Both the position numbers and the translations under genes were made by a program. A model generated the notes under the pieces. It did no database searches. It had not been told where the DNA came from and worked only from the letters and a program-made list of their open reading frames with translations. Below are positions 1 through 64,000 of a stretch of 64,000 bases of DNA, in pieces. This DNA is from Devosia sp. ZB163 (GTDB taxonomy: Bacteria; Pseudomonadota; Alphaproteobacteria; Rhizobiales; Devosiaceae). Within the stretch, counting starts at the first letter, position 1. Every line of letters begins with the position of its first letter. The stretch is from positions 539,778-603,777 of the forward strand of contig NZ_JAQRMY010000001.1 in the NCBI RefSeq assembly GCF_028613635.1, in the 5' to 3' direction.

Positions 1-793
1 CTTCCGTTTCATCGTCGACATGCATGCCGATGATGTTGAAGCCGCAGTCGACATACTGGATCTGGCCGGTGACACCGGAAGCGAGGTCGCTGAGCAGGTA
101 CAGTGCGGCCGAGCCGACTTCCTCCTGCGTGACGTTGCGCTTGAGCGGCGCGGCCTTCTCCTGGAAGTGCAGCATGGTCCTGAGGCCCGAGATGCCCGAG
201 GCCGCAAGGGTCTTGATCGCGCCAGCCGAGATGGCGTTGACGCGGATGTTCTTGGGGCCGAGGTCATGCGCGAGGTAGCGCACCGACGCTTCGAGCGCCG
301 CCTTGGCGACGCCCATCACGTTGTAGTTCGGCACGTACTTCTCGGCGCCGTAATAGGTCAGCGTGAGCAGCGAACCGCCGGGGTTCAGCATCGCCTCGGC
401 GCGCTTCGCCACGGCGGTGAACGAATAGACCGAGATGTTCATGGTCAGCGCGAAGTTGTCGGCGCTGGTATTGATGTAGCGGCCCTCGAGCTCTTCCTTG
501 TTGGAAAAGCCGATGGCGTGGACGAGGAAATCCATCGTCCCCCACTTCTCCTTCAAGACGCGGAAGGTCTCGTCCATCGCCGCATCGTTCGACACGTCGC
601 ACTCGACCAGCGTCGTGACGCCGATCTCGGCGGCCAGCGGCTCGACGCGTTTCTTCAGCGCCTCGCCCTGGTAGGAGAAGGCAATCTCGGCGCCCTGGTC
701 GGCAAGGGCCTTGGCGATGCCCCAGGCGATCGAGCGGTTGTTCGCCACGCCCATGATCAGGCCCTTCTTGCCGGCCATCAGCCCGTTCGCCAT
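1..793 (-). CDS. fabI: Enoyl-ACP reductase (NADH) FabI, C-terminus cut by window edge
   Basis: Catalyses the last reduction of each fatty-acid elongation cycle, trans-2-enoyl-ACP to acyl-ACP with NADH, in the cytoplasm. The translation opens [19 protein letters not shown], which carries the SDR-type nucleotide-binding segment of FabI proteins. It keeps the Tyr-x6-Lys catalytic pair in the YNVMGVAK stretch and the [14 protein letters not shown] segment typical of FabI. About 264 codons are visible of the roughly 270 usual in this group, so only the last few residues are missing. The ATG start follows GGAGCAAGACG, a weak but usable ribosome site. It is divergent from the flavin oxidase to its right. 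The family assignment is clear. Confidence 0.95.
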
Positions 794-914
794 CGTCTTG
801 CTCCGTAATGGATGTCTCGTTGGCGCCGCTTGTCGCATAGCGCCAAGTGGTGAGCAAGATTGGGCGGGCAAGTTCACCCTTGCGTCGATCCCGCCCGCCG
901 CTATCTTCCCGGCC

Positions 915-2324
915 ATGACGCTCGCCCCCGACGCAATCATCTCCGGTCTCAAGGCTTTGCTGGGGGAGGCGGGCGTGATCGCCGATCCCACGGCGATGAC
1001 CACCTATCTCACCGAGCCGCGCAAGCGCTTCAGGGTCCCGGCCGTGGCGGTGGCCCTTCCCGCCGATGTCGCGGCGCTGCAGGCGCTTTGCCGCTGGGCC
1101 AACGCCAACCGCGTGCCGCTGATCCCGCAGAGCGGCAATACCGGCCTCGTCGGCGGCCAGGTGCCGCTCAGCGGCAACGAGGTCGTCGTCAACATCTCCC
1201 GCCTCAACCGCGTCCGCGAGGTCAACGCCGCCGCCGGACACATGACGGTCGAAGCCGGGCTGATCCTCGATGAAGCGCACAAGGTGGCGGAAGCCGCCGG
1301 TGCCATGTTCCCGCTCTGGCTCGCCTCGCAAGGCTCGGCCCGTATCGGCGGGGTGCTGAGCTCCAATGCCGGCGGCGTGCAGGTCCTCGCCTTCGGCAAC
1401 GCCCGCGAGCTGACGCTCGGGGTCGAAGCCGTGCTGGCCGATGGCCGGCTCTACAACGGCCTCAATGCGCTCAAGAAGGATAATACCGGCTACGACCTCA
1501 AGGACCTGTTCGTCGGCGCCGAGGGCACGCTCGGCTTCATCACCGCCGCGACGGTGAAGCTCTTCCCCATCCCCGAGGCCCAGGAAACGGCGCTGGTCAA
1601 CGTCGCGAGCCCCGAGATGGCACTCGAATTGTTCTACATGCTGCGTGAGCGTACCGGCTCCCGCCTCACTGCCTTCGAGTTGATGAACCGCTTCGGTGTC
1701 GATCTGCAGCTCAGGCACGGGCTCCTCGCGCGCGATCCGACTGCCAGCGTCTCGCCCTGGTACGTGCTGGCCGAGGTGAACCGCATGAAGGGCGGCGTGC
1801 CCGGGGCCCTCCAGGCAGCGCTCGAGGAAGCGCTGGGGGCGGGGCTCGTGACCGATGCCGTGGTCGCCGAATCCGAGGCCGACCGCACGCTGATGTGGGC
1901 GGCGCGCGAGCAGATGAGTGAGGTGCAGTCCAAGGAAGGCGCCTCGATCAAGCACGACGTCTCGGTGCCGATCGGCGCCGTCCCCCAGCTCATCGCCGAG
2001 GGAACTGCCGCAGTCGAGCGCGTGATTCCCGGCGTCCGGCCCTGCCCGTTCGGCCACATGGGCGACGGCAACATCCACTTCAATTTCAGCCAGCCGGTGG
2101 GCGAGGATCCCAAGGCCTTCATGGCGCGCGAGAAGGACGCCAACGCCGCGATCTATGAGGTCGTGCAGCGACTCGGCGGCTCGGTCTCGGCCGAGCACGG
2201 CATCGGGCAGTTGAAGCGCGACTTGCTGAAGGAGCTGAAGGACCCGGTGGCGCTCGACATGATGCGCGCTATCAAGGCGGCGCTCGATCCCAACGGCATC
2301 ATGAACCCGGGCAAGGTACTCTGA
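915..2324 (+). CDS. FAD-linked oxidoreductase, D-2-hydroxyacid / D-2-hydroxyglutarate dehydrogenase type
   Basis: A 469-residue flavoprotein of the vanillyl-alcohol-oxidase (FAD_binding_4 plus FAD-oxidase_C) family, which includes GlcD, D-lactate and D-2-hydroxyglutarate dehydrogenases. The FAD pyrophosphate-binding stretch [14 protein letters not shown] lies near residue 74. The C-terminal domain has [15 protein letters not shown] and [12 protein letters not shown], whose histidines belong to the family's metal and substrate site. I chose the ATG at 915 because the reading frame upstream overlaps fabI antisense and lacks protein character, and because the family begins shortly before the LKALLG segment. 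It probably oxidises a D-2-hydroxyacid and passes electrons to a quinone or ETF. The exact substrate cannot be read from sequence. Confidence 0.87.
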
Positions 2325-2368
2325 GGTGCCTTGTTGACGGGGCGCCCACTCCGTCCCATCTCACGCCT

Positions 2369-2926
2369 ATGCTTCTCGATATCGGTTTTCTCGACGACGC
2401 CACCCGTCCCGCCCCCATCCGGCTCGAAGGGCTGACGGAGGCCCAGCGCGCGCCCGGCCTGCACCTCCGTGAGGTGCACGACCACCTGCGCGACAACATG
2501 AAGACACTGGCAGTGCTGATCGAGCGCGCCGCGGCCGGCACAGTCGGCGCGCGGGCGGCGACCGATGAGGCCGCGAGCCTTGCCATGGTCGCCAACTATC
2601 GGCGCTTCGGCAACCTCTGTGGCCAGCACTGCAACATCGTCAACATGCACCACTCGATCGAGGACGAGGCGGTGTTCCCCGCGATTGCCGCCCAGGGCGC
2701 CGGCTTCAGGGCCATCGCCGACCGGCTCCGCGCAGAGCACGTGGTGGTGCATGAACTGCTGGTGCGCCTGATCGATGCGCTGGGCGAGCTGGCAGCCGAT
2801 CCCGGGCCGAGCCGCTTCGACGATACGCTCGAGATCTATCGTGCGCTCGAGCGCGTGCTGCTCAGCCACCTCGGCTACGAGGAAGAGGCCATCGGCGACG
2901 CGCTGGGCTATTTCGACATTTTCTAG
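2369..2926 (+). CDS. Hemerythrin-like metal-binding protein
   Basis: A 185-residue cytoplasmic protein made of one hemerythrin HHE four-helix domain. Ligand-type residues are spread as expected: HDHLRDNMKTL, then HCNIVNMHHSIEDEAVFP, then EHVVVHELL and HLGYEEEA. Such domains bind a di-iron centre and are associated with oxygen or NO sensing, iron storage or oxidative-stress defence. The final stop overlaps the stop of the convergent SRAP gene within a CTAG tetranucleotide. It follows the oxidase after 44 nt and may share its transcript. The specific role is unknown. Confidence 0.8.
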   Translation: MLLDIGFLDDATRPAPIRLEGLTEAQRAPGLHLREVHDHLRDNMKTLAVLIERAAAGTVGARAATDEAASLAMVANYRRFGNLCGQHCNIVNMHHSIEDEAVFPAIAAQGAGFRAIADRLRAEHVVVHELLVRLIDALGELAADPGPSRFDDTLEIYRALERVLLSHLGYEEEAIGDALGYFDIF

Positions 2927-3675
2927 AACAGGTCGAGCTGCCCGCCGCCGGCCGCTGCCTTTTTCGGCTTCCTGGCCCGTGTTTCGTCCTCGGCGGCAAG
3001 CTCTTCCGCCGACATCTCCCGGATCAGCGCCGGCTCATCCACATCGGTCCGGCCCACCGCCTTGCCTACCGGGTGGTACTTCAGCGATCCCGCCGGGAGC
3101 GGCAGGGCGAGCTGAGTCGCGGCCCGCGTGTCGATATCGCGGGTATTGAGCCACAGGTCGACATTTTCCCCGGTCAGCATCGCCGGCATGCGGTCGTAGA
3201 TCGAGCTGATCTCGAGATTGGGCTCGACCGTGACGATGCAGGCGGTGTCGACTTCCTCGCCGTCGGGGCCCGACCAGGTCGAGTAGAGCCCGGCAAACAC
3301 CATGGGCGAGCCGTCTGCCATGGTGATGTAGTAGGGCCGGCGCACGCCATCCTTGCCCTTCATCCACTCATAGTAGCCCGAGGCCGGCACGATGCAGCGC
3401 GAGTTGCGCACCGCGTCGCGGAACGATGGCTTCTCGGCCATGGTCTCGGCGCGGGCATTGATGAGCAGCGAGAACTCGCGCGGATCCTTCACCCAGCCCG
3501 GCACGAATCCCCAACGCACCAGCTGGATGGTCCGGCGCCCCGATTGCTCCCAGACCACCGCGATCGGCTGGGTCGGGGTGATGTTATAGCGCGGCGGAAA
3601 GTCGATCTGGTTGAGCAGGTTGAACAGCTCGACCATCATCTCGGGGGGCAGGGTGGCCGCGTAGCGTCCGCACAT
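2923..3675 (-). CDS. SRAP (YedK/HMCES) abasic-site shielding protein
   Basis: A 250-residue SOS-response-associated peptidase family protein. The start MCGRYAA exposes Cys2 after Met removal. In characterised YedK/HMCES proteins this cysteine forms a thiazolidine crosslink with abasic sites in single-stranded DNA. Other family signatures are RYNITPTQPIAVV, RWGFVPGWVKD, NARAET and GYYEWMKG, with the active-site Asn and Glu in the last two. The Lys/Ala-rich tail (RKPKKAAAGGGQLDLF) ends in a QLDLF-like motif resembling a beta-clamp-binding peptide, which is my inference. The ATG is preceded by GGAGACTCGCCCC. It is convergent with the hemerythrin gene. Confidence 0.93.
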   Translation of the reverse strand: MCGRYAATLPPEMMVELFNLLNQIDFPPRYNITPTQPIAVVWEQSGRRTIQLVRWGFVPGWVKDPREFSLLINARAETMAEKPSFRDAVRNSRCIVPASGYYEWMKGKDGVRRPYYITMADGSPMVFAGLYSTWSGPDGEEVDTACIVTVEPNLEISSIYDRMPAMLTGENVDLWLNTRDIDTRAATQLALPLPAGSLKYHPVGKAVGRTDVDEPALIREMSAEELAAEDETRARKPKKAAAGGGQLDLF

Positions 3676-3743
3676 GGGGCGAGTCTCCTTCAGGCACTAG
3701 TTAGGCACTTGCCGCCGAAGGGGCAAACCTCAATCATCGCGGC

Positions 3744-4148
3744 ATGGCCGACTCCGCCCGCCCACCCAACGCCGCAAGCGTTGCGCTCATCGACCGCGAC
3801 CGCGTGCTGCTCATCCAGCGGGCGCGAAAGCCCTATCACGGCATGTGGAGCCTCCCCGGCGGTCGGCTCGAGCCGGGCGAGACAGCCGAGCAGGCGGCCG
3901 AGCGCGAGATCATGGAGGAGGTGGGCCTGCGCGTCTGGCGCCTGCATCCGATCCGCCGCATGTGTCTCGCCGAGGGCCGCTTCGTGCTGCAGGTCTATGC
4001 CACCGAGGCCTTCGAGGGCGAGATCGTCACCTCCGACGAGGTGAGCGACCATCGCTGGGTCCGCGCCGACGAGATCGGGCTCATGCATACGACGCCCGAC
4101 CTCGCCGAGGTCGTGGCCGGAGCCTTCCGCATCTTCAACCGCAGTTGA
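3744..4148 (+). CDS. NUDIX hydrolase
   Basis: A 134-residue pyrophosphohydrolase. The Nudix box is complete around residues 37-59: G-x5-E-x7-R-E-x2-E-E-x-G, read as GRLEPGETAEQ then REIMEEVGL. The divalent-metal ligands are therefore present. The preceding SVALIDRDRVLLIQRA strand and small size suggest a housecleaning enzyme for nucleotides or nucleotide sugars, similar to ADP-ribose pyrophosphatase or MutT-like proteins. The substrate cannot be assigned. It is followed after 31 nt by the TIGR02301 gene on the same strand. Confidence 0.9.
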   Translation: MADSARPPNAASVALIDRDRVLLIQRARKPYHGMWSLPGGRLEPGETAEQAAEREIMEEVGLRVWRLHPIRRMCLAEGRFVLQVYATEAFEGEIVTSDEVSDHRWVRADEIGLMHTTPDLAEVVAGAFRIFNRS

Positions 4149-4179
4149 GGCGGGGGCCCGATTCCCATAAGGATGCGCC

Positions 4180-4551
4180 ATGCGCCTCCGCTTCCTCCCC
4201 GCCGCGTTTCTCGCCGTGCTGCTGGCCACCGTGCCGGCACGTGCGATCGATCCGCCCTACCAGGCGGAAATGGAACGGCTGAGCGAGATCATGGGCAGCC
4301 TCTACTTCCTCGCCCCCCTCTGCCGTCCCGACAACCAGACGGACTGGCGCACCGAGATGGGCGAGCTCATCAGCCTCGACGAGCCCGATGACGACCGCCG
4401 CCAGCGCCTGACCGGGGCCTTCAATGCCGGCTACGAGGCCTACGCGCGATTCTACCGCCTGTGCACGCTTTCGGCCGACGAAGCCCTGTCGCGGCTCCTC
4501 ATCGAGGCCGAAAAGACCGCCCGCGACATCCACTCCCGCTACGCCGAGTGA
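4180..4551 (+). CDS. TIGR02301 / DUF2385 family secreted protein
   Basis: A 123-residue protein with a clear signal peptide (MRLRFLPAAFLAVLLATVPARA), so it is predicted periplasmic. The mature part matches the alphaproteobacterial TIGR02301 family: EMERLSEIMGSLYFLAPLC, then a TDWRTEMGELI-like segment and FNAGYEAYARFYRLC. Two cysteines, one in each of the first and last of these segments, could form a disulfide. Family function is not established. It sits next to a NUDIX gene, a neighbourhood that recurs in this order of bacteria as far as I recall. Confidence 0.85.
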   Translation: MRLRFLPAAFLAVLLATVPARAIDPPYQAEMERLSEIMGSLYFLAPLCRPDNQTDWRTEMGELISLDEPDDDRRQRLTGAFNAGYEAYARFYRLCTLSADEALSRLLIEAEKTARDIHSRYAE

Positions 4552-4630
4552 TCCGGCCCGCGGGTTAAGGATAATTGAAGAGTGCATATTAACCTTTTGG
4601 CGACGACTTGGACGCGACTCAGGTGAGGGC

Positions 4631-4927
4631 ATGCTACGGCCCTCGGTCATGAAACTCTCAAAGACCCTCAAAAGTCCGAACGGTATCGAGCTGCCGGCCG
4701 ACGCCGACCGCGAAGAGCGCCAGGTGGCGCTCGAGTATGTCGCCGAGGCCTGGAACGAAGCCGAGGACGACGGTGTCGCAACGCTTGCGCTCGCCCACGC
4801 CTCGCTGTTCGCCGCCATCACGTCGCTGGTCGAGTATCACGGCGAGAGCGCCGTCGCCGCCCTGATCGCCAGCCTGCCCGCCAAGATCGAAGCCGGCGAA
4901 TACAGCCTCGGGCGTTCGCTGCAGTAG
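4631..4927 (+). CDS. Small acidic conserved hypothetical protein
   Basis: A 98-residue protein I do not recognise. It is alpha-helical in character and acidic in the middle (EEREVA-type stretch, AEAWNEAEDDG), with an Ala/Leu-rich amphipathic second half. I used the ATG at 4631 because AGGTGAGG lies 3-10 nt upstream. A second in-frame ATG at 4649 would give 92 residues. No signal peptide or membrane segment is visible. It is convergent with pyrC. Confidence 0.65.
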   Translation: MLRPSVMKLSKTLKSPNGIELPADADREERQVALEYVAEAWNEAEDDGVATLALAHASLFAAITSLVEYHGESAVAALIASLPAKIEAGEYSLGRSLQ

Positions 4928-4979
4928 CGCGGCCCCGCCAGATCGCGCCCTTCCAGCAGCGGCGTGATCCAGTCCTCGA

Positions 4980-6302
4980 TCACAGCGTTTCGAGAAACCG
5001 CATCGGCTGGCCGACGCTCGGTGTCACCAGCTCGCCCTGCCACATGACGGTGTTGCCGCGCACGATCGTGCCCACCGGCCAGCCGGTGACGGCGACGCCG
5101 TCATAGGGCGTCCAGCCGGCACGGCTCTTTACCCACTCATTGGTGATGGTTTCGCGCCGCTTGAGGTCCACCACCGTGAGGTCCGCGTCATAGCCGACGG
5201 CGATCCGGCCCTTGCTGGCGATGCCGAACAGCCGATTGGGGCCGTGACTGGTCATGTCGACGAAACGCTCGAGGCTCATGCGTCCGGCATTCACGTGGTC
5301 GAGCATGATCGGCACCAGCGTCTGGACGCCGGTCATCCCCGAATGCGACTGCGGATAGGGATGGTCCTTTTCCTCGCGCGTATGCGGGGCATGGTCCGAG
5401 CCGAGGATGTCGGCGACGCCGTTCCTGACTCCGGCCCAGATGCCTTCGCGATGCGCCTTGTCACGCACTGGCGGGTTCATCTGCGCATACGTGCCGAGCC
5501 GCGTGTATGCCGTCTCGTCGAGCGTCAGGTGGTGAGGCGTCACCTCGACGCTCGCGACGTCCTTGTGCGCAGCGAGGAACACCATCTCCTCGGCCGTCGA
5601 GATGTGGAGGATGTGAACGCGCTTGCCGGTCTTCCGCGCCAGGGAAACCAGCCGCCGCGTCGACAACAGCGCTGCCTCGGGGTCGCGCCACACCGGATGC
5701 GAGCTAGGGTCGCCCGGCACGCGCAGGGGCTTTCGCTCCTCGAGCCGGTACTCATCTTCCGAATGGAAGGCGGCGCGGCGGGAAATGGCGCGAAGGATCG
5801 CCTCGACCCCACCATCGTCGGGAACCAGCAGCGAGCCGGTGGACGAGCCCATGAACACCTTTACGCCGGCGCACCCGGGCAGCCGCTCCAGTTCCGGGAG
5901 CTGCGCCACGTTGTCGTGCGTGCCGCCGATGTAGAAGGCGAAGTCGCAATGCATGCGGCGGGTGCCGAGCCGGATCTTCTCCTCGAAGGTCTCGAGCGTC
6001 GTCGTCAGCGGGTTGGTGTTGGGCATCTCGAACACGCCGGTAACGCCGCCCATCACCGCCGAGAGCGATCCGGTTTCGAGATCTTCCTTGTGGGTGAGCC
6101 CCGGCTCGCGGAAATGCACCTGCGTATCGATCACGCCCGGCAGGATATGGAGCCCGGTGCAATCGATCGTCTCGCCGGCGGATTCTGCGGCGAGATCGCC
6201 CAGCGCGACGATGCGGCCGTCATTGACGGCGATGTCGGCGCGATGGATGCCGTCTTGGTTGGCCACGGTGCCGTTCTTGAAGATCGTCTGATACTGCGCC
6301 AT
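4980..6302 (-). CDS. pyrC: Dihydroorotase, class I
   Basis: A 440-residue amidohydrolase that closes carbamoyl-aspartate to dihydroorotate in de novo pyrimidine synthesis. Signatures are GVIDTQVHFREPGL near residue 60, MPNTNPLT, GVKVFMGSSTG (lysine metal bridge region), VHILHISTAEE, VTPHHL and SDHAPHTREEK. The first histidine of the usual H-x-H pair reads Gln (QVH). I recall the same residue in rhizobial proteins of this clade, but cannot check it here. The ATG at 6302 is chosen because the next upstream ATG (6320) adds only MAGTRD. It is divergent from ygfZ across about 50 nt, which must hold both promoters. Confidence 0.9.
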   Translation of the reverse strand: MAQYQTIFKNGTVANQDGIHRADIAVNDGRIVALGDLAAESAGETIDCTGLHILPGVIDTQVHFREPGLTHKEDLETGSLSAVMGGVTGVFEMPNTNPLTTTLETFEEKIRLGTRRMHCDFAFYIGGTHDNVAQLPELERLPGCAGVKVFMGSSTGSLLVPDDGGVEAILRAISRRAAFHSEDEYRLEERKPLRVPGDPSSHPVWRDPEAALLSTRRLVSLARKTGKRVHILHISTAEEMVFLAAHKDVASVEVTPHHLTLDETAYTRLGTYAQMNPPVRDKAHREGIWAGVRNGVADILGSDHAPHTREEKDHPYPQSHSGMTGVQTLVPIMLDHVNAGRMSLERFVDMTSHGPNRLFGIASKGRIAVGYDADLTVVDLKRRETITNEWVKSRAGWTPYDGVAVTGWPVGTIVRGNTVMWQGELVTPSVGQPMRFLETL

Positions 6303-6353
6303 GTCTCTGGTCCCGGCCATTCCGTGTTCGGCCGGGTGTAGCGGAACCCTCCC

Positions 6354-7175
6354 ATGCCCACAATCCTCCGTCCGTCCCGTGCCGCCTTCCGCTTCTCCGG
6401 CCCAGAGGCGCAGAAACTGCTGTTCGACGTGGTCACGGGGCGCCTCCTCGCCGAGCCGGGTCCGGCCGTGTGGTGGGCGCTGCTCTCGCCCCAGGGCAAG
6501 GTGCAGGCCGAGGGCCTGAGCGGCTGGGCCGCGGATGCCTTCTGGCTCGATGTCGATACCTCGGTCGCCGATGCATTCCTCAACAAGATGAAGCTCTATC
6601 GCCTTCGCGCCAAGGTCGAGATCGACGACCTCAGGGACACCCACTCGGTGGGCTGGAACTTCGACGGCTGGAGCGGGGGCATCGCCCATGCCGACCCGCG
6701 TGGCCTGGGCGAGCGTGTCATCGCGGGGAAATCCGCCACCGCGGAGTGGCTTCCCGCCGACGAGACTTTCGCCCGTCATCGCATCGCGGCCGGCATCCCC
6801 GAGCAGGGGCCCGATTTCGGCATCGACGAGGTCTTCGCCCACGACATCGGGCTCGACCTGCTCGACGGCATCGACTTCGTGAAGGGTTGCTATATTGGCC
6901 AGGAGGTCGTGAGCCGGATGAAGCACCGCGGCACCGCGCGCCGCCGTCCAGTCATCGTCTCGGGCATCGAGGCCCCGGCCGGAACCGCCGTCGTCGCCGG
7001 CAACCGCGAAGCCGGCACGATCGGCGAGGTCGTCGACGGCAAGGCCGTCGCCATCCTCCGCCTCGACCGCATCACCGACCCCGCAGCAGTCACCGTCGCC
7101 GGTCGCCCGGTCAACGTCACGCTGCCGCCCTACGCCACCTATCAGTTCGGCGAAGCGACTGCGGACGAAGGCTGA
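6354..7175 (+). CDS. ygfZ: Tetrahydrofolate-binding iron-sulfur repair protein YgfZ (CAF17-like)
   Basis: A 273-residue GcvT-like folate-binding protein that helps maturation or repair of certain Fe-S enzymes, including MiaB-type radical SAM proteins, in characterised homologues. The diagnostic motif K-G-C-[YF]-x-G-Q-E is present as FVKGCYIGQEVVSRMKHRGT near residues 178-198, with its essential cysteine. The N-terminal half has the folate-binding fold and the C-terminus a short beta-barrel (PVNVTLPPYATYQF). It is divergent from pyrC. Confidence 0.9.
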   Translation: MPTILRPSRAAFRFSGPEAQKLLFDVVTGRLLAEPGPAVWWALLSPQGKVQAEGLSGWAADAFWLDVDTSVADAFLNKMKLYRLRAKVEIDDLRDTHSVGWNFDGWSGGIAHADPRGLGERVIAGKSATAEWLPADETFARHRIAAGIPEQGPDFGIDEVFAHDIGLDLLDGIDFVKGCYIGQEVVSRMKHRGTARRRPVIVSGIEAPAGTAVVAGNREAGTIGEVVDGKAVAILRLDRITDPAAVTVAGRPVNVTLPPYATYQFGEATADEG

Positions 7176-7366
7176 GCTCAGCGCATGGGGAACGTATCCC
7201 CCCCGTGGCGGCGCCCGAACCACCAATCAGCTTTGAGGGTCATTAGCGTGGTCTAGTTCGAGTGGAGGTCATTTGTGAACGGCCGCTGCTCGCATGCTCG
7301 AACTGCCAACGATCAATGATGCGGCCACCAGGCCAGGGCATAGTGCGGACATAGGGACCTGACGCT

Positions 7367-7960
7367 ATGGATTTTGGATCCGTACCCGACTGGATCGTCG
7401 CCATCGCTGCTGCGCTGGCCGCTTGGCAGGGCATCAAGAGCCTCAACGCCTGGCGCCGAGAGGAAGCCGGCCGCCGGCGCATGGAGTTGGCGGAAGTGGC
7501 CCTGAGCGAATTCTACGAAGCACGCGACATCTTCAAATGGGTGCGCAGCCCGGCCCGCGAAGACAGCGATCCGGCGGCACAGTCAACTCCTGATGACCCA
7601 GAGACACGCATTCAGTCACAGCGCGACATCTACTACCCGATCCTCAAGCGCCTCGCCGATGATGGGGATTTCTTCGGTCGCATGCGAGCGCGCCGTTACC
7701 GAGTCCAGGCCTTGTTCGGCCCCGCCGGAGCAGAGCCCTACGACATAATCAACGACGTGCATGGCAAGGTCGCACTAGCGGCCAAGATGCTCGTGCAGAC
7801 TCAACAGCAAGGAACGCCTACCGAGGCGGAGATGGCGCGGAGCGGCGAATGGCAGGATACAGTGTGGGATGATGCTGAAGGAAGCGACGAGATCAACGAT
7901 CGCATTGAGCTGGCGATCCGGAAAGCCGAGGAGGTCTTTCGGCCAACGATATCGGTGTGA
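7367..7960 (+). CDS. Hypothetical protein with N-terminal membrane anchor
   Basis: A 197-residue protein with no family I can name. Residues about 8-24 (PDWIVAIAAALAAWQGI) form one membrane segment, followed by a basic stretch (RREEAGRRRMELAE). The rest is a long, mostly helical cytoplasmic domain containing ARDIFKWVRSP and YYPILKRLADDGDFFGRMRARR. Single-anchor proteins with this layout occur in many bacteria without known role. It stands alone with about 190 nt upstream and 210 nt downstream, neither holding an obvious gene. Confidence 0.7.
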   Translation: MDFGSVPDWIVAIAAALAAWQGIKSLNAWRREEAGRRRMELAEVALSEFYEARDIFKWVRSPAREDSDPAAQSTPDDPETRIQSQRDIYYPILKRLADDGDFFGRMRARRYRVQALFGPAGAEPYDIINDVHGKVALAAKMLVQTQQQGTPTEAEMARSGEWQDTVWDDAEGSDEINDRIELAIRKAEEVFRPTISV

Positions 7961-8174
7961 CGCCAAACCGCCTCGTGGCTCCGTTACGGCTTTACGGGCT
8001 AGCCCGCAGCGCAGATTAGTCGACCCCGGCTTCGGCTCTAGATGGTGAGTTCCGCCTTCGACGCAGAACCGATGCTGCGTGACCGCCATGTCCCCGTCCC
8101 AACGTTCAAAAGTCTCCGTCACGTGGTGCACTTTTCATCCGCCCTCGCGTTTCGAATGGTAGAGGAACAGAGCG

Positions 8175-8561
8175 ATGAGCAGGCCCGGCGAACCCAACGC
8201 CAGCAAAAACGCCTGGCGGGCAATCAAAGCGGGGCTGCGCGGACGATGTCCGCGGTGTGAGAAGGGCGACCTGTTCGCCGGGTTCCTCCGGCAGGTCGAA
8301 CACTGTCCGGTCTGCGGCGAGCACCTGGGCCGCTACAACGTCGGCCTGTTGCTGCCCTTCATTGTCATCACCATTGTTGCACACGTGATCATTTTCGTGA
8401 TGCTGGACATGGAGTTGAATCGGCGTGCCAGTCCGCTGATTTACCTCAGCGTGCTCGTTCCGATGTCAATTGTGGTACCGCTGCTGATAATCCGTCCAGC
8501 CAAGGGAGGACTCATTGGTTTCCTCTGGGCTCGCGGGCTGAGCGACGAACTCGATCGCTAG
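8175..8561 (+). CDS. DUF983 membrane protein with zinc-ribbon-like N-terminus
   Basis: A 128-residue protein of the DUF983 family. The N-terminus has a four-cysteine motif, GRCPRCEKGDLF plus HCPVCGEHLG, that looks like a zinc ribbon. Two membrane segments follow (LLLPFIVITIVAHVIIFVML and LIYLSVLVPMSIVVPLLII). Some DUF983 members sit beside cytochrome oxidase genes and have been proposed to act in its assembly, but no oxidase gene is nearby here. GAGGAACAGAGCG precedes the ATG. Confidence 0.85.
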   Translation: MSRPGEPNASKNAWRAIKAGLRGRCPRCEKGDLFAGFLRQVEHCPVCGEHLGRYNVGLLLPFIVITIVAHVIIFVMLDMELNRRASPLIYLSVLVPMSIVVPLLIIRPAKGGLIGFLWARGLSDELDR

Positions 8562-8704
8562 CCCGTCGGTGCCGGGCAGGTGAATTGGACTGCCAGCAGG
8601 TAGTTGAATTCGTCTTGCGGAGTCGGCAGGCAGCCCTGCAAGCCGGTCAGTCGACGGCCGAAATTGCGGCCGTTGTCCGCTCGAGGACTCTGGTGTGAAC
8701 AGTA

Positions 8705-9340
8705 CTAGTTGTTGGCGGCGTCGCTCGCACTTTTTTCTGCCAAGTCGGCAATTGCCTGCAACCGGATGGCTTCGGCGAGCCGCCGCAGACCCAGTCGCCT
8801 CAGCATGCGGGAACTGTGGACCTCGACAGTTCGCACGCTGATGCCCAGCTCGAACGCGATGGCTTTGTGAGAATCGCCTCGCGCGAGGGCGAACAGGACC
8901 TCGCTCTCGCGCGGTGACAGCATCTCGATGCGGCGGACCGCGCGTTCCACAGTCCCGCGAAGCTCGGGGGTAGGATGCTCGGCCATGGCGGCATCAATGG
9001 CGAGGAACAGCTGCTGCTCCTCGAAGGGCTTTCCCAGGAAGCCCGAGGCGCCGAGCTTGGCCGCACGCATGACTGTTTCCGGCTCGGTTTGCCCGCTCAT
9101 CATGACCGCCGGCAGGTTGACATTGCGCTGCCGCAACTCAGCCAGCAACGACAACCCGTCGGTGCGGGGCATGCGGACATCAATAAGCAGGCAGCCGCGC
9201 CACAAGTTGTCATTGGTGGCCAGCACTCCGGCCGACTCCTGATAGAGATACACTTCGTAGCCCGCGAACGTCAGCTGTCGGCCGAGAGTCCGAAGGAACG
9301 CGGCATCATCGTCTACAACATGAACCGTATAGGCCTTCAG
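8705..9340 (-). CDS. FixJ-like response regulator, apparent CTG start
   Basis: A 211-residue two-domain regulator. The receiver domain has acidic residues in VHVVDDD, the phospho-acceptor Asp54 in LLIDVRMPRTDG, and Lys in GFLGKPFEE. The LuxR/FixJ helix-turn-helix is at about residues 145-205 (LSPRESEVLFALARGDSHKAIA, then SVRTVEVHSSRMLRRLGL). Without the first 29 residues the receiver would lack its acidic pocket, so translation must begin upstream of 9253. The frame is closed by TGA shortly upstream, and the only plausible initiator is CTG at 9340, five bases after GAGGAGG. It lies downstream of the PAS kinase on the same strand and is its likely partner. Confidence 0.87.
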   Translation of the reverse strand: MKAYTVHVVDDDAAFLRTLGRQLTFAGYEVYLYQESAGVLATNDNLWRGCLLIDVRMPRTDGLSLLAELRQRNVNLPAVMMSGQTEPETVMRAAKLGASGFLGKPFEEQQLFLAIDAAMAEHPTPELRGTVERAVRRIEMLSPRESEVLFALARGDSHKAIAFELGISVRTVEVHSSRMLRRLGLRRLAEAIRLQAIADLAEKSASDAANN

Positions 9341-9491
9341 TTCGGCCTCCTCAGTGAGTCACCGGACAGCACTGCGCCGCTTGGATGCCCGGCTGGCGCC
9401 GCGGGTTCTGCCTGGCCTGCGCAACAACCCACATTGTCAATGTGTGACTTCGGTTCCGGACGTCAATTCTATCGACTTTGGCTGACGACCA

Positions 9492-11114
9492 TCATTGCGG
9501 CCGGAATTTTCCTGCTGCCTTGGCGACCGGCAGATAGACCGTGACCGACGTGCCCATCCCGACCTTCGTTTCGATGCGCATCCCACCGCCGGATTGCTGC
9601 AGCACGCCGGAGATATGGGCGAGTCCGAGGCCCGAGCCCAGGCCGTTGGTTCTGGTCGTGAAGAAAGGCTCGAAAACATGGGGCAAGACATCGTTGCTGA
9701 TGCCCTCACCGGTGTCCTCGACGAGAAGGGCGGCATATTCGCCCGCCGGAGGATGTTCCTCCCTCGTCGCCGACGCTGCCACGATGTTGAGCGTTCGCAC
9801 AGTAAACGTGCCTTCTCCCAACATGGCATGGCGCGCGTTGTTCGCGAGGTTGAGGAGGATCATTTCGACCTGGGTGGGATCAACCAAAGCAGCTTTGAGA
9901 TTTGGCGCCAACGCCATTTCGAGATGAATGCCCGCACCCAGTGCGGCACGCAGCAGATCGCTCATGCCGATGATCTGTGCATTCAGGTCGACGACTTGCG
10001 GCTCGAGTTGCTCCTTTCGAGCAAAGGCGGCGAGTTGCGCCGCGATCCTGGCTCCTCGGTCGGCAGCAACTCGGATCAGCTCGAGACCGTCGCGGTCTTC
10101 AGGATCGTGGATCGAGCGCTGGAGCAGCTGCACATTGGCGAGCACTATGGCTACCAGATTGTTAAAATCGTGAGCTATTCCAGAGGTCATCTGCCCAATG
10201 GCCCTGAACTGTAGAGCTGCGGCCTCGGTAGCTGCGTGTTGTGCGACCTCTTCGCGCAACTTCCCGTTGAGCAACTCGAGTTCGCGCGAGCGCGCGTCCA
10301 CACTCTGCGCGAGCGCCTCCTCGATGTGCTTCCGCTCGGTGATGTCGATTACCGCGCTGTACAAGGCAACCGCCTTGCCGCCCGCGAAGCTTGCGGCTCC
10401 ACGCGCTGCGACCCATCGTTCGATGGCATCATAGCCGATGACCCGATACTCGATATCAAACACCTCTCTGGTATTCGGATCGAGGCTCGATCTGATTGCC
10501 GCGTCCACGGCTCCGAGATCATCGGGATGAATGGCGGCCCGCCATAAGGCGTAGTCGCCTCCTGGGTGTGAGGGCAGTCCCCAAATCGCCCTGGCGACCG
10601 CATTCCATTCCATGTCATCGGTCTGAAGAGTCCACCGGCAGATCCCCAGTTGCACCAAGTCAGCCACGGCCTTCAAGCGAGCCTCACCTTCTCTCAGGCC
10701 GTCAGAGGCGCGCCTCTCACCGGATACGTCCTCAAGCGTCGCAACGGCACCCGAAATGCCGCCCCTTTCATCGCGATACGGGGCCGCGCAGACACGTAAC
10801 CAACTGTAAACTCCCGCCTTATCGGTATAGCGGAAATCCACACCGGGGGTCACAGTTTCGCCGCGCAACGCCCGCGCTTCGGGGTAGTCTGCCGGGGCGA
10901 GGATACCTCCGGCGCGGTCGTTCCCGCGCCAGCGATGCTCCGACTCGGGCGTAAAGGCGGGCATCCGATCACCCCAGACGTGCGCCAGCCTTCCATTCCG
11001 CAGGAGCAAGCGCCCTTCAAGGTCAAACACCCCGATCGCGCCGGACAAGCTCAGGATCGACAACAACTGAGCCTTGCTAACCCTAAGGGCGTGATCGACG
11101 AACCGCTGGGTCAT
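9492..11114 (-). CDS. PAS-domain sensor histidine kinase
   Basis: A 540-residue cytoplasmic sensor kinase with no membrane segment. The first PAS domain spans about residues 15-130 (AIGVFDLEGRLLLRNGRLAHVWG) and the second about 140-260, ending in the PAC-like ALYSAVIDITERKHIEEAL. A coiled linker leads to the H-box GQMTSGIAHDFNNLV with phospho-acceptor His315. The ATPase domain has the N-box NLANNARHAM, G1 VEDTGEGIS, the F-box FEPFFTTR and the G2 loop GSGLGLAHISG. I use the ATG at 11114; a TTG at 11138 would add eight residues. It likely phosphorylates the FixJ-like regulator. The input signal is unknown, and no certain haem ligand can be called in either PAS domain. Confidence 0.9.
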   Translation of the reverse strand: MTQRFVDHALRVSKAQLLSILSLSGAIGVFDLEGRLLLRNGRLAHVWGDRMPAFTPESEHRWRGNDRAGGILAPADYPEARALRGETVTPGVDFRYTDKAGVYSWLRVCAAPYRDERGGISGAVATLEDVSGERRASDGLREGEARLKAVADLVQLGICRWTLQTDDMEWNAVARAIWGLPSHPGGDYALWRAAIHPDDLGAVDAAIRSSLDPNTREVFDIEYRVIGYDAIERWVAARGAASFAGGKAVALYSAVIDITERKHIEEALAQSVDARSRELELLNGKLREEVAQHAATEAAALQFRAIGQMTSGIAHDFNNLVAIVLANVQLLQRSIHDPEDRDGLELIRVAADRGARIAAQLAAFARKEQLEPQVVDLNAQIIGMSDLLRAALGAGIHLEMALAPNLKAALVDPTQVEMILLNLANNARHAMLGEGTFTVRTLNIVAASATREEHPPAGEYAALLVEDTGEGISNDVLPHVFEPFFTTRTNGLGSGLGLAHISGVLQQSGGGMRIETKVGMGTSVTVYLPVAKAAGKFRPQ

Positions 11115-11293
11115 GGCGATGGCCTGTTCTCGACCCAATCAGTGACGAAAACGAACCGAGTCCGCTGGGCGGGAGCTCGGCGGTCCTCAATCTGACCAGA
11201 TCCTTGTGCTGGTCGACGCGTCGGATGCGTGCCGAGCATGCACAATGACTAAAACGGCGGTCGCGATGTTTGGTTGCGGCGGCAGACAGCGCC

Positions 11294-11575
11294 TCAGGCC
11301 ACGTCCTCGCCCGGCGTTACCTGCGGTGGATTGGGCAGCAGCGGCGTCAGTCCTGAGTCCCGCAACCAATTGGAGGGAACCAGCAGGGCCTTGTCAGCGG
11401 CGGCCTTGTCGATGAACAGGGTTACGCTGGCGAACACGTCCATCCCCGTATCGACCAGGTGATAGCCGCGAAAGCCCTCGACTTTGCTGATGATGGGGAG
11501 GAATTCTCCGGAGACCCGGCGCAAGACTTCCTGTGGCTTGATGACTCCGGCGTAGCGCCGGATGATGACATACAT
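11294..11575 (-). CDS. Small alpha+beta protein, ABM-like
   Basis: A 93-residue protein. The pattern MYVIIRRYAGV, then EFLPIISKVEGFRGYHLVDTG, then VFASVTLFIDKAAADKAL resembles the small dimeric alpha+beta barrels of the antibiotic biosynthesis monooxygenase (ABM) type. That is an inference from strand and helix pattern only. The ATG at 11575 is chosen because GGAGG sits 8 nt upstream and the longer frame is not protein-like. A good -10 (TAGAAT on the minus strand, 11606-11611) and an imperfect FNR-type box at 11634-11648 lie upstream, 32 bp apart. Confidence 0.7.
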   Translation of the reverse strand: MYVIIRRYAGVIKPQEVLRRVSGEFLPIISKVEGFRGYHLVDTGMDVFASVTLFIDKAAADKALLVPSNWLRDSGLTPLLPNPPQVTPGEDVA

Positions 11576-11633
11576 ATCGCACCTCCGCGACATATTGAGC
11601 AGCGGGATTCTACGCGTTCCGCCCTGCCACGCC

Positions 11634-11648
11634 TTGCGATCGGTCAGG
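11634..11648 (-). promoter_or_regulatory. Imperfect FNR/FixK-type box upstream of the ABM-like gene
   Basis: Plus-strand TTGCGATCGGTCAGG. One half-site (GTCA, reading TGAC on the minus strand) is intact and the other is degenerate (TGCG). Its centre is 32 bp from a TAGAAT -10 element of the minus-strand gene. This matches class II FNR activation, where the box is centred at about -41.5. It is the weakest member of the set. Confidence 0.45.
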
Positions 11649-11691
11649 TTTAGAGCGGTTTGCCGAGCAGTTGCGTGATCGATCGGTTCCT

Positions 11692-12519
11692 TTAGTGCGC
11701 AATCAGCAGCGGGACTGGTGATCGCTGCAGCAGCTTTCGGGTCGTTCCCCCCAGAAGCCATTCAGCAAGACGGGAATGACCGTATCCACCCATGATGGCA
11801 AGGTCCGCATCGAGAGCCCTGAATTCCTCGATCAGGCCGTCGGCGACGCTGCCCTGGGTGGGGATGGTCCGCAGCCGTCCCTCAATTCCGTGAGCCTTGA
11901 GATAGCCGAGGGCCTTCTCCCCGATCAGGGCGTCGATTTCGAGGTGCCCCCCCCTGCCGACTACGAGGACGGTGACGATTCGCGTGTTGTGGAGATAAGG
12001 TCGTGCTTCGGAAAGCGCCCGGGCGACTTCGCAGCTGCCATTCCAGGCAATTACGGCGTGCTTGAACCCACCTTCATAACTACGCCGGTCGTTTACGAGG
12101 AGAAGGTGTCGTCCGCCTCGGAAAAGGACAGTCTCCACGACATCCTGCCTTTCGCTGTCGCCGCTGGCCGACGGGCGCAAGGTCAGGAACACGTCTGCGG
12201 CACGGGCTTCGCGCGCGCAGACCCAGCCGATATCGGCTTCGAAAACGTCAAACCGGCGCAATTCGGAACGTTGGCCCAGTTCCGCAAGCCGCGTCTTCAA
12301 TTCGGCTGCGGCGATATCTCCCGACTTCCGCGCTGCCGCGACCAGAGGCGACCAGGCATCGGTGTGGAGGTCGACGCGTGGAATGGGAGAGGGGAGTACG
12401 TTGAGATAGAGCCCGACGACCTGCGCGTCGAACAGTTGCGCGAGCTCGCGCGCGGCGTGGAGCCGAAGGCCGTCGGGCGTCGTGTTGCCGTCAAAGCGAA
12501 CAAGGATGACCTTGATCAT
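11692..12519 (-). CDS. Universal stress protein, tandem-domain UspA type
   Basis: A 275-residue protein with two Usp-like domains. The first starts MIKVILVRFDGNTTP and the second starts near KHAVIAWNGSCEVARAL. The second ends with the ATP-binding pattern G-x2-G-x9-G-[ST], seen as GGYGHSRLAEWLLGGTT. Tandem Usp proteins are induced in starvation, anoxia and NO stress in many bacteria. The ATG at 12519 starts the first beta-strand of the fold; an upstream ATG at 12564 would add 15 low-complexity residues and run into the promoter. A CCTGAC-N4-GTCAGG box and a TTATTT -10 lie upstream. Confidence 0.87.
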   Translation of the reverse strand: MIKVILVRFDGNTTPDGLRLHAARELAQLFDAQVVGLYLNVLPSPIPRVDLHTDAWSPLVAAARKSGDIAAAELKTRLAELGQRSELRRFDVFEADIGWVCAREARAADVFLTLRPSASGDSERQDVVETVLFRGGRHLLLVNDRRSYEGGFKHAVIAWNGSCEVARALSEARPYLHNTRIVTVLVVGRGGHLEIDALIGEKALGYLKAHGIEGRLRTIPTQGSVADGLIEEFRALDADLAIMGGYGHSRLAEWLLGGTTRKLLQRSPVPLLIAH

Positions 12520-12598
12520 ACTGCTTTCATGCGACTGATCGGAGGGTGTGGCTGTCGATGCCACGCTGGATCAAATAAGGCCGGCGTCCGCCCCTCGC

Positions 12599-12614
12599 CC
12601 TGACCGTTGTCAGG
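12599..12614 (-). promoter_or_regulatory. FNR/FixK-type box upstream of the universal stress gene
   Basis: A perfect palindrome CCTGAC-CGTT-GTCAGG. Its centre at 12606.5 is 31 bp from a minus-strand TTATTT (12573-12578), the spacing expected for a class II FNR-dependent promoter of the usp gene. It could also serve the small plus-strand gene at 12692. Confidence 0.6.
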
Positions 12615-12691
12615 TCGTTGCAGGACCGCACTCGGCAAGATGCAGGTTCATCGAGGACGGCCAGTTCCAAGTCGGCCCTCTGCGTCTAACC

Positions 12692-13069
12692 ATGCGTGTC
12701 GGGATCTGCTCCATGGCCAGGAAAGTAATGCTTGAGGCGATCAATACCGGCCACCGGCTGTTGGTGACCCCGGAAGAGATACGTCTGTGGGGGGAGGCAC
12801 GTTCCGGGTTGCCTGCCATCGAAGATCGGCCGCCAAACATACCGGGCCCGCCGATCCTTCGCATCGTTTTCGACCAGCAGCTGCTGAATACGGGCGAGAG
12901 CCAATACGGGGATCGGCCTGGCGGCCTGGAACTTGTTTCGTGGGACGAGTGGGTGGCCGAACTCGAGGTGCGCAATCTCGCTCTCAAGGTCGCGATCGAG
13001 GTTCCCGGTATGCTCGATGACCGCTACGAGTTCGTGGAACTTGACAGGCCCAGGAGCGAAATTTCCTAG
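12692..13069 (+). CDS. Hypothetical protein
   Basis: About 125 residues, unrecognised. The protein-like part runs from MARKVMLEAINTGHRLLV through LRIVFDQQLLN to WVAELEVRNLALKV, with a mixed alpha/beta look and no membrane segment. The start is uncertain: ATG at 12692, or ATG at 12713, which has a weak GGGA eight bases upstream. The opposite strand also has an open frame, but its composition is not protein-like. It is the only plus-strand gene between the two-component pair and cbpA. Confidence 0.5.
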   Translation: MRVGICSMARKVMLEAINTGHRLLVTPEEIRLWGEARSGLPAIEDRPPNIPGPPILRIVFDQQLLNTGESQYGDRPGGLELVSWDEWVAELEVRNLALKVAIEVPGMLDDRYEFVELDRPRSEIS

Positions 13070-13079
13070 TCCAAGGTCG

Positions 13080-13211
13080 TCACCGATCGATCGTTTGGAT
13101 CGCAAGATAGGCGACAAGATCGGCAAGCTCTGTCGGATCCTTGATGCCGGGAAATGCCATCTTGTTTCCCAGTGCCGTTTCGCAATCCTGGTCCCGGAGA
13201 CGGATCATCAT
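13080..13211 (-). pseudogene. C-terminal remnant of a cytochrome c, coupled to the DUF1269 gene
   Basis: A 43-codon frame reading MMIRLRDQDCETALGNKM then AFPGIKDPTELADLVAYL. The GNKMAFPGIKDP-x-ELADLVAYL pattern is the C-terminal part of class I cytochrome c, including the axial Met segment. The haem-binding C-x-x-C-H half is absent. The frame starts inside the DUF1269 stop codon (ATGA overlap) with GGGAGG six bases upstream, so it may still be translated. It is most simply a deletion remnant. Confidence 0.7.
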
Positions 13212-13750
13212 GCTGACCTCCCGGTGGACGTATCCGAGGGCGCCGCAGCTGCGAGGGCATCGCGAAGAGCCTGCTCCTTCTCGGGATCGAGCGATGCCTT
13301 GATTACCTCGCCACCCGATCCCTTGATGGCCTCGAGCACCTTTTCGAACGAGACCTTGCGGATCAGGAGGAACAGTGCCGCATGACCGGGGGCAAGCTTT
13401 TGGCTCAACTCCTTCATGAAGTTGTCATCGATGCCGAGATCGGTGAGCGCGCCACCGATAGCGCCGGACGCTGCCCCGAGCGCAACGCCCGAGACCGCGC
13501 CGATAGCAAGTCCCGCGACCGGCATCAGGAAGAGAGCGCCGAGTAGCAGACCCCACATGCTGCCCGACAACGCGCCGGCGGCAGTCGGGTTGAGCAGCTG
13601 GTTCAGACGCACATGGCCGTTGCCGGTGTTGACCGCGATCGCCGCATCGTCGAGCTCGATCAGGTATTCCTTCTGGAGCTGCAAGAGCTTCCGGCGCATC
13701 TCCTCGGCCTGTTCTTCGCTGGGGTACACGATGACAGCAAGGTCGGGCAT
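13208..13750 (-). CDS. DUF1269 family membrane protein
   Basis: A 180-residue protein starting MPDLAVIVYPSEEQAEEMRR, with a central Gly/Ala-rich double membrane segment (GSMWGLLLGALFLMPVAGLAIG and AVSGVALGAASGAIGGAL). A soluble tail with DNFMKELSQKLAPGHAALFLL and FEKVLEAIKGSGGEVIKASL follows, as in DUF1269 proteins. AGGAGACCCCAG precedes the ATG. Its stop overlaps the start of the cytochrome c remnant. Function is unknown; members are often stress-induced. A TTGAC-N4-GTCA box lies 84 bp upstream. Confidence 0.82.
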   Translation of the reverse strand: MPDLAVIVYPSEEQAEEMRRKLLQLQKEYLIELDDAAIAVNTGNGHVRLNQLLNPTAAGALSGSMWGLLLGALFLMPVAGLAIGAVSGVALGAASGAIGGALTDLGIDDNFMKELSQKLAPGHAALFLLIRKVSFEKVLEAIKGSGGEVIKASLDPEKEQALRDALAAAAPSDTSTGRSA

Positions 13751-13827
13751 CTGGGGTCTCCTTGGTACGCGCGCAGATTGGGGAAGCGATGGTGCGAGAA
13801 AGCTCAACCGGAGCCGCCGGGACGGCC

Positions 13828-13841
13828 TTGACGTCCGTCAG
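13828..13841 (-). promoter_or_regulatory. FNR/FixK-type box upstream of the DUF1269 gene
   Basis: TTGAC-GTCC-GTCAG, centred at 13834.5, which is 84 bp from the ATG of the DUF1269 gene. No strong -10 is visible at the expected place, so the assignment rests on the motif and its consistent distance from the start. Confidence 0.5.
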
Positions 13842-13916
13842 TCAGGCTTCCGAAATGCAACGGCGGCAGAAGCTTGTGCCGCTGCCGCCGTGACACGCGC
13901 CGGGGAGGAGGCGGCG

Positions 13917-14216
13917 CTATTTCATGCCTTCGAGGTTCCGGCAAAACGCCACGACGACAGGAGGGTGGTCTGCCGCGGGTTCTACCAGTTGCACCAGACA
14001 GGCCTCCTTGACCTTGGCCTGCTGGTCAGCGGACAGCGAACGCATGAATGCCTGGTTGTCTTCGGCGGTCGTTCCCGCATTCGAAATGTCGACGCCGAGT
14101 TCTTTCATGCCTTGGGTGTCGGCGTTGGAGCCGGTCGTCTCTTGCGAAAAGCTCTGGGTTGGCGCGAGGGCGAACAGGATCACGCCGGCGAGTGCGATAC
14201 GGGTGCTAGTCTTCAT
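13917..14216 (-). CDS. Small secreted protein, unknown family
   Basis: A 99-residue protein with a signal peptide (MKTSTRIALAGVILFALAPTQSFSQ), predicted periplasmic. The mature part has two cysteines (KEACLVQLV and VAFCRNLEG), the segment MKELGVDISNAGTTAEDNQAF and SLSADQQAKVKEAC. It looks like a small disulfide-stabilised helical protein. It lies 58 nt downstream of the PRC-barrel gene on the same strand, so it is probably cotranscribed. Confidence 0.7.
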   Translation of the reverse strand: MKTSTRIALAGVILFALAPTQSFSQETTGSNADTQGMKELGVDISNAGTTAEDNQAFMRSLSADQQAKVKEACLVQLVEPAADHPPVVVAFCRNLEGMK

Positions 14217-14274
14217 GACAGTTCCTTGGTTGGGACCAGGCGCGACGGCCGCACGACGCAGGTCCGGAGCGGTC

Positions 14275-14718
14275 CTATTTGTCCTGGCCGTATTTGAACT
14301 CTTGGGTCTGCTGCAGCTCTTCTTTGGAACCGCCGCTGGTCAGCACGATCCCACGACCCCCATCGCTGATCTCGAGGCTCTCGTAAGGGACCGCGACGAG
14401 GTAGCCGCCAAGCCCGAGAAATGCGCCGACCTGCAGGATTGCGTAAACAAGCCGGTCCTGATCGAAGATCAGGTCGTCGAGCGTGCCGACTTCCTCCTTG
14501 GCGGAGTTGACGACTTTCGTTCCAAGGAGCTTGGAGGCGCGGAAGCCTTCCGCAACCTTGACGACGTCGACGACAGTTACTGTCTGGGCGATGGCCGGGC
14601 GAACAGTCACCGTGACGCTCAGAGCAGCACAGGCGGCCGCGGCCAGCAACGCTGCGGAGAGCCAATGCCGCTGATGGCGGTTACGGGATTCGGCGGCGTG
14701 AGCGATGGCTACTTTCAT
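14275..14718 (-). CDS. PRC-barrel domain protein, exported
   Basis: A 147-residue protein. The N-terminus has a basic region and a signal or anchor segment (WLSAALLAAAACAALSVTVTV, then RPAIAQ). The PRC-barrel follows at about residues 60-125: FRASKLLGTKVVNSAKEEVG, TLDDLIFDQDRLVYAILQVG, LGGYLVAVPYESLEI. PRC-barrels are small beta domains found in RNA processing and photosynthetic or envelope proteins. Exported ones next to BON and stress genes are common in this group, with unknown function. A strong FNR-type box and a GATACT -10 lie upstream. Confidence 0.8.
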   Translation of the reverse strand: MKVAIAHAAESRNRHQRHWLSAALLAAAACAALSVTVTVRPAIAQTVTVVDVVKVAEGFRASKLLGTKVVNSAKEEVGTLDDLIFDQDRLVYAILQVGAFLGLGGYLVAVPYESLEISDGGRGIVLTSGGSKEELQQTQEFKYGQDK

Positions 14719-14802
14719 TGTTGATCCTCGCTGTGATTGAACTGGTCGCCGATGGTTGGATCGGGGACCTTGCGAGTATCCCGGGATGCGCGCCCTCTGT
14801 CC

Positions 14803-14817
14803 TTGACCGCCGTCAGG
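14803..14817 (-). promoter_or_regulatory. FNR/FixK-type box upstream of the PRC-barrel gene
   Basis: TTGAC-CGCC-GTCAGG. It overlaps the stop codon of the DsbA-family gene. The centre at 14809.5 is 33 bp from a minus-strand GATACT (14774-14779). This is the spacing expected for class II activation of the PRC-barrel operon. Confidence 0.6.
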
Positions 14818-15355
14818 TTTGGTGTGCGGGCGCGTTCATTGCGGCATTGATCGCAGTGATCAGCTCGGGCGCGAGGTACGCACCATTGTAACGCTCGCCG
14901 TTGATGAAGAAGGTCGGGGTGCCGTTCACACCGCTGCGGATGCCCCCCATGAAATCGTCGTTGATCTTGCTGCGATAGCGGCCGCGGTTGATGGCATCGC
15001 GCAGATCGAGCTGGGAGAGACCGAAGGTGCTCGCGAGCGCGAACAAGGTGGTTGGGCTGAGCATCCGCTGGTTCCGGAAGATCGCCTCATGCATCTCCCA
15101 GAACACTCCATTCTCGCCAGCGAACTCCGCTGTTTCCGCGGCGACGAGCGCGTACGGGTGAATCTCGGTCAACGGGAAGTGCCGGTACACCAGCGCCAGC
15201 CTTTCGCCGAACTGGGCTTGCACCCGCCTGACGTTTGGTTGCGCCGCGGCACAGTGCGGGCATTGATAGTCACCATACTCGACCAACGTCACGATCGCAT
15301 TGCGACCGCCCGAGATGTGGTCATGCGCGTTTACGGGCACTCTTAGCGTCGACAT
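14813..15355 (-). CDS. DsbA-family thioredoxin-fold protein
   Basis: A 180-residue DsbA-type protein with the redox motif CPHC in EYGDYQCPHCAAAQPN near residue 30, a helical insert (ALVAAETAEFAGENGVFWEMH) and the cis-Pro loop NGTPTFFINGERY. No signal peptide is visible, so it may be cytoplasmic like the thioredoxin domains associated with NhaA-type proteins. The ATG at 15355 is the last plausible start before the fold. It overlaps the end of the peroxiredoxin gene by 35 nt, implying coexpression and perhaps electron supply to it. Confidence 0.88.
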   Translation of the reverse strand: MSTLRVPVNAHDHISGGRNAIVTLVEYGDYQCPHCAAAQPNVRRVQAQFGERLALVYRHFPLTEIHPYALVAAETAEFAGENGVFWEMHEAIFRNQRMLSPTTLFALASTFGLSQLDLRDAINRGRYRSKINDDFMGGIRSGVNGTPTFFINGERYNGAYLAPELITAINAAMNAPAHQT

Positions 15356-15833
15356 CGAGGCTCTCCACAGCTGGCATCTTATCGAGGGCGTCGAGAATTC
15401 CATCGGCGCCGGGATTGACGGCAAGCGGGGACTGGTAGCTCCATACAATCATACCCTGCTCGTCGATCAGAAAGAGCGCGCGCGCCGCCTCTCCCACGTC
15501 CTCCATGTAGCAGCCATATGCCGTCGCAACGGCGCCCTTGGGGTGAAAGTCGGCAAGTATGGGAAAGTGAAGGTTGCGCGCCTTTGCGAATTCCTGATGG
15601 CACCACGCGCCGTCGACTGAGATGCCGAGAAGCTCGGCGCCGCGCCGGCGGAACTCAGGCAGGATCTGGTTGTAGAGCGCCAGCTGGTCGCCGCAGACCG
15701 GACTCCAGTCGGCGGGATAGAAGGTGAGAATGACCCGACGGCCGGCAAGCTCCGACAGTGCGAGTTTCTGGTCAGGTGTGACCGGAAGCGAAAATGCGGG
15801 GGCCTTGGTTCCAGGTTGCAGGTAGCGAGCCAT
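15321..15833 (-). CDS. Peroxiredoxin (AhpC/TSA family)
   Basis: A 170-residue thiol peroxidase. The peroxidatic cysteine lies in FYPADWSPVCGDQLALYNQ near residue 46, in the usual P-x3-[ST]-x2-C context with Ser in place of Thr. Further matches are ELLGISVDGAWCHQEFAKA and FPILADFHPKGAVATAYG, then RALFLIDEQGMIVWSY. It reduces hydrogen peroxide or organic peroxides using a thioredoxin-like donor, and the overlapping DsbA-type gene is a natural candidate. GGAGCACCGTC precedes the ATG. Confidence 0.88.
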   Translation of the reverse strand: MARYLQPGTKAPAFSLPVTPDQKLALSELAGRRVILTFYPADWSPVCGDQLALYNQILPEFRRRGAELLGISVDGAWCHQEFAKARNLHFPILADFHPKGAVATAYGCYMEDVGEAARALFLIDEQGMIVWSYQSPLAVNPGADGILDALDKMPAVESLDVDAKSARKRA

Positions 15834-15889
15834 GACGGTGCTCCGCTTTGGAGGGGGGCGTACGCGGCCAGGGAAACCGCGGACGCATT

Positions 15890-16078
15890 TCAGGATGCTC
15901 GGACGGGGGCAACTCGTTGCTTGGCTTTGCCAAGGCGCATCCCGAGTTGGAATGCCAATGCGACGATCCCAAAAGCGATGGCAAGCAGGCCGCGCAGGCT
16001 CACGATCCACCAGTTTCTGACGAGGTTGGCGTTTATGGCGCCGGCTCGCCCCGTGGACGCCGTTGCGTTGCCGCTCAT
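15890..16078 (-). pseudogene. Truncated HdeD-like (DUF308) membrane protein
   Basis: A 62-codon frame whose NWWIVSLRGLLAIAFGIVAL segment matches the first membrane helix of HdeD/DUF308 proteins, which normally have six helices and about 180-200 residues. After this helix the sequence turns basic (LGKAKQRVAPVRAS) and stops. I see no HdeD-like continuation in other frames before the peroxiredoxin gene. It is probably a deletion remnant, although a single-helix peptide could still be made. Its start overlaps the BON gene stop by ATGA. Confidence 0.65.
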
Positions 16079-16950
16079 TGCGAGACTCCCTGCCTCGTAG
16101 AAGTAATGACAATGCGATTCTCGACGACCTGGACGCCAGGCGTCTGCCAGGCGACGTGCTCGGCTTCCTGCCGCTCGGCCCAGCTTCTGACCCTGCCACT
16201 CAGGACAATCCGATCGTCGTCGGCCTCGATTTCGATACTCTTCGCATCGGTCTCGGCAATGCGACGGAATGCGTCTTCGATCCTCCGCCTGAGGGCGGTC
16301 TCCGCCGAGGCTGCGCCAACTTCCAAGTTATTGTTGACCGCAATCACGTCACGCACCTGAGAGGCGAGCTCACTGGCGCGAAGCCGCTGCGACTTGCTCG
16401 CGACCTGACCCTCGAGGGTCACGGCACCATTCTGAACCGAGATCCTGATGCCGTCCGCCACATCGCCGAACTCAAGAGCAAGTACTGCAGCGAGGTCGCT
16501 GGCGATCTCTGGGTCGGGGCGCCTGTCCATACCGGGTAGCCGGACTTCGATCTCGTTCACAATGACGCCAACACCTTCGACGCCCTTGACGATGCTTTCG
16601 GCGAGCCACTTCTGGTCGAGTCGCTCAACGACGCCGCCGATCGTCACAACGCCCTCTCTGGCGGCAATGCTGATCGTGGCTGACCTGAGCTCGGGGCGCT
16701 CGTCGAGCGCGGCCTGAATCTGGCTGGTGATCGCTTCGTCCGATGGCATTGTCATCGAGCTCCGGTGATGATCGTGGTGACCGCTGGACGGTAGCGGCGG
16801 CGAGGCGTCCGGACCTTGACCAGTGTCAGTTTCACTGCCGGCAGCCGGACCGGCGGCGACGACTGGCCCCCAGGCTGGTGGGTCGCTGGCGGGGAACGAG
16901 TCCTCGCTGGCGCGATCGACCGGGTCCGAAGCCTTGTCGCCGCCGGCCAT
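16075..16950 (-). CDS. Three-BON-domain protein with SFPASDPP-type N-terminus
   Basis: A 291-residue protein. Residues 1-65 are an acidic, Pro/Ser-rich segment with ASEDSFPASDPPAWG, a motif otherwise seen in tiny stand-alone proteins of many bacteria. Three BON domains follow: about 70-135 (ITSQIQAALDERPEL, then VVTIGGVVERLDQKW), 145-210 (AVTLEGQVASKSQRLRA) and 215-285 (IVLSGRVRSWAERQEAE). BON domains bind phospholipid or envelope surfaces. No signal peptide is visible from either possible start (16950 or 16755). It follows the other BON gene after 5 nt. Confidence 0.83.
   Translation of the reverse strand: MAGGDKASDPVDRASEDSFPASDPPAWGPVVAAGPAAGSETDTGQGPDASPPLPSSGHHDHHRSSMTMPSDEAITSQIQAALDERPELRSATISIAAREGVVTIGGVVERLDQKWLAESIVKGVEGVGVIVNEIEVRLPGMDRRPDPEIASDLAAVLALEFGDVADGIRISVQNGAVTLEGQVASKSQRLRASELASQVRDVIAVNNNLEVGAASAETALRRRIEDAFRRIAETDAKSIEIEADDDRIVLSGRVRSWAERQEAEHVAWQTPGVQVVENRIVITSTRQGVSQ
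16816..16829 (-). promoter_or_regulatory. FNR/FixK-type box inside the BON gene's N-terminal region
   Basis: TTGAC-CAGT-GTCAG, centred at 16822.5, within the coding segment for TDTGQG. If translation really begins at the internal ATG at 16755, the box would be 67 bp upstream of it. I see no convincing -10, so this may be a chance match or an internal promoter. Confidence 0.3.
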
Positions 16951-16955
16951 TGTTG

Positions 16956-17612
16956 TCAGCTCCAATCGATGGTGATCAGGTTCCGGACGCTTTTTACGCC
17001 CGGGGCGCGCCACGCTGCGCGCTCCGCCGCCTCCTTCTCCGCCCAGGACTTCACGGTGCCTCGCAGCGTGACTTCCGAGCCTCCCACCTCGACGGTGATC
17101 CGTTGCGCATCCAGCTCCGCGGTTCGCTTGAGTGCCTCCTGGATCTTGGCCTTGACTTCGAACGGCTCCACCTTCGGCTTGATCGCGATCAGGTTGGAGA
17201 CTCCCTTCACGCCAATCACGCGGCGGATCGCCTCTTCAGCGCGACGGCGCTGATACTCCCACTCGACGTCTCCCTCGAGCGTCAGCCAACCGTCCTTCAC
17301 CACGATCTTGATCAGTTCGTGGGAGAAGGGGAGCTCCGCCTTCAGCTTGGCGACGGCGTCCCGGGCAATTTCGGGATCGGGGCGCTCACTTGAGGAGGGA
17401 AGCCGAACTTCGAGGTCATTGGCTACGGCGCGCACGCCGGAAACGCGCTTGGCCACCCGCTCCGCCTCCCACTTCTGGGTGTAGCTGCGTACGAAGCCCG
17501 TCAGGGTCACGACCCCATCCTTCACCGCGATCGCGATGTCGGTCGCATCGATGTCCGGTTCCCACTTGAGCTCGGCTTCCACGTCCCGACGAATGTCACT
17601 GTCTGTTCTCAT
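16956..17612 (-). CDS. Three-BON-domain protein
   Basis: A 218-residue soluble protein made of three consecutive BON domains: about residues 3-70 ([20 protein letters not shown], then [20 protein letters not shown]), 78-145 ([20 protein letters not shown]) and 150-217 ([20 protein letters not shown]). No signal peptide is visible. It heads the operon of the second BON protein, HdeD remnant, peroxiredoxin and DsbA-type gene. A TTGAC-N4-GTCA box lies 86 bp upstream. BON repeats suggest a membrane-stabilising or shock-protective role, but none is proven for this architecture. Confidence 0.87.
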
Positions 17613-17691
17613 GTCTCAAACTCCCAATGGGGCTCAGAGCCGATCCGGTCGATCGGTCCGCATCACCCTAAGGAGGGCCGCGCCGGTCGCC

Positions 17692-17704
17692 TTGACCGCT
17701 GTCA
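17692..17704 (-). promoter_or_regulatory. FNR/FixK-type box upstream of the BON operon
   Basis: TTGAC-CGCT-GTCA, centred at 17698.5. A minus-strand TAGGGT at about 17664-17669 is a possible -10 roughly 32 bp away. It would drive the BON-BON-HdeD'-peroxiredoxin-DsbA operon. Confidence 0.55.
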
Positions 17705-17730
17705 CTTTTGAGGCGCGAATTTGAGGCGCG

Positions 17731-17760
17731 AAAAAGCCCCACGGTGAGGCGCCGTGGGGC
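17731..17760 (-). terminator. Rho-independent terminator of the hsp20 operon
   Basis: On the minus strand, GCCCCACGG pairs perfectly with CCGTGGGGC around a 7-nt loop and is followed by TTTTT. It lies just after the stop of the last hsp20 gene and insulates that operon from the BON operon. Confidence 0.88.
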
Positions 17761-17785
17761 TCAGAAGGCAAGCGAGGGAGGGAGG

Positions 17786-18310
17786 TCAGCTTGCCTGAAT
17801 CTTGATCCTTTTTTGACCGGACCGCGACTCGACCGACTTGGGGACCACGATAGTCAGGGCCCCGTTCTTGAAGCGCGCGGCTGCCTGATCGGGCACTGAA
17901 CCCTCGGGCAGAGGGATGGTACGCTCGAGAACACCGACGCTTCGCTCGATCATGACCGCGGTGCCGCTGCTTTCCTGCCGCGCTTGCTGGCGTTCGGCGC
18001 GGATCGACACCGAGCCCGTCCCAACAGTGACCTCGATATCGTCCTCGGAGAAGCCGGGCAGCTCGGCAACGATCTCGACCTCGTTCCCCTTGTCGCGAAC
18101 ATCGACCTTGAAATCGGGCTGTTCTACACCGGAAAATGCCCTCAACACGGCTTGGGGTTGGGAGAATGGCATGAGGTTCCAGAAGCTCCCGAAGGCGCGG
18201 TCCATGTCGGCCTGAAGAGCAAGGATGGGATCGCTATCGCTATCGCGATCTGTCGGCGCCGGTACATTTGCGCGACGCTGACGGAAAGGAACGACATCGA
18301 ATATGCCCAT
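17786..18310 (-). CDS. Small heat shock protein, Hsp20 family (third of three)
   Basis: A 174-residue sHsp. The N-terminal arm MGIFDVVPFRQRR and ADMDRAFGSFWNLM is followed by the alpha-crystallin domain at about 70-165: DFKVDVRDKGNEVEIVAELP, GFSEDDIEVTVGTGSVSIRA, then ERTIPLPEGSVPDQAAARF and the A-x-x-x-n-G-x-L motif as KNGALTIVVPK. It forms oligomers that hold unfolding proteins for DnaK. The ATG at 18310 is preceded by GAGGAGAATGAA. It is last in a three-gene operon ending at a strong terminator. Confidence 0.93.
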   Translation of the reverse strand: MGIFDVVPFRQRRANVPAPTDRDSDSDPILALQADMDRAFGSFWNLMPFSQPQAVLRAFSGVEQPDFKVDVRDKGNEVEIVAELPGFSEDDIEVTVGTGSVSIRAERQQARQESSGTAVMIERSVGVLERTIPLPEGSVPDQAAARFKNGALTIVVPKSVESRSGQKRIKIQAS

Positions 18311-18320
18311 TTCATTCTCC

Positions 18321-18722
18321 TCAGTTGAGCTTGACCGAAATCTTCTTGGACGGCTGCTGCGCTGCTTTGGGCAAGGTGAGGCGAAGCACACCGTTCTTGA
18401 GCACTGCATCGATCCCGTCCCGGTCGATCTGATCGGAGATGACGAACTTCCGCTCGTACGAACCGTCGCGATACTCCGCATAAAGTGGCCTGAGGCCCTC
18501 AGGCGCCGTGGACATCGACTGCGCGGCGATGGTGAGCACGCGTTCGTCGAGAGTGACGTCCAGTGTCTCCGGGTCAGCCCCTGGGACGTCGAGAATCATC
18601 ACCAGGGCATCGGACCGTTCGATGATGTCCGTTGCCGGAATGAAGGTTGGACCGACGCGCGTCGGCTCGGCGCCGTTGCCGTTGGTGGCAGCTGGACGAC
18701 CGTCTTGCTGAAGCTCTGCCAT
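18321..18722 (-). CDS. Small heat shock protein, Hsp20 family (second of three)
   Basis: A 133-residue sHsp with a short, low-complexity N-terminal arm and an alpha-crystallin domain (ALVMILDVPGADPETLDVTL, then YERKFVISDQIDRDGIDAVL and KNGVLRLTLPKAAQQPSKKI). I chose the ATG at 18722 because GGAGG sits seven bases upstream; an earlier ATG at 18737 would overlap the preceding gene's stop. The three paralogues differ strongly in length and N-terminal arm, as in mixed sHsp oligomers. Confidence 0.92.
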   Translation of the reverse strand: MAELQQDGRPAATNGNGAEPTRVGPTFIPATDIIERSDALVMILDVPGADPETLDVTLDERVLTIAAQSMSTAPEGLRPLYAEYRDGSYERKFVISDQIDRDGIDAVLKNGVLRLTLPKAAQQPSKKISVKLN

Positions 18723-18733
18723 GGGTTCCTCCA

Positions 18734-19183
18734 TCACGACGGCTGAACTTTGATGCGCTTGGGACGCTCTGACTCCGGACGCGGTAGCTCAAGGGTCAGC
18801 ACGCCATGTTTGAAGCTCGCCTTCACACCGTCCGGATCGACATGGAACGGTAGAGTAAAGCTGCGCGCGAATGCTCCGGCGGTACGCTCAGCCCGGTGGA
18901 CGACATCCCCTTCGGAGAGCGCTTCGGGTTCGCGGGTGCCGCGAAGAGTCACGGTGTCCTGGTGAACCGAAACATCGAGGGCGTCGGGCTCGACCCCCGG
19001 CACCTCTGCGCACAGAACGGCGTGATCGGCGCTGGCCCATACGTTGATCAAGGGATAGTCGGCCTGGGTGGGGGCGAAGCGCAGGGAACCAATAGCTCGG
19101 TTGAGCTCTGACTGCGCACGCCACATCTGCTGGAATGGATCCATCTGACGGGGGGAGGCGATGGGGACTGGACCTTGCATCAT
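18734..19183 (-). CDS. Small heat shock protein, Hsp20 family (first of three)
   Basis: A 149-residue sHsp with FQQMWRAQSELNRAIG in the N-terminal arm, the alpha-crystallin core (HAVLCAEVPGVEPDALDVSV, then FARSFTLPFHVDPDGVKASF) and KHGVLTLELPRPESERPKRI at the end. It heads the operon and is divergent from cbpA; the shared 140-bp region holds a TGAT-N4-ATCA box. Start ambiguity is one codon (MM). Confidence 0.93.
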   Translation of the reverse strand: MMQGPVPIASPRQMDPFQQMWRAQSELNRAIGSLRFAPTQADYPLINVWASADHAVLCAEVPGVEPDALDVSVHQDTVTLRGTREPEALSEGDVVHRAERTAGAFARSFTLPFHVDPDGVKASFKHGVLTLELPRPESERPKRIKVQPS

Positions 19184-19256
19184 TTTTCGCTGCTCCGGGC
19201 TGAGGTCGTGCTGACGACGACCATCCCAGCTTGCCCCGGCCGCATCGGCGGGTCGC

Positions 19257-19268
19257 TGATGCCCATCA
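19257..19268. promoter_or_regulatory. FNR-type box between the divergent hsp20 operon and cbpA
   Basis: TGAT-GCCC-ATCA, the core of the canonical FNR site. It is 80 bp from the hsp20 start and 62 bp from the cbpA start. A GATAAC element at 19289-19294 lies 29 bp from its centre and could be the -10 for cbpA. I found no convincing sigma-32-type promoter here. Confidence 0.5.
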
Positions 19269-19323
19269 TTTCCCCGGGCCGCAGCAGGGATAACCTTGCC
19301 GCTTTCGATCGCAGGAGCCGGCC

Positions 19324-20226
19324 GTGGCTGCCAATCCGTACCAGGTTCTCGGAGTGAAGAAGGACGCCTCCCAGAAGGAGATCCAACGGGTCTACCGGCA
19401 ACTGGCGAAGAAATCGCATCCCGATCTGCATCCAGGGGACGCTGAGGCCGAGCAGAAGTTCAAGGAACTCACCGCAGCCTACGAGCTGATCGGCGACGCC
19501 GATAAGCGCAAGCGTTTCGATGCCGGCGAGATCGACGCCTCGGGACAGGAGACGCCGAAGCGAAGCTACTATCGCGACTTTGCGGGATCAGAGGCAGGCG
19601 CGGGCGCCTATCGATCAGCCGCCGGGTTCTCCGATTTCGGGGACGCGGAGGACATCTTCTCCAGTATGTTCGGTGGCCGCTCCTTCCGCTCGCGTGGACC
19701 GGACATTCGCTACCGGCTGACGATCGACTTCCTCGATGCCGTCAATGGCGGCACGAAACAGGTGACGCTGGCGGACGGCTCGAGCATCGACGTCAGTATT
19801 CCGCCGGGGACGCGTGACGGCCAGGTTCTGCGACTGCGCGGGAAGGGCCAGCCTGGCACCGGGGGAGGTCCCCCGGGCGACGCTCTCGTCGAAATCGTCG
19901 TGCGGCCGCACCCCTTTTTCACGCGCGATGCTGACGACATTCGGCTCGAGCTCCCTATATCCCTCACCGAGGCGGTGCTCGGCGGCAAGGTTAAGGCGCC
20001 GACGCCGACCGGTACCGTTATGGTCACTGTGCCCAAATGGTCGAGTAGCGGCAGGGTGCTTCGGATACGCGGTCGCGGCGTACCTCGCCGCGACGGATCT
20101 CGCGGAGACGCCTATGCTCGTCTCGCCATTGTCCTGCCTCAGAAGCCGGATGCGGAGCTCGAAAAGTTTGCCACCGGCTGGTCCGCCGGCAAGGCGCATC
20201 AGCCCCGCCAGCATATGGGAGTGTGA
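19324..20226 (+). CDS. cbpA: DnaJ-class co-chaperone CbpA
   Basis: A 300-residue class II J-protein. The J-domain is at about residues 4-68 with the HPD motif (AKKSHPDLHPGDAEAE). A short Gly-containing linker follows, with no zinc-finger cysteines. The C-terminal substrate-binding domains hold GPDIRYRLTIDFLDAVNGGT, SIPPGTRDGQVLRLRGKGQP and PISLTEAVLGGKVKAPTPTG. It stimulates DnaK ATPase and delivers substrates. The start is GTG with GGAG about eight bases upstream. Its stop overlaps the start of cbpM (TGATG), the classic CbpA-CbpM pairing. Confidence 0.93.
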   Translation: MAANPYQVLGVKKDASQKEIQRVYRQLAKKSHPDLHPGDAEAEQKFKELTAAYELIGDADKRKRFDAGEIDASGQETPKRSYYRDFAGSEAGAGAYRSAAGFSDFGDAEDIFSSMFGGRSFRSRGPDIRYRLTIDFLDAVNGGTKQVTLADGSSIDVSIPPGTRDGQVLRLRGKGQPGTGGGPPGDALVEIVVRPHPFFTRDADDIRLELPISLTEAVLGGKVKAPTPTGTVMVTVPKWSSSGRVLRIRGRGVPRRDGSRGDAYARLAIVLPQKPDAELEKFATGWSAGKAHQPRQHMGV

Positions 20227-20489
20227 TGCTCACGACTGCGGAACTTTGCGACGAACTGCACATCGGACGCGATCTCCTGGACCGCTGGATCGCCAGCGGC
20301 TGGCTTAACCCGGCCACCGAAGGCAGCGTCGCCAGTTACGCCGACATCGACATCGCTCGCGCCCGTCTCATCCTCGAGCTAAGCACTGATTTCGAGGTGA
20401 ACGAGCAGGGGATCGGCATCATCATCGATCTCATCGACCAGATACACGGTTTACGTTTCGCGCTGCGGCATGTTCTCGACATCCGCTAG
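20226..20489 (+). CDS. cbpM: CbpA modulator CbpM (MerR-like helix-turn-helix fold)
   Basis: An 87-residue protein with TTAELCDELHIGRDLLDRWIA at the N-terminus and ADIDIARARLILELSTDFEV, then EQGIGIIIDLIDQIHGLRFAL, matching the CbpM/MerR_2 fold. In E. coli CbpM binds the J-domain of CbpA and restrains it. Translation is coupled to cbpA through TGATG. A GTG one codon earlier is the alternative start. Confidence 0.9.
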   Translation: MLTTAELCDELHIGRDLLDRWIASGWLNPATEGSVASYADIDIARARLILELSTDFEVNEQGIGIIIDLIDQIHGLRFALRHVLDIR

Positions 20490-20505
20490 CCCGTACAGTC
20501 CGGAA

Positions 20506-21075
20506 TCAGTCGGCGCCAATTCCGATCCCCTCGTTATCGACCACTCCAACCTTTGCCGGCCGCAGCAATCGATCGTGGATCATATAGCCGGGCAGGATTA
20601 CTTCCATCACCTGGCCGGTATCGAGGCCCGGCTCAGCGCGCTGGTAGACAGCCTCGTGGTAGCGGGGGTCGAACCGCTCGCCCAGGGGTTCGATCTTGCG
20701 GATGCCGTGCTTGGCCAGGGCTGCAAGCAGGTTGCGCTCGGTAGCGACTACCCCCGAGAGCAAACTTTCGACGCCGCCTTGTGGCGAACTCTCCACCGCC
20801 CGGCGCAGGTTGTCGACCGACTCCAGCAGGTCCCCCGCCAGCTGTGCGGCGGCGAAACGCACGGCTTCATCGCGTTCCCGCGCTGCAAGCTTTCGCACAT
20901 TGTCCTGATCGGCAAGAGCGCTCCGAAGAGCCTCGCGTGTTTCGACGAGAGCCCTCTCGTTCGCGGCCAGACGCTCGTGAACGTCCGGCTCTCCTATTGG
21001 ATCGCCGTCAACGCTCTGGTCGTCCCGCGGAGGCGGCTCAGCCGCGTTCTGGTCGCCCGGATGTGGTCGTGTCAT
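20506..21075 (-). CDS. grpE: Nucleotide exchange factor GrpE
   Basis: A 189-residue GrpE. Acidic and Pro-rich residues 1-32 precede a long coiled coil (RLAANERALVETREALRSAL), and the beta domain has GERFDPRYHEAVYQ and LPGYMIHDRLLRPAKVGV. It releases ADP from DnaK. The sequence looks less standard than a housekeeping GrpE, fitting a second, stress-specific copy, although the housekeeping copy is outside the window and I cannot compare them. It lies 26 nt downstream of dnaK. Confidence 0.93.
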   Translation of the reverse strand: MTRPHPGDQNAAEPPPRDDQSVDGDPIGEPDVHERLAANERALVETREALRSALADQDNVRKLAARERDEAVRFAAAQLAGDLLESVDNLRRAVESSPQGGVESLLSGVVATERNLLAALAKHGIRKIEPLGERFDPRYHEAVYQRAEPGLDTGQVMEVILPGYMIHDRLLRPAKVGVVDNEGIGIGAD

Positions 21076-21101
21076 GCTCGTCTCGACTTCATCGCAGTGC
21101 C

Positions 21102-23009
21102 CTAGGGCGATCCATGGGTTTGGTTGTCGTCGACATCTTCAAACTCGGCATCGACGACATCGTCGTCGCCCCCGGGCGTGCCGCCAGCGCCATCGCTGCT
21201 GTCGGCGGAGCTTGTCTGTGATGCAGCCTGAAGCTGTTGCGTCGCTCCTGCGAGCGCGGTTGTCTTGGCATCGATGTCCGCCTTGTTGTCCGTAGTCATG
21301 GCGGTCTGGAGCTCGGTGATCGCGGTCTCGACCGATTCCTTCTGGTTCGGCGCCTTGTCTCCCGCCTCGGTGAGGGCGCGTTGTCCTGCGGCGATCTGAG
21401 CGTCTGCCTGGTTCCTGGATTCAATCAGCGCCCGCCGAGCCTTGTCGGCCTCCGCATTCTGCTCGGCCTCCTTGATCATGCGGTCGATGTCCTGCTGGGT
21501 TAGCCCGCCAGAACTCTCGATCTTGATCTGCTGCTCCTTGCCGCTCTGCTTGTCCTTGGCGGAAACGTTGACGATCCCATTGGCATCGATGTCGAAGGTG
21601 ACTTCGATCTGCGGAACGCCACGCGGCGCTGGCGGAATGCCGACGAGATCGAACTGGCCAAGCAGCTTGTTGTCGGCGGCGAGTTCGCGCTCGCCTTGGA
21701 AGACCCGAATGGTCACAGCATTCTGGTTGTCCTCGGCCGTCGAGAACGTCTGGCTCTTCTTTGTCGGGACGGTCGTGTTGCGCTCGATCAGCTTGGTGAA
21801 CACGCCGCCGAGCGTCTCGATGCCGAGCGACAGTGGCGTCACGTCGAGCAGCAGGACATTGGAAATGTCGCCTTGCAGGACGCCGGCCTGGATGGCGGCG
21901 CCGATGGCGACGACTTCGTCGGGATTGACGCCCTGGTGCGGTTCTTTCTTGAACAGGCCTTTGACCGTCTCCTGCACCTTGGGCATGCGCGTCTGGCCGC
22001 CGACAAGCACGACTTCCTCGAGCTCATCGGCCTTCAACTTGGCGTCCTTGAGGGCAGCCTCGCACGGTGGCACTGTGCGCTGGATGAGGTCGCCAACCAG
22101 TTCCTCGAGCTTGGCCCGCCGAATCTTGATCTCGAGATGTCGCGGGCCGGACGCGTCGGCGGTGATAAACGGCAGGCTGGCCGTCGTCTCGAGGGTCGAG
22201 GATAGCTCGATCTTCGCTTTCTCGGCTGCGTCCTTGAGCCGCTGCAGCGCAAGCCGGTCCTGCCTGAGGTCGATACCCTGGTCTTTCTTGAATTCCTCGG
22301 CGAGGTAGTCGACGAGGCGCTTGTCGAAATCCTCGCCGCCGAGGAACGTGTCACCGTTGGTCGCCCGCACCTCGAACACTCCGTCCCCGATATCGAGAAT
22401 GGAGATGTCGAACGTGCCGCCGCCAAGGTCATAAACCGCGACTTCGCCATGTCCTTGCTTCTCGAGGCCATAAGCGAGAGCCGCCGCCGTCGGCTCATTG
22501 ATGATGCGCAGCACCTCCAGTCCTGCGATCTGTCCGGCATCCTTGGTGGCCTGACGCTGCGAGTCGTTGAAATAGGCAGGAACCGTGATCACAGCCTGGG
22601 TGACTTTGTCGCCGAGGTAGCGCTCCGCAGTTTCCTTCATCTTGGTGAGGATGAAGGAGCTGATCTGGCTTGGGCTGTACTTCTTGCCCGCGCATTCGAC
22701 CCAAGCGTCCCCATTGGGACCGGGTACAATCTTGTAGGGCACCAGCCCCTTATCCTTATCTACGATAGGATCGTCGTAGCGCCGGCCGATAAGACGCTTG
22801 ATGGCAAAGACCGTGTTCTCCGGGTTGGTTACGGCCTGGCGCTTGGCCGGCCATCCCACCAGGATTTGCCCATCCTTGGAGAAGGCTACGTATGAGGGGG
22901 TAGTCCGCTGGCCTTCCTCGTTCTCAATGACTTTGGACTGCCGGCCTTCCATAACCGCCACGCAGCTATTGGTGGTCCCGAGATCGATGCCGATCACTCG
23001 CTTGGCCAT
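21102..23009 (-). CDS. dnaK: Hsp70 chaperone DnaK
   Basis: A full-length 635-residue Hsp70. The ATPase domain has [36 protein letters not shown] and [20 protein letters not shown]. The interdomain linker is [14 protein letters not shown] and the substrate-binding domain includes ITVRVF-type strands and [20 protein letters not shown]. The lid is Gln/Ala-rich. It ends in [21 protein letters not shown], the usual EEVD-like acidic tail plus a short extension. Its partner grpE follows, but the J-protein is a CbpA type on the other strand rather than dnaJ, so this is probably an accessory DnaK. AAGGAGACGAGCA precedes the ATG, and a TTGAC-N4-GTCA box lies about 98 bp upstream. Confidence 0.95.
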
Positions 23010-23100
23010 TGCTCGTCTCCTTCAACCGGCGCGATGGCGCCGCGTAGCGCGGGCCTGGTCGGTGCCTGTCGCATCCTCGCGCGCGTGCGGGACGCGCGCG

Positions 23101-23114
23101 TTGACGGACGTCAG
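23101..23114 (-). promoter_or_regulatory. FNR/FixK-type box upstream of dnaK
   Basis: TTGAC-GGAC-GTCAG, centred at 23107.5 and overlapping the stop codon of the upstream gene. It is 98 bp from the dnaK ATG. A possible -10, AGGATG, lies about 32 bp downstream of the centre. No better promoter is visible between the two genes. Confidence 0.5.
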
Positions 23115-23788
23115 TGGGTTGGATGCTTGAGCATTGGATCAGGTTGGATATCTCCGAGTGGCAGGTCGCTTGTCCGCTTGCCGATCTCGATCTCATGGAC
23201 GCGAACTGCGTCGGCTCCGCTCTTCTGCAGGATCTCCTGGGCACGCCACTCGTGTTCGGGGTCGTGAACGCGCACCCAGACGACGACTCCCCCTGCCGCC
23301 AGGTTGTCTTCAATCCCGTTCTCAAAGGTCCTGAGCAGCTTGCGGGCCAAACCGAAACCGATGAGACCGGCGGCGAGCCCGGCGACAGCCGCAACGATGA
23401 GGGCGGGGAGGGCGCCACCGCCGCTTGCCACGACCGCTGCTCCGCCAGCAAACGCGCCAACGACGAATAGAGATTGGAAGACGGCGATCATGGTCAGTCG
23501 CTGATCTTCCCGAGTGACGAGGGAATGTCGCGGGGCATTCGGCACGTCGGCAAGCTCTTCGACCGCCACCACCGTGCCAAGTCGACGATAAACGACATCA
23601 ACATCGCCGAGAACGTCGATGTCGCTGCGGTCAAAGCCGGCCGTCAGCAGTTCTTTGATCGCCCGTTCCAGAGCGTCCCTGGTTCTGAACACGCCCACCG
23701 CTTCGCGGGCGATCGATGTCTCCAACAATGTGTCTTCAGGGATCACAGTACTAACCACCGTTCGATACTGGTTCGTCACGAACCACAA
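23111..23788 (-). CDS. General-stress-like membrane protein with glycine-rich hairpin
   Basis: About 225 residues. The N-terminal part resembles the alpha/beta domain of YflT-like general stress proteins (EAVGVFRTRDALERAIKELL, then AGFDRSDIDVLGD). A Gly/Ala-rich membrane hairpin follows (FVVGAFAGGAAVVASGGGAL, LIVAAVAGLAAGLIGFGLA), then a soluble tail with GGVVVWVRVHDPEHEWRAQE. The layout parallels the DUF1269 protein in this island. The initiation codon is uncertain: TTG at 23788 abuts the preceding crp stop, and GTG codons follow within 45 nt. It is likely cotranscribed with the Crp/Fnr gene. Confidence 0.68.
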   Translation of the reverse strand: MWFVTNQYRTVVSTVIPEDTLLETSIAREAVGVFRTRDALERAIKELLTAGFDRSDIDVLGDVDVVYRRLGTVVAVEELADVPNAPRHSLVTREDQRLTMIAVFQSLFVVGAFAGGAAVVASGGGALPALIVAAVAGLAAGLIGFGLARKLLRTFENGIEDNLAAGGVVVWVRVHDPEHEWRAQEILQKSGADAVRVHEIEIGKRTSDLPLGDIQPDPMLKHPTH

Positions 23789-24466
23789 TCAATCCAGGTA
23801 ACGTGGCTCGATCGTCTGCAGATTCCTTGGGCTGCCGAGGTGGATGGTGCCCAATACCCTCAACTCGGTGATGGCGCGGCTCACCGTCTCCGCCGAGATA
23901 CCGAGCTGGTCGGCAATGTCGTAGCGCGACACTGGCAACGTGATACCGCTGCCTCGGCGATTAGGCAGCCGATCGAACATGTTGGAGAGAAAGGCCCGGA
24001 CCTTTTCCGCAGCTGTCATGGTGCCGACGACGAGCAGATGCTCCTGCAGTCGTGCGATAGTCGAAATGGTCCGTTCTCGTATCGCACGTGCAACAAGGGG
24101 GTCGGCATCGGCTGCCGCCTCGATCTGGCTTCGCGAATAACTCGCGACAATGGTGTCGGCCGCAATCGCCTGCACCGCGAAACGATGGGCAGTTTCGACC
24201 GTAAAGCCGAAGAAATCCCCAGGAAGCAGAATGTCCACGATCCGCCGCCGGCCGTCCGGTCGCACCATGTATTGGCGGCAAGCTCCCGAGATCACGCAGT
24301 ACCAGTCGTCCGCGCTGTTGCCCTGGTAGACGATGTCCTGGTCGCGCGGCCAGCGCTTGATCCTGGCAAAGGGCCGTAGGATTTGGGGCCCGGTGGATGC
24401 TTGTACGGGCTCTGCCGCGAGAAAGGGAGTGAGTGCGGCAGGGCCAACGGTAACGTGCATGCTCAT
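23789..24466 (-). CDS. Crp/Fnr-family regulator, FixK-like
   Basis: A 225-residue regulator. The cyclic-nucleotide-like beta-roll is at about residues 30-110 (QDIVYQGNSADDWYCVISGA, then RRIVDILLPGDFFGF), followed by a dimer helix and a winged HTH at about 165-215 (YDIADQLGISAETVSRAITE). The recognition helix carries E-T-V-S-R, the E-x2-S-R pattern by which FNR and FixK read TTGA half-sites. The N-terminal cysteine cluster needed for an Fe-S FNR is absent, so it is not itself an oxygen sensor of that type. The ATG at 24466 has GGAGG six bases upstream. It is the best candidate to bind the boxes found across this island. Confidence 0.92.
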   Translation of the reverse strand: MSMHVTVGPAALTPFLAAEPVQASTGPQILRPFARIKRWPRDQDIVYQGNSADDWYCVISGACRQYMVRPDGRRRIVDILLPGDFFGFTVETAHRFAVQAIAADTIVASYSRSQIEAAADADPLVARAIRERTISTIARLQEHLLVVGTMTAAEKVRAFLSNMFDRLPNRRGSGITLPVSRYDIADQLGISAETVSRAITELRVLGTIHLGSPRNLQTIEPRYLD

Positions 24467-24499
24467 GATGGCCTCCATGTCTGGGATGGACCGTGGTCC

Positions 24500-24515
24500 G
24501 TCGACTTGGGTCGAC
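24500..24515. promoter_or_regulatory. GTCGAC-N4-GTCGAC inverted repeat upstream of the Crp/Fnr gene
   Basis: GTCGAC-TTGG-GTCGAC, immediately beside GGACC-GT-GGTCC at 24488-24499. It is 34-49 bp upstream of the Crp/Fnr start, within the expected promoter. It could be the binding site of the FixJ-like regulator or an autoregulatory site. Nothing in the sequence decides this. Confidence 0.3.
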
Positions 24516-24560
24516 CTCGCCAGCCTCACGGAACTTGCATTCGATGCCTATAGCGGGGAT

Positions 24561-24588
24561 GCCCGTTAAGGGAGTTCCCGTAACGGGC
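24561..24588. promoter_or_regulatory. 28-bp near-perfect palindrome between the Crp/Fnr gene and a divergent gene
   Basis: Arms GCCCGTTAAGGGA and TCCCGTAACGGGC separated by GT, with one mismatch per arm pair. There is no T-run, so it is more likely an operator than a terminator. The rest of the 350-bp divergent region (24467-24816) holds no recognisable gene. Confidence 0.45.
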
Positions 24589-24816
24589 AGCGTGACGTTT
24601 CGCCTGCAGTTCGGCAGACGCGTCGGTCTCTGAGCCTCGCGCATTCCCTTCAACAGCGCCTTCCGCGCCCGGTCTCTGCGTCTATCCCGGGCCCATCGTC
24701 CAGGCGGAAAGCTGTGGTCAGGCGTCTAAATGAACATTAATGAAACCTGTCCGAATGGTAAGTTCCGATCCTCTCTCCGATTTGAGAAACTCGCCGCGTC
24801 TATCTGGAGACCAAGC

Positions 24817-25302
24817 ATGACCACCTTCGTCCCGCGCGTGAGCGAGCTTACCCGCGAACGTATTTCTCGCGAGTTTGATGAGTTCGGGCCGCGCGCTTGC
24901 CGCGCCGAGGTCACGGGCCTTCTCGCCGACGAGAATCCGGAGATCCTCGACATGATGACCCGGTGCGCGGAAGACATCGGCACCACACCCGACGTCATGA
25001 TTGGCTTTGCGATGTTCTATCGCCTGCTCATAGCCGAGGCGCGAATGGCGCCAGGCTTGGTGTTGCCGCGCGTCACCGCCGAAACGCGCGCCCTCATGGT
25101 TGAGGAAATCACGGAGCTTGGAGAGGATCAGTTCACCCTGGCCGCGTGCGACCAACTGGGGAAGGACAACCCGGAATTGCTTCGGATGGCCGAGAGCTTC
25201 GCTTCGCGCCACACGGACTATCTGGGAATTATGCAGGGCTTCTGTCTCGTGTACGGCACGCTCGCTCTGCAATCGAAACTGGAGCGCGGGTCCGTCCACT
25301 AG
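24817..25302 (+). CDS. Hypothetical helical protein
   Basis: A 161-residue all-helical soluble protein starting MTTFVPRVSELTRERISREF. It includes LADENPEILDMMTRCAEDIG, MIGFAMFYRLLIAEARM and DNPELLRMAESFASRHTDYL. No family is recognised. The ATG at 24817 has GGAG seven bases upstream; an ATG at 24730 would add 29 less convincing residues. It is divergent from the Crp/Fnr gene and closes the stress island on its right side. Confidence 0.7.
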   Translation: MTTFVPRVSELTRERISREFDEFGPRACRAEVTGLLADENPEILDMMTRCAEDIGTTPDVMIGFAMFYRLLIAEARMAPGLVLPRVTAETRALMVEEITELGEDQFTLAACDQLGKDNPELLRMAESFASRHTDYLGIMQGFCLVYGTLALQSKLERGSVH

Positions 25303-25636
25303 TGTGAACGCCGTTCGGGCAACCCTGTCGATTACGCCAGCGGGCACTGTCCGACATGCAACTCCGGCGCTTTGCCCGGAAAGGGCGCCAGATTCCGATA
25401 CTCAGCCTTAGTGCAGTTGTCGCAATCACTCTGAAGGCGGCGCCCCATCCGCTCATACACAGGAGAGCTGAGGTCATCACCGCGCTGGCGATGAACAAGA
25501 TCCAGAAGGACGGGAGCCGGGAAGCTGGTTCCCGTTGATCATTCGTCGAAGACCCTTGAGCCTCCGGCATCCTACGGCGCCAGTCTTTCGTCGTAATCGC
25601 GTCACTCATTCGCGGGCAGAACACAGAACGGGCGTC
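25303..25636. other. Gene-poor stretch between the stress island and tRNA-Gln
   Basis: No well supported gene. On the minus strand a frame from 25609 encodes a possible membrane segment (SFWILFIASAVMTSALLCMS), but its C-terminal half is not protein-like and it runs antisense into the previous gene. I found no integrase remnant and no copy of the tRNA 3' end here. Confidence 0.5.
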
Positions 25637-25711
<75 letters not shown>

Positions 25712-25881
25712 ACGGGCGCGTTCCTACACGCTTCACCACGAGCGTGCAACCAATCGCAAAGAGCGTTGAGTTAGGCGCTTGAACCCCAAACGCGCCGAGT
25801 CTATAAGACGCCCGAGCCGCCGGCCGCCCCGCCGACATGACCTGGATTTCGGCAACGCGGGCACGGGATACGGCAACCTGA

Positions 25882-25958
25882 CGGAGTATAGCGCAGCCTG
25901 GTAGCGCACCTGCTTCGGGAGCAGGGGGTCGAGTGTTCGAATCACTCTACTCCGACCA
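25882..25958 (+). tRNA. tRNA-Pro (anticodon CGG), CCA encoded
   Basis: Acceptor CGGAGTA/TACTCCG, anticodon loop TTCGGGA between CTGCT-type stems, T-loop GTTCGAATC and encoded ACCA. A rho-independent terminator follows within 10 nt. Confidence 0.94.
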
Positions 25959-25964
25959 ATCGAA

Positions 25965-25995
25965 CCCCGGTCTCGCAAGAGGCCGGGGTTTTTGT
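25965..25995 (+). terminator. Rho-independent terminator after tRNA-Pro
   Basis: CCCCGGTCTC pairs with GAGGCCGGGG (one G-T wobble) around GCAA, followed by TTTTTG. It ends the tRNA-Pro transcript and lies just before the convergent ribokinase stop. Confidence 0.85.
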
Positions 25996-26008
25996 TTGGC
26001 GCGGGTGG

Positions 26009-26935
26009 CTATGAGGCCAGCAGTGCTTCGATTTCGGGCCTGGTCGGCATGGATGGGGCTGTGCCCGGACGCTGGACGGAGATGCCGGCGGTGGCGCAGC
26101 CGAAGCGGATGGCTTCGACCGGCGACTTGCCCTCGGCGAGTGCAACGGCGAAGCCGCCGTTGAAGGCGTCGCCGGCGCCGGTGGTTTCGACGACCTTGTC
26201 GACCTTGAAGGCGGGCACGACATGGGTGCCGGCTTCGCCATGGAGGACGGCGCCCTTTTCGCCGAGCGTGATGAGCGCGTTGCGGGCACCGCGTCGGACG
26301 AACTCCTTCGCCGCGGCGAGCGCTTCCTCCTCGGTCTCCACCTTGAGGCCGGTGAGCGCTGCCGCCTCGGTCTCGTTCGGCGTGACATAGTCGCAGAGCG
26401 CGTAGATGGCGTCGTCGACGGCGACGGCCGGCGCGGGATTGAGAATGGTGGTGACGCCGTGCCGGCGCGCCAGCGTCAGTCCCGCGATCGCCGTTTCGAC
26501 CGGCTGCTCGAACTGGGTGAGAAGGACGCGGGAACCCGCTATCACAGCCTCGGCTGCGGCCACATCGGCCGATGAGAGGTTCGCTGCGGCGCCGCTCTCG
26601 ACGATGATGGCGTTGTTACCCGTCTCCGTCGAAACGAAGATGAAGGCGGCGCCGGTCGGGGCGGTGTCATCGACGGTCACGGCGGAGATGTCGATGCCGT
26701 CGGCGGCCCAGGCCTTCTGCGCCATTTCGCCGAAGGTGTCGCGGCCGATACGGGTGATGATGCGCGCGTCTCCTCCCGCCCGGGCCGCGGCGATGGCCTG
26801 GTTCGAGCCCTTGCCGCCCGGACCGTCCTTGAAACCCTGGCCGAGGATGGTCTCGCCCATGAGCGGCAGGCGCGGCGCCCGGAATGCCAAGTCTGCAACG
26901 AAAATGCCGAGCACGGCGACGGGTGCGCGCGTCAT
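26009..26935 (-). CDS. rbsK: Ribokinase
   Basis: A 308-residue PfkB-family sugar kinase. The first signature is the GGKGSNQAIAAAR segment near residue 41, and the second is TTGAGDAFNGGFAVALAEG near residue 250 with the catalytic Asp in GAGD. Also visible is TPNETEAAALTG. In context it phosphorylates the ribose released by the nucleoside hydrolase of this cluster. The ATG at 26935 is used; a TTG one codon upstream is possible. It is last in the lacI operon. Confidence 0.92.
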   Translation of the reverse strand: MTRAPVAVLGIFVADLAFRAPRLPLMGETILGQGFKDGPGGKGSNQAIAAARAGGDARIITRIGRDTFGEMAQKAWAADGIDISAVTVDDTAPTGAAFIFVSTETGNNAIIVESGAAANLSSADVAAAEAVIAGSRVLLTQFEQPVETAIAGLTLARRHGVTTILNPAPAVAVDDAIYALCDYVTPNETEAAALTGLKVETEEEALAAAKEFVRRGARNALITLGEKGAVLHGEAGTHVVPAFKVDKVVETTGAGDAFNGGFAVALAEGKSPVEAIRFGCATAGISVQRPGTAPSMPTRPEIEALLAS

Positions 26936-27037
26936 CAAGAGTTCTCCCCCAGTTTCCCGCCCGCCGCCGCCTCGTCGCCGGGGTGAGCCTGGCGACGAGG
27001 GCTGGCGGAGAACGGCTTGTCCCCTCGGCGTGCCGAC

Positions 27038-27619
27038 TTACGTCAGCTTGCCCGCTTGCAATGCCGCAAGGATCCAGTCGCGATAGGTCTGGTCCTTGTT
27101 CTCGATTTCGGGAACCACCTTGCTGGCTTCGGTCATGAAGTAAAGGTAGTCGCGCCCCATTTCCTCGCCGCGCAGCGTGTGCATGTCGACGGCGAAATCG
27201 GGGATCTCGGGCAGGCGCTCACCAAAGGCGACGACGTGCCTGGCCCAGTTGACCATGTCGTCGCTGGTGCGGTCTTTCTTGCCCGAAGCGAGCACGCGGA
27301 TGGCGTGCGCGGCAAACAGGAACCGATCATGCGTCGGCCGGTCGAAGCGCTGGTGCGTGCGATAGAGCGTATCCACCAGCACCGGAGCATCGAGGTTGCC
27401 GAAGCCGACATCCTCGACCGAGATCACCGCGAGCCGGTCCCACAGCTTCTGCTCGAGCTCGGGGCTGGTGAGATACATCTCCCAGCCGAGCAGCAGCGCG
27501 TTCTCGGTGAGGCCGCGGCGAATGGATTTCTGCAGCGCCGAGATCACCTCGTCGGCCGGAAAGCCGTTCTCGGTAGTGGTGCGCTGCCAGGGATCGGGAG
27601 CCTGCTTCACCTTGGTCAT
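27038..27619 (-). CDS. Stand-alone MgsA/RarA C-terminal-like domain protein
   Basis: A 193-residue protein without a P-loop. The segment SALQKSIRRGLTENALLLGW, then LWDRLAVISVEDVGFGNLDA, resembles the C-terminal oligomerisation region of MgsA/RarA-type AAA+ ATPases (there K-S-x-R-G-s-d-x-d-A-x-x-Y and R-R-L-x-x-x-A-x-E-D-x-G), but the ATPase part is absent. Later YRTHQRFDRPTHDRFLFAAH and ASGKKDRTSDDMVNWARHVV are conserved-looking. Its role in a nucleoside cluster is unknown. The start overlaps the stop of the preceding gene. Confidence 0.72.
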   Translation of the reverse strand: MTKVKQAPDPWQRTTTENGFPADEVISALQKSIRRGLTENALLLGWEMYLTSPELEQKLWDRLAVISVEDVGFGNLDAPVLVDTLYRTHQRFDRPTHDRFLFAAHAIRVLASGKKDRTSDDMVNWARHVVAFGERLPEIPDFAVDMHTLRGEEMGRDYLYFMTEASKVVPEIENKDQTYRDWILAALQAGKLT

Positions 27620-28377
27620 TTGCGGGAGTCGTCCTTTGCCACCCAGTTCGCGATGTTGTTCCACAGCGGTGCATAGCCGGCCCAGTCGACGAAGGGCGGC
27701 GGAGCCCAGTGCGGGCCGCAATCGGAGGTGAAGGCGACCGACCGGCCCTTGCCCGCCTTGCCGGCGACGATGAGCGGATCGCCTCCGACCCGGACCAGCA
27801 CTTCGGCGTCGGGCTTGGCCGTCACTTCGTTGTAGCCGAGCAGCGCCGGCCAGTCCCCGTCGATGCCGCTGGTGATCGGGTGCGACGGGTTGCCGACATG
27901 CGGGACGACGCCCTGCGGCGATTCCCGGCGGTCGTCGTGGCGGAAGAGATCGACCGGCAGCACTTCGGCGACCGGCGAGCCGGCCCACTGGCCCTTGGCG
28001 TCGATCCCCTGGAAGGTGAGGTAGCCGCCGATCATCACGAGACCGCCGCCATTGAGGACATAGTCCCTGATCGCGACGAGGCGGTTGGGCAGCGGCACTG
28101 AGCGCACGAACGTATCGGGGTGGAGCAGCAGCGTGTTGGCGCCGATGTCGGAGAGCATCACCACGTCATAGGCGCCAAGCGCCTCGGCAGTCTGGGGGAA
28201 CTCACGGGCGGCAAGGTGATTGGGCAGGAACGTCACCTCCCAGCCACCGGCTTCCAGCGCCGCTCGGAGCCAGCGCACGCCCTCGTTGTATTCGGTGGTG
28301 GTGAAGCTGTCGAAGCCCTTGGTGTGGATCGAGTGGGTGACCCAAGACTCGCCGGCAATGAGGACGCGTTTACTCAC
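27616..28377 (-). CDS. Glutamine-amidotransferase-like cytoplasmic protein (PF07090-type)
   Basis: A 253-residue protein starting MSKRVLIAGESWVTHSIHTK. Features are FLPNHLAAREFPQTAEALGA, YDVVMLSDIGANTLLLHP, RDYVLNGGGLVMIGGYLTFQ and AFTSDCGPHWAPPPFVDWAG. These match the class I glutamine-amidotransferase-like family found in sugar and nucleoside clusters of alphaproteobacteria. The canonical nucleophile elbow Cys of true GATases is not obvious, so the chemistry is uncertain. It is translationally coupled to both neighbours by 4-nt overlaps. Confidence 0.78.
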   Translation of the reverse strand: MSKRVLIAGESWVTHSIHTKGFDSFTTTEYNEGVRWLRAALEAGGWEVTFLPNHLAAREFPQTAEALGAYDVVMLSDIGANTLLLHPDTFVRSVPLPNRLVAIRDYVLNGGGLVMIGGYLTFQGIDAKGQWAGSPVAEVLPVDLFRHDDRRESPQGVVPHVGNPSHPITSGIDGDWPALLGYNEVTAKPDAEVLVRVGGDPLIVAGKAGKGRSVAFTSDCGPHWAPPPFVDWAGYAPLWNNIANWVAKDDSRK

Positions 28378-29390
28378 GTTCTGAAATCCTTGGCTGTGGG
28401 GGCCGCCACCGACTGCCGGCGGATGAGCTCCACCGGTAGGCGGGTGAGAAGCGGCGGCGACTCCCCGTTGAGAAGGGCGAAGAGGGCGAGAAAGCCCTGC
28501 CGCCCGAGTTGTTCGACCGGCTGGCGGATGGCGGTCAGCGGCGGTGTCAGCAGCGCGCCTAGGGCCATGTCGTCGAAGCCGATCAGCGACATCTCGTCGG
28601 GCACGCTGACGTTCCGGTCCCTGAGGCCCAGCACGGCGCCGATGGCGAGATAGTCCGACGAGGCGAAGATGGCGGTCGGCGGCAGCGGCAGGTCGAGGAA
28701 CCTGAGCGTCGCCGCACGCGCCAGCTCGGGCGCAAAGCTGCCCATCGCCACATACTCGTTGCGCACCGGCACCCCGGCCTCGTTCATCGCCATCAGGAAG
28801 CCTTCACGGCGCTCGGTCACGGTCAGCAGGCCGTGCGGGCCGCCGAGGTAGGCGATGCGCCGGTGTCCGGCCTCGATCAGGTGCCTCGTTGCCTGATAGG
28901 CGCCTTCGGTGTTCTCGACGAAGATGCGCGGTACACTGACGCCGGGGATGTCCTCGTCGACGATGACGACGTTCTGGCGCTTGCCGATGAGCCCCGACAG
29001 CGTGCCGTCGTCGGGCGTGTTGGTCATCATGAGCAGCCCGTCGACATGCCGGTCGTGCAACCGCTCGAGCGAGGCGATCTCGCGGTGGCGGTCCGACCGG
29101 GTCGAACTGATGAACACGGTGTAGCCGTGCTGATCGGCCTCGTCCTCGAAGGCAGAGGCGAGCTCGGCGAAGAAGGGCTCACGAATCTCGGGTGTGACGA
29201 GGGCGACGGCCTCGGTCTTGCCCGTGGAGAGCCGCTTGGCGAGGAGGTTCGGGCGGTAGTCGAGCTTCTTGATCGCCGCATCGATGCGCGCCGCCGTTGA
29301 CGCCGGCAGTTCGATCCGGTGGTTGAGATACCGCGACACCGTGGTCGGCGACACCCCGGCATCCTGCGCCACATCATGGATAGTTGCCAT
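28374..29390 (-). CDS. LacI-family transcriptional repressor of the nucleoside cluster
   Basis: A 338-residue regulator. The N-terminal HTH with hinge reads ATIHDVAQDAGVSPTTVSRY then LNHRIELPASTAARIDAAIK. The periplasmic-binding-like effector domain includes GLLMMTNTPDDG, HRRIAYLGGPHGLLTVTERR and FASSDYLAIGAVLGL. The ATG at 29390 is chosen to place the HTH at residue 2. A palindromic operator lies 37-59 bp upstream, so it is probably autoregulated, and it likely represses the divergent uptake and salvage operons from a matching site near 33.1 kb. The inducer is presumably a nucleoside, base or ribose. Confidence 0.93.
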   Translation of the reverse strand: MATIHDVAQDAGVSPTTVSRYLNHRIELPASTAARIDAAIKKLDYRPNLLAKRLSTGKTEAVALVTPEIREPFFAELASAFEDEADQHGYTVFISSTRSDRHREIASLERLHDRHVDGLLMMTNTPDDGTLSGLIGKRQNVVIVDEDIPGVSVPRIFVENTEGAYQATRHLIEAGHRRIAYLGGPHGLLTVTERREGFLMAMNEAGVPVRNEYVAMGSFAPELARAATLRFLDLPLPPTAIFASSDYLAIGAVLGLRDRNVSVPDEMSLIGFDDMALGALLTPPLTAIRQPVEQLGRQGFLALFALLNGESPPLLTRLPVELIRRQSVAAPTAKDFRT

Positions 29391-29426
29391 TGCACCCCCC
29401 ATTCGCACTGCCAAGCTATGGCAAGA

Positions 29427-29449
29427 AAACCGCTTTAGTAAAGCGGTTT
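29427..29449. promoter_or_regulatory. LacI-type operator upstream of the repressor gene
   Basis: A perfect 23-bp palindrome: AAACCGCTTTA and TAAAGCGGTTT around a central G. The right half read as GTAAAGCGGTTTCG (29438-29451) matches the 14-bp site at 33117 at 11 positions. It sits in the 76-bp gap between the adenine deaminase stop and lacI. Confidence 0.75.
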
Positions 29450-29466
29450 CGTAACCAGCTCACCCA

Positions 29467-31332
29467 TTACCACACCACCGGATGCGTTTGCCCGGTCGCG
29501 ACGTTCACGAAGCCTTCGGGCGCCAGTGGCGAAGGCGCGACCAGCACCCACTGCCAGGGTGCGCAGGTCAGTGTTGCGAACATAAGCCGTTCGGGAAAAC
29601 CCGGATGCCAGCGCGGATGCCAGGTCGGCTCGTACATCCACTCGATCGCCTCGCCCGCCTTGCGCAGCACCGCCATGTCCGCCGCCACCGCTTCGGCGGA
29701 GCGCTGCGACATGAGCCCGCCCACCTCGAACTGCACAGTCGCGACGACCTCGCCGCGATGCACCAGCGCCCAGCCCCCCTGCTGATCGCGCAACCGGTTT
29801 ACTGCGAGCGCCATGGCGGCATCCGACGAGCCGCAGACCCAGATGTTGTGCTTGTCGTGGGCGACCGAGCAGGCGAGCGCCGTCTCGGGATCGCGCGGGC
29901 CGCAGCCGCGCCAGAACATCTTCGAGACCTTGCCCTCGCCCGAGAAGCGATCGACGATGGCGAACTTGGTGATGGTCTCGGCCGCGAGGCGCTGCACCTC
30001 GCCGTTCTCGACCGGCAGCTCCTCCGTGAGGAACTCCGGATGCCAGTGGAACGGGCGGATCACGGCTGCCTTCATGCTGGTCCGACCGGGGTCCGCCTTG
30101 ATGGCGAAATCGGCTGCCGTGATCTCGCGTCCGATGTTGACTGTGTGTGTCGCCCAATCCGGCCAGTCGATCGCCGGCACCTGGCCGGTAAACCGGTTTC
30201 CTTCAGAGACCAGTTCGCCGTCAGCCCAGACCTTGGCGATCGTGAGGCTCGGCACGTCCTCAAGCAGCACGATGTCGGCATAGCGCCCGGGCGCGATCGA
30301 GCCGACATGCGGCGTGAGACGCATGTGCCGTGCCGGGTTGATGGTCACGCACTGGATGGCGATCTCCGGGGCGAGCCCGGCCGCGATGGCGGTGCGGACA
30401 TTGTGGTCGGTAGCGCCGATCTCGAGCGTCAGCGGTGCGCTTCGGTCATCGGTGGCAAAGGCGACCTGGCTCCAGTCGTTGAGGCCCCTTTCGATGAGAC
30501 CCTTGATGATCTCGGGCATGGTGTGGATGCGGATCTCGATGAAGAGCCCGCGCCTCAGTTTGTCCCAGGCCTCCTCCGCGCTGAACATCTCGTGGTCCGA
30601 GGCCATGCCGGCGGCGGCGAAGGCGTTGATCTCGGGCAGGGCCCGCAAACCGGCCGCATGCCCCTCGACGACGCCACGCGCCGCGAAGGTCGCCTCGATC
30701 ATCCCCCAGAGCCGCTGGTGCGAGGGGTTGTCGGCGTTCCAGACCGCCGGCCAGTCCATCACCTCGTCGAGCCCCGTGACCATCGGGTGCTGCATGAAGC
30801 GCTGCTGCTCGTCGTGGCCGAAATACCCGCCGCCCCATTCGTAGGCCGTGGGCGGCACGGCGGAGCCGGGCTGGGTGAAGATCTTGAGCCGGGAGCCGGC
30901 GGCGCGCGCCTTCATCCAGAATTCGAGATTGTGTGCGCCGTCCACATTGGAGAACTCGTGGCTCGCCTCGCAGGTCCAGGTATTGCCGCGCGGCATGACC
31001 AGCGCCGCCTCCCATTCCGGCGTCAGGTGCGAGCTTTCGATATGCTTGTGCACATCGCCGAAGCCCGGCACGGCGCTGAGCTCCGGCTCATGATGGCGCT
31101 CGGCCACCTCGCCCTGGTACTGGCCGGCCGGCCCTACCCAGGCGATCCGGCGCCCGCGGATCACGATTTCCTGGTCTTCGAGCCATGTCCGCGAATGGAC
31201 ATCGAGCAGCCGTCCGACGCGCAGCAGCCGGTCCGCCGGGCGCTTGCCCAGTGCAACGAGCAGCAGGTCCTGCCGGATCTTGACCTCGTCGGCGGCATTG
31301 AGGAGGAGGTCCGAGGGGAGCGGAGGGGTCAT
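29467..31332 (-). CDS. adeC: Adenine deaminase
   Basis: A 621-residue amidohydrolase-superfamily enzyme converting adenine to hypoxanthine and ammonia. The metal site begins with VPGFGDVHKHIESSHLTPEW (H-x-H), preceded by the beta-sandwich DLLLVALGKRPADRLLRVG and IRGRRIAWVGPAGQYQGE. Downstream are VVEGHAAGLR, MASDHEMFSAEEAW, FATDDRSAPL and IAPGRYADIVLLEDVPS, followed by the typical C-terminal domain (TKFAIVDRF, SVAHDKHNIWVCGSSDAAMA). It supplies purine salvage in the nucleoside cluster. Two LacI-type operator matches lie inside the gene (29790-29803 and 30188-30201). The upstream creatininase-type gene ends 19 nt before it. Confidence 0.92.
   Translation of the reverse strand: MTPPLPSDLLLNAADEVKIRQDLLLVALGKRPADRLLRVGRLLDVHSRTWLEDQEIVIRGRRIAWVGPAGQYQGEVAERHHEPELSAVPGFGDVHKHIESSHLTPEWEAALVMPRGNTWTCEASHEFSNVDGAHNLEFWMKARAAGSRLKIFTQPGSAVPPTAYEWGGGYFGHDEQQRFMQHPMVTGLDEVMDWPAVWNADNPSHQRLWGMIEATFAARGVVEGHAAGLRALPEINAFAAAGMASDHEMFSAEEAWDKLRRGLFIEIRIHTMPEIIKGLIERGLNDWSQVAFATDDRSAPLTLEIGATDHNVRTAIAAGLAPEIAIQCVTINPARHMRLTPHVGSIAPGRYADIVLLEDVPSLTIAKVWADGELVSEGNRFTGQVPAIDWPDWATHTVNIGREITAADFAIKADPGRTSMKAAVIRPFHWHPEFLTEELPVENGEVQRLAAETITKFAIVDRFSGEGKVSKMFWRGCGPRDPETALACSVAHDKHNIWVCGSSDAAMALAVNRLRDQQGGWALVHRGEVVATVQFEVGGLMSQRSAEAVAADMAVLRKAGEAIEWMYEPTWHPRWHPGFPERLMFATLTCAPWQWVLVAPSPLAPEGFVNVATGQTHPVVW
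29790..29803. promoter_or_regulatory. Intragenic LacI-type operator match in adeC
   Basis: CGCAACCGGTTTAC matches the operator GTAAACCGGTTTAC at 11 of 14 positions. It lies in coding sequence, 340 bp from the repressor-proximal operator, and may be an auxiliary site. Confidence 0.35.
30188..30201. promoter_or_regulatory. Second intragenic LacI-type operator match in adeC
   Basis: GTAAACCGGTTTCC matches the operator at 33117 at 12 of 14 positions, with the perfect core AAACCGGTTT. It is coding sequence for the GNRFTG region. Confidence 0.4.
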
Positions 31333-31351
31333 CGGGTGGACGTACTCACAG

Positions 31352-32086
31352 TCATATCCCCCACTTGTCGCGCCAGACGCCGATCAGGCGGAGGGACTCC
31401 GCAGCGATTCCCGCGATCATCGCCTCGCCCTTGTCGGCGGTGGCGGGGCGCGGGTCGCCGAAGACGCCACTGCGGTTGAAGGCACTCAGCTTCATCGGCT
31501 CGGCGCCGAACAGTTCGGGGAACTCCGGATACTCCGGCGCGGCCCGGTACATTCGCACCGTCTCGGGCGCGAGCGCCAGCATGATCGAGGTCTCGACCTC
31601 GTCGGCGTGGTAGAAGCCGGGGCCTGCCGGCTTGCTATCCATCAGTTCGCCGGCCAGCGCTTCGAGCCGTGGATAGTCGAGATGCAGCACCGGGAAACCG
31701 GCTTCGCTCAGGACGCGCGCCGCGAGGTTGATCGGCTCGCGATTGCCGAAATGGCCGTTGACGGTGACGAGGCCCCTGACCCCCATGCGCTGGAGGCCGC
31801 GACCGATATCCTCGACCGAGCGGCGCAGAGTGTCGGGCGAAAGCGACAGGGTTCCGGCCCAGTCTTCCGCCGTCCAGGCGTCGCCATAGGCGAGGGCGGG
31901 AAGCAGGAAGCCATCGCAGCCCTCGGCGATCCGCCGGGCGACACCGGCCGCCATGACCGTGTCGGTGAGCAGCGGCAGGTGCGGTCCGTGCTGCTCCACC
32001 GCGCCGACCGGCAGTACGGCGATCAGCCCGCGCGCAATAGCGGTGGCGACGTCTTCCCAGCTCGCGCTGGCCGCATCGAGCATCAT
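31352..32086 (-). CDS. Creatininase-family amidohydrolase
   Basis: A 244-residue metalloenzyme of the creatininase/FAPy-deformylase (ArfB) family. The signatures are LPVGAVEQHGPHLPLLTDT near residue 28 (metal Glu and His), VTVNGHFGNREPINLAARVL and GPGFYHADEVETSIMLALAP (His/Glu). Substrates known in the family are cyclic or formamide amides (creatinine, formamidopyrimidine in deazaflavin synthesis), so a ring-derived amide from a base is plausible here. The substrate is not assignable. It overlaps cdd by 4 nt. Confidence 0.85.
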   Translation of the reverse strand: MMLDAASASWEDVATAIARGLIAVLPVGAVEQHGPHLPLLTDTVMAAGVARRIAEGCDGFLLPALAYGDAWTAEDWAGTLSLSPDTLRRSVEDIGRGLQRMGVRGLVTVNGHFGNREPINLAARVLSEAGFPVLHLDYPRLEALAGELMDSKPAGPGFYHADEVETSIMLALAPETVRMYRAAPEYPEFPELFGAEPMKLSAFNRSGVFGDPRPATADKGEAMIAGIAAESLRLIGVWRDKWGI

Positions 32087-33039
32087 GCCCACCCCACGAT
32101 CGTCAGCGGCGCCGGGGGCGCCAGCCTGCCGAGGAGTTCAGTGACGCTGAGCGAATAGTCGACGCTGCCGCCGACCCGGGTGACGAGTGCCACCTCGGCG
32201 ATGTCGGAGGCTTCGTAGCCATGGGCCACGAGGTCGATCATTGCCGCCTGCAGCGGTCCCATCGTGGGGTTGAAGGCGACGCTTTCGATCGCGAAACCGC
32301 TGACAGTGTTGCCGTCGCTGAGCGCCAGCACCACGGCGCCCGGGCACTTGCTGTAGGGCGCATGGGAACGCCGGCCGGCGAGCAGCAGCCGGTCGGCGAT
32401 GGTCGCCGGCAGGTCGTGGTCACCAAGGTCGATCGCGGCGTTCGAGGTACCGGGCACGAAACCGGATTCGCCCAGATAGTTCGGGTCGAACGGCCAGGGA
32501 TAGAGCTCGGCCATGGTCAGCCGGTGCCCGAGCGGGTCGATCAGCGTCAGGTCGCGCGTCGGTGCGAACTCGCTGAGATACTGCCGGCAGTGCGCGCAGG
32601 GATGGGCCTCGCCGATGGCGATGGTCTCGATGGATGTGCCTCGCGAGGCCGCCCGCGTGAATACGAACCCCTCGCCGTGGATGGTGAAGCCGAGGTGGGT
32701 AGCCGGGAACTCCATGTTCCCGCCCAGGATCAGGTTGCCTGTCTCGCGCTCGAGCCCCACGGCGCCGACGAAAAATCCGGAAATCGGCGGCCTGGCGATC
32801 TGGCGGGCCGCCGGCAGCGCGAGCAGCATCAGGTCCTCGACCCCGGCGAGGCCGTAGCTCTCGATCAGCTGCCGGGCCTCCTCCTTGAGGATGATGCCGC
32901 CAAGGTTCTCTTCCGGGCGCCGGTGCTTTTGAGCCGCCAGCCGGGCGATATCGGTCGCGATGTCGCCGCCGATCAGGGCCCCCAATTCGCTCAGGCGGTT
33001 AGCGATCTCGGGGTCGGCCCGAAACGGATTGAGGCTCAC
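32083..33039 (-). CDS. cdd: Cytidine deaminase, two-domain (E. coli-like)
   Basis: A 318-residue enzyme converting cytidine or deoxycytidine to uridine. The catalytic half has NMEFPATHLGFTIHGEGFVF (His and catalytic Glu in HGE) and GEAHPCAHCRQYLSEF, which supplies the two zinc cysteines. The C-terminal pseudo-domain has SHAPYSKCPGAVVLALSDGN and AFNPTMGPLQAAMIDLVAHG, as in E. coli Cdd. I chose GTG at 33039 (GGGAG eight bases upstream), which starts close to where the E. coli protein does. A TTG at 33087 would add 16 residues but lies in the divergent promoter. It is first in the minus-strand operon. Confidence 0.9.
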   Translation of the reverse strand: MSLNPFRADPEIANRLSELGALIGGDIATDIARLAAQKHRRPEENLGGIILKEEARQLIESYGLAGVEDLMLLALPAARQIARPPISGFFVGAVGLERETGNLILGGNMEFPATHLGFTIHGEGFVFTRAASRGTSIETIAIGEAHPCAHCRQYLSEFAPTRDLTLIDPLGHRLTMAELYPWPFDPNYLGESGFVPGTSNAAIDLGDHDLPATIADRLLLAGRRSHAPYSKCPGAVVLALSDGNTVSGFAIESVAFNPTMGPLQAAMIDLVAHGYEASDIAEVALVTRVGGSVDYSLSVTELLGRLAPPAPLTIVGWA

Positions 33040-33080
33040 TGGGCGCGCGCTCCCTGTTCGGTGTTCTGCCGCGATTGCAT

Positions 33081-33109
33081 TTGACAAGCAGCGCGGACGT
33101 GTCGTTAAT
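33081..33109 (+). promoter_or_regulatory. Sigma-70 promoter of the nucleoside uptake operon
   Basis: TTGACA, a 17-bp spacer, then GTTAAT. Transcription would start at about 33116, so the operator at 33117-33130 covers the first transcribed bases, a classic repression geometry. Confidence 0.65.
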
Positions 33110-33116
33110 TCGCAAT

Positions 33117-33130
33117 GTAAACCGGTTTAC
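33117..33130. promoter_or_regulatory. LacI-type operator in the divergent control region
   Basis: A perfect palindrome GTAAACCGGTTTAC with a CG-centred core, as favoured by LacI-family proteins. It is placed between cdd and the amidohydrolase gene, so one site could repress both directions. Confidence 0.78.
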
Positions 33131-33144
33131 CGGATGGGGGTCAA

Positions 33145-34497
33145 ATGAGTTCGACGCTTATCCACGGAGCGACAATCCTGTCCGTGGACGCTGATAATCG
33201 TGTGTTTGAGGGTGGCTACATTTCCATCCACGATGGCCGGATCAGCGGCGTTGGACAAAGGGCCGAGACTCCCGACCCGTCCGGCTACGACGAGGTGTTC
33301 GACCTGACCGGACACCTCGTCATGCCGGGTCTCGTCAATGCCCATACCCACTCCGTCATGGTGCTGTTCCGCGGCCGCTCCGAGGGCCAGAGCCTGCTCA
33401 CGATGGAGGGCTGGTACAATTCGATCCGCGAGCCCGAGCTGTCGCTGACCTCGACCGATATCGGTCCCGCCGTCGCGCTGAGCTGTGCCGAGATGGCGCT
33501 TTCGGGCACCACCACCTTCTGCGACCAGTATTTCTTCGCCGAGGAGATCGCCGAGGCGGTGAAGGCCGCCGGGCTGCGCTCGGTGATCGCCTATGGCATC
33601 GTGCAACTGGGCGACAAGCAGCGCGGCGAGGAAGAGCTCGCGAAAGCCACCGCGTTCCTCGAAAAGCAGCGCTCGGCCGATGGCCGGGTCATCCCGTGGT
33701 TCGGGCCGCACGCCCCCTATGTCGACAATTCCGAGGACCTGCTGCTGGCCGAGGTGGAGGTTGCCAACAAGTACGGCGTCGGCCTGCACCTGCACATGGC
33801 CTGCGGCCCCGAGGACAACGAGGAAACGGAGCGTCGCTACGGCACGACCGCGGCCGTGGCCCTCGAAAAGATCGGCTTCTTCAACGGCCGCATCCACGCC
33901 GCGCATTGCCTCGACCTCAGCGACGAGGACATCGCGGTGTTCGCCCGCGCTCCGCATGCTTCAGTCTCCTACAACGCCACGGCGGGGCTGCGCTCCGGTC
34001 GCGAGGGCATCTGCCCGGCGGTGAATCTGAAGGCCGCCGGTGTCACGGTGGCGCTGGGCACTGACAACGTTGCCGCGAACAATTCCTACGACATGGTCTC
34101 CGAGATGCGCGTCGCCGGGCTCGTCGCCTCCCACCGCGAAGGCGTGGCGCAGCCGCTCTCGAGCCGAGAACTCGTCCGCATGGCCACCATCGAGGGGGCG
34201 AAGGCCCTCGGCCTCGACAAGGAGATCGGCAGCCTCGAGGTCGGCAAGGCGGCCGACATCGCTGCCTTCGACCTGCGCGGCGCCGGTTACTCCGAAACGC
34301 CCGATCCCGAGACCCTGCTCATCTATTCGGGCTCCGGCCGCGATCTCAGGCACCTGTGGGTATCGGGTGAGCAATTGGTCGCAGATCGCAAACTCACCCG
34401 CAGGCCTTATGACGACATCCGGCACGCGTACTCGGCGACCTATTCCGATTTCTGGGATCGCGTGCGAGACGCCAAGAACAAAAGAGAAGTAGCCTGA
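33145..34497 (+). CDS. Amidohydrolase, MtaD/SAH-deaminase-like (ATZ/TRZ family)
   Basis: A 450-residue deaminase of the ATZ/TRZ subgroup. It has the metal H-x-H in VMPGLVNAHTHSVMVLFRGR, then ALSGTTTFCDQYFF, HLHMACGPEDNEETERRYGT (His and Glu), IHAAHCLDLSDEDIAVFARA and VALGTDNVAANNSYDMVSEM (catalytic Asp). Family members deaminate S-adenosylhomocysteine, 5'-methylthioadenosine, guanine, 8-oxoguanine or cytosine analogues. In this cluster a purine base or nucleoside is likely. It is first gene after the repressed promoter, with GGATGGGGG before the ATG. Confidence 0.85.
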   Translation: MSSTLIHGATILSVDADNRVFEGGYISIHDGRISGVGQRAETPDPSGYDEVFDLTGHLVMPGLVNAHTHSVMVLFRGRSEGQSLLTMEGWYNSIREPELSLTSTDIGPAVALSCAEMALSGTTTFCDQYFFAEEIAEAVKAAGLRSVIAYGIVQLGDKQRGEEELAKATAFLEKQRSADGRVIPWFGPHAPYVDNSEDLLLAEVEVANKYGVGLHLHMACGPEDNEETERRYGTTAAVALEKIGFFNGRIHAAHCLDLSDEDIAVFARAPHASVSYNATAGLRSGREGICPAVNLKAAGVTVALGTDNVAANNSYDMVSEMRVAGLVASHREGVAQPLSSRELVRMATIEGAKALGLDKEIGSLEVGKAADIAAFDLRGAGYSETPDPETLLIYSGSGRDLRHLWVSGEQLVADRKLTRRPYDDIRHAYSATYSDFWDRVRDAKNKREVA

Positions 34498-34499
34498 TC

Positions 34500-35447
34500 T
34501 TGACCAAGCGTAAGTTCATTTTCGACAGCGACGGCGGTGTTGACGACGCCCAGGCGCTGATCCTCCTGGTCGCCAATGGCAAGGTGCCCGATCTCATCAC
34601 CACGGTGTTCGGCAATGTCGGACGCGACCAGGCGACGACCAACCTGCTCGCCACCTGCGCCCAGCTGGGCGTCGACATTCCGGTCCACCGCGGTGCCGAT
34701 CGCCCGCTGACCCAGCCCGTCATCGACGCCAAGTACGTCCATGGCGACGATGGCCTGGGTGGCGCGCCGCGGCCCTCCTCGCAGCCGCCCCATGCCTCTG
34801 ATGACGGCATTGGCGTCCTTGTCCGCACCTTCCGCGACGCCGCGGCAAAGGGTGAGAAGGTCGACATCCTGATGATCGGGCCGCTCACCAACCTGGCGCT
34901 GGCGCTCCGCCTCGATCCGACGATCGTCGACGGCATCGGTAGGCTCACCATCATGGGCGGCAACGTCTACGGCCGCGGCAACACCACGCCGGCCGCCGAG
35001 TTCAACATCTATGCCGACCCCGAGGGCGCGCATGTGGTGCTGACCGCCGGTATCGAGACCGTGGTGGTTCCCTGGGAGCCCTGCCTTACCCACTTCATGG
35101 AAGGCGAGAAGGTCGACGCGCTGTTTGCCGGCATCCCGGCCTCGCCGCTCAAGGACTTCAACGAGGCGCTGCAGCAGCACGCCCGTTCGAACGGCGTGAA
35201 GCGCGGCCTGCCCGACCGCTTCCTCTATGTCGATCCGCTCGCCGCTGCCGTGGTGCTCGATCCGTCCATGGTCACCAAGTCCATCGACGCATCCTCGTCG
35301 GTCGTCCTCGCCCCGGGCATCGCCCGCGGCATGACGCTCGTCGACCCTTCGGGCCGCCTCGGCACGCCCAGCATTACGTTCGTCGAGGAGGTCGACGTCA
35401 GCAAGGTCGACGCCCTCTACGCCGTATCAGCCGCCTATTCCCCATGA
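34500..35447 (+). CDS. Nucleoside hydrolase (IunH family)
   Basis: A 315-residue N-ribohydrolase. The calcium-binding N-terminus is FDSDGGVDDAQALILLV (D-x-D-x-G-x-D-D), followed by HGDDGLGGAPRPSSQP, DILMIGPLTNLALALRLDP, IMGGNVYGRGNTTPAAEFNI and LYVDPLAAAVVLDPSM. It splits nucleosides to base plus ribose, which feeds the ribokinase and the base deaminases nearby. The start is TTG, two nt after the previous stop, so low-level or coupled initiation is likely. Confidence 0.92.
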   Translation: MTKRKFIFDSDGGVDDAQALILLVANGKVPDLITTVFGNVGRDQATTNLLATCAQLGVDIPVHRGADRPLTQPVIDAKYVHGDDGLGGAPRPSSQPPHASDDGIGVLVRTFRDAAAKGEKVDILMIGPLTNLALALRLDPTIVDGIGRLTIMGGNVYGRGNTTPAAEFNIYADPEGAHVVLTAGIETVVVPWEPCLTHFMEGEKVDALFAGIPASPLKDFNEALQQHARSNGVKRGLPDRFLYVDPLAAAVVLDPSMVTKSIDASSSVVLAPGIARGMTLVDPSGRLGTPSITFVEEVDVSKVDALYAVSAAYSP

Positions 35448-35475
35448 TTGAGAACAAACGCAAACAGGAGTGCGC

Positions 35476-36534
35476 ATGTCTCTGATCTCGACTCTCGGCA
35501 AAACCGTAACCGGTGCTCTGCTCGCAGCCGCATTGATGGCCTCGACGGCCATCCCTGCCTTCGCACAGGAGTACACCAAGGATAACCCGCTCAAGGTCGT
35601 GCTCATGCTGCACGGCACCCAGGGCGACAAGAGCTTCCTCGATTCCGCCGTCGCCGGCGTCAAGAAGGCCGCCGACGAGCTGCCGGTCGAAGTGAAGATC
35701 ATCGAGGCGGGCTATGACCGCTCGAAGTGGCAGCCGGCTCTCGCCGACGCCGCTGACTCGGGCTACGACGTCGTCATCGCCGGTACCTTCGACATGACCG
35801 GCTACATCGTCGAACTCGCGCCGCAGTACCCGGACGTGAAGTTCATCGACTTCGACGACGCGCCCGACTTCGCCAACTGCGACTGCGACAACATCCTCGC
35901 CGTGCAGTACGGCACGTCGACCGCCGGCTACCTCGCCGGCTACGCCGCTGCCAAGCTCTCGAAGTCCGGCAAGCTGGGCACCATCATCGGCATGGAGTTC
36001 CCCACCGTCACCGACTTCAAGGTCGGCTTCGACCAGGGTGCCAAGGACGCCAATCCCAACATCGAGATCCTCAACGCCGTGGCCGGCACGTTCTCGGATC
36101 CCGCCAAGGGCAAGGAAATCGGCCTCGCCCAGCTCAACCAGGGCGCTGACGTGATCTTCCCGATCGCCGGCGGTACGGGCCTCGGCGCCCTGCAGGCCGT
36201 CAAGGAAGCCGGTGGCGGCAAGCTCGCGGTCGGTGTCGACAGCGACCAGGCCACCATCTTTGCCGCCAACAATGACCAGGCCCAGGCCGACGTCATCTTC
36301 ACCTCGGTGGAAAAGAAGGTCGGCGAGTCGCTCTTCCTGGCGCTCAAGGCTACGATCGACGGCACGCAGCAGTACGGTCAGCGCGTCCTTCTCGGCCTCA
36401 AGGAAGGTGCCGTCGGCATCTCCAAGAACGCACAGTACGAGGCGCTTGTCCCGGCTGAACTGCGCGCCGAAGTCGACGCGCTCGAAGCCAAGATCATCGC
36501 CGGTGAAATCACCGTCGCGACCGATATGAAGTAA
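35476..36534 (+). CDS. BMP-family nucleoside-binding protein of an ABC importer
   Basis: A 352-residue periplasmic protein with a signal peptide ending in TAIPAFAQ. The BMP/PnrA-like fold shows VLMLHGTQGDKSFLDSAVAG, EAGYDRSKWQPALADAADSG, YDVVIAGTFDMTGYIVELAP, VGFDQGAKDANPNIEILNAV and PIAGGTGLGALQAVKEAGGG. BMP proteins bind purine nucleosides in characterised cases. The ATG at 35476 has GGAG six bases before it. A stable hairpin follows the stop codon. Confidence 0.92.
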   Translation: MSLISTLGKTVTGALLAAALMASTAIPAFAQEYTKDNPLKVVLMLHGTQGDKSFLDSAVAGVKKAADELPVEVKIIEAGYDRSKWQPALADAADSGYDVVIAGTFDMTGYIVELAPQYPDVKFIDFDDAPDFANCDCDNILAVQYGTSTAGYLAGYAAAKLSKSGKLGTIIGMEFPTVTDFKVGFDQGAKDANPNIEILNAVAGTFSDPAKGKEIGLAQLNQGADVIFPIAGGTGLGALQAVKEAGGGKLAVGVDSDQATIFAANNDQAQADVIFTSVEKKVGESLFLALKATIDGTQQYGQRVLLGLKEGAVGISKNAQYEALVPAELRAEVDALEAKIIAGEITVATDMK

Positions 36535-36539
36535 TGAAT

Positions 36540-36567
36540 GGGCGCCGCCGGCCATCCGGCGGCGCCC
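36540..36567 (+). other. 12-bp perfect hairpin between binding-protein and ATPase genes
   Basis: GGGCGCCGCCGG pairs with CCGGCGGCGCCC around a CCAT loop, without a T-run. In binding-protein operons such hairpins usually protect the upstream mRNA end and lower expression of the downstream ATPase and permease genes. It lies in a 121-nt gap. Confidence 0.75.
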
Positions 36568-36655
36568 GTCTCTTGGCCCCGGGGCAATGGGGGCCGATAG
36601 GGAACGGGCTGCAAGGCCCTGACCCGGAAGGAATACGGGGAAGGCGCGGGGCAAA

Positions 36656-38196
<1,541 letters not shown>

Positions 38197-38200
<4 letters not shown>

Positions 38201-39309
38201 GCAACATCCCGGCCATCGACCGCGCGTCGCGCTGGAAAACGATCCGGCGCGAGACGCTGCGCGCACTGGCGGCGCTGGCAATCGCGCTGCTCGTCACCTT
38301 CATCGTCGTGCTCTTCACGTCCAAGGCCCCGTTCGAGGCCTTCACCCAGCTGCTCACCGCGCCCGTCTCGCGCGTGCGCACGGTCGGGCTGTGGATCGAC
38401 GATGTCGTCAAGCTGACCATCACCGGACTGGCCTTCTCGCTCGTCTTCCAGGCCCGCCAGTTCTCCATGGGCGTGCAGGGGCAGGTCTACATCGGCGCCC
38501 TGGCCGCGACCTATGTCGCGCTCTCGCCCCTGGGGGCAACCTGGGCCGGAATTCCGCTCGGCATCACCGCGGCCATGCTTGCCGGCGCCGTCTACGGCTT
38601 CCTCCCCGGCATCGCCAAGGCCAAGCTGGGCGCCAACGAGATCGTCTCGTCGCTGATGCTGAACTACATCGCGATCGAGCTCTGCAACTTCCTCGTCCGC
38701 ACCAACCTGCCCAAGCCACAGGCGGGCGTGCTGACCACCAACGACTTCCCCGACAGCGCGGTATTCCCCGCCCTTGTTGCCAACACGCGCATCGACCTGG
38801 GGCTCATCTTTGCACTGGTCGCAGTCGTCGTGGTGTGGTTCGCGCTCTACCGCACCAGCTGGGGCCTCAAGCTCCGCCTCGTCGGCCACAATGCCCGCTT
38901 CGCCGAGTATTCCGGCATCAAGGCGACCTTCATCATGGTCTCGGCCATGACCGCCTCGGGGGCCCTGGGCGGGCTGCTCGGCTCGATGTTCGTGCAGGGC
39001 CAGACCTACGGCAAGCTCACGGTCCTCTTCGAGGGTGGGCTCGCTTTCGAGGGTATCCTCGTTGCCATCGTGGCCCGCAGCCGGCCGCTCGCGGTACCCG
39101 TCGTGGCGCTGTTCTACGGCTACCTCAGGCAGGGGGCGCAGCTGATGAACATCCGCACCGACGTGCCCGCTGAAGTGATCGGCGTCGTTACCGCCATCAT
39201 CATCCTGCTGGTCTCGTCGTCCTTCTCGTTCGGCTTCATCAAGAAGCTGTTCAACCGTGATCCGGCCCGCGTCTCGGCGCCGGTCGCCGCCGGTGGTGCC
39301 GCCAAATGA
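38197..39309 (+). CDS. ABC nucleoside permease, subunit 1
   Basis: A 370-residue inner-membrane permease with about 8-10 membrane segments, including ALAALAIALLVTFIVVLFTS, GITAAMLAGAVYGFLPGIAK and GLIFALVAVVVVWFALY. The coupling-loop region is GHNARFAEYSGIKATFIMV. It matches the BPD_transp_2 permeases of BMP-type nucleoside importers (NupP/YufP-like). It is coupled by 4-nt overlaps on both sides. Confidence 0.93.
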
Positions 39310-40250
39310 TGGAACTGTTCCTCACCGTCTTCTCGGCGGCGTTCTTCGTCACGGTCATCCGGACCACGACGCCGCTGCTGCTCGCAACGCTGGGCGGTCT
39401 CATCGCTGACCTCGGCGGCGCGCTCAACGTGGCGCTCGAGGGCATGATGCTGATCGGGTGCCTCACCGCGGTTATCGTCTCGGTCTATGCGCCGTGGTAC
39501 GTGGCGGTCGCCGCCGGGCTCGGCGCCGGGGCGCTGCTCGGGCTGATCATGGCGTTCTTCGCTTTCCGCCTGAAGGCCGACATCATCCTGGTCGGCTTCG
39601 CCATCAACATCTTCGCCGCCGGCGGCACCGTCTTCGCCCTCGCCCTCGCAACCGGTGGCGACAAGGGGACGTCGATCAACCTGCCCTCCAAGGCCATCCC
39701 GGCGGTTGACCTCAGCGTCCTCAGCAACATCCCGGTGGTCGGTCCGACGCTCACGGCCTTCCTCTCCGGCCATTCGGTGCTGAGCTGGTTCGCGGCGTTC
39801 CTGGTTTTCGCCGTGTGGTATTTCCTCTACCGGACGCCCTGGGGCCTGTGGCTGCGCGGCGTCGGCGAGTATCCGGCCGCGCCGGAGGCCGCCGGCATTC
39901 CGGTCAACAAGATCCGCACCTGGAGCCTCGTCGTCTCGGGCGCACTGGCCGGCCTCGGCGGCGCCCAGCTTGCCATGTTCAACTATGTCGGCTTCACCCG
40001 CGAGATGACCGCGGGCCGTGGCTTCATCGCCCTCGGCGCAGTGCTTCTCGGTGCTCGCCATCCGGTCGGTGCGCTGCTGGCGGCCCTGCTCTTCGGTGCC
40101 TTCGAGGCGCTGGCGGTGGTGATGCCCGGCCTCTTCAACGAGATTCCGGCCGAGATCATCCGCATGATCCCGTTCGTCGTGACCATCGCGGCGCTGGTGC
40201 TCTTCTCGGTCCGCGCCCAGCGCGCCCTGGCGATGCGCGGGGCGAAGTAG
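39306..40250 (+). CDS. ABC nucleoside permease, subunit 2
   Basis: A 314-residue permease with TPLLLATLGGLIADLGGALN, NVALEGMMLIGCLTAVIVSV, GLGAGALLGLIMAFFAFRLK and the coupling loop RGVGEYPAAPEAAGIPVNKI. This is the second BPD_transp_2 subunit of the importer (NupQ/YufQ-like). It is last in the operon; an imperfect GC-rich hairpin (about 40259-40288) lies before the convergent moeB-like gene. Confidence 0.93.
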   Translation: MMELFLTVFSAAFFVTVIRTTTPLLLATLGGLIADLGGALNVALEGMMLIGCLTAVIVSVYAPWYVAVAAGLGAGALLGLIMAFFAFRLKADIILVGFAINIFAAGGTVFALALATGGDKGTSINLPSKAIPAVDLSVLSNIPVVGPTLTAFLSGHSVLSWFAAFLVFAVWYFLYRTPWGLWLRGVGEYPAAPEAAGIPVNKIRTWSLVVSGALAGLGGAQLAMFNYVGFTREMTAGRGFIALGAVLLGARHPVGALLAALLFGAFEALAVVMPGLFNEIPAEIIRMIPFVVTIAALVLFSVRAQRALAMRGAK

Positions 40251-40291
40251 GGAAAAACCGCCCGTCACCGATGGTGGTGGCGGGCCTCCTG

Positions 40292-41008
40292 CTAGTACAT
40301 GAGCTCGGTGAAGCGCGCAGCGCGCCCGTCGTAGAGCAGCAGGCGGCCGACCAGCGGCTCGCCGACGCCGGTGACGAGCTTGATCGCCTCCATCGCCATC
40401 AACGTGCCGATGACGCCGGTGACGGCACCCAGGACTCCCACCACTTCGCAAGCCGGCAGGTCGGCTTCGTCGGGCGTATCCGGATAGAGGTCGCGGAAAC
40501 TCTTGCCGCCGGGCATGAACACCGTCACCTGGCCATCGAACATGGAGACGGCGCCCGAAACCAGTGGCAGTCCTGCCTCCTCGGCCGCCTCTGCAACGAT
40601 GGCGCGCGTGCCAAAATTGTCGGTGCCGTCGAGGACCAGCGTGTAGCCCTCCATCAGCCGCGCCGCATTCTCCGAACTGATCCGCTCGATATGGGGGACG
40701 AACTCGACATGGGCGTTGAGTCCCGCAACGAACTCACCGGCGCTCTCCGCCTTGGGAGTGCCGATGCCGGCGCTCTGGTGGATCATCTGGCGCTGCAGGT
40801 TCGAGAGCGACACCGTGTCGTGGTCGACGACGCCCAAAGTCCCGACCCCAGCGGCAGCGAGATAGGCGATAGCAGGGCTGCCGAGCCCGCCGGCGCCAAT
40901 GACAAGCACGCGCGCCGACTTGAGCTTCTGCTGTCCGTCGCCGCCGACGCCACGTAGCACGATGTGCCGGGCGTAGCGCTTGATCTCCTCGGGGCTCAGC
41001 GCGCTCAT
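40292..41008 (-). CDS. MoeB/ThiF/HesA-type E1-like adenylyltransferase
   Basis: A 238-residue enzyme that adenylates the C-terminal Gly of a ubiquitin-like sulfur carrier (MoaD or ThiS). It has ARVLVIGAGGLGSPAIAYLA (nucleotide site), VDHDTVSLSNLQRQMIH, VLDGTDNFGTRAIVAEAAEE, and the catalytic-Cys region PACEVVGVLGAVTGVIG. The zinc C-x2-C pairs of E. coli MoeB are not present. MoeB and ThiF cannot be separated by sequence alone here. It is last in the operon with DUF2259 and dut, overlapping by ATGA. Confidence 0.87.
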   Translation of the reverse strand: MSALSPEEIKRYARHIVLRGVGGDGQQKLKSARVLVIGAGGLGSPAIAYLAAAGVGTLGVVDHDTVSLSNLQRQMIHQSAGIGTPKAESAGEFVAGLNAHVEFVPHIERISSENAARLMEGYTLVLDGTDNFGTRAIVAEAAEEAGLPLVSGAVSMFDGQVTVFMPGGKSFRDLYPDTPDEADLPACEVVGVLGAVTGVIGTLMAMEAIKLVTGVGEPLVGRLLLYDGRAARFTELMY

Positions 41009-41757
41009 GGCGACGCCGTGACCGGCACGGCGATGAAGCGCCGGTCCGGTCCCTCGAAGCCGTGCGAATAAACCGAGACGATGGCCACCGGCGTGAAGTT
41101 CCTCCACGCCCAGTTGACCGGTGCGACCACACCATGGAGGCGGTAGTCGACCGTGCACGAGCGCGAGGCCGGCACCGTCTCGTCGCGATGCAACTCCCGA
41201 ACCCCGTCGGCCGTCTTGAGTTCGAGGGCAAAGCCGACCGGCGCCTCAAAGCCGTAGCTCTCGACGCAGGGAAGCGTGGAAGTCGAGGGGAAGGTCGACA
41301 GGGTGAGCGTCGATATGTCGGTAGGGGGCTCGAGCCCGAAGCCGGGAGCCCCGAAGCTCAATGCGCGCCGGTCTTCGACCGGCTCCGCGTCGCCATTGAG
41401 AGCGACGATGACAGGCGGTTCGGTGATCGCGAGATCGGCCAGTGCTTGTGCCGCCTTCTCGTGCGACTGCTCCCGAACCTGCACCAGCCCCGGCTGCTCT
41501 TCCTCGATCCGTACCCGGAAAGGCGAACCGCCGGACCACTTGTCTTCGGCGACGTCGAGGATGAACACGTTCGAGAAGGGAAAGCCGGAGCCGTCCTGGA
41601 CGCCGAACTCTTCGTAGGCGAAGTAGCGGCCATCGGCGGAAAAGCCGAGCGGCAGGAAGTTCGCAGCATCGCCGGAGAGGGCCGGCGATGCGAGGGCGAG
41701 AACGCCCAGGCTAGCGACCAGTCGAGCCGAAGCCGCCTGAACCACGTTGCGTCTCAT
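41005..41757 (-). CDS. DUF2259 predicted secreted protein
   Basis: A 250-residue protein with a signal peptide ([19 protein letters not shown]). The mature start [20 protein letters not shown], then [12 protein letters not shown], matches DUF2259, as does the end [20 protein letters not shown]-like segment with [15 protein letters not shown]. The strand-rich pattern suggests a beta-propeller-like fold. Function is unknown. Its first 47 nt overlap the end of dut. Confidence 0.85.
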
Positions 41758-42169
41758 CGAGTGCCTCCCGGAGTTCGAACTGCACTGCCGTCACCGGCGC
41801 CACCACCATCTGGGCGATACGGTCGCCGCGGCGGATCTCGAACGGGGCCTCGCCGAGGTTGATCAGGATGACCTTGATCTCTCCGCGATAGTCCGCATCG
41901 ATGGTACCGGGCGTGTTGAGCACCGTCACCCCGTGCTTGGCCGCCAGCCCCGAGCGCGGGCGAACCTGCGCCTCGTAGCCGGGGGGCAGGGCGATCGCCA
42001 TGCCCGTCGGCACCAGCGCGCGCTTACCCGGTGCGATGGTCATGGTCTCGGAAACGGCAAGCGCGGCGAGGAGGTCAACTCCTGCCGCGCCTTCGCTCTG
42101 CTGGCGCGGGGCCTCGAGGCCCCGGCCATGTTCAAGCCAGATGAACTGGACTGGAAGACGTCCCGTCAT
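41711..42169 (-). CDS. dut: dUTP diphosphatase
   Basis: A 152-residue trimeric dUTPase with motifs in order: [10 protein letters not shown] (motif 1), [19 protein letters not shown] (motifs 2 and 3, with the [14 protein letters not shown] uracil-binding segment), [13 protein letters not shown] (motif 4) and [11 protein letters not shown] (motif 5). It removes dUTP and makes dUMP. Its start overlaps the upstream lipoprotein stop (TGATG). Confidence 0.95.
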
Positions 42170-42786
42170 CAGCGGGTATCGACCACCGCGTAGAGCTCGT
42201 CGGGCAGTTCGGCCGTACCGTCGAGCAGCGCGGTGAACGGGATGACCTTCTCGGCGGCGCCGTCGGCAGCCGTGTCCATGTTGGTCTCGATGATCTTCTT
42301 GCCCTTGATGCGGATGGTGGCGTTGTGGCCCTCGAAATAGGCCTTCATCATCTGGGCGCCCTCTTCGTCCTGGCCCTCGGTAACCTGGCTCGACATCTCG
42401 GAGGTCTTGAAGGCAACGCGCACGACGCCCGGGCTGACGACGGTGAAGACCGTGTCTTCGCTGACGCTGTCCTCGTCGGCGGTGATTTCGGTGAGCGGGC
42501 CTTCCTTGACGGAGGTGCAGGTGGCGCTGCCATCGGCGTTCTCGGTCAGGACGTCGGCTTCTTCCTCGCAGAACCCGCTGCTGGCTGCTGCCTCGGCGTC
42601 TTCACCGCCGGCCTCTGCCATCTGCTTGATCATGGGGTAGAACTCGGCGCCCATGGTCATCGTGGTCGTGGCCTTGCCGGTGGTCTCCGACAGCACGTCG
42701 ATCTCGGCAGTCACGTCCATACAGCCGGCAAGCCCGGCGCTCAGCATCAGAACGCCGGCCAGCCGGGCGATCGTCTTCACGGTCAT
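42169..42786 (-). CDS. Lipoprotein of unknown function
   Basis: A 205-residue lipoprotein: [22 protein letters not shown] has a clear lipobox LAGC. The mature part is acidic with [40 protein letters not shown] and [20 protein letters not shown], plus three further cysteines. No named family is certain. It occupies the place between ubiB and dut where many relatives carry coaBC, as I recall. Confidence 0.78.
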
Positions 42787-42905
42787 CGAATTCTCCTCAA
42801 CAGTCAGCCAGCGGCTTCCCCGTCACGGTATTGGCCGGGGCCCAAGAGCTGCAAGCTCGTTCTGCCTCGGTATGGCCCCAATCCTGAACGGACAATGAAC
42901 CGGAC

Positions 42906-44435
42906 CTAAGATTCCAGCAGCCGCCACAGCGCGACCAGCAGTACCACGACGCCGAGCCAGAACCCCGTCAGGATCATGAACCGGTTGAAGCGTCGGGTCG
43001 GCGCATGCTTGTCGCGTTCGTAGTCGTCGAGTGCCACCTCGGCCTTGTTGACGATGGCAGGCAGCCGACCGAGCGTTTCGACTGCTGTGTCGAAGTGATC
43101 CTTGAGGTCCTCGAGCCGGCCGAGCGGGCCGGCCTCCCTGCGCACCCAGTCGCCCACGATCGGCTCCGAGATCGTCCAGATGTCGAGCTCGGGATCGAGC
43201 GAGCGCGCCACGCCCTCGACCAGCACCATCGACTTCTGGAGAAGGATCAGTTCGGGACGCGTCTGCATCTCGAACAGCTCGGTCGTCGCAAAGAGCTGGC
43301 CCAGCACCTTGGCCATCGAGATATCGGAGACGCGCCGTCCGTGCTGCGGCTCGCCGATGGCCCGCAATGCCAGCGCGAACTCGTCCACCGACTGGTGTCG
43401 CGGCACGTAGCCGATATCGAAGTGCCGCTGGGCGATCAGCCGGTAGTCGCGGCTGATGAAGCCGTAGAGGATCTCGGCGAGGAACCGCCGCTCGCGCCGC
43501 GTGATCCGGCCCATGATGCCGAAATCGACGGCGACGATGTCATTGGTGCGCGGGTTGGCGAAGAGGTTGCCGGGGTGAAGGTCGGCGTGGAAGAATCCGT
43601 CCCGCACCGCATGGCGCAGGAAGGACTGCATCAGGTTGCGCGCCAGAGCCTTGCGGTCGGCGCCGGCCGCATCCAGCGCCGCGTTGTCGCGGATCGGGAT
43701 ACCTTCGACCCAGGTCGTCGTCAGCACCGTGTCCGAGGTGTAGTCCCACAGCACCCGGGGGATGACGAAACCCTTGTCGTCCTTGATGTTGTCGTGGAAC
43801 TCCGAGATCGAGGCGGCTTCCATCCGGAGGTCGAGCTCGATCCGCGCCGAGCGGTCGAGCGTCGCCACCACGTCCACCGGCCTGAGGCGCCTGAGCTTGG
43901 GCACGAAGGTCTCGGCCAGCCGCGCACCGGCATACTGGCTCTCGATGTCGTCGGCGAAGCGCCGGCGGACGCCGGGCCTGAGTATCTTCACTGCGACCTT
44001 GGTGCCGTCGGGCAGGCGGGCGTGATGCACCTGCGCGATCGAGGCGGCCGCGACGGGTGGCGAAATCTCCGCGAGCTCCGCTGCGCGTGACCCGATCGCT
44101 TCGGCGAGGAGCCCGGGGACGAGCTTGTCATCAAACGGCTCCATCGCGTCCTGCAGTACGGCGAGGTCTGCGGCGACGGCGGGGCCGACGATGTCGGGGC
44201 GGGTGGCGAGGGTCTGCCCGAGCTTGACATAGGTTGGGCCGAGCCGGTTGAGGGCGCGTGTCAGGCGCTCAATCTTGCCGGTGCGCCTGACCTCGCCGCG
44301 CTCGAACAGCCGCCCGACCCGCACGCCGAACTTCATCACCGGCGGCAGCGCCTCGTTGTCGGCGATCGATAGTGCGCCCTCGCGCGCCAGCACGAAGCCG
44401 GCCCGAGCCAGTCGGAAATAGGCCCCCAACCCCAT
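42906..44435 (-). CDS. ubiB: UbiB atypical kinase for ubiquinone synthesis
   Basis: A 509-residue ABC1/ADCK-family protein. The hallmark K-x-G-Q motif is in LGPTYVKLGQTLATRPDIVG. The Ala-rich loop replacing a P-loop is PVAAASIAQVHHARLPDG, followed by VAVKILRPGVRRRF (Lys), MEAASISEFHDN (Glu), FHADLHPGNLFA and VAVDFGIMGRI (DFG). A C-terminal membrane helix (FMILTGFWLGVVVLLVALW) anchors it. It is required for ubiquinone biosynthesis, probably acting on lipid precursors or the Ubi complex. It lies four nt after ubiE. Confidence 0.94.
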   Translation of the reverse strand: MGLGAYFRLARAGFVLAREGALSIADNEALPPVMKFGVRVGRLFERGEVRRTGKIERLTRALNRLGPTYVKLGQTLATRPDIVGPAVAADLAVLQDAMEPFDDKLVPGLLAEAIGSRAAELAEISPPVAAASIAQVHHARLPDGTKVAVKILRPGVRRRFADDIESQYAGARLAETFVPKLRRLRPVDVVATLDRSARIELDLRMEAASISEFHDNIKDDKGFVIPRVLWDYTSDTVLTTTWVEGIPIRDNAALDAAGADRKALARNLMQSFLRHAVRDGFFHADLHPGNLFANPRTNDIVAVDFGIMGRITRRERRFLAEILYGFISRDYRLIAQRHFDIGYVPRHQSVDEFALALRAIGEPQHGRRVSDISMAKVLGQLFATTELFEMQTRPELILLQKSMVLVEGVARSLDPELDIWTISEPIVGDWVRREAGPLGRLEDLKDHFDTAVETLGRLPAIVNKAEVALDDYERDKHAPTRRFNRFMILTGFWLGVVVLLVALWRLLES

Positions 44436-44439
44436 GGCG

Positions 44440-45195
44440 TCAGAGCTTCCAGGCTGCGTGCAGCGCCGCGATGTTCCCGCTGAAAGCAGTGTGCGTCACC
44501 CGCTTGAAGCCGGCATCGGCGATCATGCGCGAGAAATGCTCCGGGGTCGGGAACTTGCGGATGGATTCGATGAGATACTGGTAGGGCTGCGCGTCGCCCG
44601 TCACCACGCGCCCGATCGGCGGGATCACCCGGTCCGAGAAGGCCTTGTAGACATCGGACAGCACGGGCGTATCGACCTGGCTGAACTCGAGGCAGAGGAA
44701 ACGCCCGCCGCGCTTGAGCACGCGATAGGCTTCCTTGAGCGCCAGCTCGATGCGCGGCACGTTCCTGATGCCGAAGGCGATCGTATAGGCGTCGAAGCTC
44801 TCGTCCTCGAACGGCAGCTGCTCGGCATTGGCCTCGACGAACGTCGCCTGACCCGGAAAGCGCCAGCCCTTCGACCGCTCCTCGCCCACCCGCAGCATAT
44901 CGGTATTGATGTCGCTGACCGTCACCTCGGCATAGCCGACCGAGGCGTTGACGATGCGCTCGGCGATATCGCCGGTGCCGCCCGCCATATCCAGCACGCG
45001 GTAGGGCACCGTGCCGGACTTGGGCGGCGCGAGCCGGGCGACCATGGCGTCCTTCCACAGCCGGTGGACGCCGCCGCTCATCAGGTCGTTCATCAGGTCG
45101 TAGCGATCGGCGACGTTGTGGAAGACGTCGTTGACCAGCCCCTGCTTCTCGTCGAGGGCGACCGTCCGTTCGCCGAAATGGGTGGTCTCAGCCAT
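44440..45195 (-). CDS. ubiE: Ubiquinone/menaquinone C-methyltransferase UbiE
   Basis: A 251-residue SAM-dependent methyltransferase. Motif I is [16 protein letters not shown], the acidic loop [19 protein letters not shown] and the UbiE signatures are [18 protein letters not shown] and [20 protein letters not shown]. It methylates the demethoxyubiquinol ring. The ATG at 45195 is set by the start of the family ([18 protein letters not shown]). It heads the ubiE-ubiB-lipoprotein-dut-DUF2259-moeB run and is divergent from mutM. Confidence 0.95.
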
Positions 45196-45363
45196 GCGCG
45201 CGTCTCCGAAACTGGCGGCGTTATAGCGAAAGCCCGTGAGCCTGACCATGACGCAAACCGGCGCATGGTTGCCTGGTTTGGTCACCTAACCCTGACAATA
45301 CGGTGGGCTTGTTTACCCCTCCGCTTCCGGCCACATATCGGCTCACCCGGAGAAGAGAGCAAC

Positions 45364-46245
45364 ATGCCCGAACTGCCAGAGGTCGAAACCGTCCGCCGCG
45401 GCCTCGAGCCCTATGTCACCGGCGCGCGCATCGACAAGGTCGTGCTGAAGCGCAAGGACCTGCGCTTCCCTTTTCCGGAAGGCTTCGGGCCAGCGCTTGA
45501 AGGGGCGACGATCGAAGCCACGGGCCGCCGCGCCAAGTACCTGCTGTTCCGCCTTTCGACCGGCAAGACCTGGCTGAGCCACCTGGGCATGACCGGCACC
45601 TACCGCTTCGAGGACTTCAAGTACAAGGACCCCTCGCGCTATTACGAGCCGACCGAGGACAGGAAGCACGACCATCTCGTGCTCGAGCTTACCCATCCCG
45701 AGCACGGCACGATGAAGCTCATCTACAATGATGCGCGCCGCTTCGGCTTCATGGATATGTTCGAGGACGAGGAGCAGAGCCCCTGGCTCGCCGAGCTCGG
45801 CCCCGAACCACTCTCCAACGCCTTCAACGCCGCCGAGATGGCCGACCGTTTCCGCGGCAAGAAGGCGCCGATGAAGGCGGCGCTCCTTGACCAGCGCGTC
45901 GTCGCCGGGCTCGGCAATATCTATGTCAGCGAGGCGCTGCACCGCGCCCACATCCGCCCCGACATTGCGGCGGGGACGCTCGTCCTCAAGTCCGGCAAGC
46001 CCTCGAAACGCCTCGAGAATCTGGCCGACGGGGTCCGCACCGTGCTCGTGGAGGCCATCGACGCCGGTGGCTCGACCCTGCGCGATTTCCGCGCCGCCGA
46101 CGGCAATTCCGGCTACTTCCAGCACCGCTTCGCCGTCTACGACCGCGAGAACGAGCCGTGCCCCACGCCGGGTTGCCGCGGCACGATCAAGCGCATCGTC
46201 CAGTCAGGCCGCTCGACCTTCTTCTGCCCGATCTGCCAGCACTAG
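45364..46245 (+). CDS. mutM: Formamidopyrimidine-DNA glycosylase (Fpg)
   Basis: A 293-residue base-excision enzyme removing 8-oxoguanine and FaPy lesions. MPELPEVETVRRGLEPYVTG exposes the Pro2 nucleophile and Glu3. The helix-two-turn-helix (LLDQRVVAGLGNIYVSEALH) and a zinc finger with cysteines in CPTPGC and FFCPICQ are present. GAGAAGAGAGCAAC precedes the ATG. Confidence 0.96.
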   Translation: MPELPEVETVRRGLEPYVTGARIDKVVLKRKDLRFPFPEGFGPALEGATIEATGRRAKYLLFRLSTGKTWLSHLGMTGTYRFEDFKYKDPSRYYEPTEDRKHDHLVLELTHPEHGTMKLIYNDARRFGFMDMFEDEEQSPWLAELGPEPLSNAFNAAEMADRFRGKKAPMKAALLDQRVVAGLGNIYVSEALHRAHIRPDIAAGTLVLKSGKPSKRLENLADGVRTVLVEAIDAGGSTLRDFRAADGNSGYFQHRFAVYDRENEPCPTPGCRGTIKRIVQSGRSTFFCPICQH

Positions 46246-46254
46246 ACGGCGCCT

Positions 46255-46282
46255 TTGACTGTACCGAACTTCCTGATACAAA
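46255..46282 (+). promoter_or_regulatory. Sigma-70-like promoter of the ArsR-type regulator gene
   Basis: TTGACT, a 16-bp spacer and TACAAA, ending 31 nt upstream of the ATG. It begins just after the mutM stop, so the regulator can be expressed independently. Confidence 0.5.
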
Positions 46283-46313
46283 CGCCCTCTTATTTTGGGA
46301 ATGCGGGCGAGTC

Positions 46314-47240
46314 ATGAGCCGGAATTTTTTGCTCGTTGATCCGGAGGAGCGGCCGGAGGTGCTGAAGGCGCTGGCCTCCGAGGTTCGGGTGGCGATCCTG
46401 AAGCTGCTGCACATCGAAGGGCCGATGAACGTCAACGACATCGCGGCCAAGCTCGGCCAGCCGCAGTCGACCGTCAGCTCGAACATGCAGACGCTGGTCG
46501 AGGCCGGGCTCGTCCGAACCGAGACGCAGAAGGCGCGCAAGGGCAACCAGAAGATCTGCCACAGCCTCTTCGACGAGGTGCTGGTGATGTTCAAGGAGGA
46601 CATCCGGCCGCTGAAGTCCAACGCCATAGAGGTGGCGATGCCGCTCGGCCTCTACACCAGCTGCGACGTCACCGCGCCCTGCGGCCTCTGCTCCACCGAG
46701 GGCATCATCGGGCTGCTCGACGTGCCCGATACCTTCCTCGATCCCGAGCGCATGAAGACCGGACTCATCTGGTTTACCAGGGGTTTCGTCGAGTACCAGT
46801 TCCCCAACAACGCCCGCCTCGCCCAGCAGAAGATCAGCTCGCTGGAGTTCTCGCTCGAGCTGAGCTCCGAGGTGCCCGGAACGAGCGCCGACTGGCCCAG
46901 CGACATCACCATCACGGTCAACGGCCACGACATCGGCACCTGGACCTCGCCCGGCGATTTCGGCGACAAGCGCGGCGTCTACACCCCGGACTGGTGGAAG
47001 CTGAAGGGCAGCCAGTACGGCAAGCTCAAGGGTTTCCGCGTCAACGGCACGGGCACGTTCGTCGATGGCGTGAAGATCTCGCCGGTATCGCTGAAGGACC
47101 TCGACCTCGACACGCACCACTCGATCCGGCTCAGGATCGGGGTGAAGGAGGATGCCAAGCACCCGGGCGGCATCAATATCTTCGGCCGTGGCTTCGGCAA
47201 TTACGACCAGGACATCGTGCTCCGGATCGAGACGGAATAG
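46314..47240 (+). CDS. ArsR-type regulator with conserved C-terminal beta domain
   Basis: A 308-residue regulator. Residues about 10-90 form a winged HTH (LKALASEVRVAILKLLHIEG, then MNVNDIAAKLGQPQSTVSSN). The remaining 200 residues form a beta-rich domain with LYTSCDVTAPCGLCSTEGII, FLDPERMKTGLIWFTRGFVE, DWPSDITITVNGHDIGTWTS, GDFGDKRGVYTPDWWKL and NIFGRGFGNYDQDIVLRI. I recall the same long, highly conserved domain in regulators next to glycoside hydrolases in Firmicutes and rhizobia. It may sense a carbohydrate, and it probably controls the arabinofuranosidase gene downstream. Confidence 0.85.
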   Translation: MSRNFLLVDPEERPEVLKALASEVRVAILKLLHIEGPMNVNDIAAKLGQPQSTVSSNMQTLVEAGLVRTETQKARKGNQKICHSLFDEVLVMFKEDIRPLKSNAIEVAMPLGLYTSCDVTAPCGLCSTEGIIGLLDVPDTFLDPERMKTGLIWFTRGFVEYQFPNNARLAQQKISSLEFSLELSSEVPGTSADWPSDITITVNGHDIGTWTSPGDFGDKRGVYTPDWWKLKGSQYGKLKGFRVNGTGTFVDGVKISPVSLKDLDLDTHHSIRLRIGVKEDAKHPGGINIFGRGFGNYDQDIVLRIETE

Positions 47241-47315
47241 TGCCGGAACATCGAGACCAAGCCCGACTCAAGTCCATGACGGGGCTATGAACTTCTACCG
47301 GCCCCGGTGACCCCC

Positions 47316-47344
47316 TTGACGGTTCCCAGTCGCTTCCATATCAA
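47316..47344 (+). promoter_or_regulatory. Sigma-70 promoter of the arabinofuranosidase gene
   Basis: TTGACG, a 17-bp spacer and TATCAA. The expected start point at about 47351 lies just before a TCACCA-N4-TGGTGA palindrome. Confidence 0.6.
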
Positions 47345-47359
47345 GTCCAACGATATAGA

Positions 47360-47375
47360 TCACCAAATCTGGTGA
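47360..47375. promoter_or_regulatory. Candidate operator TCACCA-AATC-TGGTGA
   Basis: A perfect 6-bp-arm inverted repeat between the predicted transcription start and the ribosome site of the GH51 gene, well placed for repression by the adjacent ArsR-type regulator. Confidence 0.55.
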
Positions 47376-47388
47376 CATGGAGGAGCGG

Positions 47389-48945
47389 ATGCGGGCGACG
47401 GTTACGGCGCACAAGGACTATACCATCTCGAAGATCGACGACCGGGTGTACGGGGCCTTCCTCGAACATCTCGGGCGCGCCATCTACACCGGCATCTACG
47501 AGCCCGATCATCCGACCGCCGACAAGAACGGCATGCGCGGCGACGTCGCCCAGCTGGTGCGCGAGCTCAAGGTGCCGATGGTCCGTTACCCCGGCGGCAA
47601 CTTCGTCTCCGCCTACAACTGGGAAGACGGCGTCGGCCCGCGCGCTGAGCGCCCGACCCGCCTCGACCTCGCCTGGCACACCTCCGACAGCAACGCCGTG
47701 GGCGTCCATGAATTCGCCGACTGGTGCGAGCTGGTCGACACCGAGATGATGCTCGCCATCAATCTCGGCTCGCGCGGCCTCGACGATGCGCGCAACTTCC
47801 TCGAATACGTCAACGGCCCGACCGGTTCGTACTGGGGTGACCTCAGGAAGAAGAACGGCCGCGCCGACCCGTTCAACGTCAAGCTCTGGTGCCTCGGCAA
47901 CGAGATGGACGGCCCCTGGCAGGTCGGACACAAGACCGCCTACGAGTATGGTCGCCTCGCCAACGAAGTGGCCAAGACCATGCGCGCCTTCGACAAGCAG
48001 CTCGAGCTGATCGTCTGCGGTTCGTCCCATGCCAACATGCCGACCTATCCCGATTGGGAACGCGAGGTGCTCGAGCACACCTACGACAACGTCGACCACA
48101 TCTCGCTGCACATGTATTTTGCCAACCGCGAGAACGAGCAGGCCCTGCTCGATGGCGCCGCTCCCGAAGTGCTGGCCAGGAACACCGCCAACTACCTGGC
48201 GCTCAACGAGAAGCTGGACGGCTACATCGCCACGGTGGCGTCGACCATCAACTTCGTGAAGGCCAAGAAGCGCTCGAAGCACAACGTCTATATCAGCTTC
48301 GACGAATGGAACGTCTGGTACCACTCCAACAAGCAGGACCGGAAGATCCTCGACGGCAACGCCGGCTGGCCGCATGCGCCGCGCCTGCTCGAAGACATCT
48401 ACAATTTCGAGGATGTGCTGCAGGTCGGCCTGATCCTCAACACCTTCATCCGCCGTTCCGACGTGGTGAAGCTCGCCTGTATCGCGCAGTTGGTGAACGT
48501 GATCGCGCCGATCATGACCGACCCCAAGGGGCAGGCCTGGCGGCAGACCATCTACTACCCGTACTACTTCGCCTCCGTGTTCGGCCGCGGCACCGCGATG
48601 CAGCTCGACGTCAAGTCGCCCGGCTATGACTCGGTGCATGGCGACAATATCGGCTATGTCGACGTCGCGGGCGTCCACAACGAGGAAGACGGCACCATCA
48701 GCTTCTTCGCGGTGAACCGTCACGCCACGGAATCGATCGATGTCGACCTGAACCTCCAGGGCTTCGGCACCGCCACGGTGATCGACCACCAGGTGATGAC
48801 GCACGAGAACCTGCGTGCCGTGAACACCGCCACCGCGCAGACCAATGTCGCTCCGGCCAAGGGCTCGGGCGCCAAGGTCGAAGGCAAGGTGCTGAGCGTG
48901 AAGCTCGCTCCGTACTCGTATCAGATGATCCGCGTTAAGGTCTGA
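47389..48945 (+). CDS. Alpha-L-arabinofuranosidase, GH51
   Basis: A 518-residue glycoside hydrolase that removes terminal arabinofuranose from arabinan and arabinoxylan fragments. Signatures are RYPGGNFVSAYNWEDGVGP, acid/base Glu in KLWCLGNEMDGPW, and nucleophile Glu in VYISFDEWNVWY, followed by the C-terminal beta domain (TISFFAVNRHATESIDVDLN). There is no signal peptide, so it is intracellular and acts on imported oligosaccharides. I use the ATG at 47389, five bases after GGAGG, over the ATG at 47377. A strong terminator follows. Confidence 0.94.
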   Translation: MRATVTAHKDYTISKIDDRVYGAFLEHLGRAIYTGIYEPDHPTADKNGMRGDVAQLVRELKVPMVRYPGGNFVSAYNWEDGVGPRAERPTRLDLAWHTSDSNAVGVHEFADWCELVDTEMMLAINLGSRGLDDARNFLEYVNGPTGSYWGDLRKKNGRADPFNVKLWCLGNEMDGPWQVGHKTAYEYGRLANEVAKTMRAFDKQLELIVCGSSHANMPTYPDWEREVLEHTYDNVDHISLHMYFANRENEQALLDGAAPEVLARNTANYLALNEKLDGYIATVASTINFVKAKKRSKHNVYISFDEWNVWYHSNKQDRKILDGNAGWPHAPRLLEDIYNFEDVLQVGLILNTFIRRSDVVKLACIAQLVNVIAPIMTDPKGQAWRQTIYYPYYFASVFGRGTAMQLDVKSPGYDSVHGDNIGYVDVAGVHNEEDGTISFFAVNRHATESIDVDLNLQGFGTATVIDHQVMTHENLRAVNTATAQTNVAPAKGSGAKVEGKVLSVKLAPYSYQMIRVKV

Positions 48946-48967
48946 TCGCGAGGTCTTTCCAAACACA

Positions 48968-49006
48968 GCGGAATCGGGAAAGTTCACGCTTTCCCGATTC
49001 CGCTTT
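48968..49006 (+). terminator. Strong hairpin terminator after the GH51 gene
   Basis: A 15-bp perfect stem, GCGGAATCGGGAAAG with CTTTCCCGATTCCGC, a 6-nt loop and TTT after it. Confidence 0.82.
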
Positions 49007-49166
49007 CGCGTTCCGGTCCTCCCGGAAAAGTCCTCCGGCGCACCGCTCCCACGGGGCGCTGGAGGGCGCTTGGGGCTGGCGATGCAGCTCGCGCCCCCTT
49101 CATAGGTGCCCCTGACCTGGCCGGGATGACGCCGCTGGAGCGGTAGACACCACTTGCTCAGGTTCC

Positions 49167-49282
49167 CTCATCACCGGGCTTGTCCCGGTGATCCAGCCGC
49201 GCGGCGTCTGCCGCGCGAAAAGGAGTCGTCCCGCTCCGCCGACGCGGAGCGGCTGGATTGCCGGGACAAGCCCGGCAATGAG
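49167..49282. repeat. REP/RIME-like palindromic element
   Basis: Two inverted 30-bp outer arms (CTCATCACCGGGCTTGTCCC and the reverse of a CTCATTGCCGGG version) flank two hairpins, CGCGCGGC/GCCGCGCG and CCGCTCCGC/GCGGAGCGG. Each outer arm also folds on itself (CACCGGG/CCCGGTG). It looks like the rhizobial intergenic mosaic or REP-doublet elements. It lies in the 454-nt gap between the GH51 terminator and DUF763; the rest of the gap (49007-49166) shows no gene. Confidence 0.8.
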
Positions 49283-49399
49283 GGCAGACTGTGGGCCATC
49301 GCCCCGAGGGGATGGACGATGGTAGGGCAGTATGTACCTCGGCCTGTTTGTTTCCCATTTGTTCCTGTGCTATCTTCACGCCAGAACGAGGAACTCATC

Positions 49400-50659
49400 A
49401 TGGCCACTCGCGCGGGAAGCGCCGATCTGCCGCTGCATGGCGGACGGGTGCCGAAATGGCTGAGCGAGCGCATGGCGCGGCTCGGCGCGGTGATCTGCGA
49501 GGCCATCGCCCATGAATATGGCCGCGACGAACTGCTGAGCCGGCTCGCCAACCCCTTCTGGTTCCAGTCCTTCGGGGCCGTCATGGGCATGGACTGGCAT
49601 TCGAGCGGTATCACCACCAGCGTCATCGGGGCGCTGAAGGGCGGCCTGAGGCCGCTCGAGCGCGAACTGGGCCTGCATGTCTGCGGCGGTCGCGGACGCC
49701 ATTCGCGCAAGACCCCCGACGAACTGGTGGCCATCGGCCACCGCGTCGGCTTCGACGGCGCCGGGCTGGCGCAGGCCAGCCGGCTCGTCGCCAAGGTCGA
49801 CAGCGCCGCCGTGCAGGACGGCTTCGAGCTTTACCTGCACGGCTTCATCGTTGCCGATGACGGCAAGTGGGTGGTGGTGCAGCAGGGCATGAAGGGCGAT
49901 GCGAAGACGGCCCGGCGCTACCACTGGCAGTCGGCCGGCCTGAAGAGCTTCGTCGAGGCGCCGCACAGCGCCATCGAGGGGATGGGGCAGGGAACGATCG
50001 TCAACCTGACCGATGTCCGGGCGGCGCTCTCGCGCACGGCCCAGACCGAACTGCTCGCCGGCATGGGGCCCGATGCCATCGTGCGCGAGGTCGGCCGGAT
50101 CGAAGGGATCGTCGAGCCGGCGCCGGTCGAGGACGACCGGCCGATGCTGCCGCACCTCGTCATGCCCGAGCACCACGACATCCGCCCCAAGGACGTGATG
50201 CTGCGCCGCCTGCACGGCAGCCTCGCGGCCGCGGCCGACCGCGCGCCCACGGATTTTTCCGAACTGCTGCTCGTTCCGGGTGTCGGCGCCCGCACCGTGC
50301 GGGCCCTGGCCCAGGTGGCCGAAGTCGTGCACGGCGCGCCGCACCGCTTCGCCGACCCGGCCCGCTTCGCCATGGCGCATGGCGGCAAGGACGGCCACCC
50401 GTTCCCGGTGCCGCTCAAGGTCTATGACGAGACCATCCGCGTGCTGAAATCGGCAGTCGGCAAGGCTCGGCTCGGCGCCGAGGAGGAACTGGGCGCGATC
50501 CGGCGGCTCGACGCGCAGGCCCGGGCGCTCGAAGGGGCGCAAGGGCCGAGCTTTCACGAGTTCATCGCCGAGGAGCGACGGCGTTCGCCCGAATATGGCG
50601 GACGAACCGTGATGGACGACATGCCGAGCAGCTATCTCAAGGCAAAGATGCGGGTGTGA
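49400..50659 (+). CDS. DUF763 domain protein
   Basis: A 419-residue protein starting MATRAGSADLPLHGGRVPKW, then FGAVMGMDWHSSGITTSVIG, HVCGGRGRHSRKTPDEL, VVVQQGMKGDAKTARRYHWQ and HHDIRPKDVMLRRLHGSLAA. It has a helix-hairpin-helix-like LLLVPGVGARTVRALAQVAE near residue 290. The family, found in archaea and scattered bacteria, has no established function; the HhH suggests DNA contact. AACGAGGAACTCATC precedes the ATG. It stands alone. Confidence 0.85.
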   Translation: MATRAGSADLPLHGGRVPKWLSERMARLGAVICEAIAHEYGRDELLSRLANPFWFQSFGAVMGMDWHSSGITTSVIGALKGGLRPLERELGLHVCGGRGRHSRKTPDELVAIGHRVGFDGAGLAQASRLVAKVDSAAVQDGFELYLHGFIVADDGKWVVVQQGMKGDAKTARRYHWQSAGLKSFVEAPHSAIEGMGQGTIVNLTDVRAALSRTAQTELLAGMGPDAIVREVGRIEGIVEPAPVEDDRPMLPHLVMPEHHDIRPKDVMLRRLHGSLAAAADRAPTDFSELLLVPGVGARTVRALAQVAEVVHGAPHRFADPARFAMAHGGKDGHPFPVPLKVYDETIRVLKSAVGKARLGAEEELGAIRRLDAQARALEGAQGPSFHEFIAEERRRSPEYGGRTVMDDMPSSYLKAKMRV

Positions 50660-50833
50660 GGGTAGGTCGGGCCTGACGGTTTCGAGGGCCCGCGATCGCC
50701 GCCCATTGCTAGGGCCGCCTCGGCGACAACGTCCGTCCTGCGCCACGAGCAGACTGCATCTCCTGCATGCGTCGTGACTTGCGTCGCGTCCCGTTGCATC
50801 ACTATTGGGTAGAAACTCGGGCGAGGATCGAAC

Positions 50834-51355
50834 GTGCAAAGCCAGTCAATTGCGTCCCTCGTGCTCGCGTTGGTCTGCTCGCCTACCATTGCCTGCGACC
50901 TCATTCCACCCAGCAGGCCGCCGACGCTCGCGGAGAAGCTTGGCGGGGTGAAGGAAATCTTTGGTGGGACGGTAATTGGATATGTCACTCCAGATGGCAC
51001 CCAGTTCATTGGATTGCCACCGGCGAGTTGCGTCGACGACGATGGCGATTTCCGCTGGTGGGAGTGGGAAGAGCTGCGGCAGCAGCCTGAGTGTTCGGCC
51101 TACATGGATATTGAGGCTGCGCTGTTCCGTGTGGATGTTCATATCGTGGGGCCCGCCGTCGGCGAAACGGCAACCTACGAGATGACGTGGGGTGACGGCG
51201 ACTGCAACACCGACTTCGGCATCGGCGACAAGTGGCTCATAGCAGGTCCGCATGTGATCGAGGAACTCCAGGCGCCGATACGTGACGACGAGGTCGTCAC
51301 GCTGCAGCGACTGGCAGCTCGACCTGCTTTCGACATGAGCCAACTGTATCGCTGA
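50834..51355 (+). CDS. Secreted protein of unknown family
   Basis: A 173-residue protein starting at GTG with GAGG seven bases upstream. The signal peptide is MQSQSIASLVLALVCSPTIA. The mature part starts with Cys and has PPSRPPTLAEKLGGVKEIFG, GGTVIGYVTPDGTQF, FRVDVHIVGPAVGETATYEM and WGDGDCNTDFGIGDKWLIAG, a beta-rich pattern with several cysteines resembling small periplasmic TIMP/NTR-like proteins. That resemblance is only an impression. Base composition is less GC-rich than the core genes. Confidence 0.7.
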   Translation: MQSQSIASLVLALVCSPTIACDLIPPSRPPTLAEKLGGVKEIFGGTVIGYVTPDGTQFIGLPPASCVDDDGDFRWWEWEELRQQPECSAYMDIEAALFRVDVHIVGPAVGETATYEMTWGDGDCNTDFGIGDKWLIAGPHVIEELQAPIRDDEVVTLQRLAARPAFDMSQLYR

Positions 51356-51397
51356 AGGTGTAGCCTCCCACACCCCGGCCCCAGGCGTGGGCAACCG

Positions 51398-51428
51398 AAT
51401 GACCGCTCTGCGCCAGAAGCGGACACTC
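51398..51428. repeat. Dispersed intergenic motif, copy A
   Basis: Contains ATGACCGCTCTGCGCCAGAA followed by GCGGACACTC. It shares the core CCGCT-N2-GCGCCAGAAGCGG with three further copies at 52.0, 53.0 and 53.9 kb. Confidence 0.55.
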
Positions 51429-51501
51429 GCTCCCCCACGCCCCATCATCGTTTGCGGGCTCCCGCCGCATAGAATACGGTGCACGCTAGGGGGTGGTGCT
51501 A

Positions 51502-51945
51502 ATGAAACGTCTCATTATTGCTTTGTCGTGCCTCGCCGCGGCGCCGGCGCTGGCATCGGAAACTGATGTCCTGCGCAGACTTGGTCGGCCGGACGTCCTC
51601 TGCCTGCACCAGTATTACGTGAGTGTTCAGGCGGCTACTAAACTTTGTCATTGGCCGAGAAGTGCGGTGGATGACGCGATCGATGCCTCAGTGCTGCGAA
51701 TTGAGAGCTACCTGATCTCAATTGCGCCGGTGCATGTTGATGCAGCCCTCGCATCTCAGCGAAAGTGGCTTTTCGACATGCTTGAAGTCGGTGACAGCGA
51801 AGTGGAGATGTTGAAGGCCTGTCAGGAGTGGGACGGGATCGCTGCCCTTGCCACCCTCAGATCGTCCTTTAGCAATGGTGAGCAAATAGAGCGAATAGTG
51901 GACACAACGCTTGCTGGCCCGCCACCTGAACGAATGGTTTGCTAG
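51502..51945 (+). CDS. Small secreted protein of unknown family
   Basis: A 147-residue protein with signal peptide MKRLIIALSCLAAAPALASE. The mature part is helical with VLRRLGRPDVLCLHQYYVSV, KLCHWPRSAVDDAIDASVLR and MLKACQEWDGIAALATL and four cysteines. No family is recognised. Codon use is clearly less GC-biased than neighbours, suggesting recent acquisition. Confidence 0.68.
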   Translation: MKRLIIALSCLAAAPALASETDVLRRLGRPDVLCLHQYYVSVQAATKLCHWPRSAVDDAIDASVLRIESYLISIAPVHVDAALASQRKWLFDMLEVGDSEVEMLKACQEWDGIAALATLRSSFSNGEQIERIVDTTLAGPPPERMVC

Positions 51946-52399
51946 CGAAACCGCAATCCGGCAAAGAGTCCGCTTCGGGCCAGAACCAGACGTCCCCTGT
52001 GCGCCAAAAGCGGTCACTTGATTTGGAACTGAGCCGCCGTCATTCTGGTCAGCGCGAATTCTTCGCTCTGGAGCACCCCATGCGAGCCTACTGATCCAAG
52101 GCAACGATGCCACCTGGGCAGCGAGCGCTTGTGCTCGCCCGGGATTCGGCGCGACCGCCATGGATCAGATCGTTCCCTGGGTTGGACTCGCTTCTTTCAA
52201 TCGCCCTGGGTGGCTCGGCAGGAACCTGAGTTCTCCCTAGGATTGGGTCGCCTACGCCGGCGCATGTCACTGCCCGCCATGGGTGAGCAGTGATGCCGCT
52301 TCCTCGCTGAGGCCTGCCTTTGGCGGCGCGGGGCCGCCGGCCGCGACCCGACACTCCCGGAACACTGATCCCACTCAAGGTCCATTTGAGGGGATGACT
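51946..52399. other. 454-nt intergenic stretch with motif copy B
   Basis: No convincing gene on either strand. It contains a double copy of the dispersed motif at about 51968-52019 (GTCCGCTTCGGGCCAGAA and GTGCGCCAAAAGCGGTCAC). Confidence 0.5.
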
Positions 52400-52960
52400 A
52401 TGCTTGACGTGACGATCGGCGCGGTGGCGCTGCGATTGCAGACCGAACCTGGCCTCTTCTCTCCGCAACGGCCAGATGCCGGCACGCTGGCAATGCTCTC
52501 ACGGATCACCTTCGCTCCACACGACAAGATCCTCGACCTCGGTTGCGGTTACGGCCTGGTGGGCGTTCTGGCCGCCCACCACGTTCCTCCAGCGCAGGTG
52601 ACCATGCTCGACAACGACCCAAGGGCCGTGGCTGTCGCCCGCCGCAACGCCGACGCCAACGGTGTGTCCGGCGTGACGGTGGCGCTGTCAGATGGTTTCA
52701 GGGACACGCGGGAGACCGGGTTCACCAAGATCATCTCGAACCCGCCCTACCATGTCGATTTCTCCGTTCCCCGGCACTTCATCGAGAAGGGCTTCAACCG
52801 GCTGGTGCTGGGCGGGACGATGTGGATGGTCACCAAAAGACGCGATTGGTACAGCAACAAGCTCGGCGCGATCTTCGGCGGCTGCCGGGTGCACGAGATA
52901 GACGGATACTATGTGTTCGAGGCCACCAGGCGTCGATCGACCTACGCTCGGTGGCGCTAA
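52400..52960 (+). CDS. RsmC-like SAM-dependent methyltransferase
   Basis: A 186-residue class I methyltransferase. It begins MLDVTIGAVALRLQTEPGLF; motif I is KILDLGCGYGLVGVLAAHHV, the acidic loop is VTMLDNDPRAVAVARRNADA and the catalytic motif is IISNPPYHVDF. N-P-P-Y is typical of N6-adenine or N2-guanine methylation, so the closest match is the catalytic half of RsmC-type 16S rRNA enzymes. The ATG at 52400 has GAGGGG six bases upstream; the ATG at 52394 abuts that site and is less likely. Confidence 0.82.
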   Translation: MLDVTIGAVALRLQTEPGLFSPQRPDAGTLAMLSRITFAPHDKILDLGCGYGLVGVLAAHHVPPAQVTMLDNDPRAVAVARRNADANGVSGVTVALSDGFRDTRETGFTKIISNPPYHVDFSVPRHFIEKGFNRLVLGGTMWMVTKRRDWYSNKLGAIFGGCRVHEIDGYYVFEATRRRSTYARWR

Positions 52961-52990
52961 GGGCTCTGGTCGGATTGCCGGCCTGTGACA

Positions 52991-53020
52991 GACGACCGAT
53001 CTGGGCCAGAAGCGGCCCCC
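52991..53020. repeat. Dispersed intergenic motif, copy C
   Basis: GACGACCGATCTGGGCCAGA followed by AGCGGCCCC, matching the core of copy A. It lies between the methyltransferase and the convergent lipoprotein gene. Confidence 0.5.
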
Positions 53021-53042
53021 CCGCACCCGTCATTCTGTGGGG

Positions 53043-53729
53043 TCACAAGTCTGGAATAGGCCTTGGCTGGAGGAATAGGCCAGCTGAGACGCGATAGTAT
53101 GCCGTCGCCCCCTGATTGGTCACCGAGAGTTTCTCTGCACGGAGCGCCGGTTGATCCAGCCAAGTCAAAATGCTTGCTGCCCCAAAGGTCACTGGGTCAG
53201 TGGTCCGAGAAATCGCGACTCCTAGAATGCACAAATCACCAGGGAGTTCTCGCGGATTGTGAAGTTTGACCGCATGCGGGTTGTCCGGGTCGTCGGTGAT
53301 CGCGATCACTGGCCAACGTTCTGGCGGCAGCAAGCACTCATCAACGAAAACCCTATCGACCTGCCTCAAAAAAACTGCAGCGTCGTCCAAATCGTTTGTA
53401 TCCGGCGGAGAAACCTCACACGCATCGGATATGATGTTCGCTAAAGGTGCACCGCCCGGCGCAGGAGAATTCAGCGGAAAGAAATATCGTCCGTCCGCCG
53501 CCTCTCCACGGACCGTCTCACCACGCCAAATATACTGAATGCCCATGTGGTTAGGCACGGAACTAGGTAGGTAGGAAACCTCGATAACGCCCGAGGTCGC
53601 CTTCTGTGTGCCACCCGTCTCGTAGACGACCGCCAAACGATATCTGAGTTCAAGCGGCTCATAAGAATGTCCGCATCCAGCCAACACGCCAATTGCGGCG
53701 AGAAGTGCCAATGCCCGAGCATGTAACAT
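53043..53729 (-). CDS. Lipoprotein of unknown function
   Basis: A 228-residue lipoprotein with lipobox VLAGC in MLHARALALLAAIGVLAGCG. The mature part has LELRYRLAVVYETGGTQKAT, SGVIEVSYLPSSVPNHMGIQ, ADGRYFFPLNSPAPGGAPLA and VDECLLPPERWPVIAITDDP. No family is recognised. Composition is less GC-rich than core genes. Confidence 0.7.
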   Translation of the reverse strand: MLHARALALLAAIGVLAGCGHSYEPLELRYRLAVVYETGGTQKATSGVIEVSYLPSSVPNHMGIQYIWRGETVRGEAADGRYFFPLNSPAPGGAPLANIISDACEVSPPDTNDLDDAAVFLRQVDRVFVDECLLPPERWPVIAITDDPDNPHAVKLHNPRELPGDLCILGVAISRTTDPVTFGAASILTWLDQPALRAEKLSVTNQGATAYYRVSAGLFLQPRPIPDL

Positions 53730-54159
53730 TGCTTTCTCGGCAGAATGGTTGGACGGGTTCTTATTCGATGGCGACCAAATCCTTACAGTGCGTCACTTGG
53801 GTTGGGCATGATTTTGGGCAAAGTGATTAAGAGGCGGTAGGCCCCACACCCGCACTACGGGCGGTGAGACCTGAGGGCCCGCTCTGGCTGCCGCTCGTCG
53901 GCGTCCGCTGTGCGCCACAAGCGGCTACTCCCTGATCGGCCGACGACTAGAGCTACAGCAGCTTCAGGCCTGACGCGGCTACAGCCACTCGACTGGCTCG
54001 AAGGGGAGATCGGCAGGCTGACGGAACTGGGATTGCCATCGAACCACATAATCCCATCGATGGTCAGAGGCAGGTTCACCTCGGCACGATTCCAGCCAAG
54101 CGGGCTGCAGTGCCGTTTCTACTTAAGCTGTGGATGCACTGGCCAAACCCGGTAGAAGG
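53730..54159. other. 430-nt intergenic stretch with motif copy D
   Basis: No well supported gene. Copy D of the dispersed motif lies at about 53900-53930 (GCGTCCGCTGTGCGCCACAA, then GCGGCTACTC). A minus-strand frame around 53970-54100 with LPLTIDGIMWFDGNPSSVSL reads like a gene fragment, but I cannot name it. Confidence 0.45.
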
Positions 54160-55464
54160 ATGTCGGCGGAACGGCGTTTGGGGGACTTGCGCTTGGGCAG
54201 CGACAGCACATCGCCGGAAGCCGGGGCGGCCAGGGTCGCAGACGTTTTCCGCCTTCCCAATTTCTTCCCGTTCTGGTTCGCCGAGACGGTCTCGGGGTTC
54301 GGGAACTACGTCACCTTACTTGCGGTCCAGACCACCGTTGTTCTGCTGCTTGGCGGCACGGCGACCGATGTCGGCCTCGTGACGATGGCGGGGTTGCTGC
54401 CGAACCTGTTCCTCGGGCCTGTCGCCGGTGCGGTTGTCGACCGCTTTCGGCGCATCAGGGTCCTCGTCGTTACCGACATCGGGAATGGAGCGGTCCTCTG
54501 TCTCCTCCCGCTGCTGTGGGTCGTGGGGCTGCTCAACACGCCCGTGCTGATGGCGATCATGATCGTCTCCGGGGTTCTGACGATCCTGAACCGGGCCGCG
54601 AGCCAGTCGGTGTTGCCGAGGCTCGTTCCCAGGCCGCACCTGCTCGCGGCGAACGCACGAATTGACCAGGGTGCGACCGTGGCGCAGACGTCTGGCAGCT
54701 TCGTAGCCGGGGGGCTTGTCGCGCTCCTGGGGGCTCCGCTCGCCATCCTGATCGACGCCGCGTCCTACTTCGTGTCGGCCGCCGCGATGGCGACGATCCG
54801 CCTCGACGAGTTGCCCCAGAAATCCAGGGCGACCCTGCGGGCGCTTCATGCCGAAGTCGGCGAGGCCGTGCGCTGGCTGTACGGGCACAAGGTGCTTGGG
54901 CCGTTGGCCCTGTCGACCCACATCTGGTTCTTCGCCAACGGCTTGGTCGGTACGGCGATGGTGGCCTACACGCTGCAAGCCCTGAGCCTTGGTCCATTCT
55001 GGCTGGGGGTCGTCTACGGCGTCGGCGGCATTGCGGGCCTCGTGGGCAGTTTCCTTGCGGTGAGGGTTGGCCGGTGGCTCGGCGAAGGCTCGACCGTCAT
55101 CGCCTGCCGGACGCTGGCATGCCTTGCGTGGGTGCCGGTCGCGCTCATTCCCGATCCGGCGCCATTGTGGTTGCCGATCGCTCTGCTGGCGCTGGGGCAA
55201 GCGCTGTTCGGCCTGAGCATCGGCGTCGAGAACGCCAGCGAAGCGAGCATCTGGCAGAACGCGGTGCCGGACGACCTCCAGGCCCGGGTGGTCTCGACGC
55301 GGCGTTCCGTCAACCGGACTATGATCGTCATCGGCGCTCCGGCAGGGGGGCTGCTTGCCGATATGGCGGGGTTCGGAACCACGTTCTGGGTCGCCGTGTC
55401 CGTCTTCGCCATCGCCGCAGGCGCTCTCGGATTGGCAGGCTTCCGGAAAATCCGCGAAGCATAG
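54160..55464 (+). CDS. MFS exporter (EntS/macrolide-efflux-like)
   Basis: A 434-residue major facilitator protein of the MFS_3 type with about 12 membrane segments. After a soluble lead it begins FRLPNFFPFWFAETVSGFGN; the 2-3 loop is GPVAGAVVDRFRRIRVLVVT, then LNRAASQSVLPRLVPRPHLL, IDAASYFVSAAAMATIRL and EASIWQNAVPDDLQARVVST. Such proteins export siderophores or antibiotics by proton antiport. A start at GTG 54130 is also possible; the ATG at 54160 directly follows an AGAAGG run and lacks good spacing. Confidence 0.88.
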   Translation: MSAERRLGDLRLGSDSTSPEAGAARVADVFRLPNFFPFWFAETVSGFGNYVTLLAVQTTVVLLLGGTATDVGLVTMAGLLPNLFLGPVAGAVVDRFRRIRVLVVTDIGNGAVLCLLPLLWVVGLLNTPVLMAIMIVSGVLTILNRAASQSVLPRLVPRPHLLAANARIDQGATVAQTSGSFVAGGLVALLGAPLAILIDAASYFVSAAAMATIRLDELPQKSRATLRALHAEVGEAVRWLYGHKVLGPLALSTHIWFFANGLVGTAMVAYTLQALSLGPFWLGVVYGVGGIAGLVGSFLAVRVGRWLGEGSTVIACRTLACLAWVPVALIPDPAPLWLPIALLALGQALFGLSIGVENASEASIWQNAVPDDLQARVVSTRRSVNRTMIVIGAPAGGLLADMAGFGTTFWVAVSVFAIAAGALGLAGFRKIREA

Positions 55465-55489
55465 GCTGGCGCAAGCACGGCAGCGAGCG

Positions 55490-56281
55490 CTACTGCGTGA
55501 GGAAGGCCGTCGCGACCTCGGTGAGGAGCGGCGACTGGATCAGGCTGTAGTGCGTGGTGTTGGGGATGATGGCGAGCTGGCTGGCGGGGCGCAGCGAGCC
55601 GTCAAAGCCGGCGTCGCGCTGACCGCCGCCGAGCAGCTTCCAGAACTCGACCATGTGCTCGGGCCGGATGGAATCCGAGTCGGCGAAGACCAGCAGCGTC
55701 GGAGCCTCGATGGCCTTGATCCCCTCGGTCCAGTCGCGCTCGGGCTGGTTCATCTCGCCGCTCTTGCGCATCATCGTCTCCCAGTTGACGTCGGGATAGA
55801 ACTGCGCGAGCGGCGAGGCGGCGATCTGGCTGCCGATGGCAGCGGCCATGGCAGGCATCTGCTCGAAGGCCTGCCGGACTTCGGGATAGTCGCCGTCGGT
55901 GCGGAAGGCCACGGAGACCAAGACCAGTTTCTCGACCAGTTCCGGGTGCCGGAAGGCGACCTGCAGCGCGACGGCGGCGCCGAGCGAATAGCCCATGAAG
56001 CGCGCCTTGTCGATGCCGAGGTGCTGGAGCATGGCCGCGACGTCGTCGGCCATCAGCTCGTCGGACCAGGGCGCGTCGCTGTCCGTGCTGAAGCCGTGGC
56101 CGCGCATGTGGATGGCAATCACCTTGTGCGTCTTCGCCATGGCGGCGAGCGGAGCGCCGAAGGTCTGGGACGGGTCGACGCCGCCATGCAGCAGCACGAG
56201 CGGCGGGCCGTCGCCATGGATCTCGTAGTAGATTTCGGCGTCGCCGACCGTGACCTTGCCCGTGCTGCTGGGGGTGCTCAT
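55490..56281 (-). CDS. Alpha/beta hydrolase
   Basis: A 263-residue alpha/beta-fold hydrolase. The oxyanion region is PPLVLLHGGVDPSQTF, the nucleophile elbow is MGYSLGAAVALQVAFRHPEL (G-Y-S-L-G), the likely acid is in TLLVFADSDSIRPEHMVEFW and the catalytic His is in NTTHYSLIQSPLL. A lid with MPAMAAAIGSQIAASPL is visible. The substrate is unknown. The ATG at 56281 is used; GTG at 56293 would add four residues. Confidence 0.88.
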   Translation of the reverse strand: MSTPSSTGKVTVGDAEIYYEIHGDGPPLVLLHGGVDPSQTFGAPLAAMAKTHKVIAIHMRGHGFSTDSDAPWSDELMADDVAAMLQHLGIDKARFMGYSLGAAVALQVAFRHPELVEKLVLVSVAFRTDGDYPEVRQAFEQMPAMAAAIGSQIAASPLAQFYPDVNWETMMRKSGEMNQPERDWTEGIKAIEAPTLLVFADSDSIRPEHMVEFWKLLGGGQRDAGFDGSLRPASQLAIIPNTTHYSLIQSPLLTEVATAFLTQ

Positions 56282-56322
56282 CGGATCGTCCACTGGGGTT
56301 TGGCCTACGGCGGCGCTGTCAC

Positions 56323-57018
56323 CTAGGCCCTCAGAACAACCACTTTCGTGTTGACCGGCGTGCGTGAGTAGAGGTCGATCATGTCCTGGGTGAGCAGGCC
56401 GATACAGCCGCTTGAAATGCCCCTGCCGATCGTCTCCGGCGCGCTGGTGCTATAGAGCGTGTAGAGCGTGTAGACGCCGTTCTGGTAGAGATAGAGCGCC
56501 CGGGCGCCGAGCGGATTGTCGAGGCCTGGCGCCATGCCGCCGGCATACTTGGCCACTTCCGGCTGCCGCTTGATCATTTCCGCGGGAGGCGTCCAGATGG
56601 GCCATTCGGCCTTGCGTCCGATATAGGCGTCGCCGCTCCACAGGAAGCCGGCGCGGCCGACACTGACGCCATAGCGGGTGGCGTTTCCATCGCCTTCGAC
56701 GCGGTAGACATAGTGGTTGCGCGGATCGACGACGATCGTTCCGGCCACTTCCGCGGTGTCGTAGCGCACTGTCCGGCGATAGTACTTGGGATCTACCTTG
56801 CTGACATTGACGGCCGGGATCGGGAAACGCTCGTTGGGCCGCGGCCCGTAGACATTCCTCGCTTCGGCCAAACTCATGCTCCCGGACGGGGCGCAACCGG
56901 CGAGCGCCAACGCGCCGAGACCGGCGGCCGATCCGAACAGAAACGAGCGGCGACTGACAATCGTGGGCCGAACTGCCGCGTCCGGTTCGCCTGCCGGAAT
57001 CCCATCGTCTACGATCAT
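56323..57018 (-). CDS. L,D-transpeptidase (YkuD) family protein with variant active site
   Basis: A 231-residue exported protein. The N-terminus has a twin-arginine signal with lipobox (SRRSFLFGSAAGLGALALAG then Cys). The YkuD domain spans about 80-230: YYRRTVRYDTAEVAGTIVVD, ARYGVSVGRAGF-like core and PETIGRGISSGCIGLLTQDM. The catalytic Cys (S-S-G-C) is present, but the usual upstream H-G is replaced (YTLYSTS) and the Arg after Cys is Gly. It may act on peptidoglycan or be a non-catalytic relative. Confidence 0.83.
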   Translation of the reverse strand: MIVDDGIPAGEPDAAVRPTIVSRRSFLFGSAAGLGALALAGCAPSGSMSLAEARNVYGPRPNERFPIPAVNVSKVDPKYYRRTVRYDTAEVAGTIVVDPRNHYVYRVEGDGNATRYGVSVGRAGFLWSGDAYIGRKAEWPIWTPPAEMIKRQPEVAKYAGGMAPGLDNPLGARALYLYQNGVYTLYTLYSTSAPETIGRGISSGCIGLLTQDMIDLYSRTPVNTKVVVLRA

Positions 57019-57421
57019 GGCTTGAGTCTCCCCACTCCCATTCCCCAGCCAAGAATAACACGGGCCCACACCCGCAGAAGGCCCGGAGTAAGGCTGGTCT
57101 CATACCGCACAATGGCAGGAAGGGGCTCCCGTTCGGCGTGCTCCGGCCGGGACTTAGCGAAGAGTTCCGACATCGGCCTGGTTCGCGCTCGCGTGCGCGC
57201 GGTTCGAGCCACCGAGGCAGAAGCGGCCCTCCGCCGTAGCATCAGGGAGGTGGCGAGGAGCCTGAGTCGCGGGGTGAACCGGGATGTGCCGGGGACGTGG
57301 CGTCAGCACCACGACCGCCCCACCGTGGCAGCCTGACGCAGCGACAAACCGTGCAGGTGGCGAAGCAGCGCGATGCGCTAGCTTGGTTCCCCTTTTGCAC
57401 TGAATGACCTTGGGGATACCA
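57019..57421. other. 403-nt intergenic stretch without recognisable gene
   Basis: Open frames here have Arg-rich, non-protein-like composition. I see no terminator, repeat or RNA gene. It presumably holds the promoter of the L,D-transpeptidase-like gene on its left side. Confidence 0.5.
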
Positions 57422-57637
57422 ATGCCACAGCACCATAGCTGGTCGCCGCTGCGCGTCCCGCGGCGCGAGACCGAGACCGTCGATCAGTTTGAGCGACGGC
57501 GCGCCGAGATCGAGCGCATCGTCGCTGGTTTTCGCATGAGCCGCTACGGCCGAGCCGAGGCGGAGCGCCTCGAAAGGCGCCTCGCCCGGCTGCGTTCGGA
57601 TCAGTCGAAGAAGCCGGCGTCTTCTTCCTTGAGGTAG
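57422..57637 (+). CDS. Possible small basic protein
   Basis: A 71-residue frame starting MPQHHSWSPLRVPRRETETV with a charged helix DQFERRRAEIERIVAGFRMS and GRAEAERLERRLARLRSDQS. TTGGGGA lies six bases before the ATG. The helix looks real, but the gene overlaps the 3' end of the convergent dehydratase by 37 nt and no family is recognised. Confidence 0.4.
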   Translation: MPQHHSWSPLRVPRRETETVDQFERRRAEIERIVAGFRMSRYGRAEAERLERRLARLRSDQSKKPASSSLR

Positions 57638-58803
57638 CGCTTGGCCGCCTTGGCGTCGATGTCGAGACCGAGGCCTGGGCCCGGCAGGAGGTCGACATGG
57701 CTGTCGACGACGATCGGGCCGGAGGGGAGGCCCGTGACGATCTCGTTCCAGAAATCGTCGGAGGCCGACGGGTACTCGAAGGCGATGTAGTTGGCCGGCA
57801 GCGTCGCGCAGACATTGATCAGCGCGCCGAGACCGAGCAGGCCGTTCGCGGTGCCGTGCGGCGCCATCATGATCGAGTGCATGTAGGCGTGCTCGGCCAC
57901 CCACTTGAGCTCGGCAATGCCGCCGATATCGGCCGGATCGGGACCGACGACGCGGACCGCCTGGGTCTCGATCAGTTCCTTGAAGTTGTGGCGCAGGTAG
58001 ATCTGCTCGCCGGTATGGATCGGCGTCGAGGTCGAGGTGGTCAGCTCACGATAGGCCTGCGGATTGACCCACGGCACGTAGTCGCCGGTGAGCATGTCCT
58101 CGAGCCACATGATGTTGTAGGGCTCGACCGCGCGGGCGAACTTGATGGCGTCGTTGAGGAACCAGCCCGGGCCGCAATCGAGGGCGAGCGAAACCTTGTC
58201 GCCCAGCGCTTCCTTCATGGCGATGACGCAATCGAGCAGGTAGTTGAAGCCGTGCTCGGAAATCTGGCCCTGGTCCATGGCGCCGTGATAGCCGGCCTTC
58301 TTGCCGATCGGGCCATAGTGGAAATCGGGGTAGCTGTCCTTCTGGGACGAGTGGAAGCTCAGGCCCTGCTTGACCATAAAGAACTTCTGCGGCTGCTCGG
58401 CCATCCACTTGACGTCGGCGGCGAAGTCCTCGGGGCGATCGCCACTACGCTTCTGGCGCACTGAGCCGTTATAGACGCGGACCTTGTCGCGCACCTTGCC
58501 GCCGAGGAGTTTGTAGGCCGGAACGCCCGCCGCCTTGCCGGCAATGTCCCACAGCGCATGCTCGATCACCGAGACGGCGGCGCCGTAGGGCTTGAACGAG
58601 CCGCGCTGGCGGATCTTCATCATGCAGCGCTCGACGTCGGTCGGGTCCTCGCCGATCAGCGCCTCGCGGAAGTGGAGGATGAAGGGCTTGAGGTAGGTCT
58701 TGGTGTATTCCACCTCGCCGATGCCGTAGATGCCCTCGTCGGTGACGATGCGGACGATCGGATGCTTGCCGATGACGGCAACGCGCAAGTCTGTGATTTT
58801 CAT
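57601..58803 (-). CDS. Enolase-superfamily sugar-acid dehydratase (mandelate racemase type), copy 2
   Basis: A 400-residue enzyme starting MKITDLRVAVIGKHPIVRIV. The capping domain is followed by the barrel with metal ligands in LALDCGPGWFL (Asp), IMWLEDMLTGD (Glu) and IHTGEQIYLR (Glu), and a His in MMAPHGTANG. This ligand set fits the galactonate/gluconate/mannonate-like dehydratases. The substrate is not assignable. It is transcribed with the next dehydratase gene upstream, separated by 158 nt. Confidence 0.87.
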   Translation of the reverse strand: MKITDLRVAVIGKHPIVRIVTDEGIYGIGEVEYTKTYLKPFILHFREALIGEDPTDVERCMMKIRQRGSFKPYGAAVSVIEHALWDIAGKAAGVPAYKLLGGKVRDKVRVYNGSVRQKRSGDRPEDFAADVKWMAEQPQKFFMVKQGLSFHSSQKDSYPDFHYGPIGKKAGYHGAMDQGQISEHGFNYLLDCVIAMKEALGDKVSLALDCGPGWFLNDAIKFARAVEPYNIMWLEDMLTGDYVPWVNPQAYRELTTSTSTPIHTGEQIYLRHNFKELIETQAVRVVGPDPADIGGIAELKWVAEHAYMHSIMMAPHGTANGLLGLGALINVCATLPANYIAFEYPSASDDFWNEIVTGLPSGPIVVDSHVDLLPGPGLGLDIDAKAAKRYLKEEDAGFFD

Positions 58804-58961
58804 GGTGTTCTCTCTATTCGTCCGGACGGGCCGGTGGCGTTCGTGCTCTGTGCCTCGCCGGCCTTGACCCTTCCCTACCGGGGCGGGGGGTGTCGCTGGT
58901 TGTCGGTTCCCTCCCCGTGCGGGGAGACGATGAGGGTGGGGTATGCCCCACCCCCGATGCG

Positions 58962-60332
58962 TCAGCTCCAGGTGCGGTCCCAGGAGTACTCGTTGTCCCA
59001 ACGGTCGGTCGGCTCCCAGATGCCGGTGACGCCCGGCTGCAGGTGCTCGCGCAGCAGCTCGTCGTTGAGATCGTCGATGCCGAGGCCGGGCTTGTCCGAG
59101 ACGGTGATGAAGCCATCCTTGACGATCGGCTTGGGCAGGCCGAGCTGGATGTCGTCCCACCACGGCACTTCCACCGTGTGATACTCGAGCGCGAGGAAGT
59201 TCTCGGTGGCGACCGCGACATGGGCGGCGGCCATCGCGGCGATCGGGCTCTCGGCCATGTGGATGGCCATGGCGATGCCGTGGTCCTGCGCCGCGTCGCC
59301 GATCTTCTTGGTCTCGAGGATGCCGCCCGAGGTCAACAGGTCCGGGTGGATGACCGAGATGCCGGCGTTGAACAGCGGCTCGAAGCCTTCCTTCAGATAG
59401 ATGTCCTCGCCGGTGCAGATCGGCACCGAGGTTGACTGCTGCAGTTGGCGGTACTGCTCGGTATGCTGCCAGGGGATCACGTCCTCGAGCCAGGCCGGGG
59501 TGTACTTCTCGATGCGCTGGGCGAGGCGGATGCCGTCCTGCAGCGAGATGTGGCCAAGATGGTCGATGGCGAGCGGAATCTCGGGCCCGATGACCTCGCG
59601 GACTTCGGCGATGTACTGCTCGAGCAGCTCGAGGCCCTTCTCGGAAAAGTGCAGGCCCGTGAACGGGTGCATGACGTTCTGCGCGTCGTAGACGAGGTTG
59701 CGCTTCTTCCGGCCCTCGAGCGTGCGCGGCGAGGAATCGCCGGCATGGTGGCGGAAGGCGTCGAGCACGCCGGCCGGGCCGACGACGGCGCCCGGAACGT
59801 CCGCGATCTGCATCAGGCCGAGGTCCATCTTGAGGAAGGTGAACCCCAGGTCCATGCGCTCCTTGAGGCGCCTGCCGGTCTCGGCGCCGCTCGGCTTTTC
59901 CGCGTCGGTGTCGCAATAGACGCGCACCTTGTCGCGGAACTTGCCGCCCAGCATCTGGTAGATCGGCACGCCATAGGCCTTGCCGGCAATGTCCCACAGC
60001 GCGATCTCGATGGCCGAGACACCGCCGCCCTGGCGGCCATGGCCGCCGAACTGCTTGATGCGCCGGAACAGCCGGTCGATGTCGAGCGGGTTCTCGCCGA
60101 GGAGACGGCTCTTGAGCATCAGCGCATAGGTGGCGCTGGCGCCGTCGCGCACTTCGCCGAAGCCGACAATGCCCTGGTTGGTGTAGATCTTGAGGAGCGC
60201 CGAGGTGAACGGGGCGCCGACGATCTCGGCGACGCGGATGTCGGTGATGCGCAGTTCGCTCGGCCGTGAGGCCGTGCGGACATTGCCTTCGATCCGCTCG
60301 TTCGCTGTCAGGTTGTCAAGTTCAAGCGTCAC
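58962..60332 (-). CDS. Enolase-superfamily sugar-acid dehydratase, copy 1
   Basis: A 456-residue enzyme starting at GTG, with AGGAGG eight bases upstream. It has a 20-residue N-terminal extension before [20 protein letters not shown] and an insert near residue 195 ([18 protein letters not shown]). Barrel ligands are [11 protein letters not shown] (Asp), [11 protein letters not shown] (Glu), [10 protein letters not shown] (Glu) and [14 protein letters not shown] (His). It probably dehydrates an acid sugar. It belongs with the GntR regulator and the divergent ABC importer. Confidence 0.87.
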
Positions 60333-60378
60333 TACCCTCTCCTCCTCGAAATGGCTGACTGAAAAATGGATTGCGCGA

Positions 60379-61077
60379 TCAGCGCCGTGTGGTGCCGTTG
60401 CGCTGCGCCACGCCCATCTGCTCGATGATGTGCCGGCCCGAGCCTTCGACGTGGCGGGCGACGACCGCAGCGGCGGCCTCGGCATCCTGGGCGCGGATGC
60501 AGGCGATGAGTTCGCGGTGTTCGCGTAGCACGGAGACGCGCCGGCTGAGCGAGGTGGGGAAGCGCCGGCTGATGGCGCGCAGAATCTCGCGATGCTTCCA
60601 CCACAGTTCGGCCGCGTGCCGGTTGTAGTGCCGGTCGTAGATGAACTGGTGGAAGCGCGTGTCGAGTATCCCGTGCCGGGTCCGGTCGGTGAAGTTGTTG
60701 GCCTCGATCTCGGCCTGGATCGCCTCGAGCTCGTCGATGTCGGAGTCGCCGGCGATGGAGACGAACCAGCGCGTCAGCGCTGCCTCGATCAGCATCTCGA
60801 TCTCGATGATGTCGCGCACGAAATCGGCGTCGATCGGCCGGACGCGGGCGCCGCGATTGGGCTCCATGAGCACGAACCCCTCGCCGCGCAGCTGCTGCAG
60901 CGCTTCGCGGATGGGGTTGGTCGAGGTCTGGTAGCGCTCGGCGAGGTCTGCGACCTTCAGCCGCTCATTGGGCTCGAGACGCCCGGAGACGATGTCCTCG
61001 CGGATCATCTCGTAGACGGAACCGTGCTGCTCGAGCGTCTCCTCGGGCTTGTCCGGTATGTCGGTCACCTCACTCAT
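60379..61077 (-). CDS. GntR-family regulator with FCD domain
   Basis: A 232-residue regulator. The winged HTH at about residues 20-85 ([20 protein letters not shown], then [20 protein letters not shown]) is followed by the all-helical FCD ligand domain ([40 protein letters not shown], with histidines for metal binding near HREL and VARHVEGS). FCD regulators often respond to sugar acids. It heads the dehydratase operon and is divergent from the ABC binding-protein gene across 239 bp that contain an outer ATGTA/TACAT inverted repeat (61142-61171). Confidence 0.92.
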
Positions 61078-61316
61078 TGCACCTGTTTATGCATGTTTTT
61101 TGGGCAAGCCAAGTCCGATTGCACGCTATCTTTCAGAAATAATGTACAACTTTGGTGATGTTGACATACATGACGTTGTCTGGAACTGTGCCATACCAGT
61201 TGGGAGTGCCGACAGCAGGCCGGTTCCCGAGCACCGTAACAGCGCAAGCTGTGGGGCGACGTTGCGAGGGCCGGATGGCCCGGGCGCGCTCAGATTTTTT
61301 GGAGGAGGATTCCTGA

Positions 61317-62822
61317 ATGCCTACTTCGCGTCATCGCGAGAAGCGTGCCCGCCGTTTGCTCGGGCTTTCGATCGCCGCCCTGAGCGCAGCGAGCATGGTG
61401 GCGAGCACTGCCACCGCGACCTACGCGCAGTCGGTTGATCTGTCCAAGTGGTCGCCCGAGTACGTCAAGTCGATCGCCGGCACCAAGCAGTTCGACGCTG
61501 CCAAGGATTGCGGCGCGGTCGTGCCGAACGACTACACCGGTTCCGTCAGCTACTGGTACACCGGGCCGTTCGAAGCCGATCCGGCGATCGCGCATGAGCA
61601 GGACAAGGCGTTCTGGGAGGCCTTCAAGGCCGCCTATCCGAACATCACGACCGACGTTCAGTCGATCACCTACAACGAACTGCTCGACAAGTTCCGCACC
61701 TCGCTGCTCGGCAACTCGGCCCCGGCCGTCATCCGCCTGCAGATCCTGGGCGGCGTCGAGTTCGCCGCCAAGGGCTACCTGCAGCCGCTGAAGCCGGAAG
61801 ATGTCGGCTACACCGCTGCCGATTTCTGGCCCGGCGCGCTGAAGTCCGTGACCTATGAGGGCGTCAGCTACGGCCTGCCGACCAACAACGAAACCATGGC
61901 GATGATCTGGAACGCCAAGGTGTTCAAGGATGCCGGCCTCGATCCGGAAAATCCGCCGGCCACCTGGGACGACGTCGTCACCTATTCCAAGACCATCAAC
62001 GAAAAGCTCGGCATCCCGGGCTACGGCCTCGTGGCCAAGCAGAACGCCGGCAACACGCCGTTCCGCTTCATGCCGCAGATGTGGGCCTATGGTGGCGGCG
62101 CGCTGGACGAAGCCTCGGCCGAGCCCGGCTACAAGGATGTCTGGATCAACAATGCCGGCTCCAAGGCTGCGCTCCAGGCTGCCTACCAGATGTATGCCGT
62201 GGACAAGTCGGTCCCGACTTCCGCGCTGACCAACACGCAGGGTGAAAACCAGGCGCCGTTCATCGCCGGCAAGCTCGGCATGATGATCGCCCACCCGGCC
62301 GAATACGCCAAGATGACCGACCTCGCCTCCAAGGCGACCGGTGCCGACAAGGCAGCGGCCGACGAAGTGGTGGCCAACATGCGCTATGGCCTGATCCCGG
62401 CCGGTCCGGACGGCAAGCGCGCCGTGGTGTTCGGCGGTTCGAACATCCACGTCGTCAAGCCCGAGTTCGTGCAGGGCGGCAAGGTGGACGAGCAGGCCGT
62501 CAAGGCTCTGATCTGCTTCTGGAACAGCCCGGAATGGTCGACCAGGCTCGCCTGGGTCGGCTCCAACCCCGGCAACATCAATGGCTTCCTGACCGACGCC
62601 ATGAAGGAACGCCTGGACACCATCAAGTTCCTCGACGTCACCACCTCGATGTTGCCCAACGGCATCCCGTTCCCGGTGATCCCGCAGGCTCCGGAAATCA
62701 TGAACATCATCGTTCCGGACATGCTGCAGAACGCTCTCACCGGCAACATGACGGTCGACCAGGCGGCCGATGATGCGGCTGCCAAGGTGCAGGCCATCGT
62801 CGACGGCGGCGGCGGCATCTGA
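61317..62822 (+). CDS. Extracellular solute-binding protein of a CUT1-type ABC importer
   Basis: A 501-residue binding protein. The signal sequence has twin Arg and ends near ATATYAQS. The mature part is SBP_bac_1-like: VSYWYTGPFEADPAIAHEQD, NELLDKFRTSLLGNSAPAVI, YGLPTNNETMAMIWNAKVFK, APFIAGKLGMMIAHPAEYAK and FNSPEW-like segments near the end. It is longer than most family members (about 420). GGAGGAGGATT precedes the ATG. A hairpin follows the stop. Confidence 0.9.
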   Translation: MPTSRHREKRARRLLGLSIAALSAASMVASTATATYAQSVDLSKWSPEYVKSIAGTKQFDAAKDCGAVVPNDYTGSVSYWYTGPFEADPAIAHEQDKAFWEAFKAAYPNITTDVQSITYNELLDKFRTSLLGNSAPAVIRLQILGGVEFAAKGYLQPLKPEDVGYTAADFWPGALKSVTYEGVSYGLPTNNETMAMIWNAKVFKDAGLDPENPPATWDDVVTYSKTINEKLGIPGYGLVAKQNAGNTPFRFMPQMWAYGGGALDEASAEPGYKDVWINNAGSKAALQAAYQMYAVDKSVPTSALTNTQGENQAPFIAGKLGMMIAHPAEYAKMTDLASKATGADKAAADEVVANMRYGLIPAGPDGKRAVVFGGSNIHVVKPEFVQGGKVDEQAVKALICFWNSPEWSTRLAWVGSNPGNINGFLTDAMKERLDTIKFLDVTTSMLPNGIPFPVIPQAPEIMNIIVPDMLQNALTGNMTVDQAADDAAAKVQAIVDGGGGI

Positions 62823-62844
62823 TCGCCTGATCCATCTGATCTCG

Positions 62845-62867
62845 GACCGGCGGCATCGCCGCCGGTC
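62845..62867 (+). terminator. Hairpin after the solute-binding-protein gene
   Basis: GACCGGCGGC pairs with GCCGCCGGTC around ATC, followed by TCTTATT. It probably causes partial termination or protects the 3' end, giving more binding protein than permease. Confidence 0.7.
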
Positions 62868-62896
62868 TCTTATTCTCACCAACTAGGGTATGCGCT

Positions 62897-63856
62897 GTGA
62901 GCACCGTTCAGGGACAAGCCATCTTCCGCGACGTGCCCGAGCCCAAGCGCGTCGGCCTTCGCCAGAAGGTCTGGAACAGCCGGTTCGACTATCTGTATGT
63001 GGCGCCGGCGATCATCGTGATGCTGATCGTCATCGGCTACCCGATCTACTACACGATCGAGCTGAGCTTCTTTAACACGCCGGCGAGCCTGGCGCTCAGC
63101 GCCAAGCAGTTCAACGGCCTCGACAACTACGTCACCATCCTGACCAGCCCGATCTTCTGGAAGGTCACCTGGCAGACGGTCGTGTGGACCGTGGTCTCCA
63201 CCTTCTTCGCTTTCATGATCGGCCTCGGCGCCGCGCTTGCCCTGCATCGCGAGTTCGCCGGCCGCGGGGTCCTGCGCGCAATCCTGCTCATTCCGTGGGT
63301 GGTGAGCGCCGTGGCGGCCTCGTATGTGTGGAAGTGGCTCTATCACTCCGACTTCGGCGCCATCAGCGCGATGCTGACGCAGGTCGGCCTCGTCGACAAG
63401 CCGATCAACTTCATCGACAACACCAGCACCTCGCTCTACGCGCTGATCGTCGTGAACGTGTGGAAGGAATTCTCCTTCGCCATGATCATGCTGATGGCGG
63501 GCCTGCAGACGGTGCCCGATACGCTGCTGCGCGCTGCGCAGGTCGATGGTGCGAGCCCGTGGCAGCGCTTCTGGCACGTCACGTTCCCGCATCTTCGCGG
63601 CGTGTCGATGGTCACCCTGCTGCTGCTCGCGGTGCAGAACTTCAACTCCTTCATCATCCCCTGGATCATGACCGGCGGCGGCCCGGCCGGCTCGTCGGAC
63701 ATCTGGATCACCCATATCTACCAGCTCGCCTTCGGGCGGCAGCGCTGGGGCGTCGCCTCGGCCTATGCGGTGATCCTGTTCATCGTGATGATGGTGCTCG
63801 GCTACTTCTATGTCCGTGCATTGACCAAGGGCGACGACGCGAGGGCCGCCACATGA
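62897..63856 (+). CDS. CUT1 ABC sugar permease (MalF/UgpA-like)
   Basis: A 319-residue permease starting at GTG. It has about six membrane segments (YLYVAPAIIVMLIVIGYPIY, TFFAFMIGLGAALALHREF, VLRAILLIPWVVSAVAASYV) and the EAA loop RAAQVDGASPWQRFWHVTFP. It is coupled to the next permease by an ATGA overlap. Confidence 0.93.
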   Translation: MSTVQGQAIFRDVPEPKRVGLRQKVWNSRFDYLYVAPAIIVMLIVIGYPIYYTIELSFFNTPASLALSAKQFNGLDNYVTILTSPIFWKVTWQTVVWTVVSTFFAFMIGLGAALALHREFAGRGVLRAILLIPWVVSAVAASYVWKWLYHSDFGAISAMLTQVGLVDKPINFIDNTSTSLYALIVVNVWKEFSFAMIMLMAGLQTVPDTLLRAAQVDGASPWQRFWHVTFPHLRGVSMVTLLLLAVQNFNSFIIPWIMTGGGPAGSSDIWITHIYQLAFGRQRWGVASAYAVILFIVMMVLGYFYVRALTKGDDARAAT

Positions 63857-64000
63857 CCGCAATAACCGAAGCTGCGGTGACGCAACGCAAGGGCGCCGGC
63901 GGCTGGCGCTGGAGCGGACGGATCTTCCTCCTTCTGCTGCTCGGCTTCACCGTGATGCCGATGATCTGGATGTTCATCACCTCGCTGAAGACGGGTTTTG
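63853..64000 (+). CDS. CUT1 ABC sugar permease (MalG/UgpE-like), cut by window edge
   Basis: The first 49 codons are visible: a soluble lead (MTAITEAAVTQRKGAGGWRW) and a first membrane segment IFLLLLLGFTVMPMIWMFIT ending SLKTGF, as in second permeases of this class. The rest lies beyond the window. Confidence 0.85.
   Translation, partial: MTAITEAAVTQRKGAGGWRWSGRIFLLLLLGFTVMPMIWMFITSLKTGF

What the first reader, a model, noticed from the sequence alone, without database searches (positions are those of the whole stretch)
11634..23114. A shared FNR/FixK-type box in front of nearly every stress-island operon
TTGA(C/T)-N4-(G/A)TCA palindromes occur upstream of the usp, DUF1269, PRC-barrel, BON, hsp20/cbpA and dnaK transcripts, with an imperfect one before the ABM-like gene. 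Box centres lie 62-98 bp from the start codons. For ABM, usp, PRC and BON a -10-like hexamer lies 31-33 bp from the centre, the class II FNR geometry. The Crp/Fnr protein encoded at 23789-24466 has the E-T-V-S-R recognition helix that reads TTGA half-sites in FNR and FixK. This implies one regulator controls a chaperone-plus-redox regulon within 12 kb.
Basis: partly seen in the sequence, partly recalled or inferred. Interest (0 to 1): 0.8.

Follow-up and report, generated by a model that had tools for sequence, protein, structure and literature searches.

The report
FixK-type switch controlling a stress island
A soil bacterium related to Devosia carries a block of chaperone and stress-protection genes, many of whose promoters share one switch sequence; the same switch sits at the same kinds of genes in distant relatives beside a distinct kind of FixK-like regulator, so one signal probably turns the block on together.

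Summary
Six TGAC-N4-GTCA palindromes lie in the 13.2 kb island and none in 49.5 kb of the rest of the window.

A matrix trained on other genomes puts these six boxes first among all sites of the window. Boxes recur before dnaK, cbpA, hsp20, BON or PRC in Mycoplana, Methylopila, Rhizobium and Bradyrhizobium. All eight window promoters have at least two of three key -10 bases at class II spacing.

Corrections: (1) the regulator is FixK-like, without FNR's cysteines, in a 22-row clade apart from the genome's own FNR and FixK paralogues; (2) island boxes favour TTGAC/GTCAA, while TTGAT/ATCAA is commoner elsewhere; (3) the window's best FixJ-like site lies before the regulator, and FixL/FixJ-like genes lie at the island's far end. 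Which of at least three ETVSR regulators reads the boxes, and the signal, are unproven. FixK control of chaperones is known; this is a new variant.

The parts
23789..24466 (-). FixK-like Crp/Fnr activator (225 aa from ATG 24466; ORF to 24529); recognition helix ISAETVSR; no N-terminal cysteine cluster
   Evidence: Pfam cNMP_binding, HTH_Crp_2, Crp; NCBIfam FixK 124.6 bits, below the 300 cut-off; FixK2 4i2o E 4.8e-30; clade of 22 rows, support 100/99
24567..24582 (.). FixJ-like palindrome TACGGGAACTCCCTTA, -116 to -101 from the regulator's start
   Evidence: 12 of 16 bases of the S. meliloti FixJ site quoted in PMC4999443; best match in the 64 kb window, next 11
9492..11138 (-). FixL-like histidine kinase (PAS, HisKA, HATPase_c); no heme PAS shown
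8705..9253 (-). FixJ-like response regulator (receiver + LuxR HTH); reading frame continues upstream of 9253 into the missing receiver N-terminus
   Evidence: Pfam Response_reg and GerE; frame; FixJ-like genes lie near the regulator in L031, L032 and others
23101..23114 (-). Box of dnaK-grpE (CTGACGTCCGTCAA), centre -98; -10-like GAGGAT at 23073-23078
   Evidence: matrix rank 6 in window
19256..19269 (.). Shared weaker box of divergent hsp20 (-) and cbpA (+), core TGATGCCCATCA; -10-like CAAGCT 19228-19233 (-) and TAACCT 19291-19296 (+)
   Evidence: a perfect TTGAC-N4-GTCAA lies between hsp20 and cbpA in L031 and L044
17692..17705 (-). Box of BON1 (GTGACAGCGGTCAA), centre -86; -10-like TAGGGT 17665-17670
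   Evidence: matrix rank 4
16816..16829 (-). Box before BON2 (CTGACACTGGTCAA), centre about -68; lies inside an open reading frame that starts right after BON1, so promoter role uncertain
   Evidence: matrix rank 1; not among the eight promoters
14803..14816 (-). Box of PRC-barrel gene (CTGACGGCGGTCAA), centre -91; -10-like GATACT 14775-14780
   Evidence: matrix rank 2
13828..13841 (-). Box of DUF1269 gene (CTGACGGACGTCAA), centre -84; weak -10-like TTGAGC/TGAGCT 13800-13806
   Evidence: matrix rank 3
12600..12613 (-). Box of usp (CTGACAACGGTCAG), centre -87; -10-like TTATTT 12573-12578
   Evidence: matrix rank 5
11632..11647 (-). Imperfect box of the ABM-like gene (CTGACCGATCGCAAGG); -10-like TAGAAT 11607-11612
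   Evidence: not reached by the strict pattern, nor in the 24 best rows of the matrix
21102..23009 (-). dnaK, second copy (74% identical to the copy at C1:519383-521272, which has no box in 300 bp upstream)
20506..21075 (-). grpE, downstream of dnaK
   Evidence: best model below its cut-off
19324..20489 (+). cbpA-like DnaJ protein (19324-20226) and MerR-type partner (20223-20489)
   Evidence: the names cbpA and cbpM are recalled, NCBIfam scores are below cut-offs
17786..19183 (-). Three hsp20 genes (18734-19183, 18321-18737, 17786-18310)
   Evidence: Pfam HSP20
16075..17612 (-). Two triple-BON proteins: BON1 16956-17612 and BON2 about 16075-16755
   Evidence: Pfam BON, three stretches each; BON2 start codon checked
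14813..15833 (-). AhpC/TSA-like (start 15833) and DsbA-like genes; no box of their own
   Evidence: Pfam AhpC-TSA and DSBA
14275..14718 (-). PRC-barrel protein
13208..13750 (-). DUF1269 protein
11692..12519 (-). Universal stress protein
11294..11575 (-).

Best explanation
The palindromes are class II activator sites of a FixK-like Crp/Fnr regulator. A FixL/FixJ-like two-component system coded at the island's far end probably switches on the regulator gene through a FixJ-type site. The regulator dimer then binds (C/T)TGAC-N4-GTCA(A/G)-N-G centred near -41.5 and recruits ordinary sigma-70 polymerase at a -10 that begins 29 or 30 bases after the box centre. This turns on dnaK-grpE, cbpA-cbpM, hsp20, BON, PRC, DUF1269, usp and the ABM-like gene as one stress and redox programme, apart from the housekeeping dnaK copy. 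Shown by sequence: boxes, spacing, conservation, distinct regulator clade, FixJ-like site. Inferred: binding by this regulator rather than by its paralogues, activation, the cascade, and a low-oxygen or redox signal.
For: Held-out matrix: the six best of all window positions are island boxes on the gene strand; without the three nearest loci the same six boxes fill the first seven rows. Conservation: 31 of 78 upstream regions in 13 loci hold TGAY-N4-RTCA (my count of the rows); 17 of 28 BON relatives in 25 order-mates do. TTGA-N6-TCAA is in 17 of 78 regions, and in at most 1 at any other spacer from 0 to 11. In 47 foreign sites the -10 score is highest for a hexamer that begins at +30 (3.13; neighbours 2.60 and 2.32; elsewhere at most 2.27), with T at +35 in 57% and A at +31 in 40%. 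The eight window promoters score 19 of 24 at offsets 29/30; the next separate offset pair scores 10. Regulator clade 100/99; 12 of its 17 loci outside the window have three or more island genes, against 1 of the 34 other loci. Best FixJ-like site of the window lies before the regulator; 11 of 51 regulator upstream regions reach a shuffle fraction of 0.03 or less. Housekeeping dnaK has no box. A box outside the island precedes an ABM-domain protein (L147, 19.3 bits).
Against: No binding or expression data. At least two other ETVSR regulators in the genome could read the same sites. 47 of 78 upstream regions lack the box; some of these genes are inside operons, but dnaK and cbpA of the Bradyrhizobium loci L037 and L081 have none. 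11 of 28 BON relatives have none. No box before the regulator itself; NCBIfam FixK cut-off not met. The hsp20/cbpA and ABM boxes are weak. In the pooled sites T at +30 is only 32%, no commoner than A. 40 of 51 regulator upstream regions show no clear FixJ-like site. The kinase has no demonstrated oxygen-sensing domain. Loci were fetched by their regulator, so its presence beside the islands is partly by selection.
Confidence: 0.7

Rival explanations
1. The boxes are real but are read mainly by the genome's FNR (C2:72 kb) or FixK-like paralogue (C2:69 kb); the neighbouring regulator does something else or overlaps only partly.
For: Both paralogues have E-T-V-S-R helices and lie near a classic target, hemN. 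PMC2908626 and PMC4999443 (passages read) treat FNR and FixK sites as very similar or indistinguishable. A box outside the island, before a gene that I recall as hemA, is also TTGAC...GTCAA. Sites with C at base 5 are also reported for Fnr/Dnr in Dinoroseobacter (PMC5398030, passages).
Against: Six island promoters have C in 10 of 12 half-sites, the 14 perfect TTGAY-N4-RTCAA sites elsewhere in the genome in 9 of 28 (Fisher 0.005); the two sets were picked by different patterns, which weakens this. In 11 island genomes TTGAC-N4-GTCAA falls in the held island loci 19 of 106 times, TTGAT-N4-ATCAA 3 of 167. 12 of the 13 loci with three or more island genes carry a regulator of the same clade; L061 does not.
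Confidence: 0.25
2. The island is driven by the general stress sigma factor (EcfG) or RpoH, and the palindromes are incidental.
For: Chaperone, BON and PRC genes are usual EcfG or RpoH targets (recalled).
Against: Simple EcfG-like and RpoH-like patterns (written from recall) gave no hit in the 150 bp before the 13 positions scanned; cbpA was not scanned, and four positions (ABM, DsbA, AhpC, BON2) were a few bases off the start codon. The -10 position tracks the box centre across genera.
Confidence: 0.05
3. Chance or compositional artefact: TGAC...GTCA is common in GC-rich coding DNA.
For: 93 such sites lie elsewhere in the genome; two of the seven strict matches are in coding sequence; the reversed-pattern control is not zero for TTGAC-N4-GTCAA (19 against 106 in 11 genomes).
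Against: Shuffles, reversed pattern, spacer scan, held-out matrix and cross-genus conservation.
Confidence: 0.02

Closest known systems
FixLJ-FixK2 regulon of Bradyrhizobium diazoefficiens
   Same: FixK-like activator; FixK2 boxes before groEL5, hspC2 (-86), a universal stress protein and nitroreductase-dnaJ (part of Table 2 of PMC9104804, passages read); FixL/FixJ upstream (its abstract)
   Different: The FixK2 box is TTGA/C-N6-T/GCAA with many TTGAT halves in that table; here the regulator lies inside its own island and the boxes are mainly TGAC/GTCA
Low-oxygen-activated (lxa) locus of Burkholderia cenocepacia
   Same: Cluster with universal stress, heat-shock and BON-domain proteins that rise together; a CRP/FixK homologue is proposed as regulator (PMC6127331, passages read)
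   Different: The proposed regulator gene (BCAM0049) is outside the locus (BCAM0275-BCAM0323); six USPs there; no box comparison made here
FnrN-dependent small heat-shock gene of Rhizobium leguminosarum (RLV_1399)
   Same: Anaerobox TTGA-N6-TCAA centred at -87.5 from the start codon, microaerobic induction (PMC11784457, passages read)
   Different: Single gene, dependent on FnrN, another branch of the superfamily
DosR regulon of mycobacteria
   Same: Works like it: a hypoxia switch over universal stress proteins (as described in PMC6127331, passages); alpha-crystallin is recalled
   Different: DosR/DevR is a NarL-type response regulator (abstract of PMC3029386), unrelated to Crp/Fnr

Membership tests
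FixK subfamily of Crp/Fnr | Cyclic-nucleotide-binding-like domain plus Crp HTH | tested here: met
FixK subfamily of Crp/Fnr | Lacks one or more of FNR's four cluster cysteines (criterion in PMC2908626) | tested here: met
   no cysteine before C57 in the protein (sequence); own FNR paralogue has a cysteine-rich N-terminus
FixK subfamily of Crp/Fnr | E-T-V-S-R recognition helix | tested here: met
   ISAETVSR
FixK subfamily of Crp/Fnr | Closest characterised structure is FixK2 | tested here: met
   4i2o, E 4.8e-30; next is an FNR at 8.1e-11
FixK subfamily of Crp/Fnr | NCBIfam FixK equivalog cut-off | tested here: not met
   124.6 bits against 300; the model's name points to Caulobacter
FixK subfamily of Crp/Fnr | Groups with canonical FixK in a tree | tested here: inconclusive
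   22-row clade excludes the genome's own FixK-like paralogue, but no characterised FixK was in the tree and deep forks are weak
FixK subfamily of Crp/Fnr | Transcribed under FixJ | tested here: inconclusive
   FixJ-like palindrome in front of the gene; no expression data
FixK subfamily of Crp/Fnr | Controls fixNOQP and other respiration genes | not tested
   no call made
FNR (oxygen-sensing) | Four cluster cysteines | tested here: not met
Class II Crp/Fnr-activated promoter | Box centred near -41.5 with a -10 in phase | tested here: met
   (sequence only; transcription starts not mapped)
Class II Crp/Fnr-activated promoter | Activation by the bound regulator | not testable with these tools
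   needs binding and expression assays
lxa-type low-oxygen locus | Induced by low oxygen | not testable with these tools
   no expression data for this organism

The most novel reading that the evidence does not exclude
A separate clade of FixK-like activators goes with stress islands across Alphaproteobacteria and reads its own dialect of the anaerobox, TTGAC-N4-GTCAA in place of TTGAT-N4-ATCAA, which insulates the island from the cell's FNR and FixK. The choice tracks the residue two places before the helix glutamate (Ser/Ala against Thr). In Bradyrhizobium jicamae the same system covers at least 100 kb with dozens of boxes.
Probability: 0.4. Interest if true: 0.68.

Novelty: new variant of a known kind. 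Interest (0 to 1): 0.52.

Why it matters
FixK and FNR sites are held to be very similar or indistinguishable (PMC2908626, PMC4999443, passages), which hinders regulon assignment in Alphaproteobacteria. PMC4999443 says that it found no group-specific changes in the contacting residues. If the island clade really prefers TTGAC/GTCAA, sites could be assigned to regulators from sequence, and one residue becomes testable as a specificity switch. It also gives a self-contained chaperone and redox programme, with its own regulator and perhaps its own sensor, in scattered lineages, much as DosR and lxa do elsewhere.

Tried and rejected
EcfG-like and RpoH-like promoters: no hit with simple patterns. 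Autoregulation: no box before the window regulator; 13 of 50 regulator genes in other loci have one within 300 bp, so it is not general. Exclusive dialect: rejected as absolute, because a hemA-like gene outside the island has TTGAC-N4-GTCAA, L034, L050 and L054 each hold one TTGAT-N4-ATCAA, and L036 and L037 are half T. Helix against base 5 (73 of 86 C halves for Ser/Ala, 9 of 22 for Thr) was noticed after looking, and rows are not independent (L050/L054, L037/L081, L051/L059 look like near pairs); kept as a hypothesis. L044 was added to it only after the tree gave its helix. An oxygen-sensing heme PAS in the kinase: not found, not excluded. A first look at the housekeeping dnaK used the wrong end of the locus and was redone. 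In one search the positions used for ABM, DsbA, AhpC and BON2 were a few bases off the start codon. A paper search for StoRD, a name that I half recalled, found nothing. Structure prediction was not run: the fold is not in doubt.


Full report
What the window holds. The genome is 4.59 Mb in 10 contigs. A same-genus genome, G099, has a contig of the same length and match as the record 'Devosia sp. isolate RYN_484' (L031), so I read the host as a member of the Devosiaceae. The island, about 11.3 to 24.5 kb, codes for Usp, DUF1269, PRC-barrel, DsbA-like, AhpC-like, two triple-BON proteins, three Hsp20, a CbpA-like protein with a MerR-type partner, GrpE, DnaK and a Crp/Fnr protein. The DnaK is a second copy, 74% identical to one at C1:519383-521272. 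A FixL-like kinase and a FixJ-like response regulator lie at 8705-11138.

The observation. The strict pattern TTGA[CT]-N4-[AG]TCA occurs 7 times, all in the island, but only DUF1269, PRC, BON1 and dnaK have it clearly in front of a gene. A fifth, at 16822.5, lies before BON2 inside an open frame. Two are inside BON coding sequence. usp has CTGAC-N4-GTCAG; hsp20/cbpA has CTGATGCCCATCAT; ABM has a one-sided box. The better description is TGAC-N4-GTCA: 6 in the island, 0 in the other 49.5 kb examined, the commonest of 256 half-sites at spacer 4, though CGCG at spacer 11 is commoner (8, and 10 outside). There are 99 in the whole genome against 26 for the reversed pattern. TGACNNNNGTCAANG gives 19 in the genome, five of them in the island.

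Conservation. One scan of named genomes gave 51 loci with a relative of the regulator. Thirteen of them hold at least three island genes other than usp. In their 78 upstream regions TGAC-N4-GTCA is found in 22 and TTGA-N6-TCAA in 17, first and second of 3328 combinations (next 9). The TTGA palindrome appears at spacer 6 in 17 regions and in at most 1 at any other spacer from 0 to 11. By my count of its rows, 31 of 78 regions have TGAY-N4-RTCA and 47 do not. dnaK has the box in the Devosia MAG, Mycoplana, Methylopila and Rhizobium vallis but not in the two Bradyrhizobium loci; cbpA has it in the Devosia MAG, Methylopila and R. vallis. Starting from BON1 instead of the regulator, 297 genomes of the order were searched; 26 including the own one have a relative at E 1e-30, and 17 of 28 fetched relatives (of 32 listed outside the own genome) have a box within 250 bp upstream. 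In 15 of the 28 the projected start was not an ATG, so distances there are rough. All 25 genomes also hold some Crp/Fnr relative, from 49% identity down.

Held-out test. A matrix from 47 non-redundant sites of the other loci, with no window sequence, was run on both strands of the window. The six best hits are 16822.5, 14809.5, 13834.5, 17698.5, 12606.5 and 23107.5, all on the gene strand, and each scores higher than its own reverse. The seventh is the dnaK box read backwards; the eighth is 9488.5, between the kinase and the response regulator, on the wrong strand; hsp20/cbpA follows at 15.5 and 14.8. Without L031, L032 and L033, the loci nearest to the window's (37 sites left), the same six boxes fill the first seven rows; five of six still prefer the gene strand, dnaK does not (18.6 backwards, 17.9 forwards).

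Promoter geometry. The pooled profile shows a downstream flank NGC (G 79%, C 64%). The trailing NG is already in the consensus TTGANCNNGATCAANG quoted in PMC4999443. A -10 score is highest for a hexamer that begins at +30 from the centre (3.13; neighbours 2.60 and 2.32; elsewhere at most 2.27); T at +35 is 57%, A at +31 is 40%, T at +30 is 32% against 34% A. With the centre at -41.5 these are -7, -11 and -12. In the window the same three bases at offsets 29/30 give 19 of 24 over eight promoters, and the next separate pair of offsets gives 10.

The regulator. It lacks an N-terminal cysteine cluster. FixK2 is the nearest solved protein, but the NCBIfam FixK cut-off is missed. Close orthologues are rare in the family: of 136 genomes searched (134 with some match), the own protein apart, only G099 (66%) and G108 (55%) stand out, and the other listed matches are at or below 36% (the list was cut). 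In a tree of 56 rows it lies in a 22-row clade with support 100/99. The clade holds the window and 17 loci, 12 of which have three or more island genes (among them Mycoplana, Azospirillum, Methylopila, Rhizobium vallis, two Bradyrhizobium, BTAi1); of the 34 other loci one has (L061) (Fisher 4e-7). The blast used window proteins as queries and some loci are short, so this count favours near relatives. The clade excludes the genome's own FNR and FixK paralogues. Deep forks are weak and no characterised FixK was included.

Dialect. In 11 island genomes TTGAC-N4-GTCAA occurs 106 times (reversed control 19), 19 of them in the held island loci; TTGAT-N4-ATCAA occurs 167 times (control 0), 3 in them (Fisher 2.5e-6, and 8.6e-6 without L054, which shares sites with L050). 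In the own genome six island promoters have C in 10 of 12 halves, and the 14 perfect TTGAY-N4-RTCAA sites elsewhere in 9 of 28; the two sets were picked by different patterns. Loci whose regulator has Ser or Ala two places before the helix glutamate have C in 73 of 86 halves, Thr types in 9 of 22; by clade it is 67 of 80 against 15 of 28. This was seen after the fact and the rows are related. Against it: a hemA-like gene (name recalled; Pfam Aminotran_1_2) has a TTGAC/GTCAA box outside the island, and C at base 5 is reported for Fnr/Dnr sites of Dinoroseobacter (PMC5398030, passages). In its favour: the own hemN, hemerythrin and a CydD-like transporter (name recalled) have TTGAT/ATCAA.

Larger versions. 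In Bradyrhizobium jicamae 120 kb around the island hold 66 TGAY-N4-RTCA (6 to 15 at each of seven other spacers) against 14 in 120 kb of control stretches of the same genome, and 29 against 1 TGAC-N4-GTCA. Two control contigs were picked from those named; the third control is another part of the same contig. Genes after these boxes include ClpB, Hsp20, BON, PRC, AhpC, Usp, an FMN oxidoreductase, dehydrogenases, a Na/H exchanger and a baeRF protein: 20 proteins, picked by eye from the 66 rows, were scanned, 19 from B. jicamae and one from BTAi1, and one had no family. BTAi1 has 20 TGAY-N4-RTCA in 60 kb, 2 to 9 at other spacers.

Upstream layer. The best match in the window to the S. meliloti FixJ site (12 of 16, next 11) is at 24567-24582, 101 to 116 bases before the regulator's start. 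Of 51 regulator upstream regions (window and 50 loci) 11 reach a shuffle fraction of 0.03 or less, nine of these ten loci with FixL/FixJ-like neighbours (three, L042, L043 and L045, are near copies); 40 do not. The 100 shuffles kept base composition only.

Mechanism and rivals. The boxes as FixK-type class II sites I hold at about 0.9, from the sequence tests. That the island regulator is the main reader I hold at about 0.7; FNR or FixK cross-reading is the chief rival. The signal is unknown; low oxygen is the best guess by kinship, but no oxygen-sensing domain was shown here in either protein.

Literature. Passages only were read of PMC2908626, PMC11784457, PMC9104804, PMC6515984, PMC6127331, PMC4999443 and PMC5398030; other papers were seen as search listings. 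FixK2-dependent chaperones and Usp in B. diazoefficiens, an FnrN-dependent small heat-shock gene with its box at -87.5, predicted Hsp20 membership of the FixK regulon (PMC2908626, Table 1) and the lxa locus are in print. I saw no paper on a TTGAC/GTCAA dialect tied to an island FixK clade in the listings of ten searches, which cover open-licence PMC papers only; most listed papers were not opened.

On rereading, these points were mended: the clade is shared by 12 of 13 islands, not all; the pooled -10 is described by its numbers; the held-out test was repeated without the nearest loci; one more paper search was made.

Noticed in passing
B. jicamae contig NZ_LLXZ01000102.1, 30-150 kb (L154-L159): 66 FixK-type palindromes in 120 kb against 14 in 120 kb of control stretches; downstream genes include ClpB, Hsp20, BON, PRC, AhpC, Usp and a baeRF protein.
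   Followed up: partly
   Followed up: partly
8705-9330: The response regulator's reading frame runs upstream of the first ATG/GTG/TTG into its receiver N-terminus, so its start codon is probably unusual.
   Followed up: no
16755-16951: An open frame (MAGGDKASDPVDRASEDSFPASDPPAW...) starts just after BON1 and runs in frame into BON2; the best-scoring box lies inside it.
   Followed up: no
9483-9494: TGAC-N4-ATCA palindrome at the end of the kinase gene, upstream of the response regulator, eighth row of the held-out matrix but on the wrong strand.
   Followed up: no
L035, L036, L039, L041-L043, L045-L049 and others: FixL-like, FixJ-like and Crp-like genes recur together, in some Roseomonas-type loci next to usp.
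   Followed up: partly
own genome C2:68000-82000 (L151): FNR-like and FixK-like paralogues with hemN and a hemerythrin gene, each of these two genes with a perfect TTGAT-N4-ATCAA box.
   Followed up: partly
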